In this document: positions 1 through 64,000 of the stretch, piece after piece
Numbering within the stretch: position 1 is the first letter of the stretch
Layout: the number at the start of each line of letters is the position of its first letter
NCBI RefSeq assembly: GCF_013409935.1
Contig: NZ_JACCCO010000001.1
Span: 2,356,001 to 2,420,000 of the forward strand
Length of the DNA: 64,000 nt
Reading direction: 5' to 3'
Origin: Streptosporangium sandarakinum
Lineage (GTDB): Bacteria; Actinomycetota; Actinomycetes; Streptosporangiales; Streptosporangiaceae
Made by a program: the position numbers and the translations under genes
Notes under the pieces: generated by a model
Databases searched by the model: none
What the model was told of the DNA's origin: nothing
What the model saw: the letters and a program-made list of their open reading frames with translations, nothing else

Positions 1-72
1 GTACGCCCCGATCGGTATGGCTCGCCGGTCGCGGCGGGCCGGGGCGGTGCCCGGGTGGGGCGGGGCGGGCCA

Positions 73-585
73 TCAGGCGTCGTCCCCGGTGTCCGGGCCC
101 GCGGTGGCCTCTGCCTTCATGTCGGAGCCCGGAAAACCGAGCGCGGCGAGGAAGACCGCCTTCCAGGCGACGGTGACCCCCACGGTGACCTCCGCCTGCC
201 CGGCGCCGACGGAGCACCCGGCGATCCGGACGTCGCCGGTGGCGTGGGCGGAGACGATCTCCTCGGCCTCGGCGCAGACCTCGCCCTCGTCCATGAGCCG
301 GACCTGGCCGGTGGCGCGCAGCGTCTCCTCGTCGATCCGGTCGGCCGCGGCCCGGGCCGCCTGCTCGGCGATGTCGGCGGCCCGCAGCCGGGCGTTGATG
401 GCGGCCCCGCCGTCCACCAGGAGTCCGGCGAGCAGGAAGACCGCCACGGAGAAGACCACCGTGAAGACCGACATCGACCCCCGCTCGCCCGCCCGCCGGA
501 CCGGTCCGGGACGCGCTGGACGCCCGGGAGACCACGGATGACCGGGAGGCTCGGCGTGCCCGGGGCACGGCGCCCGCCACCGCAT
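73..585 (-). CDS. TadE/TadG-like pilus assembly membrane protein (Rv3654c-like)
   Basis: Last gene of the Tad operon in this window, about 170 aa from the ATG at 585. It has one N-terminal hydrophobic segment (VFSVAVFLLAGLLV) followed by an Ala-rich helix (AADIAEQAARAAADR) and a small extracytoplasmic domain, the layout of TadE-like minor pilins in actinobacteria. Unlike its two upstream neighbours, the processing-type motif GERG is followed by SMSVF and so lacks the +5 Glu of a prepilin site. It may therefore be an unprocessed membrane protein. The ATG at 474 (MSVFTV) is the alternative start, but the GERG motif upstream favours 585, 5 bases after the preceding stop. The exact role is unknown. 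Confidence 0.7.
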   Translation of the reverse strand: MRWRAPCPGHAEPPGHPWSPGRPARPGPVRRAGERGSMSVFTVVFSVAVFLLAGLLVDGGAAINARLRAADIAEQAARAAADRIDEETLRATGQVRLMDEGEVCAEAEEIVSAHATGDVRIAGCSVGAGQAEVTVGVTVAWKAVFLAALGFPGSDMKAEATAGPDTGDDA

Positions 586-590
586 GGCGT

Positions 591-1100
591 TCACCCGCCG
601 TCCTCCTCCACCCTCCGGAACTCCTCCAGCGGGACCACCGAGTCGCCCTTGATCTCCTTGGCCGCGCCGAAGCCGAGGAAGCTCAGGTCGAGGGAGCAGG
701 TGACCGCGGCCCGGACCCGGCCGCCCATCTCCCATCGGCTGCCCTCCAGGCTGACCTGCGGCTCGCACTGCCCCGACAGGGAGTCCTGCGCCGCCTGTTC
801 CGCGGCGGACTCGGCGTCGGCGAACGAGCGCTCGACCGAGGCGGCCCTCGCCGCGTCCCTGGCCGCCCCGTTGACCTCACCCTGGGCCTCGACCAGCCGT
901 CCGGCGCCGACGAGCAGCAGCAGGAACAGCAGGAAGACCGGGGCCAGCAGGACCGTCTCGGCGGTCAGCGAGCCGCGCTCGCCGCACCGGCCGCATCGGC
1001 CGTACCGGGCTACGGGTGTCCTGCCGCGCCGGCCGTGACGCGGGCCGCCGGCCCGGGGCGGCGGCCGTCCGCCGAGACTCGCGAAGGCGCTCACGGGCAT
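591..1100 (-). CDS. TadE-like pseudopilin / pilus assembly protein
   Basis: A 169-aa protein starting at the ATG at 1100, which overlaps the end of the upstream gene by 10 bases. After a basic N-terminus it shows GERGSLTAETVLL, a prepilin-like site (Gly followed by Glu at +5). Next come a strongly hydrophobic stretch and an amphipathic helix rich in Ala, Arg and Glu. The C-terminal domain contains two Cys that could form a disulfide outside the membrane. TadE-family minor pilins sit in the cell envelope and are processed by the Tad prepilin peptidase. No peptidase gene lies in this window. Confidence 0.75.
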   Translation of the reverse strand: MPVSAFASLGGRPPPRAGGPRHGRRGRTPVARYGRCGRCGERGSLTAETVLLAPVFLLFLLLLVGAGRLVEAQGEVNGAARDAARAASVERSFADAESAAEQAAQDSLSGQCEPQVSLEGSRWEMGGRVRAAVTCSLDLSFLGFGAAKEIKGDSVVPLEEFRRVEEDGG

Positions 1101-1507
1101 CCCTCGCTCCCGTCGTCGGGCCGGAAGCACTCGACGGGGCCTCCGAACCGCGCGGTGATGGTGAGCGTCCTTTCCGGAAGCAGCGGGACCACCTGGACCG
1201 CGGTGGCGGTGATCTCGACGCCGCGCCGGCCGTTCTCGTCCCACGCCGTCACGGCGGCGCCCTCCAGGAGTTTCGGGCCGACCGCCCGGAGCACCTGTTC
1301 GGCCCGGGAGGTGGCGTCCGACTCCCAGGAGTCGGTGTCGATCCGGGCGAGGCGGGCCCCCTCCCTGGCGGCGGCGTCGGCGACCTGCCGCCCGTGGAAC
1401 CACAGGGCGAACTGCACGACGAGCAGGATGATCGCCAGCACCACCGGCATGATCATCGCCAGCTCGACGGCGGCGGCCCCTCGCTCTCGGCGACGCTCAG
1501 CCGTCAC
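1091..1507 (-). CDS. tadE: TadE family pseudopilin
   Basis: A 138-aa protein with the motif RERGAAAVELAM (Gly with Glu at +5) directly before a hydrophobic helix (IMPVVLAIILLVVQFAL), which is the classic TadE N-terminus. The GTG at 1507 is preferred over the ATG at 1558: it has a GGCGGTGG purine-rich stretch upstream and overlaps the pilin gene stop by 11 bases, matching the tight coupling in this operon. Its likely role is that of a minor pilin or assembly factor for the Flp pilus. Confidence 0.8.
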   Translation of the reverse strand: MTAERRRERGAAAVELAMIMPVVLAIILLVVQFALWFHGRQVADAAAREGARLARIDTDSWESDATSRAEQVLRAVGPKLLEGAAVTAWDENGRRGVEITATAVQVVPLLPERTLTITARFGGPVECFRPDDGSEGCP

Positions 1508-1769
1508 CGAAGCCACCGCCGGCCCCTTCCCCGCCGCCCCCACCGCCGCCGCCTCCACCCCCGCCGAACTGGTTGGAGATCTCGGCCTGCTTGCCCTCGA
1601 CGAGGGTCTTGATGAGGGTGGCCAGGCCGAGCGCGACCCCGGCGATGATCGCCGTGATGATGACCCACTCGACGGCCGAGGCGCCCCGGGTGGGGGCGTT
1701 GCGGGCCCGCTCGATCCTCGTGCTCAGGAACGCGGCCGTATAGACGATCCACGGATGGTTGCTCAGCAT
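1497..1769 (-). CDS. flp: Flp-type major pilin
   Basis: A 90-aa protein. The motif RGASAVEWVIITAII (Gly with Glu at +5, then a hydrophobic helix) is a type IVb/Flp prepilin site. The mature part is short, as in Flp pilins. The C-terminus is odd: an uninterrupted run of about twelve Gly followed by a Gly-rich tail. The gene starts 2 bases after the tadC stop and overlaps the tadE start. It is expected to polymerise into the Tad pilus after prepilin cleavage. The poly-Gly tail could make the C-terminus flexible on the filament surface (inference). Confidence 0.8.
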   Translation of the reverse strand: MLSNHPWIVYTAAFLSTRIERARNAPTRGASAVEWVIITAIIAGVALGLATLIKTLVEGKQAEISNQFGGGGGGGGGGGGEGAGGGFGDG

Positions 1770-1771
1770 GG

Positions 1772-2707
1772 TCAGGACCCCAACATCTTCATAGCGGCCG
1801 GGTAACTCAGGAAGATCACGAAGCCCGCGCAGAGCAGGAGCTGGGCGACGAGCATCGACTGCGAGCGCTCGCCGGCCTGCCCCTCCACCTCGGCGAGCTC
1901 GCGGCGCCGCAGGGTCGCGGCGCGGGCGGTCAGGGACGTGCGGACCTTGGCGCCGTCGTCGGCGACCAGCCCGAGCGCGGCGGACAGGTCGCGCAGCTCG
2001 TCGACGTTGATCTCGTCGCCGAGCTGCCCGAGCGCCTGCCAGGGGGTGATGCCGACGATCCGGGCGTTGCCCAGGGCCTCGCGGATGCGGGCCATCGCCC
2101 AGTTGGCGCCGTCGTCGTCGGCGTTCGGGCTGCCCACCGAGACCGCCATCATCAGCGCCTCGGGCACGCCGCGCCCGCCCGCGAGGTTCATCGCGACCAG
2201 ATCCAGAAAGGCCCCGACGACGTGCCGGAAGTCACGGCGCATCCGGGCGGCGTCCCTCTTGATCTGAAGATCGGGCAGCACGAAGAAGACCCCGGCGACC
2301 GCGAGCGCGGCCCACAGCGGCACGGTCAGCGAGATGCCCCACCCCATCAGCACCAGCCAGCCCACCAGCAGCGGGAACGCCAGCAGCCCGGAGGCGGCCA
2401 GCAACGCCTTGGTGGCCAGGAACCCCTCGAACGACCTGCCGAGCAGCGCGAGGTCGGCCCGGGCCGAACGGGCCTCCCAGCCGCGCGCCGCGTAGAAGCG
2501 CGCCAGCCGCTCCCCCAGGGAGCGCCGGAAGGCGCTGACCTCCTCGTCGGGCAGGACGAGCCGGGCGCGCGGCGCGTCGGTGCCCTCCCGGGCGGCGTCC
2601 AGCGCCAGCAGCCGCGTCACCAGGCCGGGCCGGGCCGGGAACAGCGCCCGGACCAGCAGGAACAGGCCGAGCCCCAGCACGCCGCCGGCGAGCACGCCCT
2701 CGGTCAT
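1772..2707 (-). CDS. tadC: TadC, inner-membrane platform protein (type II secretion F family)
   Basis: A 311-aa protein with an N-terminal membrane segment, a central cytoplasmic four-helix T2SSF region (about residues 155-270) and a C-terminal membrane anchor (LLLCAGFVIFLSYPAAM). The segment DLVAMNLAGGRGVPEAL is typical of TadC. It pairs with TadB as the membrane base on which the ATPase TadA acts. The start ATG overlaps the tadB stop by 4 bases (ATGA). Confidence 0.88.
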   Translation of the reverse strand: MTEGVLAGGVLGLGLFLLVRALFPARPGLVTRLLALDAAREGTDAPRARLVLPDEEVSAFRRSLGERLARFYAARGWEARSARADLALLGRSFEGFLATKALLAASGLLAFPLLVGWLVLMGWGISLTVPLWAALAVAGVFFVLPDLQIKRDAARMRRDFRHVVGAFLDLVAMNLAGGRGVPEALMMAVSVGSPNADDDGANWAMARIREALGNARIVGITPWQALGQLGDEINVDELRDLSAALGLVADDGAKVRTSLTARAATLRRRELAEVEGQAGERSQSMLVAQLLLCAGFVIFLSYPAAMKMLGS

Positions 2708-3588
2708 TCGTGCACCTCCCCCGTGGACGGCAGGCCCAGCAGCCGGGCCGGCTTGTCGAAGCGGGCCAGGCGGCGCATCCAGGCGAACCCGGCTCCGAAG
2801 AACCCGGCGACCACCACGAGCACGGCCTGGCCGAGGGTGCTGTCGTACTCCTCGACGTAGGAGGGGTTGAACACCACCAGGGCGACGGCGAAGGCGACGG
2901 CCGTGCCGACCACGATCTGCACGCTGCGCCGGGTGGAGCGGCGCTCGGCCTCGACCCGGCGGCGCATGTCGAGCTCCTCGCGGGCCGACACGGCCAGCGC
3001 GCCCAGCACGTCGCGCAGGCCCGGCCCGCGCAGCTTGGAGTTGAGGATCAGCGCGGCCACCACCAGGTCGGCCGAGGGGTCGTCGAGCTCGTCGGCGAAC
3101 AGCCGCAGCGCGTCGGGCAGCGGCATGCGGGTGTGCAGGCGGTCCACCAGGGAGCGCAGATGCGGGCGGAGGGTGGGGGCCGCGGCCCGGATGGAGGAGG
3201 GGATGGCCTGCTCCAGTCCGGCGGCCCCGGCGATGGTGTCGCGCAGGGACTCGGTCCAGGCCGCCAGCCCCTCCAGCCGCCGCATCGCGGTGCGCTCCTC
3301 GGCCGCGCCGCCGTACAGGCCGCGCCAGCCCAGGGCGAGCAGGACGGCGCCCACCGCCATGACCGGCCAGCCGGTCACCACGAGTACGACCACCCCGGCG
3401 ATCGCGCCGACCGCCGAGCGGGTGGACAGGGCGCGCAGGACCTCCTTGCGGCGGGGGCCGCGACCGGGGACGGCCGGGCGGGGGCGCACGCCGTACAGGG
3501 CGAGGCCCAGCAGGAACAGGCCCGCGCCGACGGCCGCGCCGGCGAGCATCACCAGCGGGTCGAGCAGCCCGGGCGGGACGGCGATCAT
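2704..3588 (-). CDS. tadB: TadB, inner-membrane platform protein (type II secretion F family)
   Basis: A 294-aa protein from the ATG at 3588, which overlaps the tadA stop (ATGA). Two N-terminal hydrophobic segments are followed by a helical F-domain with a DRLHTRMPLPDALR-like stretch and ADLVVAALILNSKLRG, then two C-terminal membrane helices. This is the actinobacterial TadB layout. The longer reading to 3636 lies inside tadA and is not needed. Confidence 0.88.
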   Translation of the reverse strand: MIAVPPGLLDPLVMLAGAAVGAGLFLLGLALYGVRPRPAVPGRGPRRKEVLRALSTRSAVGAIAGVVVLVVTGWPVMAVGAVLLALGWRGLYGGAAEERTAMRRLEGLAAWTESLRDTIAGAAGLEQAIPSSIRAAAPTLRPHLRSLVDRLHTRMPLPDALRLFADELDDPSADLVVAALILNSKLRGPGLRDVLGALAVSAREELDMRRRVEAERRSTRRSVQIVVGTAVAFAVALVVFNPSYVEEYDSTLGQAVLVVVAGFFGAGFAWMRRLARFDKPARLLGLPSTGEVHE

Positions 3589-4886
3589 GACCAGCCTCCC
3601 GGGTCGTAGCCGTGCCGGGCCAGCTCCTCGGCGCACGACAGGGGGGCGTGCGGCACGACCCGGCCGTCGGGCGCCTGGGCGAACACCTCCGACGACAGCA
3701 CCCGGCCGTCCACGCCTGCCACCTCGCGCACGCTGGAGACGAACCGGCGCAGCCGGCCGCCCGCGGCGTACTCGTTGCGCTTCTCGATGAAGACGACGAA
3801 GTCGATCGCGCCCGCGATGAGCATGTGGGTGGCCTCGATCGGCAGCCGTTCGGTCGCCTGCAGGGCGTAGGTGGCGATGCGGTTGAAGACCTCCATCGAG
3901 GAGTTGGCGTGGATGGTGGACAGCGAGCCGTCGTTGCCCTGGGTCATCGCGTTGAGCATGGTGACGATCTCGTCGCCGAGGACCTCGCCGACGATCACCC
4001 GCGAGGGGTTCATGCGCAGGGAGCGGCGGACCAGCTCGGCCATGCTGATCTCGCCCTGGCCCTCGGAGTTGGGCAGCCTCTGTTCGAAGGCGACCACGTT
4101 GGGGTGCAGTTCGGGGAACTGGTCGAGGCCGAGCTCCAGGGCCCGCTCCACCGTGATCAGGCGCTCGGTGGCCGGGATCTCGTTGGCCAGCGCGCGCAGC
4201 AGGGTGGTCTTCCCGGCGTTGGTCGAGCCGGAGATCATGATGTTCTTCCGCGCGGCCACCGCGGCCGCCAGGAAGCGGCCCAGCTCCGGGGTGAGCGTGC
4301 CGTTGCCCACCAGGTCGCTGAGGAAGACCTTGCCCAGCCGGGCGCGGCGGATGGACACCGCCGGACGGACCGTGACGTCCATGACCGCCGAGAGGCGGGA
4401 GCCGTCCGGCAGGCGCAGGTCGAGCTGGGGGTTGGCGGTGTCGAACGGCCTGCTGGACAGGCCGCTGTAGGCGGCGAGGATCTGGATCAGCTCGACCAGC
4501 TCGTCGTCGCTGTCGGCCACCGGCTCGGCCAGGCCCTCCCGGCCGTCGGCGTAACCGACGAAGACGCGGTCGCAGCCGTTGATGTCGATGTTCTCGACCT
4601 CGGGGTCGTCCAGCAGCGGCTGCAGGCGGCCGACGCCGAACAGGGCCGCGTGGATGCCGGCGGCGAGCGCCTCCTCCTCCTCGGCCGTGGGCGGGGTACG
4701 GCCGACACCGATCTCGCCGCGGGCGAACTCCTCCAGCACCTGGGCGATCAGCGCCCGGGCGAACTGGCGCTCGTCCTCGCCGGTCATCGGCGCCAGGCCG
4801 CTGGCCTGGTCGAGGCGTCGCTGGTGGGCCAGGCGGTCGCCGACCTCCTGCCGGAAGCGCTTCACCAGGGTGTGGTCGACGGTCAT
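3585..4886 (-). CDS. tadA: TadA/CpaF pilus assembly ATPase
   Basis: A 433-aa secretion ATPase of the VirB11/GspE superfamily that powers Flp pilus assembly. The N-terminal domain carries the CpaF segment DPEVENIDINGCDRVFV. The Walker A motif is GSTNAGKTT near residue 220, followed by TVERALELGL, an arginine-rich stretch (RRSLRMNPSRVIVGEV) and the Walker B-like GEVLGDE. The His box segment TIHANSS is also present. The start ATG at 4886 overlaps the cpaE stop by 4 bases; the longer frame to 4982 lies within cpaE. All catalytic motifs appear intact. Confidence 0.93.
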   Translation of the reverse strand: MTVDHTLVKRFRQEVGDRLAHQRRLDQASGLAPMTGEDERQFARALIAQVLEEFARGEIGVGRTPPTAEEEEALAAGIHAALFGVGRLQPLLDDPEVENIDINGCDRVFVGYADGREGLAEPVADSDDELVELIQILAAYSGLSSRPFDTANPQLDLRLPDGSRLSAVMDVTVRPAVSIRRARLGKVFLSDLVGNGTLTPELGRFLAAAVAARKNIMISGSTNAGKTTLLRALANEIPATERLITVERALELGLDQFPELHPNVVAFEQRLPNSEGQGEISMAELVRRSLRMNPSRVIVGEVLGDEIVTMLNAMTQGNDGSLSTIHANSSMEVFNRIATYALQATERLPIEATHMLIAGAIDFVVFIEKRNEYAAGGRLRRFVSSVREVAGVDGRVLSSEVFAQAPDGRVVPHAPLSCAEELARHGYDPGGWS

Positions 4887-5638
4887 ACGGCCGGCTCCGG
4901 GGCTCGGACGGTGGCGACGACTCGGGCGGCGAGCTCGCGCGCCGTACGGATGATCAGAGAGCGGTCCAGCCGGCCGCCCCACTGGCCGCGCAGCAGCTCG
5001 GCGCCCTTGGGGTCGTGCGCGAGGCCGCTGACGAAGGCGACCCGGCGGCCGGTGGCGGTGACGATCCGGCGGACCTCCTCGATGGCCGTGCGGTACTGAC
5101 GGGGGTCGGCGATCACCACGACCGCGATCTGCGGGTCACGGGGCATGACATGCAGGCGCTCGCGCAGGTGGGCGACGTGGTCGAGGCTCGCCCGGGTGAA
5201 CAGCAGCACCAGCTCCGCCTCGGCGACCAGCTCGGCCGTCTGCGGGTGCCCGCCGAGGCGGCCGCAGTCGGCCAGCACGTCGGCGCCCGGCACCGCGGCC
5301 AGCGCCCGGCCGAGCGGCCCCCACAGCCAGGTGAGCCCGGCGGCCTGCTCACCGTGGGTCAGCCCGGCCAGCACGTCGAGGCCACCGATGATCTTCTGGG
5401 TGTGCTCGTGGATCTGCTCGGGCCGCAGGCCGCGGCGGGCCGTGGCGCCCAGGGTCAGCAGTCCCCGGGCGGGGTTGAGGACCCCGCCGTCGGCGGCCGG
5501 GAGGCGGTAGGCGAGGTCTCCCCCGGCCGGGTCGCACTCGGCGAGCAGCACCGGGTGCGGCCAGACGGCGCCGAGCGCGGTGGCCGCCGTGGTCACGCCC
5601 GGGGCGCCCTTGTCGGCGGCCAGCACGATGAGCGCCAC
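4883..5638 (-). CDS. CpaE/TadZ-like MinD-family protein with degenerate P-loop
   Basis: A 251-aa MinD/ParA-fold protein. The N-terminus reads LAADKGAPGVTTAATALG, where the deviant Walker A KGGxGKT has become KGAPGVTT. The signature Lys is kept but the P-loop Lys is Val, so ordinary ATP hydrolysis is doubtful. ECDPAGGDLAYRL matches the MinD switch segment. By position between cpaB and tadA it should be the localisation factor CpaE/TadZ that places the pilus machine. It lies one base from the cpaB stop. Confidence 0.8.
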   Translation of the reverse strand: MALIVLAADKGAPGVTTAATALGAVWPHPVLLAECDPAGGDLAYRLPAADGGVLNPARGLLTLGATARRGLRPEQIHEHTQKIIGGLDVLAGLTHGEQAAGLTWLWGPLGRALAAVPGADVLADCGRLGGHPQTAELVAEAELVLLFTRASLDHVAHLRERLHVMPRDPQIAVVVIADPRQYRTAIEEVRRIVTATGRRVAFVSGLAHDPKGAELLRGQWGGRLDRSLIIRTARELAARVVATVRAPEPAV

Positions 5639-5639
5639 C

Positions 5640-6347
5640 TCAGCGCGCTCCGGGCAGCTCGGCCAGCGCGATCTCGCCGCTGGAGGCGTAGGCGGCGACC
5701 GTCGGGGAGATGGAACTGTCCACGATCACCGTGACCAGGCCGGACGACCTGCCCTGGGTCTGGCCGGACCCGCCGACCTGGTGGACCAGGGCGTTGGGGG
5801 CCAGCACCCGGCTGGTGGCGTTGCCGCCGCCGCCCCGGCTCGGGACGTATATCACCTGGACCCGGTCGCCCCGCTCCAGCGTCCCGGGCATCTGGCCGGG
5901 CTTGAGGGAGAGGCCGACCTGGGCCTTGCCGGGGCCCAGCTCCCTGCTGGCGGAGACGACCATGTCGCGGGTCAGGAGGGTGCCGGGCAGAAGGGTGACA
6001 CGGGCGAAGTTGCGGGCGACGAGGGCGCGGTCGGCCCAGGCGACGTAGCCGACGCCGGTGTCGGCGATCTGCGCCTCGCGCATCACGGCCTCGGTGAAGG
6101 GCTGACCCGCGCCGACCTGCTGGGAGATCACGATCGCGGAGACCCGGTCCCCGCTGCGCATGACCAGGAGGGTCGTGGCGAGCGCGCCGCCCAGGATGAG
6201 CAGTACGGCGAGGGCCGCGAGGGCGGGTTTGCGCTCGCGCGGGGGCACGGGGAGCTTGCGCGACGCCGGGCCGGAAAGGGAACTCGCCGACCCCGGCCGC
6301 TCGGCGTTCAGCGGTACGCGGCTCGCCGGCTTTTCACTGGTCCTCAT
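5640..6347 (-). CDS. cpaB: CpaB/RcpC-like SAF-domain pilus protein
   Basis: A 235-aa protein from the ATG at 6347. A short Pro/Arg-rich N-terminus is followed by one membrane segment (ALAALAVLLILGGALATTLLV) and a SAF domain (about residues 75-140: VISQQVGAGQPFTEAVM, then LLPGTLLTRDMV). The C-terminal RcpC-like region contains GLSLKPGQMPG and RGDRVQVIYVPS. CpaB is anchored in the membrane and faces the outside, probably binding the wall polymer. First gene of the Tad operon; its promoter must lie in the spacer to the right. Confidence 0.82.
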   Translation of the reverse strand: MRTSEKPASRVPLNAERPGSASSLSGPASRKLPVPPRERKPALAALAVLLILGGALATTLLVMRSGDRVSAIVISQQVGAGQPFTEAVMREAQIADTGVGYVAWADRALVARNFARVTLLPGTLLTRDMVVSASRELGPGKAQVGLSLKPGQMPGTLERGDRVQVIYVPSRGGGGNATSRVLAPNALVHQVGGSGQTQGRSSGLVTVIVDSSISPTVAAYASSGEIALAELPGAR

Positions 6348-7076
6348 GGGCAGGGGGACTCCCAGAGTGATTAACGCGTTGGGACTACTGGTCGAATTTA
6401 CGCCATTATGCGCACCATGCCGATGAAGCGCCGGACAAAAGCCGGGTCCCATGCTCGTTTGATAGGAACAGGTCTGTCAACGGCGGCTCCGGAGAAGCTA
6501 TCCCTTTCGCCACATGACAGGGGGCATATCCGGGTGATAAGGACATGAATTAATGCACATATCTACTGTCCCAATATTCCCCTCGGTCCCTGTGGTCCCG
6601 GCCGTACCGTTCCACCGCCGGGCGCCGCGCCGCTCCGTCCGGCGACCGATTCGGGCGCCGCGCCGTCTCCCCGGTGTCACCGTGCCGGGCGCGGCGCCGA
6701 GCGGGGCGTCACGCCCCCGGCCGCCAGGCGCTCCGCCATCGACCGCCCGGACCGCCCGGGATCGCCCCAGCCCCACGCCAGCTTTGACGGATTTAAAGTG
6801 AAAAATCCCTTTTGTCGGATGTAGTGCCCTCGGGAGTGGGGGAAACCGCCGGGTTATCCACAGGAAGGCATGACCCGTCCCCAGTCCGCTCCCGTCCCAA
6901 GGAACATCGAATCCCATTAGAGACGCCATGACCGGCCGGTAACACCCGACGGTTGTCCACAGGCGGGCACGTTTTCCACATACCGCCCCGGGACCCGCGG
7001 CATTGCCGCAAACACCTCGTCCCGGGCGGTTCCCGCTCTGTACCGTGGACCCGGCCCCTGACCGAGGAGAGCGGCG
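6348..7076. other. Non-coding divergent spacer between the Tad operon and eccC
   Basis: No convincing gene is present. The reading frames here are shadows, and the long minus-strand frame crossing it is antisense to eccC. AT-rich patches around 6360-6420, 6530-6585 and 6784-6815 stand out from the GC-rich surroundings and probably hold the promoters of the two divergent operons. Three DnaA-box-like 9-mers lie in the half nearest eccC (separate entry). A good ribosome binding site (GAGGAGA, about 7063) precedes the eccC ATG. Confidence 0.6.
6854..6980 (+). promoter_or_regulatory. Cluster of three DnaA-box-like 9-mers
   Basis: TTATCCACA at 6854-6862, TTGTCCACA at 6953-6961 and TTTTCCACA at 6972-6980, all in the same orientation; the last two start 19 bp apart. 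TTATCCACA is the E. coli consensus DnaA box and TTGTCCACA the form favoured in Streptomyces oriC. No dnaA, dnaN or other origin genes are in this window, so an origin is unlikely. A DnaA-responsive promoter for eccC or a DnaA-titrating site is possible. The match is seen directly; the function is inference. Confidence 0.45.
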
Positions 7077-10000
7077 ATGCGCATCATGCTCACCGTGCTC
7101 GGCGAGCACGCCGACCGCGACGTCGTGATCGAGGCGGACGAGACCACCACGGTGGGCCGCCTGGCGGAGTCGCTCTCCGGGCAGGGCGGCGAGCGGCCGA
7201 CCAACGTGGTCCGGCTGACCCGCACAAAGGCACCGTACGGCCTGGGCCGTGACCCGGCCGCCGCCGAGCCGCCGGACCTCTGGCTCGACGGCCGCGCCCT
7301 CGACCCCGGAGCCCCCGTCCTCGGCCTGCTCCGCGACGGCGACCTCGTCACCCTCGACCGCGACCTGGCCGGCGCCACGATCGCCGAGGAGCCCGGCGGC
7401 ATCGTGGAGATCCGCGTCGTCGGCGGCCCGGCCGCCGGGTCGGTGCACCGGCTGGGCCTGGGCGTCCACGTCGTCGGCTCCGACCCCGCCTGCGCGGTGT
7501 CCGTCCCCGACCCGGGGCTGCCCGCCGAGGCCGCGGTGATCCGCCTCACCCCCGAGGCGATCACCGTGGAGCCCGCCCCGGGAGGCCGCTCCGAGGCCGG
7601 CGCGGGAGACGGGCCGCGTATGGGAGGCGGGCCGCACACGGGACGCGGATCCCGCGCGGGAGGCGGGGCCGGCGCCGCGCCGCGCCTGGACCGCGAGCCC
7701 CTCGACGGCCCCGTGCCCTGGCCCGAACACGCCCTGCTGACCTGCGGCACGACCGTGCTGACGCTGACCGCCGTGGAGCCCCCCGACGCCCACCTGGACG
7801 CCCAGCCCGACGGCGGCCTCGCCTACAACCGGCCGCCCCGGCTCCGCTCCCCCGGCGGCGAGCGGCGCTTCGAGGTCCCGGCCGAGCCGAAACGGGCCGA
7901 GGGCATGCGGCTGCAGCTGCTCGCCGCGTTCCTGCCCCTCCTGCTCGGCGTCGGCATGGCCTGGGCGACCAAGACGTGGTACTACCTGCTGATCGCGCTG
8001 ATGACCCCGCTCATCATGATCGGCCAGTGGGTGAGCGACCGGCGGCACGGCCGCAAGCAGTACCGCAGGGAGCTCAGGCGCCACCGGGAGCGGATGCGGG
8101 AGTTCGAGGCCGCCGTGGAGGCGGCCCGCGCCGCCGACGAGGCCGAGCGCCGCGCCGCCGCGCCCGACCCCGCGGAGGTCCTGCTCACCGCGACCGGTCC
8201 CCGGCGGCGGCTGTGGGAGCGCCGCGACCACGACCCCGACGCGCTGCGCCTGCGGGTCGGCCTCGCCGACCTGCCGGCCGGCCTGGAGTTCGTCCCCGAG
8301 CGGTCCGCGCCCGCCGACTTCGTCCCGCCCGACCCCCCGGCCTGCCACGCGGTGCCGGTGGCCCTGGCCATGCGGCGGCTGGGCGTCGCCGGCCTGACCG
8401 GCCCGCGGCCCCGGGCCGCCGGGCTGGCGCGCTGGCTGGTGGGCCAGGCCGCCGTCCTGCACAGCCCGCGTGACCTGGCGATCGTGGTGCTGTCGGCGCA
8501 CGGCGACGGCGAGGAGCGGTGGAACTGGGTGCGCTGGCTGCCCCACTGCGCCCCGCACGGCGGCGAGGACTGCGTCGCGCTGGTCGGCGCCGACCCCGAG
8601 GCCGCGGCCCGGCGGGTGAGCGAGCTGGTCACGCTGATCGAGGAACGGCTCGGCGAGGAGGACAACCCGGCCGCCCGGATCGGCCGCGCCCCGGCGGGCT
8701 GGGCCGACCTCGGCGGCGGGACCGGGGCCGGGCGGGACGAGCCGGTCCCGGTCTACGACGAGCGCCCCTACGACGTGCTGGTCGTCCTGGACGGCGCGCA
8801 GGTCCTGCGCGCCCTGCCCGGCATGCCGCAGGTGCTGCGCCAGGGCCCGCGGGCCGGCGTGTACACCCTGGCGATCGACGACGACCAGCGGCTGCTGCCC
8901 GAGGAGTGCGCCACCGTCGCCGACGTGGCCGCCGACGGCACCGTACGGCTGCGCGGCGGCGGACTGGACGGCATCGGCGGGATCCTCGCCGACCAGGTCA
9001 CGGCCACCTGGTGCGACCGGCTGGCCCGGGCCCTGGCGCCGCTGCGCGACGTCAGCCGCGACGACTCCGCCACGGCCCTGCCCGGCTCCGCGCGGTTGCT
9101 CGACGTGTTGCGGCTGCCGTCGGTGTCGGGCGAGGCCCTGGCCGGGCGCTGGGGCCGCTCCACCGAGGCGCTGATCGGCGTCGGCCCCGACGGGCCGTTC
9201 TCGGTCGACCTGCGCGTCGACGGCCCGCACGCCCTCATCGCCGGCACCACCGGCGCGGGCAAGTCGGAGCTGCTGCAGACGCTCATCTGCTCCCTCGCGG
9301 TGGCCAACCGGCCCGACGAGATGACGTTCGTGCTGATCGACTACAAGGGCGGCGCCGCCTTCAAGGAGTGCGTACGGCTCCCGCACACCGTCGGCATGGT
9401 CAGCGACCTCGACGGCCACCTGACCCAGCGGGCCCTGGCCTCCCTCGCCGCGGAGATCCGGCGGCGCGAGCGGCTGCTGCTGTCCGCCGGCGCCAAGGAC
9501 ATCGAGGACTACCACGAGCTGCGCGACGCCCAGACGGCCCGCGCCTCCCGCGACCTGCTCGTCGCCGGGGGCGGCGCCCCGCTCACCCCGCCCACGCCGC
9601 TGCGCGGCCGGGGCGCGCAGCTGCCCCCACTGCCCAGGCTGGTGCTGGTCATCGACGAGTTCGCGGCCATGGTCACCGAGCTGCCCGACTTCATGACCGG
9701 GCTGGTGGACATCGCCAGGCGGGGCCGCTCGCTCGGCATCCACCTCGTCCTGGCCACCCAGCGGCCCGGCGGCGTGGTGACCGCCGACATCCAGGCCAAC
9801 ACCTCGCTGCGGATCGCGCTGCGGGTGACCGAGGCCGCCGAGTCCTCCGACGTCATCGACCGGCCGGACGCCGCGCACATCCCCAAGTCGGCTCCCGGCC
9901 GGTGCTACGTCAAGTCGGGCGCGGGCGCGGCCGTCGCCGTGCAGACCGCGCGGATCGGCGGGCGCGGCCCCGGCGCGGCGAGCGAGGTCAGGGCCCGGGT

Positions 10001-11846
10001 CACCGAGGTCGGCTGGCGGGCCCTGGGGCACCCGCCGGCCGCCCCGGACGCGGCGGCCGAGGGGGCGGCCGTCACCGACCTGTCCGTGCTCGCCGACGCC
10101 CTGGCCGACGCCGCCCGCGTCGCCGGCGTCCCCCGGCAGCCGAGCCCCTGGCTGGACCCGCTCCCCGACCTGGTGGTCGCCCCGGGCCTCCCGGAGCCTG
10201 AGGGGGCGGCGCCGTACCGGCCGGGGAAGGAGGAGGTGCCGCCGCTGGCCTTCGGCGTGACGGACCTGCCGTGGGCGCAGGACCGGCGGGCGCTGACGCT
10301 GGACCTCGCCCGCGGGGGGCACCTGCTGCTGGCCGGCTCCCCCCGGAGCGGGCGCTCCACCGCGCTGCGCACCCTGGCCGGGGCGATCGCGGCGGGCGCG
10401 TCCCCGGAGGACGTGCACCTGCACGTGATCGACTGCGGTTCGGGGGCGCTGCTGCCGTTGATGACGATGCCGCACTGCGGCGCGGTGGTGACCCGCGACC
10501 AGCTCGACCGGGTCGAACGGCTGCTGACCCGGCTGCGCGCCGAGGTCGGGCGGCGCCAGCAGCTCCTCGCCGAGGCCGGTCACGCCTCGCTGGCCGAGCT
10601 GCGCGCCGGCTCCACCGGCTCCCCCGGTTCCACGGTCTCCTCCGGGCTTCCCGTTCCTCCCGGCGAGCGGCCGCCCTGGCTGGTGCTGATGCTCGACCGG
10701 TGGGAGGGGTTCGTCGCCGCGTTCGAGAACTACGACTACGGCCGGCTGGTCGAGGCCATGATGCAGCTGCTGCGCGAGGGTCCGGCGGTCGGGTTGCGCG
10801 CCGTGGTGACCGGCGACCGGTCGGCGCTGATCGGCCAGATCTCCACGGTGTTCGACGACCGGCTGATCCTGCGGCTGGCCGACCCGGCCGACTACGGCCT
10901 GGCCGGGCTGCCGGTCAAGGACCTGCCCGCCGCGCTCGCCCCCGGCCGCGCGGTGTCGGCCGGCGAGCACGGCGTCGTCGAGCACCAGATCGGGCTGCTG
11001 TGCGACGACCCGTCCGGCCCGGCCCAGGTCGCCGAGCTCCAGGCGCTGTCACGCGCGATCCCCGCCCGCTTCGGCGGCGACCTGGCGGCGTCCCCGGCGG
11101 GTGCCGGCGCGGCCACCGCCGCGGCCGGGCCCGCCGGATGGGTCTGGGACGGCGAGCCGCCGCTGCGGGTGGACGCGCTGCCGACCCGGATCACCGCGGC
11201 GCAGGCCATGGCGCTGGCGCCGTCGCACGAGCCGCCCTCACCGCTGTGGGCCCTGCTCGGCGCCGGCGGCGACTCGCTGACCCCCATGGGCTTCGACCTG
11301 CTGGCCCACGGCCCCGGCGCGGTCGTCGCGGGCCCGCCCCGGTCCGGCCGGTCCTCGGCGCTGGTGACCGCCGCCCGCTCACTGCTGGAGCGCGGCACGC
11401 CGGTGATCGCGGTCGCCCCGCGGCGCAGCCCGCTGCGCGACCTGGCGGACGTCCCCGGCGTGGTGGCCGTCCTCGGCGCGGACGGCGACCTGGAGGGGGC
11501 CGTCGCCGGACGGGAGCGCTACGTGGTCGTCGTCGACGACGCCGAGCTCGTCTCCCCCGACTCGCCGCTGGGCATGACCCTGGAGCAGGTGCTGCGCACC
11601 GGCCGCGACGGCGAGCACGGGCTGATCCTCGGCGGGGCCACCGGAGACCTGACCACCGCCTACCGGGGCTTCGTCGCCGAGGCCCGCAAGTCCCGGACCG
11701 GCCTGCTTCTGGCGGTGCAGAGCCCCGCCGACGGCGACCTGTTCACGATCCGGCTGCCGCGCGGCGCGGTCGGCGGCCCGCCCGGCCGGGGCCTGCTGGT
11801 CACACTCGGCTCGACGACCCCGATCCAGACCGCCCTGCCCGGCTGA
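7077..11846 (+). CDS. eccC: EccC/EssC-type FtsK/SpoIIIE ATPase with FHA domain (type VII secretion-like)
   Basis: A 1589-aa membrane ATPase. An N-terminal small domain and an FHA-like domain (about 120-180) are followed by a membrane segment (about 278-320, MRLQLLAAFLPLLLGVGMA and YYLLIALMTPLIMIG) and a charged coiled coil (about 325-365). Three FtsK/SpoIIIE modules come next. Module 1 has a canonical Walker A GTTGAGKSE near 722, then FVLIDYKGGAAF and LVLVIDEFA. Modules 2 (GSPRSGRST near 1085) and 3 (GPPRSGRSS near 1417) have Arg in place of the P-loop Lys. EccC/EssC proteins drive WXG100 substrate export, and a WXG100 gene lies 0.7 kb downstream. The fused FHA plus three-ATPase form resembles the Gram-positive EssC layout. 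No other ecc genes are visible. Confidence 0.87.
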   Translation: MRIMLTVLGEHADRDVVIEADETTTVGRLAESLSGQGGERPTNVVRLTRTKAPYGLGRDPAAAEPPDLWLDGRALDPGAPVLGLLRDGDLVTLDRDLAGATIAEEPGGIVEIRVVGGPAAGSVHRLGLGVHVVGSDPACAVSVPDPGLPAEAAVIRLTPEAITVEPAPGGRSEAGAGDGPRMGGGPHTGRGSRAGGGAGAAPRLDREPLDGPVPWPEHALLTCGTTVLTLTAVEPPDAHLDAQPDGGLAYNRPPRLRSPGGERRFEVPAEPKRAEGMRLQLLAAFLPLLLGVGMAWATKTWYYLLIALMTPLIMIGQWVSDRRHGRKQYRRELRRHRERMREFEAAVEAARAADEAERRAAAPDPAEVLLTATGPRRRLWERRDHDPDALRLRVGLADLPAGLEFVPERSAPADFVPPDPPACHAVPVALAMRRLGVAGLTGPRPRAAGLARWLVGQAAVLHSPRDLAIVVLSAHGDGEERWNWVRWLPHCAPHGGEDCVALVGADPEAAARRVSELVTLIEERLGEEDNPAARIGRAPAGWADLGGGTGAGRDEPVPVYDERPYDVLVVLDGAQVLRALPGMPQVLRQGPRAGVYTLAIDDDQRLLPEECATVADVAADGTVRLRGGGLDGIGGILADQVTATWCDRLARALAPLRDVSRDDSATALPGSARLLDVLRLPSVSGEALAGRWGRSTEALIGVGPDGPFSVDLRVDGPHALIAGTTGAGKSELLQTLICSLAVANRPDEMTFVLIDYKGGAAFKECVRLPHTVGMVSDLDGHLTQRALASLAAEIRRRERLLLSAGAKDIEDYHELRDAQTARASRDLLVAGGGAPLTPPTPLRGRGAQLPPLPRLVLVIDEFAAMVTELPDFMTGLVDIARRGRSLGIHLVLATQRPGGVVTADIQANTSLRIALRVTEAAESSDVIDRPDAAHIPKSAPGRCYVKSGAGAAVAVQTARIGGRGPGAASEVRARVTEVGWRALGHPPAAPDAAAEGAAVTDLSVLADALADAARVAGVPRQPSPWLDPLPDLVVAPGLPEPEGAAPYRPGKEEVPPLAFGVTDLPWAQDRRALTLDLARGGHLLLAGSPRSGRSTALRTLAGAIAAGASPEDVHLHVIDCGSGALLPLMTMPHCGAVVTRDQLDRVERLLTRLRAEVGRRQQLLAEAGHASLAELRAGSTGSPGSTVSSGLPVPPGERPPWLVLMLDRWEGFVAAFENYDYGRLVEAMMQLLREGPAVGLRAVVTGDRSALIGQISTVFDDRLILRLADPADYGLAGLPVKDLPAALAPGRAVSAGEHGVVEHQIGLLCDDPSGPAQVAELQALSRAIPARFGGDLAASPAGAGAATAAAGPAGWVWDGEPPLRVDALPTRITAAQAMALAPSHEPPSPLWALLGAGGDSLTPMGFDLLAHGPGAVVAGPPRSGRSSALVTAARSLLERGTPVIAVAPRRSPLRDLADVPGVVAVLGADGDLEGAVAGRERYVVVVDDAELVSPDSPLGMTLEQVLRTGRDGEHGLILGGATGDLTTAYRGFVAEARKSRTGLLLAVQSPADGDLFTIRLPRGAVGGPPGRGLLVTLGSTTPIQTALPG

Positions 11847-11854
11847 GCCCGTCG

Positions 11855-12247
11855 TCAGACAAAGAGCTCGATCTCGCAGTGGGCGATGTTCCCCCGGGCG
11901 AGACGAGCGTCACTGGTGATCAGCGGGCAGGAGAGCGCCTCCGCGAGCGCGATGTACAGGGCGTCGTAGGCACTGTGGTTGCCGCGCAGCTGCCAGCCTC
12001 GGCGAAGATACACCTGGGCGGGGACCCGTTCCAGAGGCATGATCTCAAGAAGCCCGATCGCGACCTCGGCGCGGTCGACCGCGAGCTTGCCCGACAGGGT
12101 GAGCCCTCGCAGGACCGAGAGGATCTCCGCATCAAGGTGGGTGGGAGCCGCGAGAGCTTCTCCGACCAGCCGTTTCCGCACTGTGTCTGCGGCCGGCCCC
12201 TTCTCGGCGAGAACCTTGATCAGTGCACTGGCGTCGACCACGATCAC
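11855..12247 (-). CDS. vapC: VapC-family PIN-domain toxin
   Basis: A 130-aa PIN-domain ribonuclease. The acidic metal-binding residues are in place: Asp in MIVVDASALIK, Glu in HLDAEILSVLRGL, Asp in SAYDALYIALAEAL and Asp in LITSDARLA. It overlaps the antitoxin gene by 4 bases (ATGA), so the two are translationally coupled. The toxin would cleave RNA unless bound by the antitoxin. It ends 8 bases from the convergent eccC stop. Complete and apparently functional. Confidence 0.88.
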   Translation of the reverse strand: MIVVDASALIKVLAEKGPAADTVRKRLVGEALAAPTHLDAEILSVLRGLTLSGKLAVDRAEVAIGLLEIMPLERVPAQVYLRRGWQLRGNHSAYDALYIALAEALSCPLITSDARLARGNIAHCEIELFV

Positions 12248-12474
12248 CGCCTGGATCTCCCTCTGTCCAGTTCCTCGATGACGTCCTCGGCGGAGAAGGT
12301 GTCGACCGCATTGGCAGCGGCACGGTCCAGGATCTCTTCCAGGCTGGGGCGGCCCGCGTCGGACACGAGCTTGCTCAGCAGGTACTCCTGCAAAGACTGC
12401 CGGGCACGCATGGCCCGTTCCTTGTAGGTGAGGTAGACCTCGTCCGGAACGTTACGAATCTGGATGGTTGCCAT
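12244..12474 (-). CDS. vapB: FitA/VapB-like ribbon-helix-helix antitoxin
   Basis: A 76-aa protein. The N-terminus MATIQIRNVPDEVY followed by a short helix pair (SLQEYLLSKLV) is the RHH fold of FitA-type antitoxins. The C-terminus (AEDVIEELDRGRSRR) should bind VapC. No Shine-Dalgarno sequence precedes the ATG. Instead a TAAAAT hexamer ends 6 bases upstream of it, which fits a leaderless transcript starting at the A of ATG. The promoter and start codon are embedded in a 40-bp inverted repeat, consistent with autorepression. Confidence 0.87.
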   Translation of the reverse strand: MATIQIRNVPDEVYLTYKERAMRARQSLQEYLLSKLVSDAGRPSLEEILDRAAANAVDTFSAEDVIEELDRGRSRR

Positions 12475-12512
12475 AGCGCTATTTTAGCGCTGATGCGCTG
12501 GAGTAGCGCTAT
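12473..12512. promoter_or_regulatory. VapBC autoregulatory operator: four GCGC palindromes in a 40-bp inverted repeat
   Basis: AGCGCT occurs at 12475, 12486 and 12505, and a variant GCGCT at 12495. The GCGC cores start at 12476, 12487, 12495 and 12506 (steps 11, 8, 11), so the whole block is symmetric about 12492-12493. The arms are 20 bp and match at 15 positions. The TAAAAT -10-like hexamer of vapB (12481-12486, minus strand) lies inside, so bound antitoxin would cover the promoter. Confidence 0.7.
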
Positions 12513-12530
12513 GGCGACCAGGCCGACGGG

Positions 12531-12803
12531 TCAGCGGGTGGCCGACTCGATGTTGCCGCGGTAGGTGTTGATGACCCGGGACGCCTCGGCGAGCTCCTCG
12601 GACATCCGCTGGAAGGCCGCGCGGTAGTTCTGCCAGGCCTCGCTGAACCGCTGGGCGCCGGGACCGGTCCAGGCGGTGCCGACCTTGCCGGCCTCCCGGT
12701 CCAACGCGGCCATCGTGGCCCTCACCTGGTCCGCCTGCTGGGTGAACTGGGTGGCCATCTGCTGCATTTCCGCGGGATTTCCGCCGAGCAAGTTCTGGCT
12801 CAT
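12531..12803 (-). CDS. WXG100 family protein (ESAT-6-like)
   Basis: A 90-aa helical hairpin protein with the WXG motif in the turn (GTAWTGPGAQRF). The helices are MQQMATQFTQQADQVRATMA and SEAWQNYRAAFQRMSEELAE. There is no signal peptide. A strong AAGGAG lies 7 bases before the ATG. WXG100 proteins are exported by EccC/EssC machines, and an eccC gene is nearby on the other strand. The C-terminus lacks an obvious YxxxD/E signal, though INTYRGNIESATR holds a Tyr with nearby acid. It is a single gene, not a pair, so it may form a homodimer. Confidence 0.88.
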   Translation of the reverse strand: MSQNLLGGNPAEMQQMATQFTQQADQVRATMAALDREAGKVGTAWTGPGAQRFSEAWQNYRAAFQRMSEELAEASRVINTYRGNIESATR

Positions 12804-13153
12804 GCCCGTCTCCTTCGGGATCGGTGTCGGGGATCACCAAACGAAATCACGATAAGCGACCGGACCACAATGATTTCCCGAATATGCGCAGCGGCTATGG
12901 ATCTTCCTTCCGCCCGAAAGCCCACCCGAAAGGCCGCCGCGGTTCTCATCCGGTTTCTCATACCGGTCCGCGTGTCGCGGGGACGGCCGCCGGACGGCGG
13001 GACGACCGGCGGCCGGCGAAACGGTCACCGGACCGAGCAACCCGGACGAGACCCGGCGATCAGATGACGCTTACACTCCGTTGAAGGCCCGCCAGGCCGA
13101 TGCTCCATCGGAAGACCCGCCAGGCCGTACGAACGCACGAAGGGAATACGTCG
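12804..13153. other. Divergent intergenic region before the carboxylase gene
   Basis: No gene is supported. A TANNNT hexamer (TACACT, 13072-13077) is a possible -10 for the downstream plus-strand gene. Two copies of CCCGCCAGGCCG lie near 13088 and 13119, flanking a short GATGCTCCATC hairpin. The WXG100 promoter on the minus strand should lie near 12830-12900, where the sequence is less GC-rich. Confidence 0.45.
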
Positions 13154-14908
13154 GTGCACAAGGTCCTGATCGCCAACCGTGGTGAGATCGCGGTGCGGAT
13201 CGCCCGCGCGTGCAGGGACGCCGGACTGGCCAGCGTCGCGGTCTACGCCGACCAGGACCTCGACGCGCTGCACGCGCGGGTCGCCGACGAGGCGTACGCG
13301 CTGGGCGGCCAGTCCCCGGCCGAGACCTATCTGGACGTGGACAAGCTGCTGCGCGTCGCCCGCGACAGCGGCGCCGACGCCGTCCACCCGGGCTACGGCT
13401 TCCTCGCCGAGAACGCCGCCTTCGCCCAGGCCGTCATCGACGCGGGCCTGACCTGGATCGGCCCGCCGCCGTCCGCGATCACCGCCCTCGGCGACAAGGT
13501 CCAGGCGCGTCACATCGCCCAGGCGGTCGGGGCGCCGCTGGTGGCCGGCACCCCCGACCCGGTCTCCGGTCCCGAGGAGGTGCTGGCCTTCGCCGCCGAG
13601 CACGGCCTGCCCATCGCGATCAAGGCCGCGTACGGCGGCGGCGGGCGCGGCCTGAAGGTGGCCAGGACCGCCGAGGAGATCCCCGACCTGTACGACAGCG
13701 CCGTCCGTGAGGCCGTCACCGCGTTCGGCCGGGGCGAGTGCTTCGTCGAGCGCTACCTCGACCGCCCCCGCCACGTGGAGACCCAGTGCCTGGCCGACGC
13801 CCACGGCAACGTGGTGGTGGTCTCGACGCGCGACTGCTCACTGCAGCGCCGCCACCAGAAGCTGGTCGAGGAGGCCCCCGCGCCGTTCCTGACCGCCGAG
13901 CAGGTCGAGCTGCTGCGGTCGAGCTCCAAGGCGATCCTGCGCGAGGCCGGCTACGTCGGCGCGGGCACCTGCGAGTTCCTCGTGGGGCAGGACGGCACCG
14001 TCTCCTTCCTGGAGGTCAACACCCGGCTGCAGGTCGAGCACCCGGTGACCGAGGAGGTCGCCGGCGTCGACCTGGTGCGTGAGATGTTCCGGATCGCCGA
14101 CGGCGAGCCGCTGGGCTACGACGATCCGCCGCTGCGCGGCCACTCGTTCGAGTTCCGGATCAACGCCGAGGACGCCGGGCGCAACTTCCTGCCCGCGCCG
14201 GGCACCATCACCGCGATGCGCGTCCCGTCCGGGCCGGGCGTGCGGCTGGACGCCGGCTACGAGGCCGGGATGACCGTGCCGCAGTCCTTCGACTCCCTGG
14301 TCGCCAAGCTGGTCGTGACGGGCGCGACCCGCGAGCATGCGCTGCAGCGCGCCCGCCGGGCGCTGGCGGAGTTCGAGATCGAGGGCATGCCGACCGTGCT
14401 GCCCTTCCACCGCGCCGTCGTCGAGGACCCGGCCTTCACCTCCGATCCGTTCTCGGTGCACACCCGCTGGATCGAGACCGAGTTCGCCACGCCCATCGAG
14501 CCGTACTCCGGCCCGGTGGCCGACTCCGGCGCGCCCGCCGAGCGGGAGCACATCACCGTCGAGGTCGGCGGCAAGCGCCTGGAGGTCGTGCTGCCGGCCG
14601 GGTTCGCCGCGCCGGCCCCGGCCCGGGGCTCCGCCAGGCCGCCCCGCCGGGGGAACCCCGGTGGGGCGGGCAAAAAGGCCGCGGTCGGGGGCGACAGCCT
14701 GGTCAGCCCGATGCAGGGCACCATCGTCAAGGTGGTGGCCGCCGACGGCGACACCGTCGCGGCCGGCGACACCGTCGTGGTGCTGGAGGCGATGAAGATG
14801 GAGCAGCCGCTGACCGCGCACAAGTCGGGCACCGTCACCGGCCTGTCGGCCACGCCCGGCCAGACCGTCACCGCGGGCGCCGTGATCTGCGACATCAAGG
14901 ACGCCTGA
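13154..14908 (+). CDS. accA: Acyl-CoA carboxylase alpha chain (biotin carboxylase + biotin carboxyl carrier)
   Basis: A 584-aa protein from the GTG at 13154 (AGGGA 9-14 bases upstream). It carboxylates its own biotin with ATP and bicarbonate, and a partner beta subunit then transfers the carboxyl to acetyl- or propionyl-CoA. The N-terminal domain begins [19 protein letters not shown]. The ATP-grasp loop is [11 protein letters not shown] and the active-site segment [16 protein letters not shown] Pro/Ala/Gly-rich linker (about 490-520) leads to a biotinyl domain with EAMKMEQPL, whose Lys is biotinylated. The fused layout is the actinobacterial AccA type. No beta subunit gene lies in the window. 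Confidence 0.93.
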
Positions 14909-14920
14909 CCGGAGTCCGCC

Positions 14921-14946
14921 GGCGGCGCGGAGGATGCCGCGCCGCC
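14921..14946 (+). terminator. Hairpin terminator of accA, copy 1
   Basis: GGCGGCGCGG (14921-14930) pairs perfectly with CCGCGCCGCC (14937-14946) across a 6-base loop. There is no T-tract, as is usual for actinobacterial terminators. It starts 12 bases after the accA stop. Confidence 0.7.
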
Positions 14947-14975
14947 CCATCAAGGACGCCTGACCGGCGTCCGCC

Positions 14976-15001
14976 GGCGGCGCGGAGGATGCCGCGCCGC
15001 C
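14976..15001 (+). terminator. Hairpin terminator of accA, copy 2
   Basis: Exact second copy of the 10-bp stem with a 6-base loop (arms 14976-14985 and 14992-15001), made by the 55-bp duplication. Two identical hairpins in series would strengthen termination before the next gene. Confidence 0.65.
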
Positions 15002-15100
15002 CCGGGCGCCCCGCGGGACGTCTGGAAGGGATACGGTCGGGAAGTGGGGAACTCTGACGTCCGCTTGTTCGTCCTGAAGGGCGAAGGAGGCTTTCTTGCC

Positions 15101-16471
15101 GTGACCACGACAAAAACCGCACCGGGCCGACTCGGCGCCGCGCTCGTCGCGATGCTCGCCGGGCTGCTGGCCGTCTTTATGATCGCCCCGGCCGCCCACG
15201 CCGCGGCGCCCGACCCGGGCACGATCGCCTCGGGTCTGAAGGACGGCGACCACTTCTACGTGGACCCCGCCTCCGGCATCCCCGCGAACGCCGCCGACAA
15301 GATCCGCGGCGCCGTCGAGCAGACCTCCTCGGTCTACGTCGGGCTGCTGCCGGAGGGGGCCGTCACCAGTTCCTCGCAGGCCAGGACCCTGCTGACCTCC
15401 ATCCGCAAGGACATCGGCGGCAAGTCCACCATCCTGCTGATGAGCGGCAAGACCCCGTTCGGCGTCTCCAACATCCGGGGCGTCGACGTCGACGAGCTGC
15501 TGGGCCGGGCCAAGACCGGCTCCAGCCCCACCGACAACGTGGTCAACTTCGTCAAGCTGGCCGATGACGCGGCCACCGGCGCCGGGCTCGGCTCGGGTTC
15601 CGGCTCCAGCTCCTCCTCCGGCTCCGGAGGCGGCGGGGGTGGCGTCCTGGTCGGCATCCTGGTGCTGGCCCTGGCCGGCGGTCTCGGCATCTTCTTCTAC
15701 TCCCGTAAGAAGAAGAAGCAGCGCGAGGCCCGCGAGGCGGCGGAGCTGGCCGCGGTCAAGCAGACCGTGGACGAGGACGTCACCAAGTTCGGTGAGGAGA
15801 TCACCGACCTCGACACCGACGTCAAGCTGCTCGGCGACGGCGCCCAGCACCAGCAGGACTGGCAGCGCGCCCTCGACTCCTACGAGCGGGCCAAGGTGGA
15901 GCTGGACGCGGTCAAGCGCCCCGACGAGCTGCGCAACGTGACCTCCACGCTGGAGGAGGGCCGCTACGCCCTCGCCTGCGTCAAGGCCCGCGTCAACCAC
16001 CAGCCGCTGCCCGAGCGGCGTTCCCCGTGCTTCTTCAACCCGCAGCACGGCCCGTCCGCCCGCGACGTGCGCTGGGCCCCGCCCGGCGGCGCGGTGCGCG
16101 ACGTCCCGGCCTGCGCGGCCGACGCCGAGGCCGTCGAGCGCGGCTTCGAGCCGCAGACGCGCCAGGTCATGGTCAACGGCGGCTACCGCCCGTACTACGA
16201 GGCCGGCCCCGCCTACCAGCCCTACGCCTACGGCTACTACGGCGGCTTCGGCGACATCATGACCGGCATGCTCGTCGGCACCATGCTCGGCGGCATGATG
16301 GGCGGCGGCTGGGGCATGGGCGGCTACGGCATGGGCTACGAGCAGGGCGTCGCCGACGCGGGCGGCGGTGCCGACTTCGGCGGCGGCGGAGACTTCGGCG
16401 GCGGCGGCTGGGGTGACTTCGGCGGCGGCGGAGACTTCGGCGGCGGCGACTTCGGCGGCGGCGACTGGTGA
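15101..16471 (+). CDS. Secreted/membrane protein with coiled coil and Gly-Phe-rich tail, function unknown
   Basis: A 456-aa protein from the GTG at 15101 (GAAGGAGG 10 bases upstream). A signal peptide (LGAALVAMLAGLLAVFMIA...AHAA) is followed by an extracytoplasmic domain of about 120 aa. Then come a Ser/Gly linker, one membrane helix (VLVGILVLALAGGLGIFFY), a basic stop-transfer KKKKQR and a charged coiled coil (about 210-290). A Cys-containing region (about 295-350) precedes a Tyr/Gly/Met-rich stretch with a second hydrophobic segment. The last 50 residues are repeats of DFGGG with Trp. The first domain resembles TPM-type extracellular domains only weakly. I do not recognise the family. Confidence 0.75.
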   Translation: MTTTKTAPGRLGAALVAMLAGLLAVFMIAPAAHAAAPDPGTIASGLKDGDHFYVDPASGIPANAADKIRGAVEQTSSVYVGLLPEGAVTSSSQARTLLTSIRKDIGGKSTILLMSGKTPFGVSNIRGVDVDELLGRAKTGSSPTDNVVNFVKLADDAATGAGLGSGSGSSSSSGSGGGGGGVLVGILVLALAGGLGIFFYSRKKKKQREAREAAELAAVKQTVDEDVTKFGEEITDLDTDVKLLGDGAQHQQDWQRALDSYERAKVELDAVKRPDELRNVTSTLEEGRYALACVKARVNHQPLPERRSPCFFNPQHGPSARDVRWAPPGGAVRDVPACAADAEAVERGFEPQTRQVMVNGGYRPYYEAGPAYQPYAYGYYGGFGDIMTGMLVGTMLGGMMGGGWGMGGYGMGYEQGVADAGGGADFGGGGDFGGGGWGDFGGGGDFGGGDFGGGDW

Positions 16472-16513
16472 CCCTCCGGTGACCGGTTGACGGCCGCCTC
16501 CTGAGACGGCGAA

Positions 16514-16548
16514 GACGGGCGCGTTCCCCGCGAGGGGACGCGCCCGTC
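16514..16548 (+). terminator. Hairpin terminator between convergent genes
   Basis: GACGGGCGCGTTCCCC (16514-16529) pairs with GGGGACGCGCCCGTC (16534-16548) over a GCGA loop, with one bulged T. It sits 42 bases after the stop of the upstream plus-strand gene and before the end of the minus-strand LacI gene, so it could serve both directions. Confidence 0.7.
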
Positions 16549-16666
16549 CGCATGTCCGGACCTCACCCGCCCGCCTCCGCCCGGCACACGTCCGCGCCGC
16601 CGGGTTCGTCGGACGGCCGGGCGCCTCATCCGTCGGACGGCCCGGCGCGTCCGCGCCGCCGGACGG

Positions 16667-17671
16667 TCAGGTGCTCCCGCGCACCGTCAGCCGGGGGGCG
16701 AGCAGGGTGGCGTCCGGTACGGCGGCGCCCTCCAGCTTGGCCATGAGCAGCCGTACCGCCTCGCGGCCCACCTCCTCGGCCGGGACCAGCACCGACGTGA
16801 GCGCCGGACCGGCCCGCTCGGCGATGTCGTCGGGGCAGATCGCCACCACCGCGACGTCCTCGGGGACCCGCCTGCCGTACTGGCGCAGCGCCCCGAGGAC
16901 GTGGCCGACCGCCGCCTCGTTGTGCACGACCAGGGCCGACAGTCCCGGCCGCGTCTCCAGCAGCCGCCGCACCGTCTCCGCGGCCTCCCCGAAGCCCTCC
17001 TCGCACGGCAGCGCCGTACCGGTCATGCCGTGCCCGGCGACGGCCTCGGTGAACCCCTCCCTGGTACGGCGGGCGAACCCGGTGCCGCGCTCGTAGACCA
17101 CTGAGGGGGCGCCGAGCAGCGCCACCTCCCGGTGCCCCCGCTCGGCCAGGTGCTCCACGCAGAGCGCGCCGGCCCGGTGGAAGTCGAGATCCACGCAGGT
17201 CAGCCCGGCCGCGTCGGCCGGGAAGCCGATCAGCACGCTCGGCTCGGCGAGCTCGCGCAGCAGTGGCACCCTGCTGTCGTGCAGTTCCACGTCCATCAGC
17301 ACCAGGCCGTCGGCCAGCGCGCTCGCCGCCGCCCTGCGCAGCCCCTCGGCCCCCTCGTCCGCGGTCAGCAGCAGCACGTCGTGGTCGTAGCCCCGGGCCG
17401 CGGTGACCACCGAGGTGGCGAACTGCATCAGCACCGGGACGTGCATCCCGGCCCGCAGCGGCAGCACCAGGGCGATGACGTTCGCCCGCCTGCTGGCCAG
17501 CGCCCTGGCCCCGGCGTTGGGGTGGTACCCGAGCGCCCGCACGCTGTCGAGGACCCGCCGCCGGGTGTCGGCGGAGATCGACCGCTTCCCGCTGAGGACG
17601 TAGGAGACCGTGCTCACCGCCACCCCGGCGTGCCGGGCGACCTCGGCGATCGTCACCGTCCGCCCGCTCAT
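16667..17671 (-). CDS. LacI family transcriptional regulator
   Basis: A 334-aa repressor from the ATG at 17671 (GAGGAGG just upstream). The N-terminal helix-turn-helix is TIAEVARHAGVAVSTVSYVL, with the hinge helix segment NAGARALASRR. A periplasmic-binding-like sugar-binding domain follows. The gene lies just beyond the GH3 remnant on the same strand. Two perfect LacI-type palindromes precede that GH3 gene (19779-19837). It is therefore probably the local regulator of the broken beta-glucosidase gene and might have no intact local target left. Confidence 0.88.
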   Translation of the reverse strand: MSGRTVTIAEVARHAGVAVSTVSYVLSGKRSISADTRRRVLDSVRALGYHPNAGARALASRRANVIALVLPLRAGMHVPVLMQFATSVVTAARGYDHDVLLLTADEGAEGLRRAAASALADGLVLMDVELHDSRVPLLRELAEPSVLIGFPADAAGLTCVDLDFHRAGALCVEHLAERGHREVALLGAPSVVYERGTGFARRTREGFTEAVAGHGMTGTALPCEEGFGEAAETVRRLLETRPGLSALVVHNEAAVGHVLGALRQYGRRVPEDVAVVAICPDDIAERAGPALTSVLVPAEEVGREAVRLLMAKLEGAAVPDATLLAPRLTVRGST

Positions 17672-17789
17672 GCGCCTCCTCGCCGACCGGCCGCGGGAAC
17701 GCGCCCGCCGGCCGGAAGGACGCCGCCCCGTCCGGCGGCCCGGGGGACGCGCCCGCGGGCGCGCCGCGCCGTCCGCTCGCCGCACTCGC

Positions 17790-17906
17790 TCACGCGTGCT
17801 CTCCGAAGGTGAAGCCGGCCAGGGTGATCCCAGCATTCTCGAACACCATATAGAGGTCACGAACCCCGCGGACATCGGCGAGCCCGGTGCGGACCTCGGT
17901 GAAGTC
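17790..17906 (-). pseudogene. C-terminal remnant of a glycoside hydrolase (GH3-like)
   Basis: An open frame ending at 17790 encodes DFTEVRTGLADVRGVRDLYM and continues as a Phe-rich beta-strand end. This resembles the last strands of a carbohydrate-binding or jelly-roll module (the GVxDLYxVF pattern). It abuts the TTGA end of the IS element at 17907. The N-terminal remnant of a GH3 gene on the same strand lies beyond the other side of the IS, so the two are probably the ends of one gene whose middle was lost. The wobble positions are less GC-rich than in the neighbours, so a separate origin is possible. Confidence 0.55.
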
Positions 17907-17916
17907 TTGACATCCT

Positions 17917-17936
17917 CTCCGCCCTAAAGGACGGAG
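17917..17936. repeat. Subterminal hairpin of the IS200/IS605 right end
   Basis: CTCCGCCC (17917-17924) and GGACGGAG (17929-17936) pair with one mismatch around a TAAA loop. This hairpin just inside the end is what TnpA of this family recognises as single-stranded DNA. The tnpB stop codon lies within it. Confidence 0.7.
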
Positions 17937-19142
17937 ATTCCCGCCTGCCGCGTGGGCTTCGGGTGGGTCACTGCTTCGCCGCGCTGCGCCGGAACGGGTC
18001 CCGGTCTTACCTGCGCTCCACAGTCGTTTAGCCTCTCCGCCCGTCCGGCGGCGAGAATGTTGATCGCAGCGTTGATGCCCCGGTCGTGGGTCGTGCCGCA
18101 CGGGCAGGTCCAGGACCAGACGTTCAACGGCATCGATCCGGCGATGGTGCCGCATGCTGAGCACAGCTTCGAGGAGGGGGACCATCGGTCGATCTTCCCG
18201 AGGTACCTGCCGTATCGTGCGGCCTTGTACTCCAGCATGCCGACGAACTGTGACCAGCCCGCATCGTGCACGCTCTTGGCCAGCTTCGTACGTACCATGC
18301 CGGACACCGCAAGGTTCTCCACGTAGACCGCTTGGTTGTCGCGGATCAACGAGGTGGAGAGCTTGTGCGCCCAGTCTCGGCGTGTATCGGTCACCTTGGC
18401 GTGCGCCCGCGCGACCTTGAGTTCGGCCTTGGCCCGGTTCGCGGAGCCCTTCTCCTTGCGGCTCAGCGCTTTCTGCGCCTTGCGGAGCTTCTTCGCCGCA
18501 CGCCGAAGGATGCGCGGATTCGCCACCTTCCGGCCGTCCGAAGTGATCGCGAAATGGGTGAGACCCAGACCGATACCGATCTCGGAATCGGTCTCGGGCA
18601 GCGGCTGGTGCGAGGTCTCGACGACGAACGATGCGAAGCATCGGCCCGCTGCGTCCTTGACCACCGTCACTGACGATGGATCGGACGGCAGTGATCGGGA
18701 CCAGCGCACCGTCACGTCCCCGATCTTCGGCAGGCGCAGTTTCCCGCCCGCCGTGACCGCGAACCGGGCGTTCTTGGTGAACCGGATCGCCTACCGGTTG
18801 TCCTTTTGGACCGGAACCGGGGCGGGGCGACCGGGCGCCCTTTCCGTTTCCCGGTGACCGAGGCGAAGAAGGTGCGATACGCGGTGTTCAGGTCGGCGAG
18901 CGCCTGCTGAAGAACCACCGAGGACACCTCGCCGAGCCATGCCCGGTCCGGCGTCAGCTTCGCTTGGGTGATAACCCGCTTCGCCAGGTCCCCGTCGGAG
19001 ATGTACGGCAAGCCCTGCTCACGGGCGTCCCGCCGTGCGCGCAGCCCGTCGTTGAACACGTCCGCGCGCACCCGAACGCCCGCGCCAGTGCTTGGCGCTG
19101 ATCCGGCGTCGGGTAGAGGCGGAAGTTGTACCGGAGCTGCAC
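17924..19142 (-). pseudogene. TnpB (IS605 OrfB), frameshifted, with nonsense codon and lost catalytic Asp
   Basis: The N-terminus starts at a GTG at 19142 (VQLRYNFRLYPTPDQRQ). The frame shifts near 19060-19072 into a second frame (DVFNDGLRARRDAREQG). It shifts again near 18803, with a TAG at 18791-18793 where Gln is expected before AIRFTKNARF. The RuvC part then reads to 17924. RuvC-I has GIGLGLTHFA where the family has GIDLG, so the first catalytic Asp is Gly. RuvC-II Glu (YVENLAVSGM), the zinc Cys pairs (CSAC, CPCG) and RuvC-III Asp (DRGINAAINI) remain. At least three disabling changes make it a pseudogene. Confidence 0.88.
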
Positions 19143-19164
19143 ACCATGATCCTGCCATTGGTCT

Positions 19165-19581
19165 ATGGCCGAATATGGAGACATCAGAACCGGCAGGCAC
19201 TGTGTTTTCGTCCTGCACGCTCACTTGGTTTTCGTGACCAAGTTCCGGCACCGGGTGTTCACCGGAGCCCACCTGGAACGCATGGAAGAGATCATGCGGG
19301 GCGTGTGCGGCGACTTCGAGACCGGGCTGCGCGAGTTCAACGGCGAGAGCAACCACGTCCACCTGCCGGTGAACTTCCCGCCCAAGATCGCCCTGTCCAA
19401 GCTGGTCAACTCCCTGAAGGGCGTGTCCTCCCGCAGGATGCGCCAAGAGTTCCCCGAACTGGCCCGCCACTACTACCGGGCGAACAAGTTGTGGTCGGGT
19501 TCCTACTTCGCCGGGTCGGTGGGCGGCGCACCGCTCAGCGTCCTGCGCCAGTACATCGAGCAGCAAAACCTGCCGAGTTAG
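19165..19581 (+). CDS. tnpA: IS200/IS605 TnpA, Y1-type HUH transposase
   Basis: A 138-aa protein of normal length for the family. The HUH motif is HVHL in SNHVHLPVNFPPK, and the catalytic Tyr is in VLRQYIEQQ near the C-terminus. The Y1 fold start HLVFVTKFRHRVF is also clear. It acts on single-stranded IS ends by a 5'-phosphotyrosine intermediate. It appears intact, unlike tnpB. The stop codon coincides with the junction to the GH3 remnant. Confidence 0.9.
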   Translation: MAEYGDIRTGRHCVFVLHAHLVFVTKFRHRVFTGAHLERMEEIMRGVCGDFETGLREFNGESNHVHLPVNFPPKIALSKLVNSLKGVSSRRMRQEFPELARHYYRANKLWSGSYFAGSVGGAPLSVLRQYIEQQNLPS

Positions 19582-19754
19582 GCCAGGCCGTGCAGGGCCT
19601 CGGTGCCGGTGCGGAAGCCCTCCACGCCCAGCCGGGGGACCGGCGCCTGGTACTGGTGCGGCAGGCCGACCTTCTCCTCCGGTGTCAGGCGGTCCCGCAG
19701 GTCGGCGACGCGCGCGGCGAGCGGGAGTCCGGGGTCGCGGAAGGGTTCGTTCAT
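19578..19754 (-). pseudogene. N-terminal remnant of a GH3 beta-glucosidase/beta-xylosidase
   Basis: The ATG at 19754 opens a frame of 58 codons: PFRDPGLPLAARVADLRDRL, then TPEEKVGLPHQY and RTGTEALHGLA. This is the characteristic start of intracellular GH3 enzymes, which continue with a Trp-Leu-Gly after the HG. The frame stops at 19578-19580 inside the IS. A healthy gene would have several hundred more codons. Its LacI-type operators survive upstream. Confidence 0.82.
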
Positions 19755-19778
19755 GGGGGGACCGTCCTCTGGGGGATA

Positions 19779-19837
19779 TCGAAGCGCTTCGAAAGCCGGG
19801 CCGGGTGGAGGCGCTCAAGTCCGTCGAAGCGCTTCGA
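19779..19837. promoter_or_regulatory. Pair of LacI-family operators upstream of the GH3 remnant
   Basis: The perfect palindrome TCGAAGCGCTTCGA occurs twice, at 19779-19792 and 19824-19837, with centres 45 bp apart. The central GCGC and dyad symmetry are typical of LacI-family operators. The most likely ligand is the LacI-type protein encoded at 16667-17671. Looping or cooperative binding between the two sites is possible. Confidence 0.8.
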
Positions 19838-19919
19838 TGATTGATCCGGGAACGCTCCGCTCATCACATGCGCGTTTCGAACGGAGCTTCCCCGAGGGTG
19901 CACGCCGGTGCGACCCAGG

Positions 19920-21125
19920 TCAAGAGATCCGCGGCAAACGCCCCGAATCCACCAGGTCGAGCACCCGGGCGGCGCCGCCGAGCGCGGCGGCGCCGTACCC
20001 GAGGGCCGAGGCCACGACGCGGCAGCCGCCGGCGTCCGGCGCGATCACCCGCCCGCGCGCCTCGGCCTCGATCTCGGGCAGCAGCCAGGGGGCGAGGGGC
20101 ACGTAGTAGCCGCCGAGGACGACCACCTCGGGGTTGAGGAGGTTGGCGATCATCGAGACGCCCCGGCCGAGGTCGCGGCCGACGCCGGCCAGGACGGCGA
20201 GGGTGTGCGCGTCGCCGGTCCGGGCCAGCCGGACCGTCTCCTCCAGCGCGACCTCCACCTCCGCCGGCGAGAGCGCCGCGTGCTCCAGCACCGCGCCGAT
20301 CCCGGCCACCGCCTCCAGGCAGCCCCGCCGGCCGCAACGGCACTCGGCGCCGAGCGGGTCGAGCTGGATGTGGCCGATCTCGCCGCCGTAGCCCCGCCCG
20401 CCGCGCCGCAGCCGCCCGTCGAGGATGACCCCGGCGCCCACCCCGATCCCGCCGGTGAGGTACACCAGGTCAGCGGTCCCCGCCCACGGTCCGAAGCGGT
20501 GCTCGGCCAGCGCCGCGAGGTTGGCGTCGTTGTCCACCTGAACCGGGAACCCGGGGTCGCGGAGCGCCTTGGCGAGGTCGCCGCACAGGTCGGCGTCGCG
20601 CCAGCCGAGGTTCGGCGCGACGCGGACGACCCCGTCGGTGCCGACCAGGCCGGGCACGGCCACGGTGAGGCCGAGGACCTGCCGCTCCTCCCGGGCCATC
20701 CGGGTCGTCACGCGGCGGACGAGCCCGGCGACGACCGCCATCGCCTGCGGCACCGTGACGTCCGGCCCCTGGAAGGAGCGCCGCCAGGACAGCAGCCGCT
20801 CCCCCGACAGGTCCACCGCCACGGCGGTGACGTAGTCGACGTTGATCTCGACGCCGATCGCCGCGTACGGCGAGCCGTCGAGCACCAGCATGGTCGCCGG
20901 GCGGCCGACGCGGTTCTCGGTCAGCCCGGTCTCCCGGACCAGCCTGCGGTCGATCAGGTCGGCGACCAGGCTGGAGACCGTCGCCTTGTTCAGGCCCGTG
21001 GAGGCGGCGATGTCCGCCCGCGAGCAGGGGGCGTGCTCACGCACGAACCGCAGGACGACGGCGAGGTTGGTGGCCCGAACGTCGGCGAAGTCGGCCGGCT
21101 GCGGGTCGCTCGTAGATGTGATCAA
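19920..21125 (-). CDS. ROK family transcriptional regulator (NagC/XylR type)
   Basis: A 401-aa protein. The N-terminal winged helix is RADIAASTGLNKATVSSLVADLI. The ROK sugar-kinase-like domain follows: VEINVDYVTAVAVDLSG, VDNDANLAALAE, LTGGIGVGAGVI, and the zinc-binding motif GHIQLDPLGAECRCGRRGCLE. The start ATG at 21125 is followed upstream by the divergent sugar permease. An operator-like dyad (21249-21273) lies between them and recurs twice near the GH31/GH42 promoters at 38.0-38.1 kb, so this protein may control both loci. Confidence 0.9.
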   Translation of the reverse strand: MITSTSDPQPADFADVRATNLAVVLRFVREHAPCSRADIAASTGLNKATVSSLVADLIDRRLVRETGLTENRVGRPATMLVLDGSPYAAIGVEINVDYVTAVAVDLSGERLLSWRRSFQGPDVTVPQAMAVVAGLVRRVTTRMAREERQVLGLTVAVPGLVGTDGVVRVAPNLGWRDADLCGDLAKALRDPGFPVQVDNDANLAALAEHRFGPWAGTADLVYLTGGIGVGAGVILDGRLRRGGRGYGGEIGHIQLDPLGAECRCGRRGCLEAVAGIGAVLEHAALSPAEVEVALEETVRLARTGDAHTLAVLAGVGRDLGRGVSMIANLLNPEVVVLGGYYVPLAPWLLPEIEAEARGRVIAPDAGGCRVVASALGYGAAALGGAARVLDLVDSGRLPRIS

Positions 21126-21248
21126 GGTCAGTCCCGTTCCGGCTCGGCCAGGCTGGCCCCATCATGCACCATCGTTCACCGATCCGTGGCCGCCCCCCCG
21201 CGGACGCCGGGTCGGCGCTCCCTTGTGGCGGGGGTCAGCCTCGACTGA

Positions 21249-21273
21249 TTTGTTTGGCCATCAGGCGAACTAA
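21249..21273. promoter_or_regulatory. Putative ROK operator, copy A
   Basis: TTTGTTTGGC (21249-21258), a 5-base spacer, then GGCGAACTAA (21264-21273) form an imperfect dyad between the ROK gene and the permease gene. The same architecture (TTAGTTTGGC-N5-opposite half) appears at 38044 and 38123. Such GTTTGGC/GCCAAAC dyads are usual for XylR/ROK regulators. Confidence 0.65.
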
Positions 21274-21336
21274 CTCTATCGCGACCCCTCTTCCGCGGAC
21301 ACTCCCCTGATCCCCGAGCCGACGAAGGGAAAGCGC

Positions 21337-21369
21337 ATGAAGATCCTGCGGGACAACGGCCGTGCTTAG
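21337..21369 (+). CDS. Possible 10-codon leader ORF
   Basis: An ATG at 21337 with a good ribosome binding site (GAAGGGA, 21324-21330) opens a frame encoding MKILRDNGRA before a TAG at 21367. It overlaps the GTG proposed for the permease (21362), which has no good site of its own. It may couple translation of the permease, or be the stub of a deleted binding-protein gene. Too short for certainty. Confidence 0.35.
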   Translation: MKILRDNGRA

Positions 21370-22384
21370 GAACGCGTCGAGGACCGGACCGGCGGGTGAC
21401 CTGACCTCACCCGCCGGCACCGGCGCCTCCAAGCATGTCGGTAAAAGGGCCTTCTCGACAAGCCCGGGTGCCCGTGTCCCTTTTCGGGGCCGGCTGCGTC
21501 ACGACTGTCAGCTGCTGCTGATGACGCTGCCCGCGATCGGGCTGCTGATCGTCTTCCACTACGTCCCACTGCTCGGCAACGTCATCGCCTTCCAGGACTA
21601 CTCGCCCTACGTCGGCATCGCCGACAGCCCGTGGGTCGGGATGTCCAACTTCCAGTGGCTGCTGCTCGACGACGGCTTCTGGGACGCGACGCTCAACACC
21701 CTGTCGATCACCGCGTTCCAGCTCGTCTTCTACTTCCCGGTGCCGATCGCGCTGGCCATCCTCCTCGACAGCGTGGTACGGCCCCGCCTGCGCGTGTTCA
21801 TCCAGGGCATCGTCTACATGCCGCACTTCTTCTCGTGGGTGCTGGTCGTCACGCTGTTCCAGCAGATGTTCGGCGGCGCCGGGCTGCTCTCGCAGATCCT
21901 GCGGGACCACGGCCACAGCGGCTTCGACATCATGACCGACCCGGACACCTTCATCCTGCTGGTGACCGCCGAGACGGTCTGGAAGGACGCCGGCTGGGGG
22001 GCGATCGTCTTCCTGGCGGCGCTGGCCGCCATCGACCAGAATCTCTACGAGGCCGCGGCGGTGGACGGCGCCTCGCGCTGGCGCCGGATGTGGCACGTCA
22101 CGCTGCCCGGCCTGCGCCCGGTGATCGTCCTGCTGCTGATCCTGCGGCTGGGCGAGGCGCTGAACGTCGGCTTCGAGCAGTTCTTCCTGCAGCGCGACGC
22201 GGTCGGCCGGGACGCCGCCGAGGTGCTGGACACCTTCGTCTACTGGCGCACGCCGCTGACCGGCGAGTGGAGCTACGGCGCGGCGGCGGGGCTGGTCAAG
22301 GGCGTGGCCGGGCTGATCCTGATCGTCATCGCCAACAAGGTCGCCCACCGGTTCGGAGAGCAGGGGATCTACAAACGATCATGA
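21362..22384 (+). CDS. Carbohydrate ABC transporter permease (CUT1, LplB-like)
   Basis: A 340-aa membrane protein. After a basic N-terminus it has about six membrane helices (LLLMTLPAIGLLIVFHYVPL, FSWVLVVTLFQQMF and others). The EAA loop that contacts the ATPase is YEAAAVDGASRWRRMWHVTLPGL. The N-terminal region and GNVIAFQDYSP match LplB-type permeases for oligosaccharides or polysaccharide fragments. The GTG at 21362 is tentative. Its stop overlaps the ATG of the second permease, but that gene is truncated and no binding protein is present, so this importer is unlikely to work. Confidence 0.85.
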   Translation: MLRNASRTGPAGDLTSPAGTGASKHVGKRAFSTSPGARVPFRGRLRHDCQLLLMTLPAIGLLIVFHYVPLLGNVIAFQDYSPYVGIADSPWVGMSNFQWLLLDDGFWDATLNTLSITAFQLVFYFPVPIALAILLDSVVRPRLRVFIQGIVYMPHFFSWVLVVTLFQQMFGGAGLLSQILRDHGHSGFDIMTDPDTFILLVTAETVWKDAGWGAIVFLAALAAIDQNLYEAAAVDGASRWRRMWHVTLPGLRPVIVLLLILRLGEALNVGFEQFFLQRDAVGRDAAEVLDTFVYWRTPLTGEWSYGAAAGLVKGVAGLILIVIANKVAHRFGEQGIYKRS

Positions 22385-22803
22385 CGACCTCACCCCCCCG
22401 GGCCGAACGGCCCGGCCGCGCCGGCGGGCTCGCCAAGGGATTCGTGCTCACGCTCGTCGTGGCGGCCGTCCTCTTCCCGATCTACATGGTCGTGCTGACC
22501 AGCCTGTCCACCCAGGAGGCCGTGTCGAGGGCCGGCGGGCTGGTCACGGCGCCCGGCGAGCTGTCCCTCGCCGCCTACCGGCAACTGTTCGCAGGTGGCG
22601 TGGTCACCCGGGCGGTCCTGGTCAGCCTCGGCGTGACCGCGGCCGGCACGGCGATCAGCCTGGGCGTCACGGTACTGGCCGCCTACGGCCTGTCCCGGCC
22701 CGGCTCGCTGCTGCACCGGCCGCTGCTGTTCCTCGTCCTGCTGACGTTCCTGTTCGGCCCCGGGCTGATCCCGAACTACCTGCTGGTCAGCTCGCTCGGC
22801 CTG
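22381..22803 (+). pseudogene. Truncated CUT1 permease (LplC/YtcP-like), 3' half deleted
   Basis: The start ATG at 22381 overlaps the first permease stop (ATGA). It encodes an N-terminal helix (KGFVLTLVVAAVLFPIYMVV), SLSTQEAVSRAGGLVTAPGE and helices up to IPNYLLVSSLGL. Homologous permeases then carry the rest of the membrane domain and the EAA loop. Here the sequence passes directly into the terminator of the convergent gene. No in-frame stop follows until 23770, so the message would be read through antisense sequence. A deletion with a breakpoint near 22803 is the simplest explanation. Confidence 0.82.
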
Positions 22804-22812
22804 GCTGAGCCG

Positions 22813-22855
22813 CGGGCCCGCCGTACCGGGACCCCTTCCGGGTACGGCGGGCCCG
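22813..22855 (-). terminator. Strong hairpin terminator of the aldo/keto reductase gene
   Basis: CGGGCCCGCCGTACC (22813-22827) pairs perfectly with GGTACGGCGGGCCCG (22841-22855): a 15-bp stem with a 13-base loop. It lies 20 bases after the stop of the minus-strand gene and right at the truncation point of the permease. Confidence 0.8.
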
Positions 22856-22875
22856 GCCGTGTCCGTCGGCGCGGG

Positions 22876-23742
22876 TCAGACCGCGTCCGTCAGCGCCGCG
22901 AACTCCTCGTCGCTCAGCTCCAGGGTCGCCGCGGCGACGTTCTCCTCCAGGTGCGCCACCGAGGAGGTGCCCGGGATGGGCAGCATCACCGGCGAGCGCC
23001 GCAGCAGCCAGGCCAGCGCGAGCTGCGACGGCGTGGCGTCGTGCCGTTTGGCCAGGGCGTCCAGCGGGCCGCCCTCCCTGGCCAGCTCGCCGGTCGCGAG
23101 CGGGAACCACGGGATGAAGGCCAGGCCGTTCGCCTCGCAGCGCGCGAGGACCGGATCGGCGTCGCGCGCGGCGAGGTTGTAGAGGTTCTGCACCGAGACG
23201 ATCGTCGCCGTCTCACCGGCCCGCTCCAGTTCCTCGACGCCGACCTCGCTGAGGCCGATGTGGCGGATCTTGCCCTCCCGCTGGAGCGCGGCCAGCTCGC
23301 CGACCTGGTCGGCCAGGGGCACCATGGGGTCGACGCGGTGCAGCTGGAGCAGGTCGATCCGCTCGACGCCGAGGTGGCGCAGGCTCAGCTCGACCTGCTG
23401 GCGCAGGTACTCGGGCCGGCCCACCGGGCGCCAGTCGTCGGGACCGGAGCGGGTCAGGCCGGCCTTGGTGGCGATCACCAGGTCGTCCGGGTACGGGTGC
23501 AGGGCCTTCCTGATGAGCATCTCGGACACGAACGGGCCGTAGGAGTCGGCGGTGTCGATGAAGTTCACGCCCAGCTCGACCGCGCGGCGGAGCACCCGTA
23601 CGGCCTCCTCCGGGTCGCGCGGCTCGCCCCAGACCCCCTTGCCGGTGAGCTGCATGGCGCCGTAGCCGAGGCGGTTGACGGTGAGGTCGCCCCCGATGGC
23701 GAACCGGCCGGAGGCGTCCGCGGGACGGGTCGTGGTGGTCAT
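22876..23742 (-). CDS. Aldo/keto reductase
   Basis: A 288-aa NADPH-dependent reductase with a TIM-barrel fold. The catalytic tetrad is visible: Asp and Tyr in [10 protein letters not shown], Lys in VIATKAGL and His in LLQLHRVD. The coenzyme loop region near the C-terminus reads [17 protein letters not shown]. The N-terminal [10 protein letters not shown] is typical of AKRs of the YghZ/PdxI-like group. Substrate unknown. Convergent with the broken sugar-transport operon and separate from the operon to its right. Confidence 0.9.
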
Positions 23743-23821
23743 ACGCTGTCTCCCCCAGGAAGCGAAGTGTGAAGATTTGATCGCTTTAGCCCTATAAAGG
23801 GCTACCTGGGGGCGTTACCCG

Positions 23822-24634
23822 CTAAATCCCCTTTTCACCATGGGCGAGCTGGTCGTCGAGGACACGTCTGGCCTGGCGGACGATGGCCTCGTCGACGAAT
23901 CGGCCGTCGGGGAGGGCGACCGCCCCGGTCCCGGCCGCCGCCACGATCTCGCGGGCCGCCGCGACCTCCTCCTCACCGGGGCGGTAGGCGTCGCGGATGA
24001 CCGGGAGCTGGGCCGGGTGGATGGCGGCCCGTCCGCGGAAGCCCATGGCCCGGCCGGCGCGGCACGACTCGGCCAGACCTTCGAGGTCGCGGAAGTCGGT
24101 GTAGACCGACTGGGCCGGCGCGGGCAGCCCGGCGGCCCGGGCGGCGACCACCAGCCGCGACCGCGCCCAGGACAGCCCCGCCTCGTCGCTGACGCCCAGG
24201 TCGGCCCGCAGGTCGGCCTCCCCCAGGCCGATGCTCGCCACCGCCGGGTCGGCCGAGGCGATCTCGTAGGCCCGTTCAAGGCCGAGAGCGGACTCGATGA
24301 GCGGGTGCAGCTCGGCGCCCGGCACGGCGGCGGCGACGTCGCGCATCTGACCGGCCGACTCGGCCTTGGGCACGCGGATGCCGGCCGTACCCGCGGCCAG
24401 GGCGCCGACGGCGCGCAGGTCGGCCTGGCCCCAGGCGGTGCGGGTGTCGTTGATCCGGACCTGCACGCGCGGCCGCGGGGTGGCGAGCAGCGCCACGACC
24501 TCGGCCCTGGCCAGGTCCTTGTTGCCGGGGGCGACGGCGTCCTCCAGGTCGACGATCACCACGTCGGCCGGGCCGGCGAGCGCCTTGGCCACCAGGTCCG
24601 GCCGCTCGGCGGGCGCGTACAACCAGGTCAGCAT
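23822..24634 (-). CDS. HpcH/HpaI/CitE-family CoA-ester lyase
   Basis: A 270-aa TIM-barrel protein, last gene of the large operon. VIVDLEDAVAPGNKDLAR, VRINDTRTAWGQADL, the Glu in HPLIESALGL and the Asp of GLGEADLRADLG are the CitE-type metal and CoA-ester-binding segments. Such enzymes cleave malyl-, citramalyl- or similar 3-hydroxyacyl-CoA into acetyl-CoA or a related CoA ester and a keto acid. Its ATG overlaps the CoA-transferase stop, so the two should act in sequence: activation, then cleavage. The substrate is not predicted. Confidence 0.87.
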   Translation of the reverse strand: MLTWLYAPAERPDLVAKALAGPADVVIVDLEDAVAPGNKDLARAEVVALLATPRPRVQVRINDTRTAWGQADLRAVGALAAGTAGIRVPKAESAGQMRDVAAAVPGAELHPLIESALGLERAYEIASADPAVASIGLGEADLRADLGVSDEAGLSWARSRLVVAARAAGLPAPAQSVYTDFRDLEGLAESCRAGRAMGFRGRAAIHPAQLPVIRDAYRPGEEEVAAAREIVAAAGTGAVALPDGRFVDEAIVRQARRVLDDQLAHGEKGI

Positions 24635-25806
24635 CACACCACTCCCCTGTCGCGCAGCGCCTCGATCTCGGCGGGCGAGAGCCCCGCCTCCGTCAGGACG
24701 CCGATCGTGTCCGCGCCGTGGGCGCGGCCGGTCCAGCGGATCTCGCCGGGGGTGTCCGACAGCCGGAACATGACGTTCTGCATCCGCAGCGGTCCCAGCT
24801 CGGGGTCCTCCACGGTGGTCACGGCGTCCAGGGCGGCGATCTGCGGATCGGCCAGCACGTCGCGCACGTCGTAGACGGGCGCCACCGCGGCCTGCGCCTC
24901 CTCGAAGGCGGCGAGCACCTCCTCGCGGGTGCGCGCGCCGACCCACGCGGCGACGGCCTCGTCCAGTTCGGCGGCGTGCTCGGCCCGTCCCGCCCCGGTG
25001 GCGAACCACGGCTCGGTGATGTACTCCGGCCGCCCGACCAGGCGCATGACACGCTCGGCGATGTTCTGCGCCGAGGTGGACACCGCGACCCAGGAGCCGT
25101 CCGCGCACCGGTAGGTGTTGCGCGGCGCGTTGTTGACCGACCGGTTGCCGGTGCGGGGCGGCACGATCCCGAGCCGATCGTAGATCGTCGGCTGCGCGCC
25201 GAGCACGGTCAGGATCGGCTCGATGATCGACATGTCGACGACCTGCCCGGAGCCCCCGGACCCGCGCGCGTGGAGCGCCGTCATCACGGCGTAGGCGGTC
25301 GCGAGCGCGCAGATGCCGTCGGCCAGGCCGAACGGCGGCAGCGTCGGCGGCCCGTCCGGCTCGCCGGTCATCGCGGCGAACCCGCTCATCGCCTCGGCCA
25401 GCGTGCCGAAGCCGGGCCGTCTCGCGTACGGGCCGAACTGGCCGAACCCGGTGACGCGGGCGAGCACCAGGCGCGGGTTGACCTCGCGGAGCCGGTCGTA
25501 GGAGAGGTTCCACCGCTCCAGCGTTCCCGGGCGGAAGTTCTCGATGATCACATCGGCGTCACGCGCCAGGGTGAGGAGCAGGTCCTGGCCCTCGGGCACC
25601 GACAGGTCGATGGTGATCGTCCGCTTGTTGCGGCCCAGCATCTTCCACCACAGGCCGCCGGGTCCGTGTCCCCGCGAGGAATCCGGTTTGGCGGGATGCT
25701 CCACCTTGATGACCTCGGCGCCGAAGTCGCCGAGCATCATGGCCGCCATCGGTCCCGCGAACAGCGTCGCGAGGTCGAGGACGCGGATCCCTTCCAGGGC
25801 TTTCAC
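24634..25806 (-). CDS. CaiB/BaiF family (class III) CoA-transferase
   Basis: A 390-aa enzyme. EGIRVLDLATLFAGPMAAMM, FGAEVIKVEHP, NKRTITIDLS, and DVIIENFRPGTLERW are class III signatures. The catalytic Asp is likely in PFGLADGICALA. It moves CoA from a donor ester onto an organic acid. It is coupled to the CitE-type lyase by a 4-base overlap. A 177-bp gap with 19-bp repeats separates it from the ribokinase gene upstream, so this pair may be a separable module of the operon. Confidence 0.9.
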   Translation of the reverse strand: MKALEGIRVLDLATLFAGPMAAMMLGDFGAEVIKVEHPAKPDSSRGHGPGGLWWKMLGRNKRTITIDLSVPEGQDLLLTLARDADVIIENFRPGTLERWNLSYDRLREVNPRLVLARVTGFGQFGPYARRPGFGTLAEAMSGFAAMTGEPDGPPTLPPFGLADGICALATAYAVMTALHARGSGGSGQVVDMSIIEPILTVLGAQPTIYDRLGIVPPRTGNRSVNNAPRNTYRCADGSWVAVSTSAQNIAERVMRLVGRPEYITEPWFATGAGRAEHAAELDEAVAAWVGARTREEVLAAFEEAQAAVAPVYDVRDVLADPQIAALDAVTTVEDPELGPLRMQNVMFRLSDTPGEIRWTGRAHGADTIGVLTEAGLSPAEIEALRDRGVV

Positions 25807-25890
25807 TGTCGTTCCTCCAGATTCACGGCGCGTCCCCCGGCCGGGGCGGCCGGAACCGGTGTCCGGTGGCCGTCCGGGCCCGGGGCGCGA

Positions 25891-25942
25891 CGGGTTCGGC
25901 GTTCGGCGGCGGGTTGGGTGTTCAGTGGCGGGTTGGGCGTCC
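25891..25942. repeat. Three 19-bp tandem repeats in the operon gap
   Basis: CGGGTTCGGCGTTC, CGGGTTGGGTGTTC and CGGGTTGGGCGTCC start at 25891, 25910 and 25929, exactly 19 bp apart. They lie in the only sizeable gap of the minus-strand operon (25807-25983), between the ribokinase and the CoA-transferase. They could form protein-binding sites or simply be slippage repeats. Confidence 0.6.
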
Positions 25943-25983
25943 GGACGGGACTTCCGGGCGCCGCGGGCGGGCTCCGGCGGGGG

Positions 25984-26859
25984 TCATCGGAGCGCCGCGT
26001 CGATCTCGGCACGGCCGGGCATGGAGGTGCTGGCCCCCTCCCGCTGCACCGACAGGGCCGCCGCCGCGGCGGCGAAACGCAGCGCCTCCTCCTGCGGCCT
26101 GCCCTCGGCGCGCGCCACGGCCAGCGCGCCGACGAAGGTGTCCCCCGCGGCGGTGGTGTCGACCGCCCGCACCGGTACGGCGGGCACGCGCAGCCGCCCG
26201 CCGGCGCGGGAACCGTACAGCGCCCCTTCCGCGCCGAGGGTGATCACCGCTTCGGGGACGAGTTCCAGCAGCGCCTCCAGCGCCTCCCGCGGATCGGCGA
26301 GGCCGGTGAGCGCCTCGGCCTCGTGCTCGTTCGGCACGATCAGGTCCACGGCGTCGAGCAGCTCCCGGGGCAGTTCCCGGGCGGGGGCCGGGGTGAGGAC
26401 GACGGGGACCCGCGCCTGGCGGGCGGCGGACACCACGGCCTCCATGGGCAGTTCGAGCTGGAGCAGCAGCGCGTCGGAGCGGGCGATGACCGCGAGATCC
26501 TCCGCCGAGGGGGCGGTGACGGCGCCGTTCGCACCGGGGACCACGATGATCGAGTTGCCGCCGTCGTCGTCGACGACGATGTGGGCGACGCCGGAGGAAC
26601 CCGGCACGACCCGGAGGCGGCTGACGTCGACGCCCGCCGATCCGAGCGTCTCGCGTACGACGGGCCCGAAGGCGTCGTCCCCGACCGCGCCCATGAACGC
26701 GACGTCGGCGCCGGCCCGGGCCGCGGCGACGGCCTGGTTCGCCCCCTTGCCGCCGGGGACGGCGGCGAACGCCCGCCCGGTGACCGTCTCGCCGCGTTTC
26801 GGCACGACCGGGGTGTAGGCCACCAGGTCCATGTTGGCGCTGCCGAAGACCGAGATCAT
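25984..26859 (-). CDS. rbsK: PfkB-family sugar kinase, ribokinase-like
   Basis: A 291-aa kinase. The N-terminal PfkB signature is VPGGKGANQAVAAARAGADV, preceded by GSANMDLVAYTP as in ribokinase. The C-terminal catalytic signature is AVDTTAAGDTFVGALAV, where the Asp is the base. LIVPNEHEAEALTG also matches RbsK. It would phosphorylate a pentose such as ribose at O5. The ATG overlaps the stop of an ADP-ribosylglycohydrolase-family gene, so the sugar it phosphorylates is probably released by those hydrolases. Confidence 0.9.
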   Translation of the reverse strand: MISVFGSANMDLVAYTPVVPKRGETVTGRAFAAVPGGKGANQAVAAARAGADVAFMGAVGDDAFGPVVRETLGSAGVDVSRLRVVPGSSGVAHIVVDDDGGNSIIVVPGANGAVTAPSAEDLAVIARSDALLLQLELPMEAVVSAARQARVPVVLTPAPARELPRELLDAVDLIVPNEHEAEALTGLADPREALEALLELVPEAVITLGAEGALYGSRAGGRLRVPAVPVRAVDTTAAGDTFVGALAVARAEGRPQEEALRFAAAAAALSVQREGASTSMPGRAEIDAALR

Positions 26860-28220
26860 GCCCTCTCCTCCGCGATGGCCAGGGTGCGGCCGGTGAGCCG
26901 GTCGAAGCCGATGCCGTCGAAGCCCCGCAGGCTGCTGGCCAGCCGGTTCCCCGGCTTCCACCGGTCGGGGACGCCGGAGGCGCCGAGCAGCCCGCCCACG
27001 ATCGAGCCGACCGTCGCCCCGGCCGAGTCGGTGTCCCAGCCGCCGGCGACGGCCCCCGCGATCGACGCCGTGAAGTCGCCGCGCCCGTGGACCAGCGCCG
27101 CCGCGATCAGCGCCGCGTTGTTGATCGTGTGGACCCAGTGCAGGTCGCCGTGGCGTTCGTACAGCCGGTCGACCACCCGCTCGAAGTCCGGCTCCGACGA
27201 GGCGTCCTCGACGGCGTCCCGTACCGCCCGGGCCAGCCGCGACCCGGCCGGCACGACGGAGAGCCCGGCGGCGACCACGTCCTCGACCGAGGAAGCCACG
27301 AGGGAGTGGGCGCACATGGCGGCGACCATCATCGCGCCGTAGACGCCGTTGCCGGTGTGGCTGAGGCGGGCGTCCCGCCAGGCGAGCGCGGCGGCGGCCG
27401 CCGGATCGCCCGGATTGACCCAGCCGTAGACGTCCGCCCTGATCAGGGCGCCGATCCACTCCCGGAACGGGTTGCGGTGCGTCGCGGTGCGGGGCGGCTC
27501 GATCCCGTCGAGCAGGTTGCGGTACGCCGCCCGCTCGGCGGTGAAGACCCGGCCCGCGGGCAGCTCGTCCAGCCACATGGTGGCCACGTCGGCGGTGGTG
27601 AAGTCGCGGCCGAAGCGTTCCAGCAGGGCGAGCCCGAGAAGCGGGAAGTTCAGGTCGTCGTCCTCGGGCACGCCGTCGATGTTCTCGGCGAGCGAGTTGA
27701 CGGCGCTGCGCCTGTTCCACGGCCAGCGGGCCGTCACCTCGTCCGGCAGGCCCACCGCGGTGAACCAGCCGCGGATCGGCCAGTTGCCCGTGGCCTCGGC
27801 GATCTCCCTGATGCCCTCGCGGGGGATCTTCTCCACGGGTTTGCCGAGCACGCATCCGGCGGCGCGTCCCAGCCAGGCGCCGAGCAGCCGGTCGGGGAGC
27901 CGGGCCGGGTCGGCGGCCACGCGGGGGAAGCCCCCGGGGGCGGCCAGGGTGATCTCGGCGAGCCCGGTGGGTTCGGGGAGCGGGGAGGGGATCGCCGCCA
28001 GCTCGTCCAGCAGCGCACCGGCCAGCTCGCGCAGCGCCGGGCCGGCCGGCCGCGGGGAGGCGCCCGCCCTGGGCGGCGCGTCGTGCCCTCCGGCGGCGTG
28101 CCAGCGGGCGGCGAGCGCGGCGGCCTCCGGGAGGCGGCCGTCCTCGGCCGCCTGACGCAGCTCGTGGCCGACCAGGTCCTCCGGCTGCACCCAGGTGAGC
28201 CGGATCAGGCGGTCGGTCAC
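26856..28220 (-). CDS. ADP-ribosylglycohydrolase-family protein 1 (large, with N-terminal extension)
   Basis: A 454-aa protein from the GTG at 28220 (GTGA overlap with the next gene's stop). Residues 1-125 are an extension unlike its paralogues. The family domain begins at LLGAWLGRAAGCVLGKPVE, where the usual GD is GR. The acid patch is PEDDDLNFP, and the C-terminal metal motif is GGWDTDSAGATVGSIVGG (Asp-x-Asp-Ser, intact). The family (DraG/ARH) uses two metals to hydrolyse N- or O-ribosyl bonds. This form is common beside sugar transporters, where the true substrate is unknown. Confidence 0.87.
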   Translation of the reverse strand: MTDRLIRLTWVQPEDLVGHELRQAAEDGRLPEAAALAARWHAAGGHDAPPRAGASPRPAGPALRELAGALLDELAAIPSPLPEPTGLAEITLAAPGGFPRVAADPARLPDRLLGAWLGRAAGCVLGKPVEKIPREGIREIAEATGNWPIRGWFTAVGLPDEVTARWPWNRRSAVNSLAENIDGVPEDDDLNFPLLGLALLERFGRDFTTADVATMWLDELPAGRVFTAERAAYRNLLDGIEPPRTATHRNPFREWIGALIRADVYGWVNPGDPAAAAALAWRDARLSHTGNGVYGAMMVAAMCAHSLVASSVEDVVAAGLSVVPAGSRLARAVRDAVEDASSEPDFERVVDRLYERHGDLHWVHTINNAALIAAALVHGRGDFTASIAGAVAGGWDTDSAGATVGSIVGGLLGASGVPDRWKPGNRLASSLRGFDGIGFDRLTGRTLAIAEERA

Positions 28221-29389
28221 GCCGTCCCTCCCGCCGTAACGTCCCGGATCAGGGAGGCGAAGGCGGCCTCGTGCGCCCGCCGTGCGGCGAGGTCGTCCGC
28301 GTGGACCCGCCGGGCCACCTCGGCGATGGACACGCCGGGGGCCACCAGGTCGATCCTGCTGGCCTCCGCCACCGGACCGAGCCACTCGGACGGCACCGCG
28401 GCGGCTCCGCCGAGCGCCCCGGCGATCGCGCCGCCCATGCTGGCGATCGAGTCGGCGTCGCGGCCGTAGTTGACCCCGCCGAGCACGGTCTCGCGGTAGT
28501 CGCCCTTCGCGATGAGCAGGAACGCGAGCGCCAGCGGGATCTCCTCGATACTGTGCAGGCGGCTCGGCCGGCGGGCACCGAGGCCCTGGTCGCGGTAGGT
28601 GTCGGCGACGGTGTCGTAGGGGGCGACGGCCTCGCGCAGGGCGTCGAAGGAGCCCTCCCAGTGGTCGAGGCCGCGGGCGCGGTCGCAGACGGCCTCGATG
28701 GCGGCCCGCGTGCCGTCCTTGGCGAGCCGCAGGCAGGTCGCGACCACCGAGTCGGGGGTCGCGCCCGGGCGCATGGCCTCGGCGACGGCGGCGGCCAGCA
28801 CTCCGGCGGCCTCCCGGCCGTAGCTGGACTGGTGGGCGCCGGCCAGGTCGATCGCCTCGGCGTACGCCCCGTCCGGGTCGGCCGCGTTGACGATGCCGAC
28901 GGGTGCCATGTACATCGCGGCACCGCAGTTGACGATGTTGCCGACGCCGGCCTCACGCGGGTCCACGTGGCCGTAGTGCAGGCGCAGGACCAGCCACTTC
29001 TCGGCGAGGAAGACCCGCTGCAGGGGCAGCGCCTCGGCCTCCAGCTCGGGGATCCAGCGCTTCTCGCCCATCATCTCGGGCACCAGGTGCTCGGCCGCCG
29101 CGTACGCGTCGAGATGACCGCCCACCTTCTCGTAGACGCGGATGAGGGCGTGGGTCATGAGGGTGTCGTCGGTGACGTGGCCGTCGCCCTTGTGGTAGGG
29201 CGCGATGGGACGGGCGTTACGCCAGTCCTCGAAGTACGGCGGGACGATGCCCGTCACGTGGCCGCCGTAGCGCCGGCGTATCTGCTCGGGCGTCCAGCCC
29301 TCGGTCGCGCCGCCGATCGCGTCGCCGACCGCGGCGCCCGCCACGCATCCGACGGCCTTGTCGGTCAGCAGGTCCTCCAGCGGCGTCAT
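28217..29389 (-). CDS. ADP-ribosylglycohydrolase-family protein 2
   Basis: A 390-aa protein with all family motifs intact: VGDAIGGATEGWTPEQI near the N-terminus, the metal-binding TDDT in GHVTDDTLMTHAL, and GRDADSIASMGGAIAGAL near residue 330. A 30-residue insertion with EDWRNARPIAPYHKGDG precedes the TDDT motif. The ATG overlaps the next gene's stop by 4 bases. Of the four paralogues this is one of the two most likely to be an active ribosyl hydrolase. Confidence 0.9.
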   Translation of the reverse strand: MTPLEDLLTDKAVGCVAGAAVGDAIGGATEGWTPEQIRRRYGGHVTGIVPPYFEDWRNARPIAPYHKGDGHVTDDTLMTHALIRVYEKVGGHLDAYAAAEHLVPEMMGEKRWIPELEAEALPLQRVFLAEKWLVLRLHYGHVDPREAGVGNIVNCGAAMYMAPVGIVNAADPDGAYAEAIDLAGAHQSSYGREAAGVLAAAVAEAMRPGATPDSVVATCLRLAKDGTRAAIEAVCDRARGLDHWEGSFDALREAVAPYDTVADTYRDQGLGARRPSRLHSIEEIPLALAFLLIAKGDYRETVLGGVNYGRDADSIASMGGAIAGALGGAAAVPSEWLGPVAEASRIDLVAPGVSIAEVARRVHADDLAARRAHEAAFASLIRDVTAGGTA

Positions 29390-30357
29390 GCCAGTCCTCC
29401 AGCGATGTCGATGAGATCCGTTCCGGCCAGATCGGGGATGCCGCAGCCGACCAGTGTGCGGGCCGTGGCGCACCAGCCCTCCGGCAGGGCCTGGTAGCCG
29501 GTGTGCGCCCCGGTGAGAGCCCCGGCCAGCGCCGGAGCGGAGTCGGCGAGCGACGACAGGCACGCGGCGGCGGGCACGGCCGCGCTCAGCGCGCCCGCGG
29601 ACACCTCCGCGAGCGCCAGGGCGGCGGCGACCGTCTGGGCGGCCGCGACGCCGTAGCTGTAGACGTGGTCCAGCAGGGCCGCGTCGAGGGCCGGGACCGC
29701 CGCGAAGGGGTCGCCCGCCTCGCGTGCCACCGCGAGCGCCGTCCGGGTCATGTGGCCGATCGCGGTGTCCTCGGGCAGCTCGGCCAGGGCCGCCTCCACG
29801 GCCGAGGGCATCGGCCCGCCCGCGACGAGCTCCGCGATCGCCGCCGCCATCGCCGCGGCGGCGTGGACGCCGTCCCCGGCGTTGGTGACCGAGGCGTCGG
29901 CCCGCGGGTCGGCGCTGGCCGCCCCGAAGGCGACGGCCCGGATCGCCGCCGCGTCGTCGAAGAAGTGCGGGTTGTCGTGCCCGCTGGCGGGCGGCCGCTT
30001 GCCGGCGGCCAGGTTGTCGAGCGCCGAGCGTACCGAGATCCGTACCCGCAGGTCGGAGCGCTCCGCGAGCCTGCCGAACGCCTCCGCCCGGTCCTCGTGG
30101 ATCGTCAGCGCGGTCCAGGCCAGCCACTCGGCGTCGTCGGACGGCCCGATCGCCAGCGGCTCGACCGGCTGGTTCAGTGAGAACGGCACGGGCAGCGTGG
30201 TGACCCGGTGCTCCTCGGCGAAGGCGTCCAGCTCCCGCTCCAGCCGCCTGCTCCAGGGCGCCAGCAGGGTGGAGCGGTGCCGCGCCGACGGCCAGCCGGC
30301 CGCGTCGCCGATCGCGAGGCCGACGAAGGCGCCGCGGATCCTGTCCCCCGATGACAT
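29386..30357 (-). CDS. ADP-ribosylglycohydrolase-family protein 3 (degenerate metal motif)
   Basis: A 323-aa protein. GAFVGLAIGDAAGWPSARHR is the N-terminal family motif, and the acid patch reads PSDDAEWLAWT. The C-terminal motif is SLADSAPALAGALTGA where relatives have RDTDTVAA, so the first metal Asp is replaced by Leu. It may be a regulatory or binding member, or have altered metal use. A strong GAGGAGAG lies before the ATG at 30357, 38 bases after the preceding stop. Confidence 0.85.
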   Translation of the reverse strand: MSSGDRIRGAFVGLAIGDAAGWPSARHRSTLLAPWSRRLERELDAFAEEHRVTTLPVPFSLNQPVEPLAIGPSDDAEWLAWTALTIHEDRAEAFGRLAERSDLRVRISVRSALDNLAAGKRPPASGHDNPHFFDDAAAIRAVAFGAASADPRADASVTNAGDGVHAAAAMAAAIAELVAGGPMPSAVEAALAELPEDTAIGHMTRTALAVAREAGDPFAAVPALDAALLDHVYSYGVAAAQTVAAALALAEVSAGALSAAVPAAACLSSLADSAPALAGALTGAHTGYQALPEGWCATARTLVGCGIPDLAGTDLIDIAGGLA

Positions 30358-30395
30358 GTCTCTCCTCTACTTCTCGTACCGGCCCGCGGACACGC

Positions 30396-31358
30396 TCACG
30401 CCACCCTCCCCGTCGCCGCCACCAGGTCGGTGGCCGCGTCGAGCACGTGCCGCCCGGCGACGACCGGGAGGCACCTTCCCGTGGCCGGGCCGATCTCCGC
30501 GGCCCAGCGTTCCGGAACGGCGGCCTCGCCGCGCCCCGCCCCCGCGAGGGCGCCCGCGATGGCCGCGGTCGTGTCGGCGTCCCTGCCGAGGTTGGCGGCG
30601 GAGACGACGGACCCCTCCACCTCTCCGGCCCCCATGAGGTAACCGGCGAAGGCGAGGGCGACAGCCTCGGGCGCGAGGTCCGTCCAGGGGTAGTGGCGCA
30701 CCACCACGGCCGCGTACAGCTCCTCCACCGAGCCGGTGGCGACGGCCTCGACGGCGGCCCGCAGGTTGCGGGAGGTCCAGGAGTCCTCGGGGACGGCGGC
30801 GATCCCGGCCTGGACGACCTCGCCGGGGGCGGCGCCGGTCATCGCGACGGCCACCGCCGCCGCGACCGCCTGGCCTCCGTACACGCCCTCGCCGCTGTTG
30901 CTCACCACGCCGTCCACCGCCACCAGCCGGGCCGCCTCCGCGGGACGGCCGGCGGCGAAGATCCCGTACGGCGCGGCGCGCATGGCCAGCCCGTCCGACC
31001 ATCCGTGCGGGTGCCACAGGCCGGACAGCGGCGGGGTGAGGCCCCGGCGGAGCGCCTGGATCGCGCCGAGCTCGGAGAAGCCCGCGCCCCGCATCGGACC
31101 GTCGATGCCCGGGATGATCTGCTCGCGGTACTCCCTGGCCACGTCGGCGGGGGTCATCGCCGCGCCGTACCGGCAGAGCAGGGAGGCCGCGAAGAGGGTG
31201 TACTCGGTGTCGTCGGTGCCGCCTTTGCCGGGCTCGATCTCGGTGAGACGGCCCCAGCGCCGGGCGATCTCCTCCGGGGCGAGGTTCTCGGCGGGGCGCC
31301 CGAGGGCGTCGCCGGCCGCGAGGCCGAGCAGGCACCCCCGGGCGCGGGTCAGCATCAC
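30396..31358 (-). CDS. ADP-ribosylglycohydrolase-family protein 4
   Basis: A 320-aa protein with intact motifs: ARGCLLGLAAGDALGRPAEN, GGTDDTEYTLF near residue 50, and NLGRDADTTAAIAGALAGA near 260. First hydrolase after the binding-protein gene, whose stop it overlaps. Starts are a GTG at 31358 directly followed by an ATG at 31355. By motif it should be an active dinuclear-metal glycohydrolase. Confidence 0.9.
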   Translation of the reverse strand: MMLTRARGCLLGLAAGDALGRPAENLAPEEIARRWGRLTEIEPGKGGTDDTEYTLFAASLLCRYGAAMTPADVAREYREQIIPGIDGPMRGAGFSELGAIQALRRGLTPPLSGLWHPHGWSDGLAMRAAPYGIFAAGRPAEAARLVAVDGVVSNSGEGVYGGQAVAAAVAVAMTGAAPGEVVQAGIAAVPEDSWTSRNLRAAVEAVATGSVEELYAAVVVRHYPWTDLAPEAVALAFAGYLMGAGEVEGSVVSAANLGRDADTTAAIAGALAGAGRGEAAVPERWAAEIGPATGRCLPVVAGRHVLDAATDLVAATGRVA

Positions 31359-32662
31359 TTGTTGTACCGCTCCAGCACCTTGTTGCCCTCGTCGACGAGC
31401 GTCTTGGCCGCCTCGTCAAGGGTGATCTTGTTGGCGAAGTACTGCTGCAGGGCGGGGGTGGCCACCTTGCTCTTCCACTCGTCGAACCCGTTCACCTTGA
31501 GGTAGGGCGCGACCACGAGGTTCTTGGCGGAGGCGGTCGCCACGTTCCAGCCGTTCTCCTCGGTGGTCATGGAGGGGTCGCTCGCGGCCTTGACGCTGGT
31601 CGGGAGCAGCCAGTCACCCTTGGCGAGCTTGGCCTGGTTGGTGCTGTTGAGGAAGAAGGAGATGAACTTCGTCGCCTGGTCGGGGTGCTTGCTGTCGGCC
31701 GCGACGGACAGGGTCTGCGAGGCGGCCCCCTGGTCGGCGCTGGTGCCCTTCAGCGGCGGGATCGTGACCCACTCGAAGCCGGGCGGCGCCTGCTCGACGA
31801 CCTGCTGCCGCAGGTAGACGCTCGCGGGGAGCATGGCGTACTTGCCCGCGTAGAAACCCGGCAGCGGGTCGGCGGTGCCCATGCCGAGCGCGGACGGGTC
31901 GGCCGTCTTGTCCTTGTAGAGCTGGTCGTGGACGCGCTGCATCACCTCGCGCTCCTCGGGCCCCACCTTGACCGTCGCCTTGGTGCCGTCGGTCTGGAAG
32001 AAGGTGCCGCCGAAGTTGAGCGCGAGGTTGAGCACCTTGTTCACCGGCGTCTTCAGCGGCCAGGCCACCCCGAAGGTGTCGCCCTTGGTGAGCTTCTTGC
32101 TGATCTCCTCGAACTCGTCCCAGGTCCACGGGTCCTCGGGGGTCGGGACGGGCACCCCGGCCTTGTCGAGCAGCTTCCTGTTGGCGATGATGACCTGCGA
32201 CTCCTGGAGGAACGGCACGCCGTACACGCCCTGGCCGCCCTTGCCGTCGCCGAAGGTCACGGTGTCCCAGGCGGCCTGCGGGATGTCGCTCTTCAGGTCG
32301 GCGGGCAGCTTGCCGGAGAGGTCCAGGAGATAGCCGCGGGAGGCGAAGCCGGCCAGCGCGGGGGAGTCGTCGTGGATGACGTCCGGCGGGTCACCGGCCT
32401 CGAACGACGTGACGAGCTGGTCGTTGACGTTGTCCCAGCTGCCCTGGATGTACTCGACCTTGATGTCGGGGTTGGCCTTGTTCCACTCGTCGACGATCTC
32501 CTTGTTGGCGGCGACGGACTCCTTCTGCCAGGCCAGGCTCAGGAACTTCAGGCTCACCGGCTCACCGGCCTTGCCGCCATCGCCACCGTCGCCCGACGAG
32601 CAGCCGGCGGTCAGGGCGGCGATCGCGGTGGCGGCCGCCACGAGTGCGGTTCTGGTACGCAA
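31355..32662 (-). CDS. Sugar ABC transporter substrate-binding lipoprotein
   Basis: A 435-aa protein from a TTG start at 32662 with AGGAGAG upstream. The lipoprotein signal is ALVAAATAIAALTAGCSSG, with Cys as the lipid anchor. A Gly/Asp-rich tether leads to a CUT1 (SBP_bac_1) fold with NKANPDIKVEYIQGSWDNVN and GDPPDVIHDDSPALAGFA. It binds the substrate outside the membrane and passes it to the two permeases encoded just upstream. No ATPase gene is in the operon. A shared MsiK-type ATPase, as used by other actinobacterial CUT1 systems, would be needed. Confidence 0.92.
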   Translation of the reverse strand: MRTRTALVAAATAIAALTAGCSSGDGGDGGKAGEPVSLKFLSLAWQKESVAANKEIVDEWNKANPDIKVEYIQGSWDNVNDQLVTSFEAGDPPDVIHDDSPALAGFASRGYLLDLSGKLPADLKSDIPQAAWDTVTFGDGKGGQGVYGVPFLQESQVIIANRKLLDKAGVPVPTPEDPWTWDEFEEISKKLTKGDTFGVAWPLKTPVNKVLNLALNFGGTFFQTDGTKATVKVGPEEREVMQRVHDQLYKDKTADPSALGMGTADPLPGFYAGKYAMLPASVYLRQQVVEQAPPGFEWVTIPPLKGTSADQGAASQTLSVAADSKHPDQATKFISFFLNSTNQAKLAKGDWLLPTSVKAASDPSMTTEENGWNVATASAKNLVVAPYLKVNGFDEWKSKVATPALQQYFANKITLDEAAKTLVDEGNKVLERYNK

Positions 32663-32744
32663 CGGACTCTCCTATCGAGGGGTACGGCTCCGCCGGGTCC
32701 GGCTCGGCTCGCCCCGCTGGTGTCGGGGGGTTTTTGAAGATCGG

Positions 32745-33563
32745 CTATCCCTTGACGGCACCGGCCAGCAGGCCGGACCTGAGCCGTCTCTGGATGATCG
32801 CGAAGAACGCCAGGCTCGGGATCGTGGCGAGCAGCGACGCCGCGGCGAGCGGGCCGAGACGCACGACGCCTTCGGCGCCGGTGAACTTCACGAGGGTCAG
32901 CGGCAGCGTGGCCACGTCGGGGTCCTTGAGGACGACCAGGGCGAAGAGGAACTCGTTCCACGAGGAGATGAAGGCGAACAGCAGCGTGGCCACCACACCG
33001 GGGGCGAGGAGCGGCGCCACGATCCTCACCAGCGCGCGGATCCGGCCCGCGCCGTCGACCGCCGCCGCCTCCTCCAGCTCGCGCGGCACGGACCGCACGT
33101 ATCCCTGGAGCATCCACAGCGCGAACGGCAGCGTGAAGGTGACGTGCACGACCGTGAGGCCGGGCAGCGTGTTCACCAGGTCCAGGCTGCGCAGCACCAT
33201 GAACAGCGGAATGATGATCAGGATGAAGGGGAAGACCTGGCTGACCAGCACCCATCCGATCGCGAACTTGTTGACGAGCGAGCGGTGGCGGGCCATGGAG
33301 TAGGCCGCGGGCAGGGCGAGCACGACCGTCAGCACGGAGCTCGCGACCGCGACCACCAGGCTGCGCAGCGCGCTGCCGACGATGTCCTGCTCGGTGAACG
33401 CGTCGGCGAAGTTGGTGAGGACCGGGTGACGCGGGATCCACGTCGGGGTCAGGCTCGCCATCTCCTGCGACGTCTTGAGCGCCGTGGACAGCAGCCAGAG
33501 CAGCGGGAAGGCCAGGAAGACCATGTACCCGAGGAGGGCGAGGTACTGCAATGGCCTGCGCAT
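32745..33563 (-). CDS. Carbohydrate ABC transporter permease (CUT1, MalG-like)
   Basis: A 272-aa protein with six membrane helices (YLALLGYMVFLAFPLLWLL, WVLVSQVFPFILIIIPLFMV and others). The EAA loop is LEEAAAVDGAGRIRALVRIV and the C-terminus RRLRSGLLAGAVKG is typical of MalG-type subunits. It lies one base from the partner permease stop and 82 bases before the binding-protein gene, a spacer that may allow higher expression of the binding protein. Confidence 0.92.
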   Translation of the reverse strand: MRRPLQYLALLGYMVFLAFPLLWLLSTALKTSQEMASLTPTWIPRHPVLTNFADAFTEQDIVGSALRSLVVAVASSVLTVVLALPAAYSMARHRSLVNKFAIGWVLVSQVFPFILIIIPLFMVLRSLDLVNTLPGLTVVHVTFTLPFALWMLQGYVRSVPRELEEAAAVDGAGRIRALVRIVAPLLAPGVVATLLFAFISSWNEFLFALVVLKDPDVATLPLTLVKFTGAEGVVRLGPLAAASLLATIPSLAFFAIIQRRLRSGLLAGAVKG

Positions 33564-33564
33564 G

Positions 33565-34497
33565 TCAGCTCACCTCCCGCATCTGCCGGCCGATGTAGAG
33601 ACCCAGTACGGCCAGCACGACGATCACGATCGCGACCCCGAGGGTGGCGGCGTAGCCGAAGAAGCCGTAGCGGAACGCCTCCTCGTAGGCGAAGAGCATC
33701 GGCAGCCGGGTCTGCCCGCCCGGACCGCCCTGGGTGAGGACGTAGACCAGGCCGAACTGGTTGATGTTCCAGACGAAGTCGAGGGAGGTGATCGTCACGA
33801 TGACCGGGCGGAGCTGCGGCAGCGTGATGCTCCAGAAGCGGCGCCACGTCGTGGCCCCGTCCACGTGGCCGGCCTCGTGCAGTTCCCTGGGCACGCCCTG
33901 CAGCCCCGCGAGCAGCACGACGGTCGTCTGCGGCATGCCGGTCCAGATCCCGACGACGATCACCGCGGGGAGCGCGATGGAGAAGTCGTTGAGCCAGTCG
34001 ACGTTGTGGTCGAGCAGCCCGGCCCCCTGCAGCGTGCTGTTGAGGATGCCGGCGTTGGGGTGGTAGACGAGCCGCCACATCAGCCCGATGACGACCGGCG
34101 GCATCGCCCACGGCACCATGGCGAGCACCCGGGTGAACGCCCGGAACCGCAGGTTCTCGTTGAGCAGCAGGGCGAGCCCCAGCGCGGCCACGAACTGCAG
34201 CACGGTGACCGAGACCGCCCAGATCAGGCCGATGCGGAACGACGCCCAGAAGTCTCCGTCGGTGAGGAGGTCGCCGAAGTTCGACAGGCCCACGAACGAG
34301 GTCACGGAGTTGCGCCCGGACCTGGCGTCGGTGAAGGCGAGGTAGATGCCGTAGAGCAGCGGGCCGACGCTGAAGATCAGCACCGGGATCAGCGCCGGCA
34401 GCATCAGGAGGAGCGTCTCGCGCCCCTGCCGGCTCTTTTTGGGCCTGCCGCGGCGATCCGCCGCGGGCTCCCGTGTTCTTTCGGCCGTCAGGGTCAT
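33565..34497 (-). CDS. Carbohydrate ABC transporter permease (CUT1, MalF-like)
   Basis: A 310-aa protein from the ATG at 34497, overlapping the LacI stop by 4 bases. A charged N-terminus (TREPAADRRGRPKKSRQGR) is followed by six helices, with LLLMLPALIPVLIFSVGPLL first. The EAA loop is LHEAGHVDGATTWRRFWSITL. FVWNINQFGLVYVLTQGGP is typical of MalF-type sugar permeases. Partner of the MalG-like protein next to it. Confidence 0.92.
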   Translation of the reverse strand: MTLTAERTREPAADRRGRPKKSRQGRETLLLMLPALIPVLIFSVGPLLYGIYLAFTDARSGRNSVTSFVGLSNFGDLLTDGDFWASFRIGLIWAVSVTVLQFVAALGLALLLNENLRFRAFTRVLAMVPWAMPPVVIGLMWRLVYHPNAGILNSTLQGAGLLDHNVDWLNDFSIALPAVIVVGIWTGMPQTTVVLLAGLQGVPRELHEAGHVDGATTWRRFWSITLPQLRPVIVTITSLDFVWNINQFGLVYVLTQGGPGGQTRLPMLFAYEEAFRYGFFGYAATLGVAIVIVVLAVLGLYIGRQMREVS

Positions 34498-35507
34498 GGA
34501 GTCTCCTCCCCCATGGTCGAGGCGCGGGTCACGAGGCGGGGTTCGACGGTGACCGTGCGGGGTGCCCGGCCGTCGCGGTCCAGGCGGTCGAGCAGGAGCT
34601 CGGCGGCCGCCCGGCCGCGCTCGGCCGAGCCGAGCGAGACGCTGGTGAGCGGCGGCCAGGCGATCGTGGCGAGGTCGGTGTCGTCCATGCCCGCCACGGC
34701 GACGTCCTCGGGCACCCTCCGTCCCGCGCGCCGCAGGACGTCGAGCGCCCCGAGGGCGATCAGGTCGTTGGCGCACAGCAGCGCGTCGAGGTCCGGCACG
34801 CGTTCGAGCAGGCGGGCCGCCGCCCGGGCGCCGTCGGCGCGGTAGAAGTCACCCACCTCGACGAGGTTCCGGTCGTACGGCAGGCCGAGCGTCTCCAGCG
34901 CCTCGGCGTAGGCGGCGGAGCGGGCCGCGCCGGGAACGGTGTCCAGCGGGCCGTTCACGAAGCCGATGCGGCGCCGGCCCAGGCCGTGGAGGTGCTGGAC
35001 GACGAGCCGCACGCCGGCCCTGGAGTCGACCCGCACGTTGTCCACCGGGGTGCCCTCGGGCACGGAGCCGATGACCACGATGGGCGCGCGGGCGGCGGCG
35101 AACATCTCCAGGTGCCCGTCGGTCACCCTCAGCGGGATCATGATGAGCCCGTCGATGTACCGCTCCCCGAGGCCGCGGAGCACGTCGATCTCGTCGGCCG
35201 CGTCCGCGTTGGTGGAGTGCAGGACGAGCCGGTAGCCGGCCGCCTTGAGCATCGGCTGGATCTCCCGGACCATCGCGAGGTAGACCGGGTTCCCTATGTC
35301 GGCCATCGCGAAGCCGATCTGGTTGCTGCGCCGTGACTTCAGCGACCTCGCCGCCGAGTTCGGCACGTAGCCGAGCTCGCGCGCCACGCTCATCACGCGG
35401 CGTTCGGTCTCCGCCCTGGTGGGGAGGCCGTTGAGCACGCGTGACACCGAGGCGATCGACACGCCCGCCCGCCGGGCGATCGTCGTGATCGTCGGCTCGT
35501 CACTCAT
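34494..35507 (-). CDS. LacI family repressor of the ribosyl-hydrolase operon
   Basis: A 337-aa protein. The helix-turn-helix is TITTIARRAGVSIASVSRVL, followed by the hinge segment PNSAARSLKSRRSNQIGFAM and a sugar-binding domain. First gene of the operon and translationally coupled to the permease. Two mirrored operators (35532-35576) directly upstream imply that it represses itself and everything down to 23822 until an inducer is taken up. Confidence 0.92.
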   Translation of the reverse strand: MSDEPTITTIARRAGVSIASVSRVLNGLPTRAETERRVMSVARELGYVPNSAARSLKSRRSNQIGFAMADIGNPVYLAMVREIQPMLKAAGYRLVLHSTNADAADEIDVLRGLGERYIDGLIMIPLRVTDGHLEMFAAARAPIVVIGSVPEGTPVDNVRVDSRAGVRLVVQHLHGLGRRRIGFVNGPLDTVPGAARSAAYAEALETLGLPYDRNLVEVGDFYRADGARAAARLLERVPDLDALLCANDLIALGALDVLRRAGRRVPEDVAVAGMDDTDLATIAWPPLTSVSLGSAERGRAAAELLLDRLDRDGRAPRTVTVEPRLVTRASTMGEETP

Positions 35508-35531
35508 GTCCCACCTCGGCCTCCGAAGACG

Positions 35532-35576
35532 GTAAACGTTTTCAGTAGGCGGCGTCACGTCTCTGAAAACGTTTAC
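35532..35576. promoter_or_regulatory. Paired LacI operators of the ribosyl-hydrolase operon
   Basis: GTAAACGTTTTCAG (35532-35545) and its exact reverse complement CTGAAAACGTTTAC (35563-35576). Each contains the palindrome AAACGTTT and the centres are 31 bp apart, close to three helical turns, so repressor dimers would sit on the same face. They begin 24 bp upstream of the LacI start codon. Confidence 0.85.
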
Positions 35577-35697
35577 GGATGGAGGACATGTAACGCCCAT
35601 GTTTCCGGCAGCGTCAAGTCACAATCGGGTAAACCGGACAAAAGTCCGGTCAGCCCCGTCCGGGCCGCGGCGGCCCCGCCCCGGGCGGGGCCGCCCC

Positions 35698-37984
35698 CTA
35701 GACGGCGGTCAGGACGACCGGGACGTCGGCGCCCACCACCTCGACGCCCGTGACGCGCGCCCCCCCGAGACGGTCACCCGCAGCCCGTCCCCCTCGGAGA
35801 CGGCGGTGATCACGGTGTCCCCGTCGACGTCGGAGACGACGGCGCCGCTCTCCCCCACCCCGCAGGCGACCAGCGTGATCTCCCCGAACGGCCCGTCGCC
35901 CACGGCCTCCCCCGGGTCGGACAGGACGGGGATGAGCGCGCCGTACCGGACGAACAGCGGGATCCGGTCGAGCGGCGCGGAGACCGTCACGTACCGGCCG
36001 CCGGAGAGCACCTCGCCCGTCCAGTGGTCCACCCAGTCGCCCTCGGGCAGGTACACCTTCCGCACGCCGTCCGGCGAGGTCATCGGGGCCACCAGCAGGT
36101 CGCGGCCGAGGAGGTACTCCAGGTCGGCCTGCCAGGCCACCGGGTCGCCGGGGTGGTCCACGCACAGGGCCCGCATCATCGGCGCCCCGGTGCGCGCGGC
36201 CTCGACCGCCGCGGTGTAGATGTACGGCATGAGCCGGTGGCGCAGCCTCAGCGCCGCGACGGCCTCCGCCTCGACCTCGGGGAACTCCCACGGTTCCCGG
36301 CTGGTGGTGCCGTGCAGGCGCACCAGCGGCGACAGCGCGCCGAACTGCATCCAGCGGACGTACAGGTCGTCGGTCGGGCGGCCGGTGAAGCCGCCCGCGT
36401 CGTGGCTCCAGAACGGGACGCCGGACAGGCCGTGCGACAGCCCGCCGCGCAACGTGCTGCCCATCGCCGGGTAGCTCGTGTAGGTGTCGCCGCCCCACTG
36501 CGCCGCGTGCCGCTGGCCGCCGAGGAAGGACGAGCGCGCCCACACCATGCCGTGCCCGGCGACCTCCCTGGTCACCTCGGAGACGAGGTCGTTGAACAGG
36601 AGCGCGTAGACGTTGTGCAGGTCGGCGCCGGTCATCCCGTTGGAGGCGACCGCGTCGTGCGGCACGCCCTCGGCGAAGTCGGTCTTGAAGACCCGCACGC
36701 CCTGCTCCAGCAGCGGCCGCAGCAGTCCCCGGAACCACTCGGCGGCCGCGGGGTTCGTGAAGTCCACGATGCCGCAGGGCGGGTAGGAGCCGTGCCAGCA
36801 GCCGGCCACGTAGACCTCGCCGTCCGGTCTCCTCAGGAAGTGGCCGTTCTCCGCCGCCTCGGCGAACGCCGGGCTCAGATGGGAGACGTACGGGTTCATC
36901 CACAGGCATACCTTGAAGCCCATCCGGTCCAGCTCGGCTAGCATCGCGCCGGGGTCGGGGAGGTTCTCCGCGTCCCACCGCAGGTCCGACCAGTGCCCGT
37001 CGGTCTGCCAGTAGGTGTCCAGGTGCAGCACGTCGCACGGGATGCCCCGCTCCCGGATCGTCCGGGCCCGGTTCAGCACCCGCTCCTGGGTGTCGACGAA
37101 GAACCCCGAGGAGATCCAGGTGCCGAACGCCCATTTGGGCGGCAGCAGCGGCGGGCAGGTCAGCCGGTCGAACCGGTCGAGCACCTCGGCGGGGGCGGGC
37201 CCGGCGATCACGTAGTAGTCGATGAGGTCGTCCGGCACCACGATCTGCACGCAGCTGTGCGTGGACTGGCAGACGTCGAACTCCACCGGCGTGCCGCTGT
37301 CCACCATCACGCCGTAGCCGCGGCTGGACAGGTAGAACGGGACGTTCTTGTAGGCCCGCTGCGACTCGGCGCCGAAGGCGTCGAAGTTCCACATGACAGG
37401 CCGCTGGCCGCGCTTGTCCAGCGGGGTGAACGACTCGCCGAACCCGCCGAACGCCTCGTCGGCGGGGGCGGCGAAGCTCTCGTGGTAGGCGGCCACCGCG
37501 CCGTCCGCGCTGGAGCGGCCGAACGGCAGCGTGCGCATCCGGCCGCTGATGTCGGTGTGGCCGCGGTCCTGCTCCAGCAGGGTCGCCCCGGAGGCGTCGG
37601 TGAACCTCAGGTGCCAGGGCGACAGGGTGATCTCGGCGCGCAGCGAGCCGGCGTCGACGGTGATCGCGCCGTCGCCGGTCTCCACCCTCGCCCCGGCGAA
37701 CCCGCCCGGGGTGACCATGGAGATCGCGGCGGCCGACCGGGTCCGCGCGTCCGCGTCCTGGCCGAGCCGCACCCGGATCACCCCCTCGCCCGCCACGCCC
37801 ACCTGGGCCACCAGCGTCTCGCCGGTGGAGGTCGCGGCCTTAGCGTCACCGAGGCGCCGCCGGACGCCACCGCCTCGGCGGCGGTCAGCGTCGCCGGGCC
37901 CGCCTCCCCCCGGACGCGCACCGGGAGTTCCGGGGGGTCGGCGACGAAGTACTCGTGCGCGATCAGGGGAGGGCGATAGGGCAT
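35698..37984 (-). pseudogene. GH31 alpha-xylosidase/alpha-glucosidase, two frameshifts
   Basis: The ATG at 37984 begins MPYRPPLIAHEYFVADPP. The frame shifts near 37841 (CTAAGG where CTGAAGG is expected before AATSTGETLVAQVG). The main frame (37811-35709) then encodes a YicI-like GH31 barrel: IPCDVLHLDTYWQTDGHW, the nucleophile Asp in FKTDFAEGVPHDA and the acid/base Asp in AQWGGDTYTSYPAM. A second shift near 35762, in a run of seven G, cuts the C-terminus; adding one G restores VTGVEVVGADVPVVLTAV to the stop at 35698. Both are single-base losses, so either a young pseudogene or assembly errors. Predicted to remove alpha-xylose from xyloglucan fragments. Confidence 0.82.
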
Positions 37985-38043
37985 GGGGGCTCCAGCGCTT
38001 CGGTGCTTCCGGTCCGCGGGTCGGTGCGTTCCCGGTTCGCGAA

Positions 38044-38068
38044 TTAGTTTGGCGTCTAGCCCAACGAA
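38044..38068. promoter_or_regulatory. Putative ROK operator, copy B (GH31 side)
   Basis: TTAGTTTGGC (38044-38053), 5-base spacer, GCCCAACGAA (38059-38068). Same layout as the dyad at 21249. It lies 60 bp upstream of the GH31 start codon. Confidence 0.65.
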
Positions 38069-38122
38069 CGTCAACGGCGCCTCCGGCCGCCCCTTAAGGC
38101 GGGACGAGGGGACGTAGCAGAA

Positions 38123-38147
38123 TTAGTTTGGCTTCCATCCGAAATAG
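38123..38147. promoter_or_regulatory. Putative ROK operator, copy C (GH42 side)
   Basis: TTAGTTTGGC (38123-38132), 5-base spacer, TCCGAAATAG (38138-38147). It ends 10 bp before the GTG used by the GH42 gene and overlaps its ribosome binding site region. Copies B and C start 79 bp apart in the divergent promoter. Confidence 0.65.
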
Positions 38148-38157
38148 GGGACGTGAC

Positions 38158-39900
38158 GTGGACTGGCCCAAGGGGATCGGCGGACTGTGCTACGGCGGCG
38201 ACTACAACCCCGAGCAGTGGCCCGAGGAGGTGTGGAAGGAGGACGTCGCGCTGATGCGCCGGGCCGGGGTCAACCTGGTCAGCGTGGGGGTCTTCTCCTG
38301 GGCCCGGCTGGAGCCGTCACCCGGCTCCTACGACTTCGCCTGGCTGGACCGGGTCCTCGACCTGCTGCACGGGGCGGGCGTCCGGGTGAACCTCGCCACC
38401 CCCACGGCCTCCCCTCCCCCCTGGTTCGGCCTGGCCCACCCCGACGCGCTCACCGTCACCGCCGACGGCACCCGGCTCACCCACGGCAGCCGCGACACCT
38501 ACTGCGTGAGCGCGCCGGCGTACCGGGAGGCGTCGGCCCGGATCGCCGGCGAGCTGGCCCGCCGCTACCGCGGCCACCCGGCCCTGGCCATGTGGCACGT
38601 GCACAACGAGTACGGCACCGGGTGCCACTGCGACCACGCCGCCGCGGCCTTCCGCACCTGGCTCCGGGGCCGGTACGGCACGCTGGACGCGCTGAACGAC
38701 GCCTGGACCGGCTCGTTCTGGAGCCAGCACCACTCCGCGTGGGAGCAGGTCATGCCGCCCCGCGCCACTCAGTACCTCCCCAACCCGGCGCAGACGCTCG
38801 ACTTCCGCCGGTTCCTCTCCGACGAGATGCTCGCGCACTTCCGCGAGCAGAAGGCGGTGCTGCGCGAGCACACCCCCGACGTCCCGGCGACCACCAACTT
38901 CGTCCTCGGCGACTGGGTTCCGGTGGACCACCGGCGCTGGGCCGCCGAGACCGACCTGGTCGCCGTCGACCACTACCCCGCCGCCGACCCGCCGCAGGAG
39001 ACCGCGTTCGCCGCCGACCTGGCGCGCGGCTGGGCCGGCGGGCGGCCCTGGCTGCTGATGGAACAGGCGGTGGTGACCTACACCGGACTCCGGATGATCG
39101 CCAAGCGGCCCGGGGAGATCACCCGGCTGAGCCTGTCGCACATCGCGCGGGGCTCGCGCGGGGTGATGTTCTTCCAGTGGCGGGCCTCGCGCGGCGGGGC
39201 CGAGCCGTGGCACGCGGGCATGGTCCCGCACGCCGGCGAGGACTCCCGGATCTTCCGCGAGATCACCGAGCTCGGCGCGCTGCTGCCCTCCCTGGAGGAG
39301 GCGTGCCGGGCGCCGGTCGAGGCCGGGGCGGCGGTCCTGTGGGACGCCGAGGCCGGCTGGGCCCTGCAGGCGCCGGGCCTGCCGTCCACCGGGCTGGACT
39401 ACACCCGGGCGGTACGGCAGGCGCACCGGGTGCTCTACCGCGGCGGCGTCACCGCCGACGTCGTCCACCCGTCGGCCGACCTGTCGGCGTACCGGCTCGT
39501 GCTCGTCCCCGCCCTGTACCTGATCTCCGACGACGACGCCGCGAACCTGCGCCGCCACGTCGAGGGCGGCGGCACCCTCGTGGTCACCTACCTCAGCGGC
39601 GTCGCCGACCTCTGCGCCAGGGTCCGGACGGGCGGCTACCCCGGCGCACTGCGCGACCTGCTCGGCGTCCGGGTCGAGGAGTCCCACCCGCTGCCCCCGG
39701 GCACCGCCCTCTACGTCTCCACCCGTCTCCCCGACGCGGACCTCTCCCGCCTGCTGGGACTGGAGCCGTCCCCCCTTGAGCTGGTACGGCGTGGCGAATG
39801 GGTGTTCGCGGTCAACCACGGAGACGATGAACAGCAGGTCCCGGACGGTCCGCTGCTTCCTCCCGGTGGCTACGCCGTACGGAGGGCACGGCAGGGGTGA
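38158..39900 (+). CDS. GH42 beta-galactosidase
   Basis: A 580-aa enzyme from the GTG at 38158 (AGGGGA 8-13 bases upstream). The TTG at 38128 is in frame but lies inside the operator-like site and was not used. LCYGGDYNPEQWPEEVW is the family N-terminus. The acid/base Glu is in WHVHNEYGTGCHC and the nucleophile is probably the Glu of WLLMEQAVVTY. A trimerisation-like domain with LVPALYLISDDDAANL follows and the C-terminal domain is short. It acts in the cytoplasm on beta-galactosides. Divergent from the GH31 gene, so the pair would strip galactose and xylose from one oligosaccharide. Confidence 0.92.
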   Translation: MDWPKGIGGLCYGGDYNPEQWPEEVWKEDVALMRRAGVNLVSVGVFSWARLEPSPGSYDFAWLDRVLDLLHGAGVRVNLATPTASPPPWFGLAHPDALTVTADGTRLTHGSRDTYCVSAPAYREASARIAGELARRYRGHPALAMWHVHNEYGTGCHCDHAAAAFRTWLRGRYGTLDALNDAWTGSFWSQHHSAWEQVMPPRATQYLPNPAQTLDFRRFLSDEMLAHFREQKAVLREHTPDVPATTNFVLGDWVPVDHRRWAAETDLVAVDHYPAADPPQETAFAADLARGWAGGRPWLLMEQAVVTYTGLRMIAKRPGEITRLSLSHIARGSRGVMFFQWRASRGGAEPWHAGMVPHAGEDSRIFREITELGALLPSLEEACRAPVEAGAAVLWDAEAGWALQAPGLPSTGLDYTRAVRQAHRVLYRGGVTADVVHPSADLSAYRLVLVPALYLISDDDAANLRRHVEGGGTLVVTYLSGVADLCARVRTGGYPGALRDLLGVRVEESHPLPPGTALYVSTRLPDADLSRLLGLEPSPLELVRRGEWVFAVNHGDDEQQVPDGPLLPPGGYAVRRARQG

Positions 39901-39963
39901 GCGGGCGCCGGGGCGGGCACGACGGCCCGCCGCGCGGCCGGGACCGCCCGAAGGAGGTTCCCC

Positions 39964-40995
39964 GTGCGCCGTCGCCGTCCCGTGCCCCCCGCACCCGGCC
40001 TCCGGGCTCCCGCGCCGCCGATGCCCGTACCCGGCGTCTGTGCGTCCCCGGCGACCGCCGTCGCGGCCCTCGCCCTTGTCGCCGCGGCGGTGACGCCGTC
40101 CTGCGTCCCGCTCCCCCCGGCCGCCGCGGCCGGCGCGCCCGGGGGCCGGGACGGTCCCTGCCGTCCGGGAGAGGGCCACGACCTGAGAGACGGCGACTTC
40201 ACCCGCGCCCCGCTCCCGGCCGGCCTGCGCTGCGCCGACCTGAGCAGGGCCGTACTGAGCGGCGTGACCCTAGCCCACGAGGACCTGACCGGAGCGATTC
40301 TGCGCGGCGCCGACCTGCGCGGCAGCGACCTCACCGGGGCCTCGCTCCGCTACGCCGACCTGCGCGCCGCCGACCTCACCGAGGCGCAGCTCGGCGAGGT
40401 GCGCGCCGACCACGCCGACCTGCGCGGCGCGTACCTCGCCGACGCCGAGGCCGTGCAGGCGAGGTTCCCGCACGCCGACCTCACCGGGGCCAAACTGGTC
40501 CGCGCCAACCTGGGGCAGGCCGACCTCACCGGGGCCAAGCTGGTCGGCGCCAACCTGGAGGAGAGCAACGCGGAGCAGGTGGCGGCGGTCGGGGCCGACT
40601 TCACCCGGGGCAGGCTCGGCGGGACCGACCTGAACCAGGCCGGGCTGGGCGACGCCACCTTCACCGGCACCGACCTCACCGGCGCCGATCTCGGCCAGGC
40701 CGACCTGCGCGGCGCCGACTTCACCGGGGCGGTCATCGAGGGGACCACCTTCGACCAGGCCCGCGGCGTGGACCTGGCGGGCGCCCGGGGCTTCCCGGCG
40801 GGCCTCCGCGACCCGTGGAACCGGCGGCCCAGGTCCGCGGCGTCCAACCCCCAGGTCGGACCGCCGGAGACGGACCTCCTGCCGGAACGGCCCGCCGTCG
40901 GGCCCGTCATGGTGGCCTTCAGCGCGGCGGGCATGATCCTGCTGCTGGCGGGCTGGGCCGTACGGACCCGGTGGCGGCGCCGCCGGCGCGGCTGA
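39964..40995 (+). CDS. Pentapeptide-repeat protein with signal and C-terminal membrane anchor
   Basis: A 343-aa protein from the GTG at 39964 (GAAGGAGG upstream). A hydrophobic segment near residues 30-55 acts as signal or anchor. About 30 pentapeptide repeats of the A(D/N)LxG type follow (for example ADLTEAQLGEVRADHADLRG), building a right-handed quadrilateral beta-helix. The C-terminus has a Pro-rich linker and one membrane helix (VMVAFSAAGMILLLAGWAV) with a basic tail. The helix would lie outside the membrane. Function unknown; the anchor argues against a Qnr-type cytoplasmic DNA mimic. Confidence 0.85.
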   Translation: MRRRRPVPPAPGLRAPAPPMPVPGVCASPATAVAALALVAAAVTPSCVPLPPAAAAGAPGGRDGPCRPGEGHDLRDGDFTRAPLPAGLRCADLSRAVLSGVTLAHEDLTGAILRGADLRGSDLTGASLRYADLRAADLTEAQLGEVRADHADLRGAYLADAEAVQARFPHADLTGAKLVRANLGQADLTGAKLVGANLEESNAEQVAAVGADFTRGRLGGTDLNQAGLGDATFTGTDLTGADLGQADLRGADFTGAVIEGTTFDQARGVDLAGARGFPAGLRDPWNRRPRSAASNPQVGPPETDLLPERPAVGPVMVAFSAAGMILLLAGWAVRTRWRRRRRG

Positions 40996-41028
40996 GCCGC
41001 GGCGCGGCCCGGACCACCGCCGGCGGGG

Positions 41029-42423
41029 TCAGATGCCGCTGGGGGTCATCGGCTGCATCAGGCGGCGGGCCGCCTCGGTGATGGAGCCGGACAGCGAGGG
41101 GTAGACCGCGAAGGTGTGGGCGACCTGGTCGACGGTGAGCCGCTGCTGCACCGCCAGCGAGACCGCCAGGATCAGCTCGGACGCGCGGGGGGCGACCACC
41201 ACGCCGCCGAGGACGATGCCGGTGTGCGGGCGGCAGAACAGCTTCACGAAGCCGTCGCTGAACCCCTGCATCTTCGCCCGGGCGTTGGTGGCCAGCGGCA
41301 GCTTGACGACGGTGGCCTCGATCTCGCCGGCCTCGATCGACTTCTGGGTGACGCCCACCGCGGCGATCTCCGGGTCGGTGAAGATGTTGGAGGCGACGGT
41401 GGCCAGGCGGAGCGGCTGCACCGCCTCGCCGAGCGCGTGCCAGACCGCGATCCGGCCCTGCATCGCCGCGACCGAGGCGAGCATCAGCACGCCGGTGCAG
41501 TCGCCGGCGGCGTACACGCCGGGCGCCGAGGTGCGCGAGACCTTGTCCACCTGGACGAAGCCGCCCCGGTCGAGGGTGACCCCGGCCTCCTCCAGGCCGA
41601 TGCCCGCGGTGTTGGGCACCATGCCGACCGTCATCAGGCAGTGGCTGCCCTCGGCGGTGCGGCCGTCCTCCAGCGTGACGACCACGCCGTCGGCGGTGCG
41701 CTTGACCGACTCCGCGCGGGAGCGGCCCATGACGTTCATCCCGCGCCGGCGGTAGACCTCCTCCAGGACCTCCGCGGCGTCGGCGTCCTCGTTGGGCATC
41801 ATCCGGTCACGCGAGGACACGAGCGTGACCTCCGAGCCGAGCGAGCGGTAGGCGCCCGCGAGCTCCGCGCCGGTGACGCCGGAGCCGACCACGATGAGGT
41901 GCTCGGGCAGCTCCCCGAGGTCGTACAGCTGGCGCCAGGTGAGGATGCGCTCGCCGTCGGGCTCGGCGCCGGTGAGGATGCGCGGGGTCGCGCCGGTGGC
42001 CACGATGACCACGTCGGCCCGGATCGTCCGGTCGCCGGCCCTGACCACCTGCGGGTCGACCAGCCGCCCGGGTGCCCGGACCACCTCGACCCCCTCGGCC
42101 GCCAGCCTGGCCGCGATGTCGGCCGACTGGGCGCGGGCCAGCTCCTTGACGCGCCGGTTGACCTCCGGCATGTCGGCGATGACGCCGCCGGCGTCGCCGT
42201 CGGGGCCGCCGGTGTAGTGGACGCCCAGCATGCTGGCGTCGAGGAGCGCCTGCTTGCGCACGGAGCTGGCGATCAGCGTCTTGGACGGCACGCAGTCGGT
42301 GAGCACGCAGGCCCCGCCGGGACCGTCCTGCTCGACGACCGTGACCTGTGCGCCGAGCTGCGCGGCCACGAGTGCCGCCTCGTAACCGCCGGGTCCGCCG
42401 CCGATGATAACGATCCTTGTCAC
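41029..42423 (-). CDS. lpdA: NAD(P)H-quinone dehydrogenase, LpdA (Rv3303c)-like flavoprotein
   Basis: A 464-aa FAD-dependent disulfide-oxidoreductase-fold protein. FAD is bound at RIVIIGGGPGGYEAAL and GVYAAGDCTG, and NAD(P)H at HLIVVGSGVTGAELAG. The redox-type pair CVLTDC is present, but the C-terminal segment reads TFAVYPSLSGSITEAARRL, lacking the His of true lipoamide dehydrogenases. This matches mycobacterial Rv3303c/LpdA, a quinone reductase. The GTG at 42423 gives the usual N-terminus; an ATG at 42441 is possible. Confidence 0.88.
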   Translation of the reverse strand: MTRIVIIGGGPGGYEAALVAAQLGAQVTVVEQDGPGGACVLTDCVPSKTLIASSVRKQALLDASMLGVHYTGGPDGDAGGVIADMPEVNRRVKELARAQSADIAARLAAEGVEVVRAPGRLVDPQVVRAGDRTIRADVVIVATGATPRILTGAEPDGERILTWRQLYDLGELPEHLIVVGSGVTGAELAGAYRSLGSEVTLVSSRDRMMPNEDADAAEVLEEVYRRRGMNVMGRSRAESVKRTADGVVVTLEDGRTAEGSHCLMTVGMVPNTAGIGLEEAGVTLDRGGFVQVDKVSRTSAPGVYAAGDCTGVLMLASVAAMQGRIAVWHALGEAVQPLRLATVASNIFTDPEIAAVGVTQKSIEAGEIEATVVKLPLATNARAKMQGFSDGFVKLFCRPHTGIVLGGVVVAPRASELILAVSLAVQQRLTVDQVAHTFAVYPSLSGSITEAARRLMQPMTPSGI

Positions 42424-42564
42424 ATCCCTATTCTTCCGCATTACCGGACCGGTCGGCTCGCCGTACCCCGGGAAAGCCGCGGAACCCACGGCGACGGCGG
42501 GGAAAATCGACACCGGCCGAGCCTGCGTGATCGCCGGGCGGTTCTTCGATTAGTGTTTGGTGCC

Positions 42565-43017
42565 GTGCCTGTCTACGCCGCCTACGGCAGCAACATGGAC
42601 CCGAAGCAGATGGCCCAGCGGGCCCCCCACTCCCCCATGCGGGGATCGGGCTGGCTCCAGGGCTGGCGCCTGACGTTCGGCGGGAACGACCTCGGCTGGG
42701 AGGGCGCGCTCGCCACCATCGTGGAGGAGGCCGGCGAGCAGGTCTTCGTCGTCCTCTACGACGTGCCCGAGTGGGACGAGACCACCCTCGACCAGTGGGA
42801 GGGGGCCGCGGCCGGCCTCTACCACAAGGTCAGGCTCCGGGTGCAGACCCTGGAGGGCGAGGTCGTGGCCTGGTTCTACGTGCTCGACGGCTACGAGGGC
42901 GGGCTGCCCTCCGCCCGCTACCTCGGCATCCTGGCCGAGGCGGCGGAGAAGGCCGGGGCGCCCGACGACTACGTCCGGGCGCTGCGTGAGCGCCCCTGCT
43001 CCTCCCTGGGGAGCTGA
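42565..43017 (+). CDS. Gamma-glutamylcyclotransferase-like protein
   Basis: A 150-aa protein from the GTG at 42565 (PVYAAYGSNMDPKQM). YGSNM is the substrate-loop motif of the GGCT-like fold, and the Glu in LDQWEGAA is the likely catalytic residue. Family members cyclise gamma-glutamyl groups to 5-oxoproline or have amine-related roles. No clear ribosome binding site precedes the start. TAGTGT (42551-42556) 8 bases upstream could be a -10 for a leaderless message. It precedes the nucleoside phosphorylase gene. Confidence 0.8.
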   Translation: MPVYAAYGSNMDPKQMAQRAPHSPMRGSGWLQGWRLTFGGNDLGWEGALATIVEEAGEQVFVVLYDVPEWDETTLDQWEGAAAGLYHKVRLRVQTLEGEVVAWFYVLDGYEGGLPSARYLGILAEAAEKAGAPDDYVRALRERPCSSLGS

Positions 43018-43041
43018 GCGACGTCCCGCCCTAACGGCGAG

Positions 43042-43047
43042 TAACCT
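43042..43047 (+). promoter_or_regulatory. Putative -10 element of a leaderless pnp transcript
   Basis: TAACCT fits the actinobacterial TANNNT -10 consensus and ends 7 bases before the GTG of the phosphorylase gene, which has no Shine-Dalgarno sequence. Transcription would then begin at the start codon itself. Confidence 0.5.
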
Positions 43048-43054
43048 CTGATGC

Positions 43055-43858
43055 GTGACGAATGACCCTTATGCACTCGCCGAGGACGCCGCGACCGCTC
43101 TCAAGGACGCCCTGGGAGTCGAGTCCGTCGATGTCGCCCTGGTGATGGGTTCGGGCTGGGTCCCGGCCGCCGACGCGATCGGTGAGACGATCGCCGAGGT
43201 CCCGGTGACCGACCTGCCCGGGTTCGCCCCGCCCCTGGTCGCGGGCCACGCGGGCCGGATCCGCGCGGTGCGGACCGCGCTGGGCAAGATCGCGCTGATC
43301 TTCCTGGGCCGCACCCACCTCTACGAGGGCCGCGGTGTGGAGCCGGTCGTGCACGGCGTGCGGACCGCGATCGCCGCCGGCGCCCGCACGGTCGTGCTGA
43401 CCAACGCCGCGGGCGGTCTGCGCCCGGAGACGCAGGCGGTCGGCGAGGCCGTCCTGATCAGCGACCACATCAACCTGACCGGGGCCAACCCGATCACCGG
43501 CGCCACCTTCATCGACCTCACCGACGTCTACACCCCGCGCCTGCGCGACCTGGTCCGCGAGGTGGACCCGTCGATGGCGGAGGGCGTCTACATCGCGTTC
43601 CGCGGCCCGACCTACGAGACCCCGGCCGAGGTCCGCATGTGCCGGGCCCTCGGCGGCGACATGGTCGGCATGTCCACCGTGCTGGAGGCCGTCGCCGCCC
43701 GCGAGGGCGGGGCCGAGGTGCTGGGGATCTCGCTCGTCACCAACCCGGGCGCCGGGCTGGTGGGCGAGCCGCTGAACCACCACGAGGTGCTGGAGGTCGG
43801 CCGCGCCACCGCCTCGCGCATGGGCGGGCTGCTGTCGAAGGTCGTCGACAAGCTCTGA
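43055..43858 (+). CDS. punA: Purine nucleoside phosphorylase (trimeric class)
   Basis: A 267-aa enzyme splitting inosine or guanosine with phosphate into base and ribose 1-phosphate. VALVMGSGWVPAADAI is the phosphate-binding loop. GRTHLYEG, VLTNAAGGLRPE, FRGPTYETPAEVRM and GDMVGMSTVLEAV are the class II (PNPase/MTAP) signatures, including the base-binding Glu of FRGPTYETPAE. The next gene, a phosphomutase, is a plausible source of ribose 5-phosphate from the product. Confidence 0.93.
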   Translation: MTNDPYALAEDAATALKDALGVESVDVALVMGSGWVPAADAIGETIAEVPVTDLPGFAPPLVAGHAGRIRAVRTALGKIALIFLGRTHLYEGRGVEPVVHGVRTAIAAGARTVVLTNAAGGLRPETQAVGEAVLISDHINLTGANPITGATFIDLTDVYTPRLRDLVREVDPSMAEGVYIAFRGPTYETPAEVRMCRALGGDMVGMSTVLEAVAAREGGAEVLGISLVTNPGAGLVGEPLNHHEVLEVGRATASRMGGLLSKVVDKL

Positions 43859-43862
43859 CCCC

Positions 43863-43890
43863 CGTCCCGGCCCGCGAGGAGGCCGGGACG
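43863..43890 (+). terminator. Hairpin terminator after pnp
   Basis: CGTCCCGGCC (43863-43872) pairs perfectly with GGCCGGGACG (43881-43890) over an 8-base loop, 5 bases past the stop codon. No T-tract. Confidence 0.7.
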
Positions 43891-43980
43891 CCGAGAAACC
43901 ACCCGGCAGGGCCCGCGGGGCGGGCCGGCCCGATGACGGACCCGGCGGAGGCGGCGGGCCGCCGCCGGCAGGAGGCGACG

Positions 43981-45627
43981 TTGAACAGCGATCTCGTACG
44001 GCGCGCGCGGGACTGGCAGGCCCAGGACCCCGACCCGGAGACCCGCGCCGAGCTCGGCGCGCTGCTGGAGGGCGGTGACGGGGCGGCGCTGCGCGAGCGG
44101 TTCGGGGCCAAGCTGGAGTTCGGCACCGCGGGGCTCCGCGGTGAGCTGGGCGCCGGTCCCAACCGGATGAACCGGGTCACCGTCATGCGCGCCGCCGCGG
44201 GCCTGGCCCGGGTGCTCGGGCCGGGCAGGCACGTCGTGATCGGCTACGACGCCCGGTACAACTCCGACGTCTTCGCCCGCGACACCGCCGCCGTGCTCAC
44301 CGGCGCCGGGCTGCGCGCCTCGGTGCTGCCCGGCCCGCTGCCCACCCCGGTGCTGGCCTTCGCCGTGCGGCACCTCGTCGCCGACGCCGGCGTGATGGTC
44401 ACCGCCAGCCACAACCCGCCCCGGGACAACGGTTACAAGGTCTACTGGGGCGACGGCTCGCAGATCGTGCCGCCGGTGGACCGGGAGATCTCCGACGCGA
44501 TCGACGCCGTCGGGGACGTCTCCCGGCTGCCGCTCGGCTCCCCCGACGACGACACCTGGACCACGCTGGGCAAGGAGATCGTGGCCTCCTACGTGGACGC
44601 GGTCACCGCGCTGCCGATCGGGGACGCCCGCGACCTGAAGGTGGCCTACACGCCGCTGCACGGCGTGGGCGCGGTGACGCTGACCGGCGCCTTCCTGGCG
44701 GCCGGGTTCGAGGCCCCGGTCATCGTGGACGCCCAGGCCGCCCCGGACCCCGGCTTCCCCACCGTCGCCTTCCCCAACCCGGAGGAGCCGGGCGCGATGG
44801 ACCTCGCGCTGGAGCTCGGCGGGCGGATCGGCGCGGACATCGTGCTGGCCAACGACCCCGACGCCGACCGCTGCGCGGTGGGCGTTCCCCTGCCGGACGG
44901 CGGCCACCGGATGCTCACCGGCGACGAGCTCGGCGCCCTGCTGGGCGAGCACGTGATCCGGAACACCTCCGGCGACGAGCGCCTGGTCGCCACCACCATC
45001 GTCTCGTCGTCCCTGCTCGGCAAGATCGCCGCCGGGTACGGCGTGCGCCACGCCGAGACCCTCACCGGCTTCAAGTGGATCATGCGGGCCGCGGGCGGCG
45101 ACCTCGTCTTCGGCTACGAGGAGGCGCTGGGCTACAGCGTCGGCACCGACACCGGTCTGCCGGTGCACGACAAGGACGGCATCGGGGCGGCGCTGACCGT
45201 CGCCGGGCTGGCCGCCCGCGCCAAGCGCGACGGCCGCACCCTGCTCGACCTGCTGGACGACCAGGCCCGCCGGTACGGCCTGCACGCCACCTCCCAGCTC
45301 TCGGTCCGGGTGGACGACCTGTCCCTGATCGCCGGCGCGATGGCCGGGCTGCGCGCCACGCCGCCGGCCGAGCTGGGCGGCCGGAAGGTCGAGTCCGCCG
45401 ACGACCTGCGCGAGGGCGCGGGCGGCCTGCCGCCCACCGACGGCCTGCGCTACCGGCTGTCCGGCGGCGCCCGCGTCGTCGTCCGCCCGTCGGGCACCGA
45501 GCCCAAGCTCAAGTGCTATCTGGAGGTCGTCGTCCCGGTCACCGGGGAGGTCTCCGAGGCGCGGACCCGGGCCGCCGCCGACCTGGACGCCCTCCGCGCC
45601 GACCTGTCGGCCGCCCTGGGCCTGTAG
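43981..45627 (+). CDS. Phospho-sugar mutase (phosphomannomutase/phosphoglucomutase family)
   Basis: A 548-aa enzyme. The TTG at 43981 is chosen because AGGAGG lies 6 bases upstream; an ATG at 43933 lacks a site. LEFGTAGLRGELGAGPNRMN is the N-terminal signature. The catalytic phosphoserine loop is VTASHNPPRDNGYK, the Mg site NDPDADRCAV, the sugar loop FGYEEALGYSVG and the phosphate loop VRPSGTEPKLKCYLE. The group including this form (PGM2/phosphopentomutase-like) often acts on pentose phosphates, which fits its position after purine nucleoside phosphorylase. Confidence 0.9.
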   Translation: MNSDLVRRARDWQAQDPDPETRAELGALLEGGDGAALRERFGAKLEFGTAGLRGELGAGPNRMNRVTVMRAAAGLARVLGPGRHVVIGYDARYNSDVFARDTAAVLTGAGLRASVLPGPLPTPVLAFAVRHLVADAGVMVTASHNPPRDNGYKVYWGDGSQIVPPVDREISDAIDAVGDVSRLPLGSPDDDTWTTLGKEIVASYVDAVTALPIGDARDLKVAYTPLHGVGAVTLTGAFLAAGFEAPVIVDAQAAPDPGFPTVAFPNPEEPGAMDLALELGGRIGADIVLANDPDADRCAVGVPLPDGGHRMLTGDELGALLGEHVIRNTSGDERLVATTIVSSSLLGKIAAGYGVRHAETLTGFKWIMRAAGGDLVFGYEEALGYSVGTDTGLPVHDKDGIGAALTVAGLAARAKRDGRTLLDLLDDQARRYGLHATSQLSVRVDDLSLIAGAMAGLRATPPAELGGRKVESADDLREGAGGLPPTDGLRYRLSGGARVVVRPSGTEPKLKCYLEVVVPVTGEVSEARTRAAADLDALRADLSAALGL

Positions 45628-45703
45628 GGGCCGGGGTCCCCCGTGGGGCCCGGTTCCGCTCCTTCCCCGGAACCGGCGCCCGAGTTCTCGGTGACCGCCG
45701 CGG

Positions 45704-45746
45704 ACGATGGTCTCATTTCTGAGACACTCAGAAATGAGACCATCGT
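45704..45746. repeat. Perfect 20-bp inverted repeat with 3-base loop
   Basis: The arm at 45704-45723 (ACGATGGTCTCATTTCTGAG) is repeated exactly in reverse complement at 45727-45746 around ACA. The arms are much less GC-rich than the surroundings. There is no T-tract after either arm. It lies between the convergent mutase and AAA-ATPase genes, so it may be a two-way terminator or the end of a small mobile sequence. Confidence 0.85.
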
Positions 45747-45880
45747 GGCCGTCGGACGGGTCCGCTCAAAGAGCGAGGAAGACGAGCGGACCACGGCGTC
45801 CGTCGTCCGCCGTCGAGTCAGAGGACATCGATGGGCCGGCATCGTGGTCCCGCTCAGGACGGTTCACCTGGCTTTGGTGA

Positions 45881-47134
45881 CTATCTGTCCCACAGGGCGC
45901 TGATGGGCAACGCTGTCAGCCTGTCTCCGAACGACAGCGATCTCACCCCGGTGTAGAAGACGAACCCGTGGACGAAGCTCTCACCGAGGCTTTCACGCAG
46001 TGCGATAAGTCCCTTGAAGTCATCCTGCTTGACGGCATCGGTCGCCTTGGCCTCCACGCCGACGACCCGCCCATTGTTCCGTTCGAGGACGAGGTCCACT
46101 TCGGCGCCCTGGCTGACCCTCCAGTGGTGAAGACCCACGGGGAACGGCGCCCACGTGGCCTGCTTCGCGATCTCGTTGACGATGAACGACTCGACGAGAG
46201 GTCCGCGCGCCGGGGAGACCCTCGCGGCGAGGCCATCCGCGTCGACGCCGATCAGATGAGCGGCGAGGCCGGTGTCGGTGACGTGAAGCTTGGGGCGGCG
46301 AACCGCCCGAGCCGTGAGGTTTCTGGACCATGCCGGAATCTGGCGGATCAGGAAGACCGTCTCCAGCAAACCGAGGTAGCGGCTGACCGTGGTCCGGTGG
46401 AGCTGGAGATCACTGCTGATCTTCATGATGTTCGGCTCCTGCGCGGTGCTCGCCGCCGCGAGGCTGAGCAACTGCCCAAGATTGCTCGGCTCGTCGACCC
46501 TGGCCATCTCCCTGATGTCCGTGTCGATGACCGACTGGACGTAGGTCCGGTACCAGCTGCCCCGGGTGAACTCCGACCTCATTCCGATCGCCTCGGGATA
46601 GAACCCTCGGCAGACGAGCTCGAAGTAATCCCTGCGCTCATGGTCACTGAGCGAGGACGAGCGCAACGCCTCGGGGTTGTCGAAGGCGGCGACCAGAAAG
46701 GACCCACCGGTGGGAGCCAGCTCCTCCTGCGCGAAGGGCCAGACCTCCAGGATGCCGGCTCGCCCGGCCAGGGACTCGCTCAACGACGGCGTGGAGAGGA
46801 ATCTCGTGGATCCCGCCAGGACGAACTGGCCGCGCTCGGGGTTTCGGTCGACCTCCGCCTTGATCGCCAGGATCAGGTCGTCTCCTCCTCGCTGGATCTC
46901 GTCGATCATCATCGGGCGCGATCCATCGGTGATGAAGGCGGATGGGTCAGCCTGCGCGGCCGCTCTCAGCGGACCATCATCCAAAGTGAGATACGTCCCG
47001 CCTCTTCCGGCATTGAGTTGCTGGAGCAAGGTCGTCTTACCCGACTGTCTCGGCCCGTTGACGATCACCACCCGGAAGGCGTCCAGAAACTCCTCCGCGT
47101 GCCCGATCACACGACGTGAGATCAACTCGGACAT
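45881..47134 (-). CDS. AAA ATPase with C-terminal DUF4143 domain
   Basis: A 417-aa protein. The Walker A motif is VNGPRQSGKTTLLQQL near residue 30, and Walker B is MMIDEIQRG. A winged-helix region (KISSDLQLHRTTVSRYLGLL) is followed by a restriction-endonuclease-like DUF4143 segment. The latter has HVTDTGLAAHLIG, VESFIVNEIAKQ, EVDLVLERNNGRVVGVEAK (an Asp-x-Glu-Lys-like nuclease core). The function of this widespread accessory family is not established. Codon wobble is visibly less GC-rich than in the neighbours, suggesting acquisition. Upstream lies an iteron-like repeat array. Confidence 0.88.
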   Translation of the reverse strand: MSELISRRVIGHAEEFLDAFRVVIVNGPRQSGKTTLLQQLNAGRGGTYLTLDDGPLRAAAQADPSAFITDGSRPMMIDEIQRGGDDLILAIKAEVDRNPERGQFVLAGSTRFLSTPSLSESLAGRAGILEVWPFAQEELAPTGGSFLVAAFDNPEALRSSSLSDHERRDYFELVCRGFYPEAIGMRSEFTRGSWYRTYVQSVIDTDIREMARVDEPSNLGQLLSLAAASTAQEPNIMKISSDLQLHRTTVSRYLGLLETVFLIRQIPAWSRNLTARAVRRPKLHVTDTGLAAHLIGVDADGLAARVSPARGPLVESFIVNEIAKQATWAPFPVGLHHWRVSQGAEVDLVLERNNGRVVGVEAKATDAVKQDDFKGLIALRESLGESFVHGFVFYTGVRSLSFGDRLTALPISALWDR

Positions 47135-47173
47135 GGTTCCCCTCCCCTCGGCAACGGACTCAGCATAGACCGC

Positions 47174-47345
47174 ACCGACATTTCACGGGGCATGTAACCG
47201 ACAGTTCACAGAACATCGGCCGACATTCGACGGCCCCTTGAAATCACAGCTCAGAAGGGAAAGCCGACATTTCACGGGGTGCCTGACCGACACTCCACGT
47301 ACCGCCAACCGACATTTGACGGAACGAGAAACCGACAGATTTCGC
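47174..47345. repeat. Iteron-like array: seven CCGACA repeats at 22-23 bp spacing
   Basis: Copies of ACCGACATTTCACGG or close variants lie at 47174, 47197, 47219, 47263, 47286, 47308 and 47331; a badly decayed eighth copy fits the double-length step near 47242. The steps are 23, 22, 44, 23, 22 and 23 bp. All are in the same orientation. The array begins 40 bp upstream of the ATPase start. Periodic direct repeats of this kind occur as replication iterons, as multiple regulator sites and at IS21-family ends. Confidence 0.85.
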
Positions 47346-47492
47346 CGTCGCTCGACACAGACCGAGGGAGGATGCGTCCTCCGGTGGCGGGCCGCGGCCG
47401 GAGGGATGGAACAGAGGGAGCGGCGGGCGGGGGCGGCGCGCCGGCCGTCCCCGCCCGTGGCCCGTCGGGTCGGAACGACCCGGTGTCTCCCG

Positions 47493-48200
47493 TCAGGAGA
47501 CCACCACGGCGGCGACCACCACGGCGAGCGCGCCCAGCAGGGCGATCATGGCGGCCGGCGCCCAGGTGAGCCTGATCGGAGCCCGCCCGGCGTCCCCCGC
47601 GTCCCCGGCGGTCGGCGCCGTACCGGAGCCGGGGGCCTTCGCCGTACCGGAGGCACCCGCCGCGCCGGCGGTCTGTGCGGCGGCGAAGGCGGCGGCCCGG
47701 CGGGCCGACTCGGCCCGCTCGGCGATCTGCTCGGCCACCCAGTCCGCGTGGGTCTTGCCCGCCAGCAGCTGGGCCGCGGCCTGCTCCCCCTTGGTGGGCG
47801 TCGCCTCGGTGCGGAACCGTCCGCCGGTGCGGGCGGGCCGCGCCCGCCGCGCGGCCGAGGCCCGCTCTCGGCCGGAGGTCTGCGGCGTCCAGCAGCGTAC
47901 GACCGTGTCACCGGAGGTGATCTTGATCGAGTGGGAGACCGTGACATCGTCCACGGCCGTCCAGGGGAGGAACGTGTCCCTGAACGGGTTGCGCACCAGC
48001 ACGCCGTCCTCGGCCAGGACGACCCCGGGCCGCAGGCAGGTGATGTAGACCAGCGCGGTGATGACCGCCAGCACCGCGCCCGCGACCATCGACTCCGGCC
48101 CGCTGTAGCGGACGACGAGGTCCACCGCGTTGAGCGCGGCGAACACCATCCAGACCCAGCCGAGGATCAACGCGGCCCTCGACCGGAACACCTGCTTCAT
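47493..48200 (-). CDS. PH-domain-like membrane protein
   Basis: A 235-aa protein with two N-terminal membrane helices (LILGWVWMVFAALNAVDLVV, AVLAVITALVYITCL). A small beta-rich PH-like domain follows (GVVLAEDGVLVRNPFRDTFL, then WTAVDDVTVSHSIKI). A basic, then Ala/Gly-rich disordered region leads to a C-terminal helix (AAMIALLGALAVVVAAVVV). This layout is common in small actinobacterial PH-domain membrane proteins of unknown role. It lies directly after the adenosine deaminase gene. Confidence 0.75.
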   Translation of the reverse strand: MKQVFRSRAALILGWVWMVFAALNAVDLVVRYSGPESMVAGAVLAVITALVYITCLRPGVVLAEDGVLVRNPFRDTFLPWTAVDDVTVSHSIKITSGDTVVRCWTPQTSGRERASAARRARPARTGGRFRTEATPTKGEQAAAQLLAGKTHADWVAEQIAERAESARRAAAFAAAQTAGAAGASGTAKAPGSGTAPTAGDAGDAGRAPIRLTWAPAAMIALLGALAVVVAAVVVS

Positions 48201-48228
48201 ACCACCGACCCCACTCCCGGAGCCCCGC

Positions 48229-49308
48229 TCACGCCTGCCACTTGAGCCGCGCGAAACCGGGCTTGATGACGCCGTTGATCAGCGCGAGACGCTCGTCGAA
48301 CGGCAGGAACGCCGACTTCATGGCGTTGATCGTGAACCACTGCAGGTCGTCCCAGCCGTAGCCGAACGCCTCCGACAGCTTGGCGAACTCCTGCGAGACG
48401 CTGGTGCCGCTCATCAGCCGGTTGTCGGTGTTGACGGTGACCCGGAAGTTCAGCCTCCGCAGCAGGCCGATCGGGTGCTCGGCGATGGACGGCGCCGCGC
48501 CGGTCTGCAGGTTGGAGGTCGGGCACATCTCCAGCGGGATGCGCTTGTCGCGGACGTAGGCGGCGAGCCGGCCGAGCTTGGCCTCGCCGTCGCCCGTCAC
48601 CGTGACGTCGTCGATGATCCGCACCCCGTGGCCGAGGCGGTCGGCGCCGCACCACTGGATCGCCTGCCAGATCGACGGCAGCCCGAACGCCTCGCCGGCG
48701 TGGATGGTGAAGTGGGCGTTCTCCCGCTGGAGGTACTCGAAGGCGTCGAGGTGCCGGGTCGGGGGGTAGCCCGCCTCGGCACCGGCGATGTCGAAGCCCG
48801 CCACGCCGACGTCGCGGTAGCGGACCGCGAGCTCGGCGATCTCCATGGACCTGGCCTGGTGGCGCATCGCGGTGAGCAGGGTGCCCACCCGGATGTCACG
48901 GCCCTCGGAGCCGATCCTGAAGCCCTCCAGTACGGCCTCGATGACCTCCTCCAGGCTGAGCCCGGCGGAGGTGTGCTGCTCGGGGGCGTAGCGCACCTCG
49001 GCGTAGACGACGCCGTCGGCCGCGAGGTCCTCGGCGCACTCGGCGGCGACGCGGACCAGCGCCTCGCGCGTCTGCATGACACCGACGGTGTGGTCGAAGG
49101 TCTCCAGGTAGCGCTCCAGCGAGCCGGAGTCGGACGCCTCGCGGAACCAGGTCCGCAGTTCCTCCGGATCGGTCGTGGGCAGCCGGTCGTAGCCCGTCTC
49201 GCGGGCGAGTTCCACGATGGTCTCCGGCCGCAGACCACCGTCGAGGTGATCGTGGAGCAACACCTTCGGAGCCCGGCGGATCTCCTCAAGGGTGGGTAGC
49301 TGACTCAT
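48229..49308 (-). CDS. add: Adenosine deaminase
   Basis: A 359-aa zinc enzyme converting adenosine to inosine. Zinc ligands are in LLHDHLDGG, the His of [10 protein letters not shown] and the Asp of [12 protein letters not shown]. The catalytic Glu is in HAGE and the His in RLGHGVRI. The TDN form, in place of the TDD of many homologues, is usual in actinobacterial enzymes. The product inosine feeds the purine nucleoside phosphorylase encoded at 43055. Confidence 0.93.
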
Positions 49309-49461
49309 CTCGCCATCTTACGTCGCAGGTCGGAACGGAAATCTTGCAGGCGGATCGATCCCGCCCGCCGGAAGGCCCGGCGGGGACCCCTCCCACGTGG
49401 GAGGAGCCGCGGGGCCGTGGACACGAAAGGAGGCGCCGCGCGGCACCGCCCGGGGCCGGGC

Positions 49462-49815
49462 CTACTCCTCGCGCCCGGCGCCCTCGGGCGAGAAGGCGGG
49501 CAGGCAGACCGCGACGTACTCGGCGCCCTCGGGGCCGCTGCTGTAGCGGATCTTCTCCCCCGGATCGCTCACGAACGCCTGCCCGGCGCCTACCTCGGTC
49601 GTGCCCCCGGCGTGCTCGACGATGACGGTGCCCCTGAGGACCAGCGTGTACTCGGTGAACTCCGGCGTCTGGGCCGGCTCCTCCCACCCCGCCGGGGCCT
49701 TCATGTGGGCGATCGAGACGGTCTCGTCACCGCTGTTGACCCGGCCGACGTACTCGTCGATCACCTTGCCGCCGGGGACCGGGATCCGCGTCGCGCTGTC
49801 GATTCTGCGTACCAT
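49462..49815 (-). CDS. Small cupin-domain protein
   Basis: A 117-aa single-domain beta-barrel protein. The cupin motifs are present in reduced form: EYTLVLRGTVIVEHAGG and GQAFVSDPGEKIRYSS, with few of the usual metal-binding His residues. A cytoplasmic role in binding a small ligand is likely, but nothing identifies it. Confidence 0.75.
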   Translation of the reverse strand: MVRRIDSATRIPVPGGKVIDEYVGRVNSGDETVSIAHMKAPAGWEEPAQTPEFTEYTLVLRGTVIVEHAGGTTEVGAGQAFVSDPGEKIRYSSGPEGAEYVAVCLPAFSPEGAGREE

Positions 49816-49915
49816 CCGACCAGTTTGTCACTTTCCCGGCCGCGGACCAGCCGTGAATCGGGCGGGAATCGGCCGGAACCGGCCGGGGAGCGGCCGGGGA
49901 GCGGCCGGGGAGCGG

Positions 49916-50560
49916 TCAGTGGGCGACGTCGATAACCAGCCGGTTCGGGCTCCGCTGCTCCGTCACCCGGAATCCCGCCCGGTGGTCCAGGACGATGCCG
50001 ACGCCCACCACGCCCTCGAAGTCGCCGGTCTTGACCACGTTCTGCACGTTGCCCAGCCCGGCCTGGAAGATCGGCCCGCCCGTCCAGGTGGGTTTCCCGG
50101 AGCCGCCGTGCGCCGCGGCCGGCCGCATCCTGACCTCCAGGTAGGCCCCGCCGGTGGCGTCGATCGGGTCGCCCGACCCCTCCTGGACCAGCTTGGGCAC
50201 CCAGCGCACGGTGTACCCCGGCAGGGCGCCCTTCACGTCGATCACCACGCGGTCGAACCCGTCGTGCTCGGCGAACCGCGCGCCGGTGACGATCGGCGAC
50301 TCGTCGAGGTCGCGCTCGACCTCGATCTCCCGGGTGCCGGTCGGGGGTTTCCGCCCCGGCCGCGCGGCGGATGTGGCGGCCGGGGAGGACGGCGGCGCGG
50401 CGGGGGCCGAGGAGGCGCCCGGCGCCCCGGGGGCGTCCGAGGTCGCCGTGGCGGCCGGCGGGTCGGCCGGCGTGAAACCGGTGTCCCGCGCGGCGGCGCC
50501 GCAGCCGGCGGCCGGCAGGCCGAGAAGGACGAGGGTGAGGGCGACGCGGATGCGCTTCAT
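49916..50560 (-). CDS. Lipoprotein with AMIN-like domain
   Basis: A 214-aa protein. The signal peptide ends in a lipobox (LVLLGLPAAGCGAA). A Pro/Ala/Ser-rich tether (about 30-75) leads to a beta-sandwich domain (GARFAEHDGFDRVVIDVKG, YLEVRMRP, FRVTEQRSPNRLVIDV). The paired VVIDV and LVIDV strands resemble AMIN domains that bind cell-wall glycans. Probably a surface-anchored wall-binding protein. Confidence 0.8.
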   Translation of the reverse strand: MKRIRVALTLVLLGLPAAGCGAAARDTGFTPADPPAATATSDAPGAPGASSAPAAPPSSPAATSAARPGRKPPTGTREIEVERDLDESPIVTGARFAEHDGFDRVVIDVKGALPGYTVRWVPKLVQEGSGDPIDATGGAYLEVRMRPAAAHGGSGKPTWTGGPIFQAGLGNVQNVVKTGDFEGVVGVGIVLDHRAGFRVTEQRSPNRLVIDVAH

Positions 50561-50679
50561 GGTGGGCCTCCTACGTCTTAGATGCCCCGGGAGCGGGGGC
50601 GGTTCACCCCGTGGACGGCACCGGCCACCGCGCCGCTTCGATCATCGCAGGTCAGACGGGGGAAAGCGCCGGAACCACG

Positions 50680-52119
50680 TCAGACGGTCTCCAGCACCCT
50701 GTCGTCCGGCGTCCCGCCGTCCGCCGCGGGGACGGCCGTACGGGCACGGCGGAGGCCGGTGAGCGCGACCACCAGCCCGGTCAGCCCGAGGATCGCCGAG
50801 ACGGTGATCGCCGCGCGGAAGCCGTCGAGCGGGTCGGCGCTCGTGTTCGAGGTGAGCACGGCCGTCACGACGGCCAGCACGACCGCCCCGCCGACCTGCC
50901 CGGAGGTGTTGAGCAGGCCGGAGGCCAGCCCCTGCTCGTCGTCGGCGACACCGTTGGTCGCCTGGATGTTCAGCGACGGGAAGGACAGCGCGAAGGCGAT
51001 GCCCAGCAGGACCATGCCGGGGATGACCAGCGTGACCAGGTCCGGGTCCGCGTTCACCCGGAGGAAGAAGGCGTAGCCGCCGGCCAGCGCGGCCGAGCCG
51101 ATGACGATCAGCCGGGCGGTGCCGAACCGGTCGGCCAGGTCGCCCATCTTGGTGGAGGTCACCGCCACCAGCAGCCCGGCGGGCAGGAACGCCAGCGCGG
51201 TCGCCAGGGCCGACCAGTGCAGGAAGTTCTGGAAGTACTGCATGGCCACGAACTGGAAGCCGACGTAGGAGCCGAACAGGATGACCAGGCCGAGGTTGGC
51301 CCGGACGATCGGGCCGGACCGCAGGATGCCGAGCCGTACCAGCGGGTGCCTGACCCGCCGCTCGGTGACCACGAACGCGACCAGCAGCGCCACCACCCCG
51401 GCCAGCGAGCCGACGGTGCGGACCGAGCCCCAGCCGGCCTCGGGGGCCTGGACCACGGTGAACACCAGCAGCAGCATGGAGGCGGTGATGGTGACGGCGC
51501 CGATGAGGTCGTGGCCGCCCTCGGCCCGCTCCTCTTCGCGCCGGGGCAGGAACCGCAGTGCCGCGACCAGCGCGATGACGGCGACGGGGACCGGCATGAG
51601 GAACGTCCAGCGCCAGCCGAGCTGGGTCAGGAAGCCCGAGATGACCAGGCCCAGGGAGAAGCCGCTGGCGCCCGCGGCGGTGAAGACGCTGAGGGCCCGG
51701 TTGCGGGACGGGCCCTCGGCGAAGGTCGTGGTGATGATGGACAGCGCTGCGGGGGCGGTGAAGGCGGCGCTGACGCCCTTGACGAACCGGGCGGCGATCA
51801 GCAGGGTCCCGTCGCTGACCACGCCACCGAGGAGCGAGGCCACCGCGAAGACGGCCAGCGCGGCCAGGAAGACCCGGCGCCGGCCGAGCAGGTCGGCGGT
51901 GCGGCCGCCCAGCAGGAGCAGCCCTCCGTAGCCGAGCACGTAGCCGCTGACCACCCACTGCAGGGCGGAGGTGGAAAGGCCCAGGTCGGCCTGGATGGAC
52001 GGCAGGGCCACGCCGACCATCGACACGTCGAGGGCGTCGAGGAACACCACGGCGGAGAGCACCGTGAGCGCGGCCCAAAGGCTCGCGTCCCAGCGTTCGT
52101 CGGGGGAGGAATGGATCAT
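50680..52119 (-). CDS. MFS drug efflux transporter (DHA2-like)
   Basis: A 479-aa transporter from the ATG at 52119. Motif C-like AGASGFSLGLVISGFLTQLG and LGGRTADLLGRRRVFLAAL (motif A) are clear; DALDVSMVGVALPSIQADLG is the DHA2 helix-1 pattern. About 14 membrane helices are expected. The gene is divergent from a MarR regulator, with two operator-like repeats between them, a common arrangement for inducible multidrug efflux. Confidence 0.9.
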   Translation of the reverse strand: MIHSSPDERWDASLWAALTVLSAVVFLDALDVSMVGVALPSIQADLGLSTSALQWVVSGYVLGYGGLLLLGGRTADLLGRRRVFLAALAVFAVASLLGGVVSDGTLLIAARFVKGVSAAFTAPAALSIITTTFAEGPSRNRALSVFTAAGASGFSLGLVISGFLTQLGWRWTFLMPVPVAVIALVAALRFLPRREEERAEGGHDLIGAVTITASMLLLVFTVVQAPEAGWGSVRTVGSLAGVVALLVAFVVTERRVRHPLVRLGILRSGPIVRANLGLVILFGSYVGFQFVAMQYFQNFLHWSALATALAFLPAGLLVAVTSTKMGDLADRFGTARLIVIGSAALAGGYAFFLRVNADPDLVTLVIPGMVLLGIAFALSFPSLNIQATNGVADDEQGLASGLLNTSGQVGGAVVLAVVTAVLTSNTSADPLDGFRAAITVSAILGLTGLVVALTGLRRARTAVPAADGGTPDDRVLETV

Positions 52120-52141
52120 GCCGCATACTTTTCCATGCAGA

Positions 52142-52184
52142 TGCATCTAATGCAAACGAATTTAATTCTTGTGCATTAAATGTT
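52142..52184. promoter_or_regulatory. MarR-type operators in the MFS/marR divergent promoter
   Basis: TGCATCTAATGCA (52142-52154) and TGCATTAAATGTT (52172-52184) are related dyads 30 bp apart. They lie in a strongly AT-rich stretch that must also hold both promoters. MarR proteins typically bind such short AT-rich palindromes. Confidence 0.65.
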
Positions 52185-52205
52185 CACACATGGTACGATC
52201 CGCGC

Positions 52206-52601
52206 ATGAGCGAGGAGTCCCTGGTCGGCGCCTGGCGCGAGGTGCTGGCCAAGCACGCCACGACCTCCTGCGTGCTGGAGCGCGAGCTCTCCGAGCGGCA
52301 CGGGCTCGGCATGAGCGAGTTCGAGGTCCTGGAGCGCATGGTCGAGGGCGGCCGGGAGAAGTACCGCGTCCAGGAGGTGGCCGACGCGGTCCACCTCAGC
52401 CAGAGCGCCTGCTCGCGGCTCATCGCGCGCCTGGAGAAGGCCGGGCTGGTGCGCCGCGGGATGTGCGAGGCCGACCGGCGGGGCGTCTTCGTCCTCATCA
52501 CCGACGAGGGCCGCGCCCGCCACGCCGAGGCCAGGCCCACCCACCGCGCCGTCCTGGCGGAGGTCTTCTCCCCCGCGGAACGTCTCACCTCCCCCGCCTG
52601 A
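52206..52601 (+). CDS. MarR family transcriptional regulator
   Basis: A 131-aa winged-helix protein. The recognition region is YRVQEVADAVHLSQSACSRL and the wing contains CEADRRGVFVLITDEGR. Divergent from the MFS transporter with operators in between, so it probably represses both genes until a small ligand binds. No clear ribosome binding site precedes the ATG at 52206. Confidence 0.9.
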   Translation: MSEESLVGAWREVLAKHATTSCVLERELSERHGLGMSEFEVLERMVEGGREKYRVQEVADAVHLSQSACSRLIARLEKAGLVRRGMCEADRRGVFVLITDEGRARHAEARPTHRAVLAEVFSPAERLTSPA

Positions 52602-52734
52602 GCCGCCCGGCGCGCTTCCGCGCCGTCCCGCGCCGTCCCGCGCACCTCCGAACCGGCCCGCACGCCTTCGAGCCATCCCGCACGCCCGCCGGCCCCCGGG
52701 CCCGGCGCGCCGGCGGATTCGGCTTCGCCCCGCC

Positions 52735-52759
52735 CAATATCCTGTCTCTCAAGATATTG
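52735..52759. promoter_or_regulatory. PadR-type operator
   Basis: CAATATC (52735-52741) and GATATTG (52753-52759) are exact reverse complements separated by 11 bases, 8 bp upstream of the PadR start codon, in an AT-rich island. Likely site of autorepression. Confidence 0.65.
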
Positions 52760-52766
52760 TGGGAAC

Positions 52767-53105
52767 ATGAGCCCGCGAACGATGACGGAACCCGCGTTCC
52801 TCGTCCTCACCGCCCTCGTCGACGAGCCCCGCCACGGCTACGGCATCGTCCAGGAGGTCGAGAGGCTGTCCGGGGGGCGGGTCGAGCTGAAGATCGGCAC
52901 GCTGTACGGCGTGCTGGACCGGCTGGCCGCCGACGAACTGGTGGCCCTGGACCGCGAGGAGGCCGAGCGGGGGCGGCTGCGCCGCTACTACCGCCTCACC
53001 GAACCCGGCGCCCGCGCCCTGGAGGCCGAGGCCGTACGGCTGGCCGGGAACGTCGAGGCCGCCCGTACCCGGTTAAGCGCCCGGCACGCGGGAGGCATGG
53101 CGTGA
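52767..53105 (+). CDS. PadR family transcriptional regulator
   Basis: A 112-aa protein. EPAFLVLTALVDEPRHGYGI is the PadR N-terminus; LKIGTLYGVLDRLAADELV is the recognition helix and wing, followed by RRYYRLTEPGARAL. It overlaps or directly precedes the membrane protein gene, the usual PadR plus membrane-partner pair. Confidence 0.9.
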   Translation: MSPRTMTEPAFLVLTALVDEPRHGYGIVQEVERLSGGRVELKIGTLYGVLDRLAADELVALDREEAERGRLRRYYRLTEPGARALEAEAVRLAGNVEAARTRLSARHAGGMA

Positions 53106-53170
53106 GCGAGCGCGACGAGCGAACCGGCGAGCACGGCGGCCCCGCGCACGCGACCGGCGAAGGAGAAGGC

Positions 53171-54283
53171 GTGAACGAGTACAGCGGCCTGCTCGAAGAG
53201 CGTTACCGCCGCGTGCTGCGGCTGCTGCCCGCCTCCTACCGCGCCGAGCGCGAGGAGGAGATGGTCGACGCCTTCCTGGAGGGTTCGGGCGGCCTGACCG
53301 ACGCCGACGACCCCCGGCCGCGCTGGCCGGAGATCGCCAGCGTCGCCGCCCTGGCCGTGCGGGTGCGCCTCGGCGCGGGCGGCGCGGGGCCGCGGCAGCT
53401 CGTCCGGGGCGAGGCGGTCCGCCTGACGGCCGTGCTGGGCCTCGCCTTCTTCGCGATGAGGAGCTGCGACTGGCTCATCGACCTGCTGAGGTCGTACGGG
53501 GTCTTCGGCACGCCGCCCGCCGCCCCCGTCTCACCGGAGGACCCCGGGACGGCGGAGCGGGTCCGCGACATCGTCGGGTTGTTCGGCGCGCTGCTGCCGA
53601 TCGCGGCCCTCGTCGCGCTCGTCCGGGGCCGTCCTCGCGTCGCGAAGGTCACGGCACTGATCTCCGTGGCCCTGGCGCCGCTCTCCGCGGTCCTGTACTA
53701 CGGCCCCGGCCTCCAGGCACCGAGCGCCGCGTTCTGGGACATGTTCGCCCAGACCACGGCTCCGCACCTCCTGCTGCTCCTCGTCCCCATGCTGGCGCTC
53801 CTGTCCGGGTTCCACCGCGACGCGCCGCGGACGCCGTCCTGGTGGCCGGTCCTGTGGGCGCTGCCCGCCGCGGCGGTGCTCAACCTCGCCTTCAACGCCC
53901 TGGCCCCGATCGCGCTGGCCGCGCAGACCGACTTCCGGGTCTGGTCGTGGATCTGGCCGTGGTGGGGCGAGCCGGGGCTGGCCTGCCTGGCGCTCCTGGT
54001 CACGAGCCTGATCCGCGCCGTGATGTGGCTGAGGGGCGACGCGGGCAGGAACCCCGCCTGGCCGCTGGCACTGGCGGCGCTGTCCGTGCCGGTGGCGCTC
54101 GTCCGCCTCCTCGACCTGGTCACCGGGCCCGACCCGGCCACCGCCACGATGATGGCGGTGGACATCGGCCAGCTCGCCGCGGTCACGCTGTGCGGCCTGG
54201 TGTCCGCCGTCCTGGCCGCCCGTTCGATGCCCGCCCCGCCGCCCGCGGCCGCTCAGGCCGCCCCGCCGGAGAGCGCGGCCTGA
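53171..54283 (+). CDS. Multi-pass membrane protein paired with PadR
   Basis: A 370-aa protein. The GTG at 53171 has AAGGAG 5 bases upstream and gives the typical start NEYSGLLEERYRRVLRLLPA; a GTG at 53102 overlapping padR is the alternative. The soluble N-terminus (RVLRLLPASYRAEREEEMVD) is a conserved pattern of PadR-associated membrane proteins, followed by about eight membrane helices. Function unknown. Confidence 0.82.
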   Translation: MNEYSGLLEERYRRVLRLLPASYRAEREEEMVDAFLEGSGGLTDADDPRPRWPEIASVAALAVRVRLGAGGAGPRQLVRGEAVRLTAVLGLAFFAMRSCDWLIDLLRSYGVFGTPPAAPVSPEDPGTAERVRDIVGLFGALLPIAALVALVRGRPRVAKVTALISVALAPLSAVLYYGPGLQAPSAAFWDMFAQTTAPHLLLLLVPMLALLSGFHRDAPRTPSWWPVLWALPAAAVLNLAFNALAPIALAAQTDFRVWSWIWPWWGEPGLACLALLVTSLIRAVMWLRGDAGRNPAWPLALAALSVPVALVRLLDLVTGPDPATATMMAVDIGQLAAVTLCGLVSAVLAARSMPAPPPAAAQAAPPESAA

Positions 54284-54341
54284 GCACACCGACGCCCGCG
54301 GTCCGGCGGCGAGCCGGACGGCGGGCGTCGGGTGACCGGTC

Positions 54342-55622
54342 TCAGGCGGTGACGCGGTCGATGACCAGCGGGAGCAGGCCCGGGTCGGCGGTCTCGCCGA
54401 CCGTGTAGGCGCCCTCCAGCGCCGCCAGCGCCCGCTCGAAGCGGGAGGCGTCGTCGGCGTGCAGGGTCATCAGCGGCTGCCCCTCGCGGACCTCGTCGCC
54501 CGGCTTGGCGTGCAGCGTGATGCCCGCGCCGAAGGACACCGGGTCCTCCTTGCGCTCCCGGCCCGCGCCGAGCCGCCAGGCGGCCAGGCCCACGCCGTAG
54601 GCGTCCAGCGTGGCGAGCACGCCGGAGGCGGGGGCGAGGACCTGCGTGGTCTCGGCGGCGACGGGCATCGGGGCGTCGGGGTCGCCGCCCTGGGCGCTGA
54701 TCATCCGCCGCCAGACGTCCATCGCCGAGCCGTCCCGCAGCGCGTCCGCGGGGTCCTTGCCGCCGGCCAGGCCCGCGGCGTCGAGCATCTCGCGGGCCAG
54801 CCGTACGGTCAGCTCGACCACGTCGGCGGGGCCGCCGCCGGCGAGGACCTCGACGGACTCGGTGACCTCCAGCGCGTTGCCCACGGCCAGGCCCAGCGGG
54901 CGGTCCATGGCGGTGAGCAGCGCGACCGTGGTGACCCCGGCGTCGGTGCCCAGCTCGACCATGGTGGTCGCCAGCTCGCGGGCCCGCTCGGGGGTCTTCA
55001 TGAACGCGCCGGAGCCGACCTTGACGTCCAGCACCAGCGCGCCGGTGCCCTCGGCGATCTTCTTCGACATGATCGAGGAGGCGATCAGCGGGATCGCCTC
55101 GACGGTGCCGGTGACGTCGCGCAGCGCGTAGAGCTTCTTGTCGGCCGGGGCCAGTCCCTCGCCCGCCGCGCAGATGACCGCGCCGGCCTCGCCGAGCACG
55201 TCGAGCATCTCGGCGTTGGACAGCGAGGCCCGCCAGCCCGGGATGGACTCCAGCTTGTCCAGCGTGCCGCCGGTGTGGCCGAGGCCGCGGCCGGACAGCT
55301 GGGGCACGTAGCCGCCGCACGCGGCGACCAGCGGGGCCAGCGGCAGCGTGATCTTGTCGCCCACGCCGCCGGTGGAGTGCTTGTCGGTGGTACGGCCGGG
55401 CAGCGCCGACCAGTCCATCCGGTTCCCCGAGCGGATCATCGCGGCGGTCCACTCGGCGATCTCCCGCCGGGTCATGCCGTTGAGCAGGATCGCCATCGCC
55501 AGGGCGGACATCTGCTCGTCGGCGACGACGCCCCGGGTGTAGGCGTCGATCACCCAGTCGATCTGCGCGGTGGACAGCTCGCGGCCGTCCCTCTTGGTGA
55601 CGATGACGTCGATGGCGTCCAC
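54342..55622 (-). CDS. deoA: Thymidine/pyrimidine nucleoside phosphorylase
   Basis: A 426-aa enzyme from the GTG at 55622. IVTKRDGRELSTAQIDWVID is the N-terminus. KHSTGGVGDKITLPLAP is the phosphate-binding signature and SGRGLGHTGGTLDKLESIPG the thymidine-phosphorylase motif. The C-terminal PYNP domain ends with a lipoyl-like segment. It splits thymidine or deoxyuridine to base and deoxyribose 1-phosphate. Two bases separate it from the cytidine deaminase gene, which supplies its uridine-type substrate. Confidence 0.93.
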   Translation of the reverse strand: MDAIDVIVTKRDGRELSTAQIDWVIDAYTRGVVADEQMSALAMAILLNGMTRREIAEWTAAMIRSGNRMDWSALPGRTTDKHSTGGVGDKITLPLAPLVAACGGYVPQLSGRGLGHTGGTLDKLESIPGWRASLSNAEMLDVLGEAGAVICAAGEGLAPADKKLYALRDVTGTVEAIPLIASSIMSKKIAEGTGALVLDVKVGSGAFMKTPERARELATTMVELGTDAGVTTVALLTAMDRPLGLAVGNALEVTESVEVLAGGGPADVVELTVRLAREMLDAAGLAGGKDPADALRDGSAMDVWRRMISAQGGDPDAPMPVAAETTQVLAPASGVLATLDAYGVGLAAWRLGAGRERKEDPVSFGAGITLHAKPGDEVREGQPLMTLHADDASRFERALAALEGAYTVGETADPGLLPLVIDRVTA

Positions 55623-55624
55623 GG

Positions 55625-56065
55625 TCAGTCCCCCCGGCTGAGGTTGTCGGGCCCGAAGGCGTACGGCAGGATCTCCGCCATCGGCTTCGGACCGTCCACG
55701 GTCTCCACGAGCAGCTCGCCGCCGCCGAACTCGTACAGCAACTGGCGGCACCGGCCGCACGGCATGAGCAGCTCCTCGTGCCCGTCGACGCAGGTGAAGG
55801 CGACGAGCCGGCCGCCGCCGCCCGCCTGCAGCGCCGACACCAGGCCGCACTCGGCGCACAGGCCGACGCCGTAGGAGGCGTTCTCGACGTTGCAGCCGGA
55901 CACGATCCGCCCGTCGTCCACCAGGGCGGCGGCGCCGACCGGGAACTTGGAGTAGGGCGCGTACGCGTTGGTCATGGCCTGCACCGCCGCGGTCTTCAGC
56001 GCCGCCCAGTCGATGCCCGTCTCGTCGGCCTTGCCCATGGAGGATCCCCCAGATGTCGTGGTCAC
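55625..56065 (-). CDS. cdd: Cytidine deaminase
   Basis: A 146-aa zinc enzyme. YAPYSKFPVGAAAL, GCNVENASYGVGLCAECGLV (catalytic Glu and first Cys) and MPCGRCRQLLYEF (the two further zinc Cys) are intact. The GTG at 56065 overlaps the permease stop by 4 bases; the ATG at 56038 is an alternative. It converts cytidine or deoxycytidine to uridine forms for the next enzyme. Confidence 0.93.
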   Translation of the reverse strand: MTTTSGGSSMGKADETGIDWAALKTAAVQAMTNAYAPYSKFPVGAAALVDDGRIVSGCNVENASYGVGLCAECGLVSALQAGGGGRLVAFTCVDGHEELLMPCGRCRQLLYEFGGGELLVETVDGPKPMAEILPYAFGPDNLSRGD

Positions 56066-57339
56066 TTCGCCTGTCCCCTGCGGTACGGCACGCCGTTCGC
56101 GGCCGGCGGGCGCAGGCGCTGCGCCGCCAGTGACAGCACCAGCAACGTGGTGATGTGCGGGGTGACCGAGGTGAACTGCGCCGCGATCGTGTCGGTCAGC
56201 GCGAACACGGCGAACACCGCGACCGCGGCGACGGCGGTGATCAGCGCCGCCCGGGTGCGGTGCTGCCGGACGAGCTGGTAGACCGCCAGGCCGGCGATCA
56301 GGATCGCGACGAGCAGCAGCAGCGCGTGCACCGACTCGCCGCCCCGGCGGAGCTGGAGCGCGTCGGTGTAGCCGAACAGCGCCGCGCCGGCCGCCAGGCC
56401 GCCCGGACGCCAGTTACCGAAGATCATCGCGGCGAGGCCGATGAAGCCGCGGCCGCCGCTCTGTCCCTCACGGTAGGCGCTGGCGGCCACCAGCGACAGG
56501 AACGCCCCGCCGAGGCCGGCGAGGGCGCCGGAGACGACCACCGCGACGTACTTGTAGTAGTACACGTTGACGCCCAGCGACTCCGCCGCCACCGGACGCT
56601 CGCCGCAGGCGCGCAGCCGCAGGCCGAAGGCCGTCCGCCACAGGACGTAGAACGTCAGCGGGACGAGCAGGATCGCCAGGATGGTGAACAGCGAGACGTT
56701 CGTGGTCAGGCCGCGCAGGATGCCCGCCAGGTCCGACAGCAGGAACCACTGCTTGGACTCCAGCGAGGTCAGCGCGTCGGAGACCCCGGGCAGGCTGACG
56801 GTCCCCGGCTTGGGAACCGGCGGCGACTGCGTGTCGCCGCCGCCGGGCATCTCGGCGAAGGTGATCTTGGACAGGAACTGGGTGACGCCACCGCCCAGGA
56901 TGGTGATCGCCACACCGGAGATGATGTGGTCGACCCCGAACGTCACGGTCGCGATCGCGTGCAGCAGGCCGCCCAGGGCGCCGCCGACCGCGCCGGCCAC
57001 CACGCCCGCCCAGGGGTTGGCGAAGTGGATCGCGCCCCAGGCTCCGCACCAGGTGCCCATGATCATCATGCCTTCGAGGCCGATGTTGACCACGCCGGCC
57101 CGCTCGGACCACAGGCCGCCGAGTCCCGCCAGGCCGATCGGCACGGCCAGCGCGACCGCCGCGTTGACCGCTCCGGCCGAGGTGAGGTCGCCCGCGCCGG
57201 TGAGGACGCGGACGACCGACAGCAGGACGACCAGGGCGCCGAGGCCGAGCAGCAGGAGCCGCCAGGTCAGCCGGAACTTTCCGGTCCCGCCCGGCTCCTG
57301 GACCCGCCCCTTCTCGACGGTGAGGGCACCTTCGCTCAT
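56062..57339 (-). CDS. Nucleoside ABC transporter permease (BMP type, second subunit)
   Basis: A 425-aa membrane protein of the BPD_transp_2 family. LGGLWSERAGVVNIGLEGMM is the signature of purine/nucleoside permeases. A loop of about 60 residues near the middle (GGGDTQSPPVPKPGTVSLPG) is longer than usual. Around ten membrane helices. Its ATG overlaps the partner permease stop. Confidence 0.9.
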   Translation of the reverse strand: MSEGALTVEKGRVQEPGGTGKFRLTWRLLLLGLGALVVLLSVVRVLTGAGDLTSAGAVNAAVALAVPIGLAGLGGLWSERAGVVNIGLEGMMIMGTWCGAWGAIHFANPWAGVVAGAVGGALGGLLHAIATVTFGVDHIISGVAITILGGGVTQFLSKITFAEMPGGGDTQSPPVPKPGTVSLPGVSDALTSLESKQWFLLSDLAGILRGLTTNVSLFTILAILLVPLTFYVLWRTAFGLRLRACGERPVAAESLGVNVYYYKYVAVVVSGALAGLGGAFLSLVAASAYREGQSGGRGFIGLAAMIFGNWRPGGLAAGAALFGYTDALQLRRGGESVHALLLLVAILIAGLAVYQLVRQHRTRAALITAVAAVAVFAVFALTDTIAAQFTSVTPHITTLLVLSLAAQRLRPPAANGVPYRRGQAK

Positions 57340-58487
57340 GCCGACGCTCCTTCAGGCTGAGCCGGGGTCTTGCCGGCCAGTTCCTTGCTCACCCGGCGCT
57401 GCCCGGCGGAGATCTGGTAGCGGTGGACCAGCTCGTAGGCGACGATGACCGAGAGGACGATCGTGCCCTGCATGATGGCGACGATCTCCGGGGAGATGTC
57501 GTGCAGCTGCAGGATGTTCGACGAGGCGTCCAGGAAGCCCCACAGCAGGGCGCCGAGCGCGATGCCGACGGGGTGGTTGCGGCCCAGCAGCGCGATCGCG
57601 ATGCCGGTGAAGCCGAGACCGGTGGGGAAGTCCAGGCTGTAGCTGTAGGACGCGCCCAGCAGCTGCGGCATGCCGATCAGGCCCGCCATCGCGCCGGACA
57701 TGATCATCGCGATGAGGACCATCTTCCTGACGTTGACGCCGCTGGCCACCGCGGCCGACTCCGAGCGGCCGGTGGCGCGCAGGTCGAAGCCGAAACGGGT
57801 GCGGTTGAGCAGGACGTGGTACAGCACGCCCATGGCGACCGCCAGGAGGATCAGCCCGAACACCTTCGTCCCGGTCCCGGGGATGATCTCCAGTCCGGGT
57901 ACCCGGGCGGCCTCCGGGATCGGCTTGGTGCCGATGTTGTTGCTGCCCGCGACCTCGACCGCGAGGCGGTCGGTGTTGAGCAGCCAGGCGCCGAGGGCGG
58001 TGGCGATGGCGTTCAGCATGATCGTGGAGATGACCTCGCTGACACCGCGCCGGACCTTCAGCAGGCCGGCGATCGACGCCCAGCCGGCGCCGACCAGCAT
58101 GGCGACGACGATGACGAGCACGGTGTTCAGCGGGCCGGGCAGGACGGCGGCGCCGCCCACGGCCGCGGCGATGAGCGCCGCGAGGCGGTACTGGCCGTCC
58201 ACGCCGATGTTGAACAGGTTCATCCGGAACCCGACCGCCACCGCCAGCGCCGACAGGTAGTACGTCGTCGCGTAGTTCAGGGTGAGCACCATCGTCCGCG
58301 GCTGCACGCCGTAGTCGACCATGACGCCGAGCGTCTCCAGCGGCGGGCCGCCGGTGACCAGCAGGACGATCGAGGTGATCAGGCCGGCGAAGACGATGGC
58401 CAGGACGGGCGCGGCGAGCGAGAGCAGGCCGCCGAGCCTGACCCGGCCGAGCAGCCGGTCGGTGAAGCTCGACCCGGCGGGGCTCAT
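57336..58487 (-). CDS. Nucleoside ABC transporter permease (BMP type, first subunit)
   Basis: A 383-aa BPD_transp_2 protein from the ATG at 58487. AVAVGFRMNLFNIGVDGQYR and RGVSEVISTIMLNAIATALG are the family signatures; DLRATGRSESAAVASGVNV is the cytoplasmic coupling loop. It forms the membrane channel with the protein encoded at 56062 and is powered by the ATPase encoded upstream. Confidence 0.9.
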   Translation of the reverse strand: MSPAGSSFTDRLLGRVRLGGLLSLAAPVLAIVFAGLITSIVLLVTGGPPLETLGVMVDYGVQPRTMVLTLNYATTYYLSALAVAVGFRMNLFNIGVDGQYRLAALIAAAVGGAAVLPGPLNTVLVIVVAMLVGAGWASIAGLLKVRRGVSEVISTIMLNAIATALGAWLLNTDRLAVEVAGSNNIGTKPIPEAARVPGLEIIPGTGTKVFGLILLAVAMGVLYHVLLNRTRFGFDLRATGRSESAAVASGVNVRKMVLIAMIMSGAMAGLIGMPQLLGASYSYSLDFPTGLGFTGIAIALLGRNHPVGIALGALLWGFLDASSNILQLHDISPEIVAIMQGTIVLSVIVAYELVHRYQISAGQRRVSKELAGKTPAQPEGASA

Positions 58488-58524
58488 GCGACCACCCCGG
58501 CCGTGCCTCGCGTTACGCAGATGT

Positions 58525-60081
58525 TCATGCCGCCTCTCCAGCACCGGTCATGGCCGACCCCAGCCGCTCGGGGGTCACGTCCCGCGGATCGACGTCCGCG
58601 ACGATCCGGCCGCGCAGGATCACCTTCAGCGTGTCGGACAGGCCGATGAGCTCGTCCAGGTCGGCCGAGATCAGCAGTACGGCCAGGCCCGCGGCGCGCG
58701 CCGCGCGCAGGTGGTCCCAGATCGCGGCCTGGGCTCCGACGTCGACGCCGCGCGTCGGGTGGGACGCGATGAGGAACACCGGGTCGCCGCTCATCTCCCG
58801 GCCGACGATCAGCTTCTGCTGGTTGCCGCCGGACAGCGCCGCGGCGTCCACGTCGATGCCGGGGGTGCGGACGTCGTACTCCTCGACGATGCGCCGGGTG
58901 TCGGCGCGGGCCCCGGACCGGTCGATCCAGGGACCCTTGACGTTGGGCCGGCGCGTCTGGTGGCCGAGGATGCGGTTCTCCCACAGCGGGGCCTCCAGCA
59001 GCAGCCCGTGCCGGTGGCGGTCCTCGGGGATGTAGCCGATGCCGGCCTCGCGGCGGCGCAGCGTCGGCCAGGCGGAGATGTCCTGCCCGCCGAGCCGGAT
59101 CTCGCCCTCGACGGCCCGCATTCCCATGATCGCTTCGACGAGCTCGGCCTGGCCGTTGCCCTCGACGCCGGCGATGCCGAGCACCTCGCCCTTGCGGATG
59201 TCGAAGCTGACGTCGTCGACGACGGGACGGCCGTCGGCGGAGCGGACCGTCAGGCCCCGCACCGACAGCTCGACCGTGTCGGTGACGGTGGACTCGCGGG
59301 TCTCGGGGCTGGGCAGCTCGCTGCCGACCATCAGCTCGGCGAGCTGCCGGGCGGTGACGTCCTTGGGATCGACGCTCGCCACGGTCGTGCCGCGCCGGAT
59401 GACGGTGATCGCGTCGGCGACCGACAGCACCTCGTCGAGCTTGTGGGAGATGAAGATGATCGTGAGACCCTCGCGGACCAGCCCGCGCAGGTTGGCGAAC
59501 AACTCGTCCACCTCGTGGGGCACGAGCACGGCGGTCGGCTCGTCCAGGATGAGGATCCGGGCGCCGCGGTAGAGGACCTTGAGGATCTCCACCCGCTGCC
59601 GGGCGCCGACGCCGAGGTCCTCGACCAGGGCGTCGGGATCGACGCCGAGGCCGTAGGAGCGGGAGATCTCCCGGATCCTCTCGCGGGCCGAGCCGAAGTC
59701 GAGGCCGAGACCGCCCTTGCGGGGCTCACTGCCCAGGACCACGTTCTCCAGGACGGTGAGGTTGTCGGCGAGCATGAAGTGCTGGTGGACCATGCCGACG
59801 CCGACCTCGATGGCGTCCGCCGGGGAGCGGAAGCTCACGGGCTTGCCGTTGACGCGGATCTCTCCCTCGTCGGGGCGCTGCATGCCGTACAGGATCTTCA
59901 TGAGGGTGGACTTGCCCGCGCCGTTCTCGCCGACGACGGCGTGGACGTGCCCCTGTCGCACGGACAGGGAGATGTCGCGGTTGGCCACGACCCCGGGGAA
60001 TCTCTTGGTGATTCCCTCGAGCTCGACGGCCGGGGTCGAGGTGCTGATGACGGCCTCCTCCGCACGGACGGCCCAGGTCAC
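58525..60081 (-). CDS. Nucleoside ABC transporter ATP-binding protein (tandem ABC domains)
   Basis: About 507-518 aa with two ABC modules. Module 1 has Walker A VGENGAGKSTLMKILYG, signature LGVGARQRVEILK and Walker B ILILDEPTAVL. Module 2 has the degenerate Walker A GVEGNGQAEL, signature LSGGNQQKLIVGREMS and FLIASHPTRG in place of Walker B Asp-Glu-Pro. This asymmetry is normal for sugar/nucleoside ATPases of this class. The GTG at 60081 has no ribosome binding site. A perfect GGAGGAGG lies later, spaced for an ATC codon at 60048, so the true start is uncertain. Confidence 0.9.
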   Translation of the reverse strand: MTWAVRAEEAVISTSTPAVELEGITKRFPGVVANRDISLSVRQGHVHAVVGENGAGKSTLMKILYGMQRPDEGEIRVNGKPVSFRSPADAIEVGVGMVHQHFMLADNLTVLENVVLGSEPRKGGLGLDFGSARERIREISRSYGLGVDPDALVEDLGVGARQRVEILKVLYRGARILILDEPTAVLVPHEVDELFANLRGLVREGLTIIFISHKLDEVLSVADAITVIRRGTTVASVDPKDVTARQLAELMVGSELPSPETRESTVTDTVELSVRGLTVRSADGRPVVDDVSFDIRKGEVLGIAGVEGNGQAELVEAIMGMRAVEGEIRLGGQDISAWPTLRRREAGIGYIPEDRHRHGLLLEAPLWENRILGHQTRRPNVKGPWIDRSGARADTRRIVEEYDVRTPGIDVDAAALSGGNQQKLIVGREMSGDPVFLIASHPTRGVDVGAQAAIWDHLRAARAAGLAVLLISADLDELIGLSDTLKVILRGRIVADVDPRDVTPERLGSAMTGAGEAA

Positions 60082-60109
60082 GGAAAGTGAGTGAGGGTGG
60101 GAACGGACG

Positions 60110-60142
60110 GAAGGGCCCGGGGAGTCGTCCACCGGGCCCTTC
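60110..60142 (-). promoter_or_regulatory. Intercistronic hairpin between bmpA and the ATPase gene
   Basis: GAAGGGCCCGG (60110-60120) and CCGGGCCCTTC (60132-60142) form a perfect 11-bp stem with an 11-base loop, 29 bases after the bmpA stop. It could reduce read-through or protect the 3' end of the bmpA message, giving more binding protein than membrane components. Confidence 0.65.
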
Positions 60143-60171
60143 ATCACTGTCGGCTCAGAAACGAGATCCGG

Positions 60172-61251
60172 TCAGGAGTTCTTGTCGGGGACCGTGATCT
60201 CGCCGGAGATGATCTTCTGCTTGTACTCGTCGAGCTTGGTCTTGATGTCGTCGATCTGACCACCGGTGGTGGAGTAGTCGACGCCGCCGGCCTTGAGGTC
60301 GTAGGTGATCGCGCCGCTCTTGACCGCGCCGTCGGCGTAGCTCTTCAGGAAGTCGAAGACCGCGACGTCGACCTTCTTGACCATCGAGGTCATGATGACG
60401 CTCTGCAGTTCGGAGGCGGCGGTCTTCGCCTGGTCGGAGTCGACGCCGATGGCCATGCCCTTGGCGGCCTTGGCGGCCTCGAACACGCCGCCGCCGGAGC
60501 CGCCCGCGGCGTGGTAGACCACGTCGGCGCCCGCGTCGAACATGCCCTGGGCGGCCGTCTTGCCCTTGGCCGGGTCGTTGAAGCCGCCGAAGTCCGGCGG
60601 CTCGCTGATGTACTTGCTGTCGATCTTGATGTCGGGCTTGACCGCCTTGGCGCCGGCCATGAAGCCCGCCTCGAACTTCGCGATCAGCGGCACCCGGACG
60701 CCGCCGACGAAGCCCACGTGGTCCTTCTTGCTCTTCAGCGCCGCGGCGGCGCCGACGAGGAAGGAGCCCTCGTGCTCGGCGAACATCAGGTTGGAGATGT
60801 TGGGGCCGGTGGCGTCGGCGTCGTCGACGATCGCGAACTTGGTGTCCGGGAACTCGGCGGCGACCTTCTTGAGCGGGCCGGAGTAGGCGAAGCCGATGGC
60901 GATGATCGGGTTGTAGCCGCCGTCGGCGAGCAGGCGCAGCCGCTCCTCCTTGGCCGCCTCGGTCTCGCCGTTGCCGGCCTCCAGCTCCTTGGTCTCGGCG
61001 AGGCCCAGCTCGCCCTTGGCCTTGTCCAGGCCCGCGGCGGCGGCGTCGTTGAACGACTGGTCGCCGCGGCCGCCGATGTCATAGGCCAGGCCGACCTTGG
61101 CGCCCTTGCCGCCGCCGGCGGCGGCGCTGCTGCTCCCGCCGTCAGCGGGCTTCGCCGACGAATCCTCGCTTCCACCACACGCGGCAGCTCCCATGAGCAT
61201 GCTGCCCGCCAGTACGGCGGCGGCCAGCCTGCCGTATCGGTTCTGAAGCAA
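60172..61251 (-). CDS. bmpA: BMP-family nucleoside-binding lipoprotein
   Basis: A 359-aa protein from a TTG at 61251 with GAAGGGAG upstream. Lipobox at LAGSMLMGAAACGGS. A Ser/Gly-rich tether leads to the Bmp domain: KVGLAYDIGGRGDQSFNDAA, IIAIGFAYSGPLKKVA, DVVYHAAGGSGGGVFEAAK and AIGVDSDQAKTAA. BMP proteins such as PnrA bind nucleosides outside the membrane. First gene of the nucleoside uptake and salvage operon that runs to deoA. Confidence 0.92.
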   Translation of the reverse strand: MLQNRYGRLAAAVLAGSMLMGAAACGGSEDSSAKPADGGSSSAAAGGGKGAKVGLAYDIGGRGDQSFNDAAAAGLDKAKGELGLAETKELEAGNGETEAAKEERLRLLADGGYNPIIAIGFAYSGPLKKVAAEFPDTKFAIVDDADATGPNISNLMFAEHEGSFLVGAAAALKSKKDHVGFVGGVRVPLIAKFEAGFMAGAKAVKPDIKIDSKYISEPPDFGGFNDPAKGKTAAQGMFDAGADVVYHAAGGSGGGVFEAAKAAKGMAIGVDSDQAKTAASELQSVIMTSMVKKVDVAVFDFLKSYADGAVKSGAITYDLKAGGVDYSTTGGQIDDIKTKLDEYKQKIISGEITVPDKNS

Positions 61252-61641
61252 GACGGACTCCCTTCGCGAATTCGTGCACGCGCGAAGAGACGCACGGCAA
61301 CCCTGCACGGAAGATAGTTGGTTGACCAGCGTTGACCAAACCAGGACACGAGTCCGAAACAGGTCCGTTATGCAGCTCAGGCCGCCCTGTGACACAGGGC
61401 GGCGGCCCCGTCTACCTACCGGTAATGTCGGTCGTCGCGCCGAACCGCCCGTCGCTCGGTGGTTTCCCCTCCGGGGGCCGCCCACCGGACCGTTCCGGCC
61501 ACCGCCCCCGGTGTAGCGCATCTCACATCATGGACGGGATCGTAGATCTTTCCGGCGGGCCGGTCTCCGGCGTCCCGTACGGCCGCCCACCCGCCCCGCC
61601 GGGGTACGGCGCGGCCACCGGGAAGGCCGTCGGCCGGGACG
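61252..61641. other. Intergenic region upstream of bmpA
   Basis: No gene is supported. It holds a 23-bp palindrome (61381-61403) and two copies of GTTGACCA exactly 10 bp apart (61321-61328 and 61331-61338). On the minus strand TATCTT (about 61311-61316) is a possible -10 for bmpA, with the GTTGACCA repeats just upstream of it, so they may be an operator or activator site. Confidence 0.5.
61381..61403. repeat. Perfect 23-bp palindrome upstream of bmpA
   Basis: GCCGCCCTGTG (61381-61391) and its exact reverse complement CACAGGGCGGC (61393-61403) flank a single A. It lies between the end of the amidohydrolase gene and the bmpA promoter. A one-base loop cannot form a tight hairpin fully, so a DNA operator is as likely as a terminator. 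Confidence 0.75.
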
Positions 61642-62883
61642 TCAGTTGTCGGCGTTCAGCGACACGAGCGGCTCGCCGCTGCTGGGCCGCTGCCCCTCCC
61701 ACAGGGCGGTGAGCGCGGTGGCCGCGAGGAAGCGCACCCCGGCGCCGATGCAGCTCTCGTCCACGTCGAAGGTGCCCTGGTGGATGTCGGCCAGGTGCGG
61801 CGAGCCCGGGGTGCGGGTGCCGAGCCGGGCATAGGCGCCGGGGATCGACTCGAGGTACCAGCCGAAGTCCTCGCCGCCCAGGCTCTGCTGGGTCGGCGCG
61901 GGAGCCCCGTCGCCGAGCACACCCTGGGCGGCCTCGGTGAGCATCTGCACGCTGACCGGGTCGTTGACCACCGGCGGGACGCCCCGGATGTAGTCCATGT
62001 GCGCCTCGACGCCGTAGGCGCCGGCGACCGAGTCGAGCAGGCCCTTGATCAGGTCGGGGGCGGCGTGCCAGGCGTCCTCGTCCAGGCAGCGCACGGTGCC
62101 CTCGGCCACGCCGTCGTCGGGGATCGCGTTGGCCACCGAGCCCGCCTCGACCCGGCCCCAGACCAGGCTCAGCGACGAGCGCGGGTCGACCCGGCGCGAC
62201 AGCGCGGCCGGCAGCTCGGTGAGGATCTTGGCGAGCGCGAAGACGAGGTCGGCGGTGAGGTGCGGGCGGGCGGTGTGGCCGCCGGGGCCGCTGACCCGGA
62301 TGGAGACCCGGTCGCAGGCGGAGGTGATCGGCCCGGACTTGAGGCCGACCCTGCCGACGTCCAGGCGCGGGTCGCAGTGCAGGCCGAAGATGCGGTCGAC
62401 ACCGCTGATGCCGCCGGAGGCCATGACCTCCAGCGCCCCGCCGGGGAGCTCCTCGGCCGGCTGGAAGATCAGCCGGACCCTGCCGGGCAGCAGCCCGGCC
62501 TCGGCCTGCTGGGCCAGGAAGAGCGAGGTGCCGAGCAGGACCGTGGTGTGCACGTCGTGACCGCAGGCGTGGCACACGCCCGGGACCGTCGAGCTGTAGG
62601 GCACGTCCTTCTCGTCGGGCACGGGCAGCGCGTCGATGTCGGCCCTCAGCCCCACGGTGGGCCCGTCTCCGCTGCCGACCTCGCAGATCACGCCCGTGCC
62701 GCGGGGAAGCACCGCGGGGACGAGGCCGGCCGCGATCAGGCGGTCGGCGATCCGCTGCGTGGTGCGGTACTCGGCGAAGGCGAGCTCCGGGTGCATGTGC
62801 AGGTCACGGCGGAAGTCAATGAGCTCCTGCTCTGACCCGGCGAGAAACGCGTCGAGCTCTCCCCGGAGATTACGCCCCCGCAT
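61642..62883 (-). CDS. M20-family amidohydrolase
   Basis: A 413-aa metal-dependent hydrolase from the ATG at 62883. IDFRRDLHMHPELAFAEYRT is the N-terminal signature. Metal and active-site segments are VGLRADIDALPV, HACGHDVHTTVLLG, FQPAEELPGGALEVMASG and SLGGEDFGWYL. The dimerisation domain contains VSGPGGHTARP. Relatives cleave N-acyl amino acids, indole-acetyl amides or similar. It lies next to the nucleoside operon on the same strand. Confidence 0.9.
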   Translation of the reverse strand: MRGRNLRGELDAFLAGSEQELIDFRRDLHMHPELAFAEYRTTQRIADRLIAAGLVPAVLPRGTGVICEVGSGDGPTVGLRADIDALPVPDEKDVPYSSTVPGVCHACGHDVHTTVLLGTSLFLAQQAEAGLLPGRVRLIFQPAEELPGGALEVMASGGISGVDRIFGLHCDPRLDVGRVGLKSGPITSACDRVSIRVSGPGGHTARPHLTADLVFALAKILTELPAALSRRVDPRSSLSLVWGRVEAGSVANAIPDDGVAEGTVRCLDEDAWHAAPDLIKGLLDSVAGAYGVEAHMDYIRGVPPVVNDPVSVQMLTEAAQGVLGDGAPAPTQQSLGGEDFGWYLESIPGAYARLGTRTPGSPHLADIHQGTFDVDESCIGAGVRFLAATALTALWEGQRPSSGEPLVSLNADN

Positions 62884-63540
62884 TGTGCACCTTCCCATCC
62901 GCGTCAGCGGCTTCGAACGTCGCGGCAATCATGAACAACTGCCCCGGAATCACGTGATCCAACGGGCAGCCTGAAAACGGCCGTCGCGCCGATGGGCCGG
63001 AGTGGATGCGTGGACCGCGCCGGCGCGAATCAAGGAACGCCGACACGGAGGTGCGAGCCAGTGTGAGGCGACCGGCGTACCGACGATGACATCGACTTTA
63101 TCCCTCCCACGCGGCCCCTCGCCGCCATCTGGACCAAATGTTTTGTCGCCCCGTGGCCTTCTCGGGCACCTTCTGACCCGTTGGAACCAGGGGTGATGAC
63201 CCGTATTGGCCATGCCGGTAGCCGTACCGGGGGGTGGGAGGGGTACCCGGGCGCCGGAGACCGCCGGGGGACGCCGGGAGCGGCCCCCGGGAGGCGGGCG
63301 CCGGAGGCGATTGCTGCAAGTGGACGCCGGAGGTGAGAGGGGGACGATCCGGGGAAGCAGGGCGGAGAGACGGCCCCGGGCGAGAACCCCGGCATGCCGG
63401 GCCGCCGCATGCGCCGGGGGAGTGGCCCGTATCGGCTCCCTTGAAACATCAACGAACTGGCAATTTACGTCACCTCAGGTGCCAGTGATCGAACCCGGCG
63501 GAGTGATGCTACCGATAGGAATGCGTGCTTCACTCCGCAT
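62884..63540. other. 657-bp non-coding divergent region
   Basis: No open frame here looks like a gene by composition or family. It contains the palindrome ATCACGTGAT (62949-62958), 66 bp upstream of the amidohydrolase start, and a 9-bp inverted repeat near the right-hand gene (separate entry). The rest shows nothing I can name; a small RNA cannot be excluded. Confidence 0.45.
63498..63538. promoter_or_regulatory. Inverted repeat GCGGAGTGA...TCACTCCGC before the last gene
   Basis: The 9-bp arms (63498-63506 and 63530-63538) are exact reverse complements separated by 23 bases, immediately upstream of the ATG at 63541. A further TCACTCC lies inside the gene near 63569. Possible operator or 5' mRNA hairpin. 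Confidence 0.55.
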
Positions 63541-64000
63541 ATGATCGCTCACATCCCGTTTGGGGAGAATCACTCCAGATTGAGCATCTTCGAACCGGAT
63601 GAGGGGACCTTGGTGGTCATCCCATCGCTGTCCCTGCCCCAGGACGAGCTGCGCAGGATCACCGGCGCCCTCTGCTACGAGGAGCGACTGCTGTTCCTGC
63701 TGCTGACACTCAGGCGCCCCTCCGTCGAGATCGTCTACATCACCTCGATGCCCGTGGACACCGCGATCGTGGACTACTACCTCGGTTTCCTCGACGACCC
63801 GGACGAGGCCCGCACGCGCCTGCAGATGATCAGTCTCGACGATCCGGACACCCGGCCGCTGAGCGCGGCGCTGCTGGACCGCCCCGACCTCCTCGACCGG
63901 ATCCTCGACCGGACCGCCGGCCGGCCCGGCGGCGCGTGCCTGGTGCCGTTCGTGGTCAGCGAGTACGAGGAACGGCTCGCCGGGCTGCTCGGCCTGCCCG
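63541..64000 (+). CDS. ATP-grasp peptide ligase PGM1-like protein (partial, runs off the window)
   Basis: The open frame from the ATG at 63541 has no stop before the window end (153 codons seen). VVIPSLSLPQDELRRITGAL, YEERLLFLLLTLRRP, IVYITSMPVDTAIVDYYLGF and LVPFVVSEYEERLAGLLGLP match the N-terminal region of ATP-grasp proteins related to PGM1, the peptide ligase of pheganomycin biosynthesis. The ATP-binding half lies outside. The start could also be one of the internal GTG codons. Many relatives are not in natural-product clusters, so the role is open. Confidence 0.75.
   Translation, partial: MIAHIPFGENHSRLSIFEPDEGTLVVIPSLSLPQDELRRITGALCYEERLLFLLLTLRRPSVEIVYITSMPVDTAIVDYYLGFLDDPDEARTRLQMISLDDPDTRPLSAALLDRPDLLDRILDRTAGRPGGACLVPFVVSEYEERLAGLLGLP

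Follow-up and report, generated by a model that had tools for sequence, protein, structure and literature searches.

Eleven genes occupy positions 23822–35507 of the window (the whole 64,000-nt stretch of Streptosporangium sandarakinum DNA that was analysed), all on the minus strand. They are given below with the predicted operator sites that precede them.

35565..35576, strand not given: predicted LacI operator copy 2, one mismatch, 33 bp upstream of copy 1 (genome pattern search)
35532..35543, strand not given: predicted LacI operator copy 1, GTAAACGTTTAC with one mismatch, about 25 bp upstream of lacI (genome pattern search)
34494..35507, minus: LacI-family repressor, twin operators upstream (Pfam LacI and Peripla_BP_3)
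33565..34497, minus: MalF-like CUT1 permease (Pfam BPD_transp_1; orthologues)
32745..33563, minus: MalG-like CUT1 permease (ORF; orthologues)
31355..32662, minus: extracellular solute-binding protein (SBP), oligosaccharide-binder type (Pfam SBP_bac_1)
30396..31355 (alternative start 31358), minus: ARH1, intact TDDT and GRDADT (PF03747)
29386..30357, minus: ARH2, first Asp of the DxD metal motif missing (PF03747)
28217..29389, minus: ARH3, intact TDDT and GRDADS (PF03747)
26856..28220, minus: ARH4, N-terminal extension of about 110 aa, EDDD and GWDTDS, GC for GD (PF03747; AlphaFold2)
25984..26859, minus: PfkB-family kinase, ribokinase type (TIGR02152)
24634..25806, minus: CaiB-type class III CoA-transferase (PF02515)
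23822..24634 (alternative start 24637), minus: CitE/HpcH-type C-C lyase, nearest model RipC citramalyl-CoA lyase (Pfam, NCBIfam)

ORF coordinates and Pfam agree with the sequence-only reading on the eleven same-strand genes and their families. Ten of the proteins were scanned and all passed Pfam cut-offs (LacI, BPD_transp_1, SBP_bac_1, four PF03747, PfkB, CoA_transf_3 and HpcH_HpaI), and the MalG permease was identified via its orthologues instead. The genes had been described as mostly joined by 4-base overlaps: four junctions overlap by 4 bases (LacI/MalF, ARH2/ARH3, ARH3/ARH4 and ARH4/PfkB), two by 1 or 4 bases depending on the choice of start codon (SBP/ARH1 and CaiB/CitE), and the remaining four of the ten are gaps of 1, 82, 38 and 177 bp. 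A scan for promoter- and terminator-like sites gave none of the former and five of the latter (shuffle mean 2.0, sd 1.7). A wider local operon, taking in a GH31 gene (35709–37811) and an aldo-keto reductase gene (22876–23742), was rejected, as high-identity co-location with the cluster was seen only in S. pseudovulgare (L124), a close relative that has both genes beside it.

By gene order and Pfam, LacI, the SBP and the two MalFG permeases form one gene run of the LacI-regulated CUT1 type; no importer ATPase gene is found in the operon. Like other actinobacterial operons of this type, it combines LacI, SBP, MalF and MalG genes with a predicted auto-regulatory palindrome that has AACGTT at its centre. 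To our knowledge, the operons of this type described so far use classical intracellular glycoside hydrolases, whereas here four ARH proteins fill the hydrolase slot.

The predicted twin operators are of GTAAACGTTTAC type and stand about 25 and 58 bp upstream of lacI. At up to one mismatch the 7.65-Mb genome has no other site of this kind, and the reversed-pattern control gave none. When four GKAAACGTTTMC forms were searched at up to one mismatch, at least one site was found upstream of lacI in all 53 regions, which include some strains entered twice and only part of the LacI loci, and at least two in 46, compared with 4 of 5300 mononucleotide shuffles. Operator sites are present in 17/17 LacI-bearing loci and absent from 57 of 58 LacI-less ones. 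A LacI-less Streptomyces locus, L188, has a one-mismatch site 142 bp before ARH1, and a further operator-type site lies at G178:C129. Exact sites at L205, L207, L208 and L214, located in or next to genes without an apparent connection, were taken as chance. Repression of the operon by LacI through these predicted palindromes forms part of the best explanation, which as a whole is held with moderate confidence.

The four ARH proteins

The four hydrolases are 319, 323, 390 and 454 aa long and account for four of the five PF03747 matches in the S. sandarakinum genome, with scores of 188.6 (ARH1), 98.1 (ARH2), 166.6 (ARH3) and 174.6 bits (ARH4) against a gathering score of 26.2. The differences in length and motif state reported from the sequence alone were borne out, and the motif states hold family-wide. 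In alignment rows pre-filtered by identity and >85 percent coverage, ARH1 (TDDT, GRDADT) and ARH3 (TDDT, GRDADS) have both metal motifs complete and invariant, ARH2 has L-A-D-S at the position of the first metal Asp, which is missing in 93/93 rows, and ARH4 has GC in place of GD in 97/97. ARH4 also carries EDDD instead of TDDT, plus DTD, in 97/97 rows, a change additional to those named previously. Since the ARH4 motifs are invariant throughout, decay was rejected as their explanation. ARH2 is possibly a pseudoenzyme partner of ARH1, and ARH3 is the most conserved of the four.

ARH4, the one hydrolase modelled, was predicted by AlphaFold2 to have an all-helical ARH fold (pLDDT 89.3), and its best 50 solved matches are all ARH-family chains (TMt 0.59–0.75, 14–22 percent identity). 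The nearest solved ARH relatives are DraG, ARH3, Tri1 and MJ1187. With DraG, Tri1 and the characterised ARH1 and ARH3, the operon proteins share PF03747, in the ARH4 model the ARH fold and, in ARH1 and ARH3 of the operon, the dinuclear-metal motifs. They differ in their setting of sugar import and acid catabolism, in the missing metal Asp of ARH2 and the EDDD and GC of ARH4, and in scores below the NCBIfam DraG/Tri1 equivalog cut-offs (best ARH score 57.8 versus 337).

Conservation in Actinomycetes and partner genes

The operon is an old, conserved Actinomycetes cluster of LacI, a CUT1 importer, ARH1–4, an optional ribokinase and CaiB/CitE. Conservation of the gene set outside this strain had been proposed as a test of the sequence-only reading, and the set was found together in many genera. 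Nor is the arrangement due to chance, as the genes keep the same order in many genera from several families. The kinase is missing from 25 of the 71 full loci, and CaiB and CitE from 8 of the 28 that bear an importer. The other 43/71 have no adjacent importer and all lie at the Streptomyces gltB-lgt site (one is filed as Kitasatospora), where ARH1–4 sit between gltB and lgt/trpB; this gltB-trp locus keeps ARH1–4 and CaiB/CitE, mostly without lacI, importer or operator. As LacI plus importer (L163 and L195) or LacI alone (L144) is found at the same site, an importer was probably once present there and the importer-less state looks derived. One locus (L178) retains ARH1–4 only. ARH3 is present in 109 of 150 sampled Streptomyces genomes, and the pathway is kept even in a relative with a 1.8-Mb genome. 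Gene lists for the later loci came from a home-made codon scorer and have approximate gene ends. One set of recurring "clusters" was set aside as mostly antisense shadow ORFs by appearance. Plasmid carriage was also discounted; it came from a single tblastn match to an 11.85-Mb Nonomuraea record labelled as a plasmid. The wide distribution of the gene set in relatives and Streptomyces suggests that the ARH enzymes degrade a glycoside.

Two further proteins accompany some versions of the cluster. A secreted CE1-like esterase is encoded in 6 of 200 family genomes, and because an exact operator stands in front of the gene in all six, the substrate probably includes an ester. In Rugosimonospora and Okibacterium, relatives of this esterase are encoded within the cluster or next to it; no match was found in the S. 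sandarakinum genome at E values up to 1e-100, or in 101 Streptomyces at 1e-80 in a search that had no positive control. Fuller clusters also encode a GH-like protein, whose model is poor (pLDDT 62.5), and its family assignment was dropped as the model is too weak. Since both proteins join some versions of the pathway, an ester-linked, possibly larger glycoside is likelier as the substrate than a simple riboside.

Among the solved chains nearest to the SBP, which are sugar binders by name, are Lmo0181, YesO and a binder of arabino-oligosaccharides. The kinase narrowly passes TIGR02152 (306.3 versus 299.65 bits) and falls below PRK11142 (275.1 versus 341). Among the NCBIfam models, CitE matches RipC best and CaiB the class III CoA-transferases that act in itaconate, mesaconate and glutarate metabolism, but both proteins score far below the curated cut-offs (187.8 versus 375 and 231 versus 750). 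CaiB retains Asp163, which we take to be the catalytic Asp, in 91/91 rows. With CitE below the RipC cut-off, and with no itaconyl-CoA hydratase picked up when ten operon proteins were scanned with Pfam, the marks of RipABC-type itaconate/citramalate degradation are absent. Relatives of CaiB and CitE also turn up in operons free of ARH genes. Some of these carry a DctM TRAP permease, which points to a hydroxy-dicarboxylic acid as the putative substrate of this enzyme pair; others contain MmgE/PrpD, cyclase and amidohydrolase genes.

Proposed pathway and alternative readings

The reading we moderately favour is LacI-repressed uptake and dismantling of a glycoside bearing a hydroxy-dicarboxylic acid or a comparable beta-hydroxy acid. 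In some relatives, though not in S. sandarakinum, the secreted CE1-type esterase, which the operator links to the system, would first trim an ester extracellularly, and the CUT1 importer, judging by its family, would take in the glycoside. Conservation, gene order and family chemistry suggest that the ARHs would then cut a furanoside bond, probably to a ribofuranosyl group or to another sugar that has a comparable cis-diol, ARH1 working with the metal-site-defective ARH2, and ARH3 with ARH4. The released sugar could be phosphorylated by the dispensable ribokinase-type enzyme, while CaiB, from its family and the separate acid operons, would form the CoA ester of the released acid and CitE would split this into acetyl-CoA and an oxo-acid. 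Since most Streptomyces loci lack a local importer and repressor, the enzymes there would act on a compound made internally or entering otherwise. More tentatively, somewhat short of an even chance, the ARH branch may be a carbohydrate-active set, in which ARH3/ARH4 and ARH1/ARH2 dismantle an ester-bearing furanosyl glycoside. Points counted against the favoured reading are the rarity of the esterase, the CaiB/CitE (8/28) and kinase gaps, the stray operator-type sites, the poor GH-like model and the activity of tested ARH relatives on ADP-ribosyl bonds.

A plain riboside or nucleoside-like substrate, from which the ARHs free ribose for the ribokinase and CaiB/CitE degrade an acid aglycone, is improbable, yet the best placed of the alternatives. 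The kinase does exceed a ribokinase cut-off, an ARH4 relative in L122 shares its sugar-import cluster with a nucleoside hydrolase (PF01156), and, by our reading, LacI genes flanked by ribose-type genes in G203 and G182 have a comparable palindrome upstream. In E. coli, yegTUV combines a nucleoside-type transporter, one ARH and a PfkB kinase under the single-target GntR-type repressor GgaR/YegW, which senses ADP-glucose (PMC10819704); the transporter there is MFS rather than CUT1, one ARH takes the place of four and the CoA-transferase and lyase are lacking. However, an importer of the CUT1 class and the solved binding proteins closest to the SBP indicate oligosaccharides, the kinase is dispensable, and the esterase and GH-like partners require a more complex substrate. 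From the sequence-only reading, which had proposed riboside import, ribose phosphorylation and acid breakdown via a CoA ester, glycoside import, its intracellular breakdown and the acid's CoA route are retained, given the conserved set, the operators found nowhere else in the S. sandarakinum genome and CaiB/CitE in acid operons. The ribose part fared less well, the kinase score being marginal and the gene often missing; ribose is plausible as the released sugar.

Less probable still is that the ARHs remove ADP-ribose from proteins, nucleic acids or antibiotics and lie in a sugar operon as a mere matter of regulatory convenience. In favour are the nearest solved relatives named above, the action of solved and tested ARH relatives on ADP-ribosyl bonds and the PF03747 membership of all four proteins. 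By arrangement and position, the Streptomyces ARH1–4 are probably SCO2028–SCO2031 of S. coelicolor, and we presume SCO2032/2033 to be CaiB/CitE. Both sets are four consecutive ARH genes, in sampled Streptomyces between gltB and lgt/trpB, and trpX is placed at SCO2038 in PMC5036795. In the literature, SCO2028–SCO2031 (PMC9411070, as uncharacterised) and SCO2028–2030 (PMC5087735) are DraG/ARH homologues, treated as ADP-ribosyl hydrolases and not as a pathway. Against de-ADP-ribosylation, the probable orthologues SCO2028 and SCO2030 were tested on U-alpha-ADPr in PMC13036486 and did not act on it; the ARHs are linked with an importer, a LacI operator and an acid pathway; the altered motifs of ARH2 and ARH4 are constant across their families; and no ADP-ribosyltransferase family is found among the ten operon proteins scanned.

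Metabolite repair is the least probable of these. The ARHs would then dispose of an endogenous glycoside that is damaged or unwanted, such as an N- or O-ribosyl adduct, with import playing a secondary part. This would suit the 43 importer-less loci of Streptomyces, the frequency of ARH3 in that genus and the locus with ARH1–4 only, but an importer was probably present earlier at the Streptomyces site, and LacI control suggests an external substrate. Tri1-type toxin immunity was rejected, as the ten scanned proteins include no ADP-ribosyltransferase.

A literature search found no published description of this gene set, with most subscription journals outside its coverage. Breakdown of an imported glycoside offers proteins now filed as ADP-ribosylation hydrolases a functional class, together with a regulon and a small set of reactions, and its substrate is directly testable through the LacI operator and the binding protein. 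If true, homology-based counts of bacterial ADP-ribosyl hydrolases would be inflated and ARH-fold enzymes would also serve as catabolic glycosidases; on the more tentative carbohydrate-active reading, S. coelicolor, with a count of eight DraG homologues, would have four that are not ADP-ribosylation enzymes. There would then be a widespread pathway for a natural glycoside yet to be discovered, common enough for soil actinomycetes and most sampled Streptomyces to retain it.

Gene content and distribution of the operon

The window (64 kb, 73 percent GC) belongs to a 7.65-Mb genome, and one strand carries an uninterrupted gene run:

35507 to 23822, minus strand: eleven-gene run lacI, malF, malG, SBP, ARH1, ARH2, ARH3, ARH4, pfkB, caiB, citE

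ARH1-ARH4 are PF03747 (ADP-ribosylglycohydrolase family) proteins, malF, malG and the solute-binding protein (SBP) gene specify a CUT1 importer, and caiB and citE a class III CoA-transferase and a C-C lyase. Pfam bears out the families of the ten operon proteins scanned, MalG being identified via its orthologues, and the host genome has five PF03747 matches, four of which lie here. Just upstream are an apparent beta-galactosidase gene (38128-39900) and an alpha-xylosidase-like GH31 gene (35709-37811), which, across the loci viewed, stays with the operon only in Streptosporangium pseudovulgare. The 177-bp pfkB-caiB gap (25807-25983) is possibly a deletion scar; relatives carry a GH-like/FGE gene at the equivalent position. 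Its product (about 650-690 aa) comes after PfkB or ARH4 in 14 fetched loci, with a C-terminal FGE-sulfatase domain by Pfam (both of two scanned) and an N-terminal half weakly resembling GH13/GH27-type barrels in a low-confidence model.

Of 297 family genomes sampled, 96 hold an ARH2 relative (E up to 1e-30), and the order LacI-MalF-MalG-SBP-ARH1-2-3-4 is complete in 24 of the 33 loci fetched first. In four sets of loci examined, ARH2 directly follows ARH1 wherever both occur. In a second class (7/33, L067-L073) the ARH1-ARH2 pair is divergent from another LacI and MalFG, and in L058 and L061 it stands without LacI. Clusters of this class, and L061, have no other ARH genes than this pair, which adjoins SBP, MalFG and either LacI or a different regulator; the two ARHs seem to form a separate unit.

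An ARH4 profile found at least 588 relatives among GTDB species genomes. The best 80 of these include S. pseudovulgare, the nearest named relative found (97 percent ARH4 identity), Nonomuraea, Microbispora, Nocardiopsis, Jiangella, Micromonospora, Pseudonocardia, Amycolatopsis, Okibacterium and many Streptomyces. Across the whole-genome and named collections, some loci represent one strain twice. In the 71 of these 80 loci that are 18 kb or longer, with orthologs assigned by identity thresholds of our own setting and ARH4 present by selection, ARH3 and ARH4 were each found in 71, ARH1 in 66, ARH2 in 65, CaiB in 62, CitE in 61, PfkB in 46, LacI in 29, the importer in 28 and the GH-like gene in 8. 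Loci of Micromonosporaceae, Okibacterium and Amycolatopsis have the GH-like protein alongside ARH3/ARH4, with no ARH1/ARH2 in view. A genome of only about 1.8 Mb (G1039; locus L260, GC 48 percent) retains this ARH3-ARH4 version as LacI-MalF-MalG-SBP-ARH3-ARH4-GH-like-CaiB-CitE, which suggests a common dissolved substrate for the pathway. In L122 (7531-8433 and 9423-10712) an ARH4 relative accompanies a CUT1 importer, a PF01156 nucleoside hydrolase, a PhyH protein and a xylose-isomerase-like protein, in our reading another glycoside cluster.

In Streptomyces, ARH3 (E up to 1e-100) is found in 109 of 150 genomes. The cluster lies at gltB or lgt in 45 of the 71 long loci (from the best 80 of at least 588), where 41 have ARH1-4 and CaiB/CitE without LacI or importer, two have LacI and importer (L163, L195), one has LacI alone (L144) and one ARH1-4 and nothing else (L178). 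Four further Streptomyces loci (L157, L175, L193, L200) have LacI and importer, with neither gltB nor lgt in view. In a quick ARH3+ARH4 tree (63 of 81 possible rows, the others failing the gene-call filter) the cluster tracks organism groups. Three changes, one being a contig end (L125), suffice for the label 'no importer', against a shuffled mean of 20; the importer was thus likely lost from loci now without it. In S. coelicolor, SCO2028-2031 are four of eight uncharacterised DraG/ARH homologues according to PMC9411070, and in PMC13036486 SCO2028 and SCO2030 are reported as inactive on U-alpha-ADPr. As a run of four adjacent genes close to the trp locus (trpX is SCO2038 according to PMC5036795), they would by position correspond to ARH1-4.

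Motif states of the four ARH proteins

Mutual BLAST identities are 25-31 percent in five aligned pairs; BLAST gave no match between ARH2 and ARH3, which are alignable by profiles only. The four are separate subfamilies. Among distinct orthologues pre-selected by identity and 85-percent-coverage filters, both metal motifs, whose roles we take to be those of the family, are kept in ARH1 (100/100 rows, Ser replacing the first Thr once) and ARH3 (109/109). ARH4 has EDDD and G(W/L)DTDS, with GC replacing GD, in 97 of 97 rows. All 93 ARH2 rows retain both Asp of the first motif and lack the leading Asp of the DxD pair; this loss is visible by eye too in the more distant ARH2 relatives of an 18-row set. 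Such family-wide uniformity rules out decay, and the states are fixed. ARH2 may be either a pseudoenzyme partner or the user of another metal set. The predicted ARH4 structure is confident (pLDDT 89.3, pTM 0.92), and the 50 Foldseek matches shown for this model (TMt 0.59-0.75) belong to the ARH family, DraG, ARH3 and MJ1187 among them.

Predicted operator sites and a putative secreted esterase

Two palindromes of CYGTAAACGTTTACRG type lie upstream of lacI. Counting four GKAAACGTTTMC forms with up to 1 mismatch, at least one operator-type site is present in all 53 upstream regions entered and at least two in 46, compared with 4 of 5300 mononucleotide shuffles. With up to 1 mismatch allowed, the host genome has just two GTAAACGTTTAC sites, at 35532-35543 and 35565-35576 of the window, and none of the reversed control pattern. 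LacI would bind this predicted operator, which is absent from 57 of 58 LacI-less loci, the exception (L188) having a site with 1 mismatch 142 bp ahead of ARH1.

Exact YGTAAACGTTTACR occurs in 41 of 200 family genomes, and by our reading of coordinates all but seven of the places listed are within about 7.5 kb of the same genome's ARH2. One outlier is in G178, and two (G203:C1:7752458, L219; G182:C1:5192034, L220) precede other LacI genes with, as we read them, ABC or kinase neighbours of ribose type; related repressors may therefore recognise a common operator. A looser pattern in 13 genomes gave four places without visible link (L205, L207, L208, L214), which count against the association.

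The other four outliers (G120, G001, G005, G008), and two extra cases (G113, G201), precede a single secreted protein (about 690 aa) with PF00756 and beta-propeller repeats, whose solved PF00756 relatives include ferulic acid esterases. This putative esterase is rare (6/200 family genomes), exact GTAAACGTTTAC lies upstream of it in all six carriers, and each carrier belongs to the 58 genomes, out of 200, with ARH2 (hypergeometric 5e-4, not corrected for kinship; 58 is a hand count assuming that the ARH2, operator and esterase scans drew the same genomes). Relatives with 51 percent identity lie within the cluster in Rugosimonospora (L177) and adjoin it in Okibacterium (L156); a search of the host genome at E up to 1e-100 was negative. 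The putative esterase is the best clue to an ester in the substrate.

Proposed acid branch and pathway

When the window is compared with nine Streptomyces loci, CaiB is the most conserved protein (72-76 percent; ARH3 67-70). Of 394 genomes sampled across the class, 93 have CaiB matches (E up to 1e-130); among 20 loci picked from these, three are ARH clusters (L260, L269, L271), and CaiB is 57-68 percent identical in the remaining 17. In other contexts CaiB accompanies a FadR-type regulator, CitE and a DctM TRAP permease (L253 and L256, plus L072 from a set fetched earlier; Pfam), or a cyclase, MmgE/PrpD, an amidohydrolase and CitE (L258 by Pfam; L257, L261, L263 and L266, among others, by our reading). 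This company points to hydroxy acids of the di- or tricarboxylic kind as substrates, with malate, citramalate and 3-hydroxy-3-methylglutarate as candidates; the nearest models, RipC and succinate/glutarate CoA-transferase, score well below cut-offs. The run of CaiB, cyclase (PF04199) and MmgE/PrpD recurs in nine loci (L258, L257, L259, L261, L263, L265, L266, L267, L272), mostly with a hydantoinase/allantoinase-like amidohydrolase and CitE (Pfam for L258 only), and we read it as an acid or cyclic-amide pathway. In L072 (3962-5314) a 6-phosphogluconate-dehydrogenase-type NAD domain fused to an RraA-like domain adjoins the TRAP permease and CaiB/CitE.

The sequence-only reading had a ribosylated compound imported, its ribose freed and phosphorylated, and an acid degraded via its CoA ester. 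The ribose part may hold; both the ester and the GH-like partner favour a substrate larger than a riboside. Literature searches found no description of such a pathway. The gene set and its conservation, the operator sites, the motif states and the ARH4 fold are direct results of the analysis. Together they support a LacI-controlled dissimilation pathway, whose repressor binding and reactions we infer throughout, in which ARH proteins would take the place of glycoside hydrolases.
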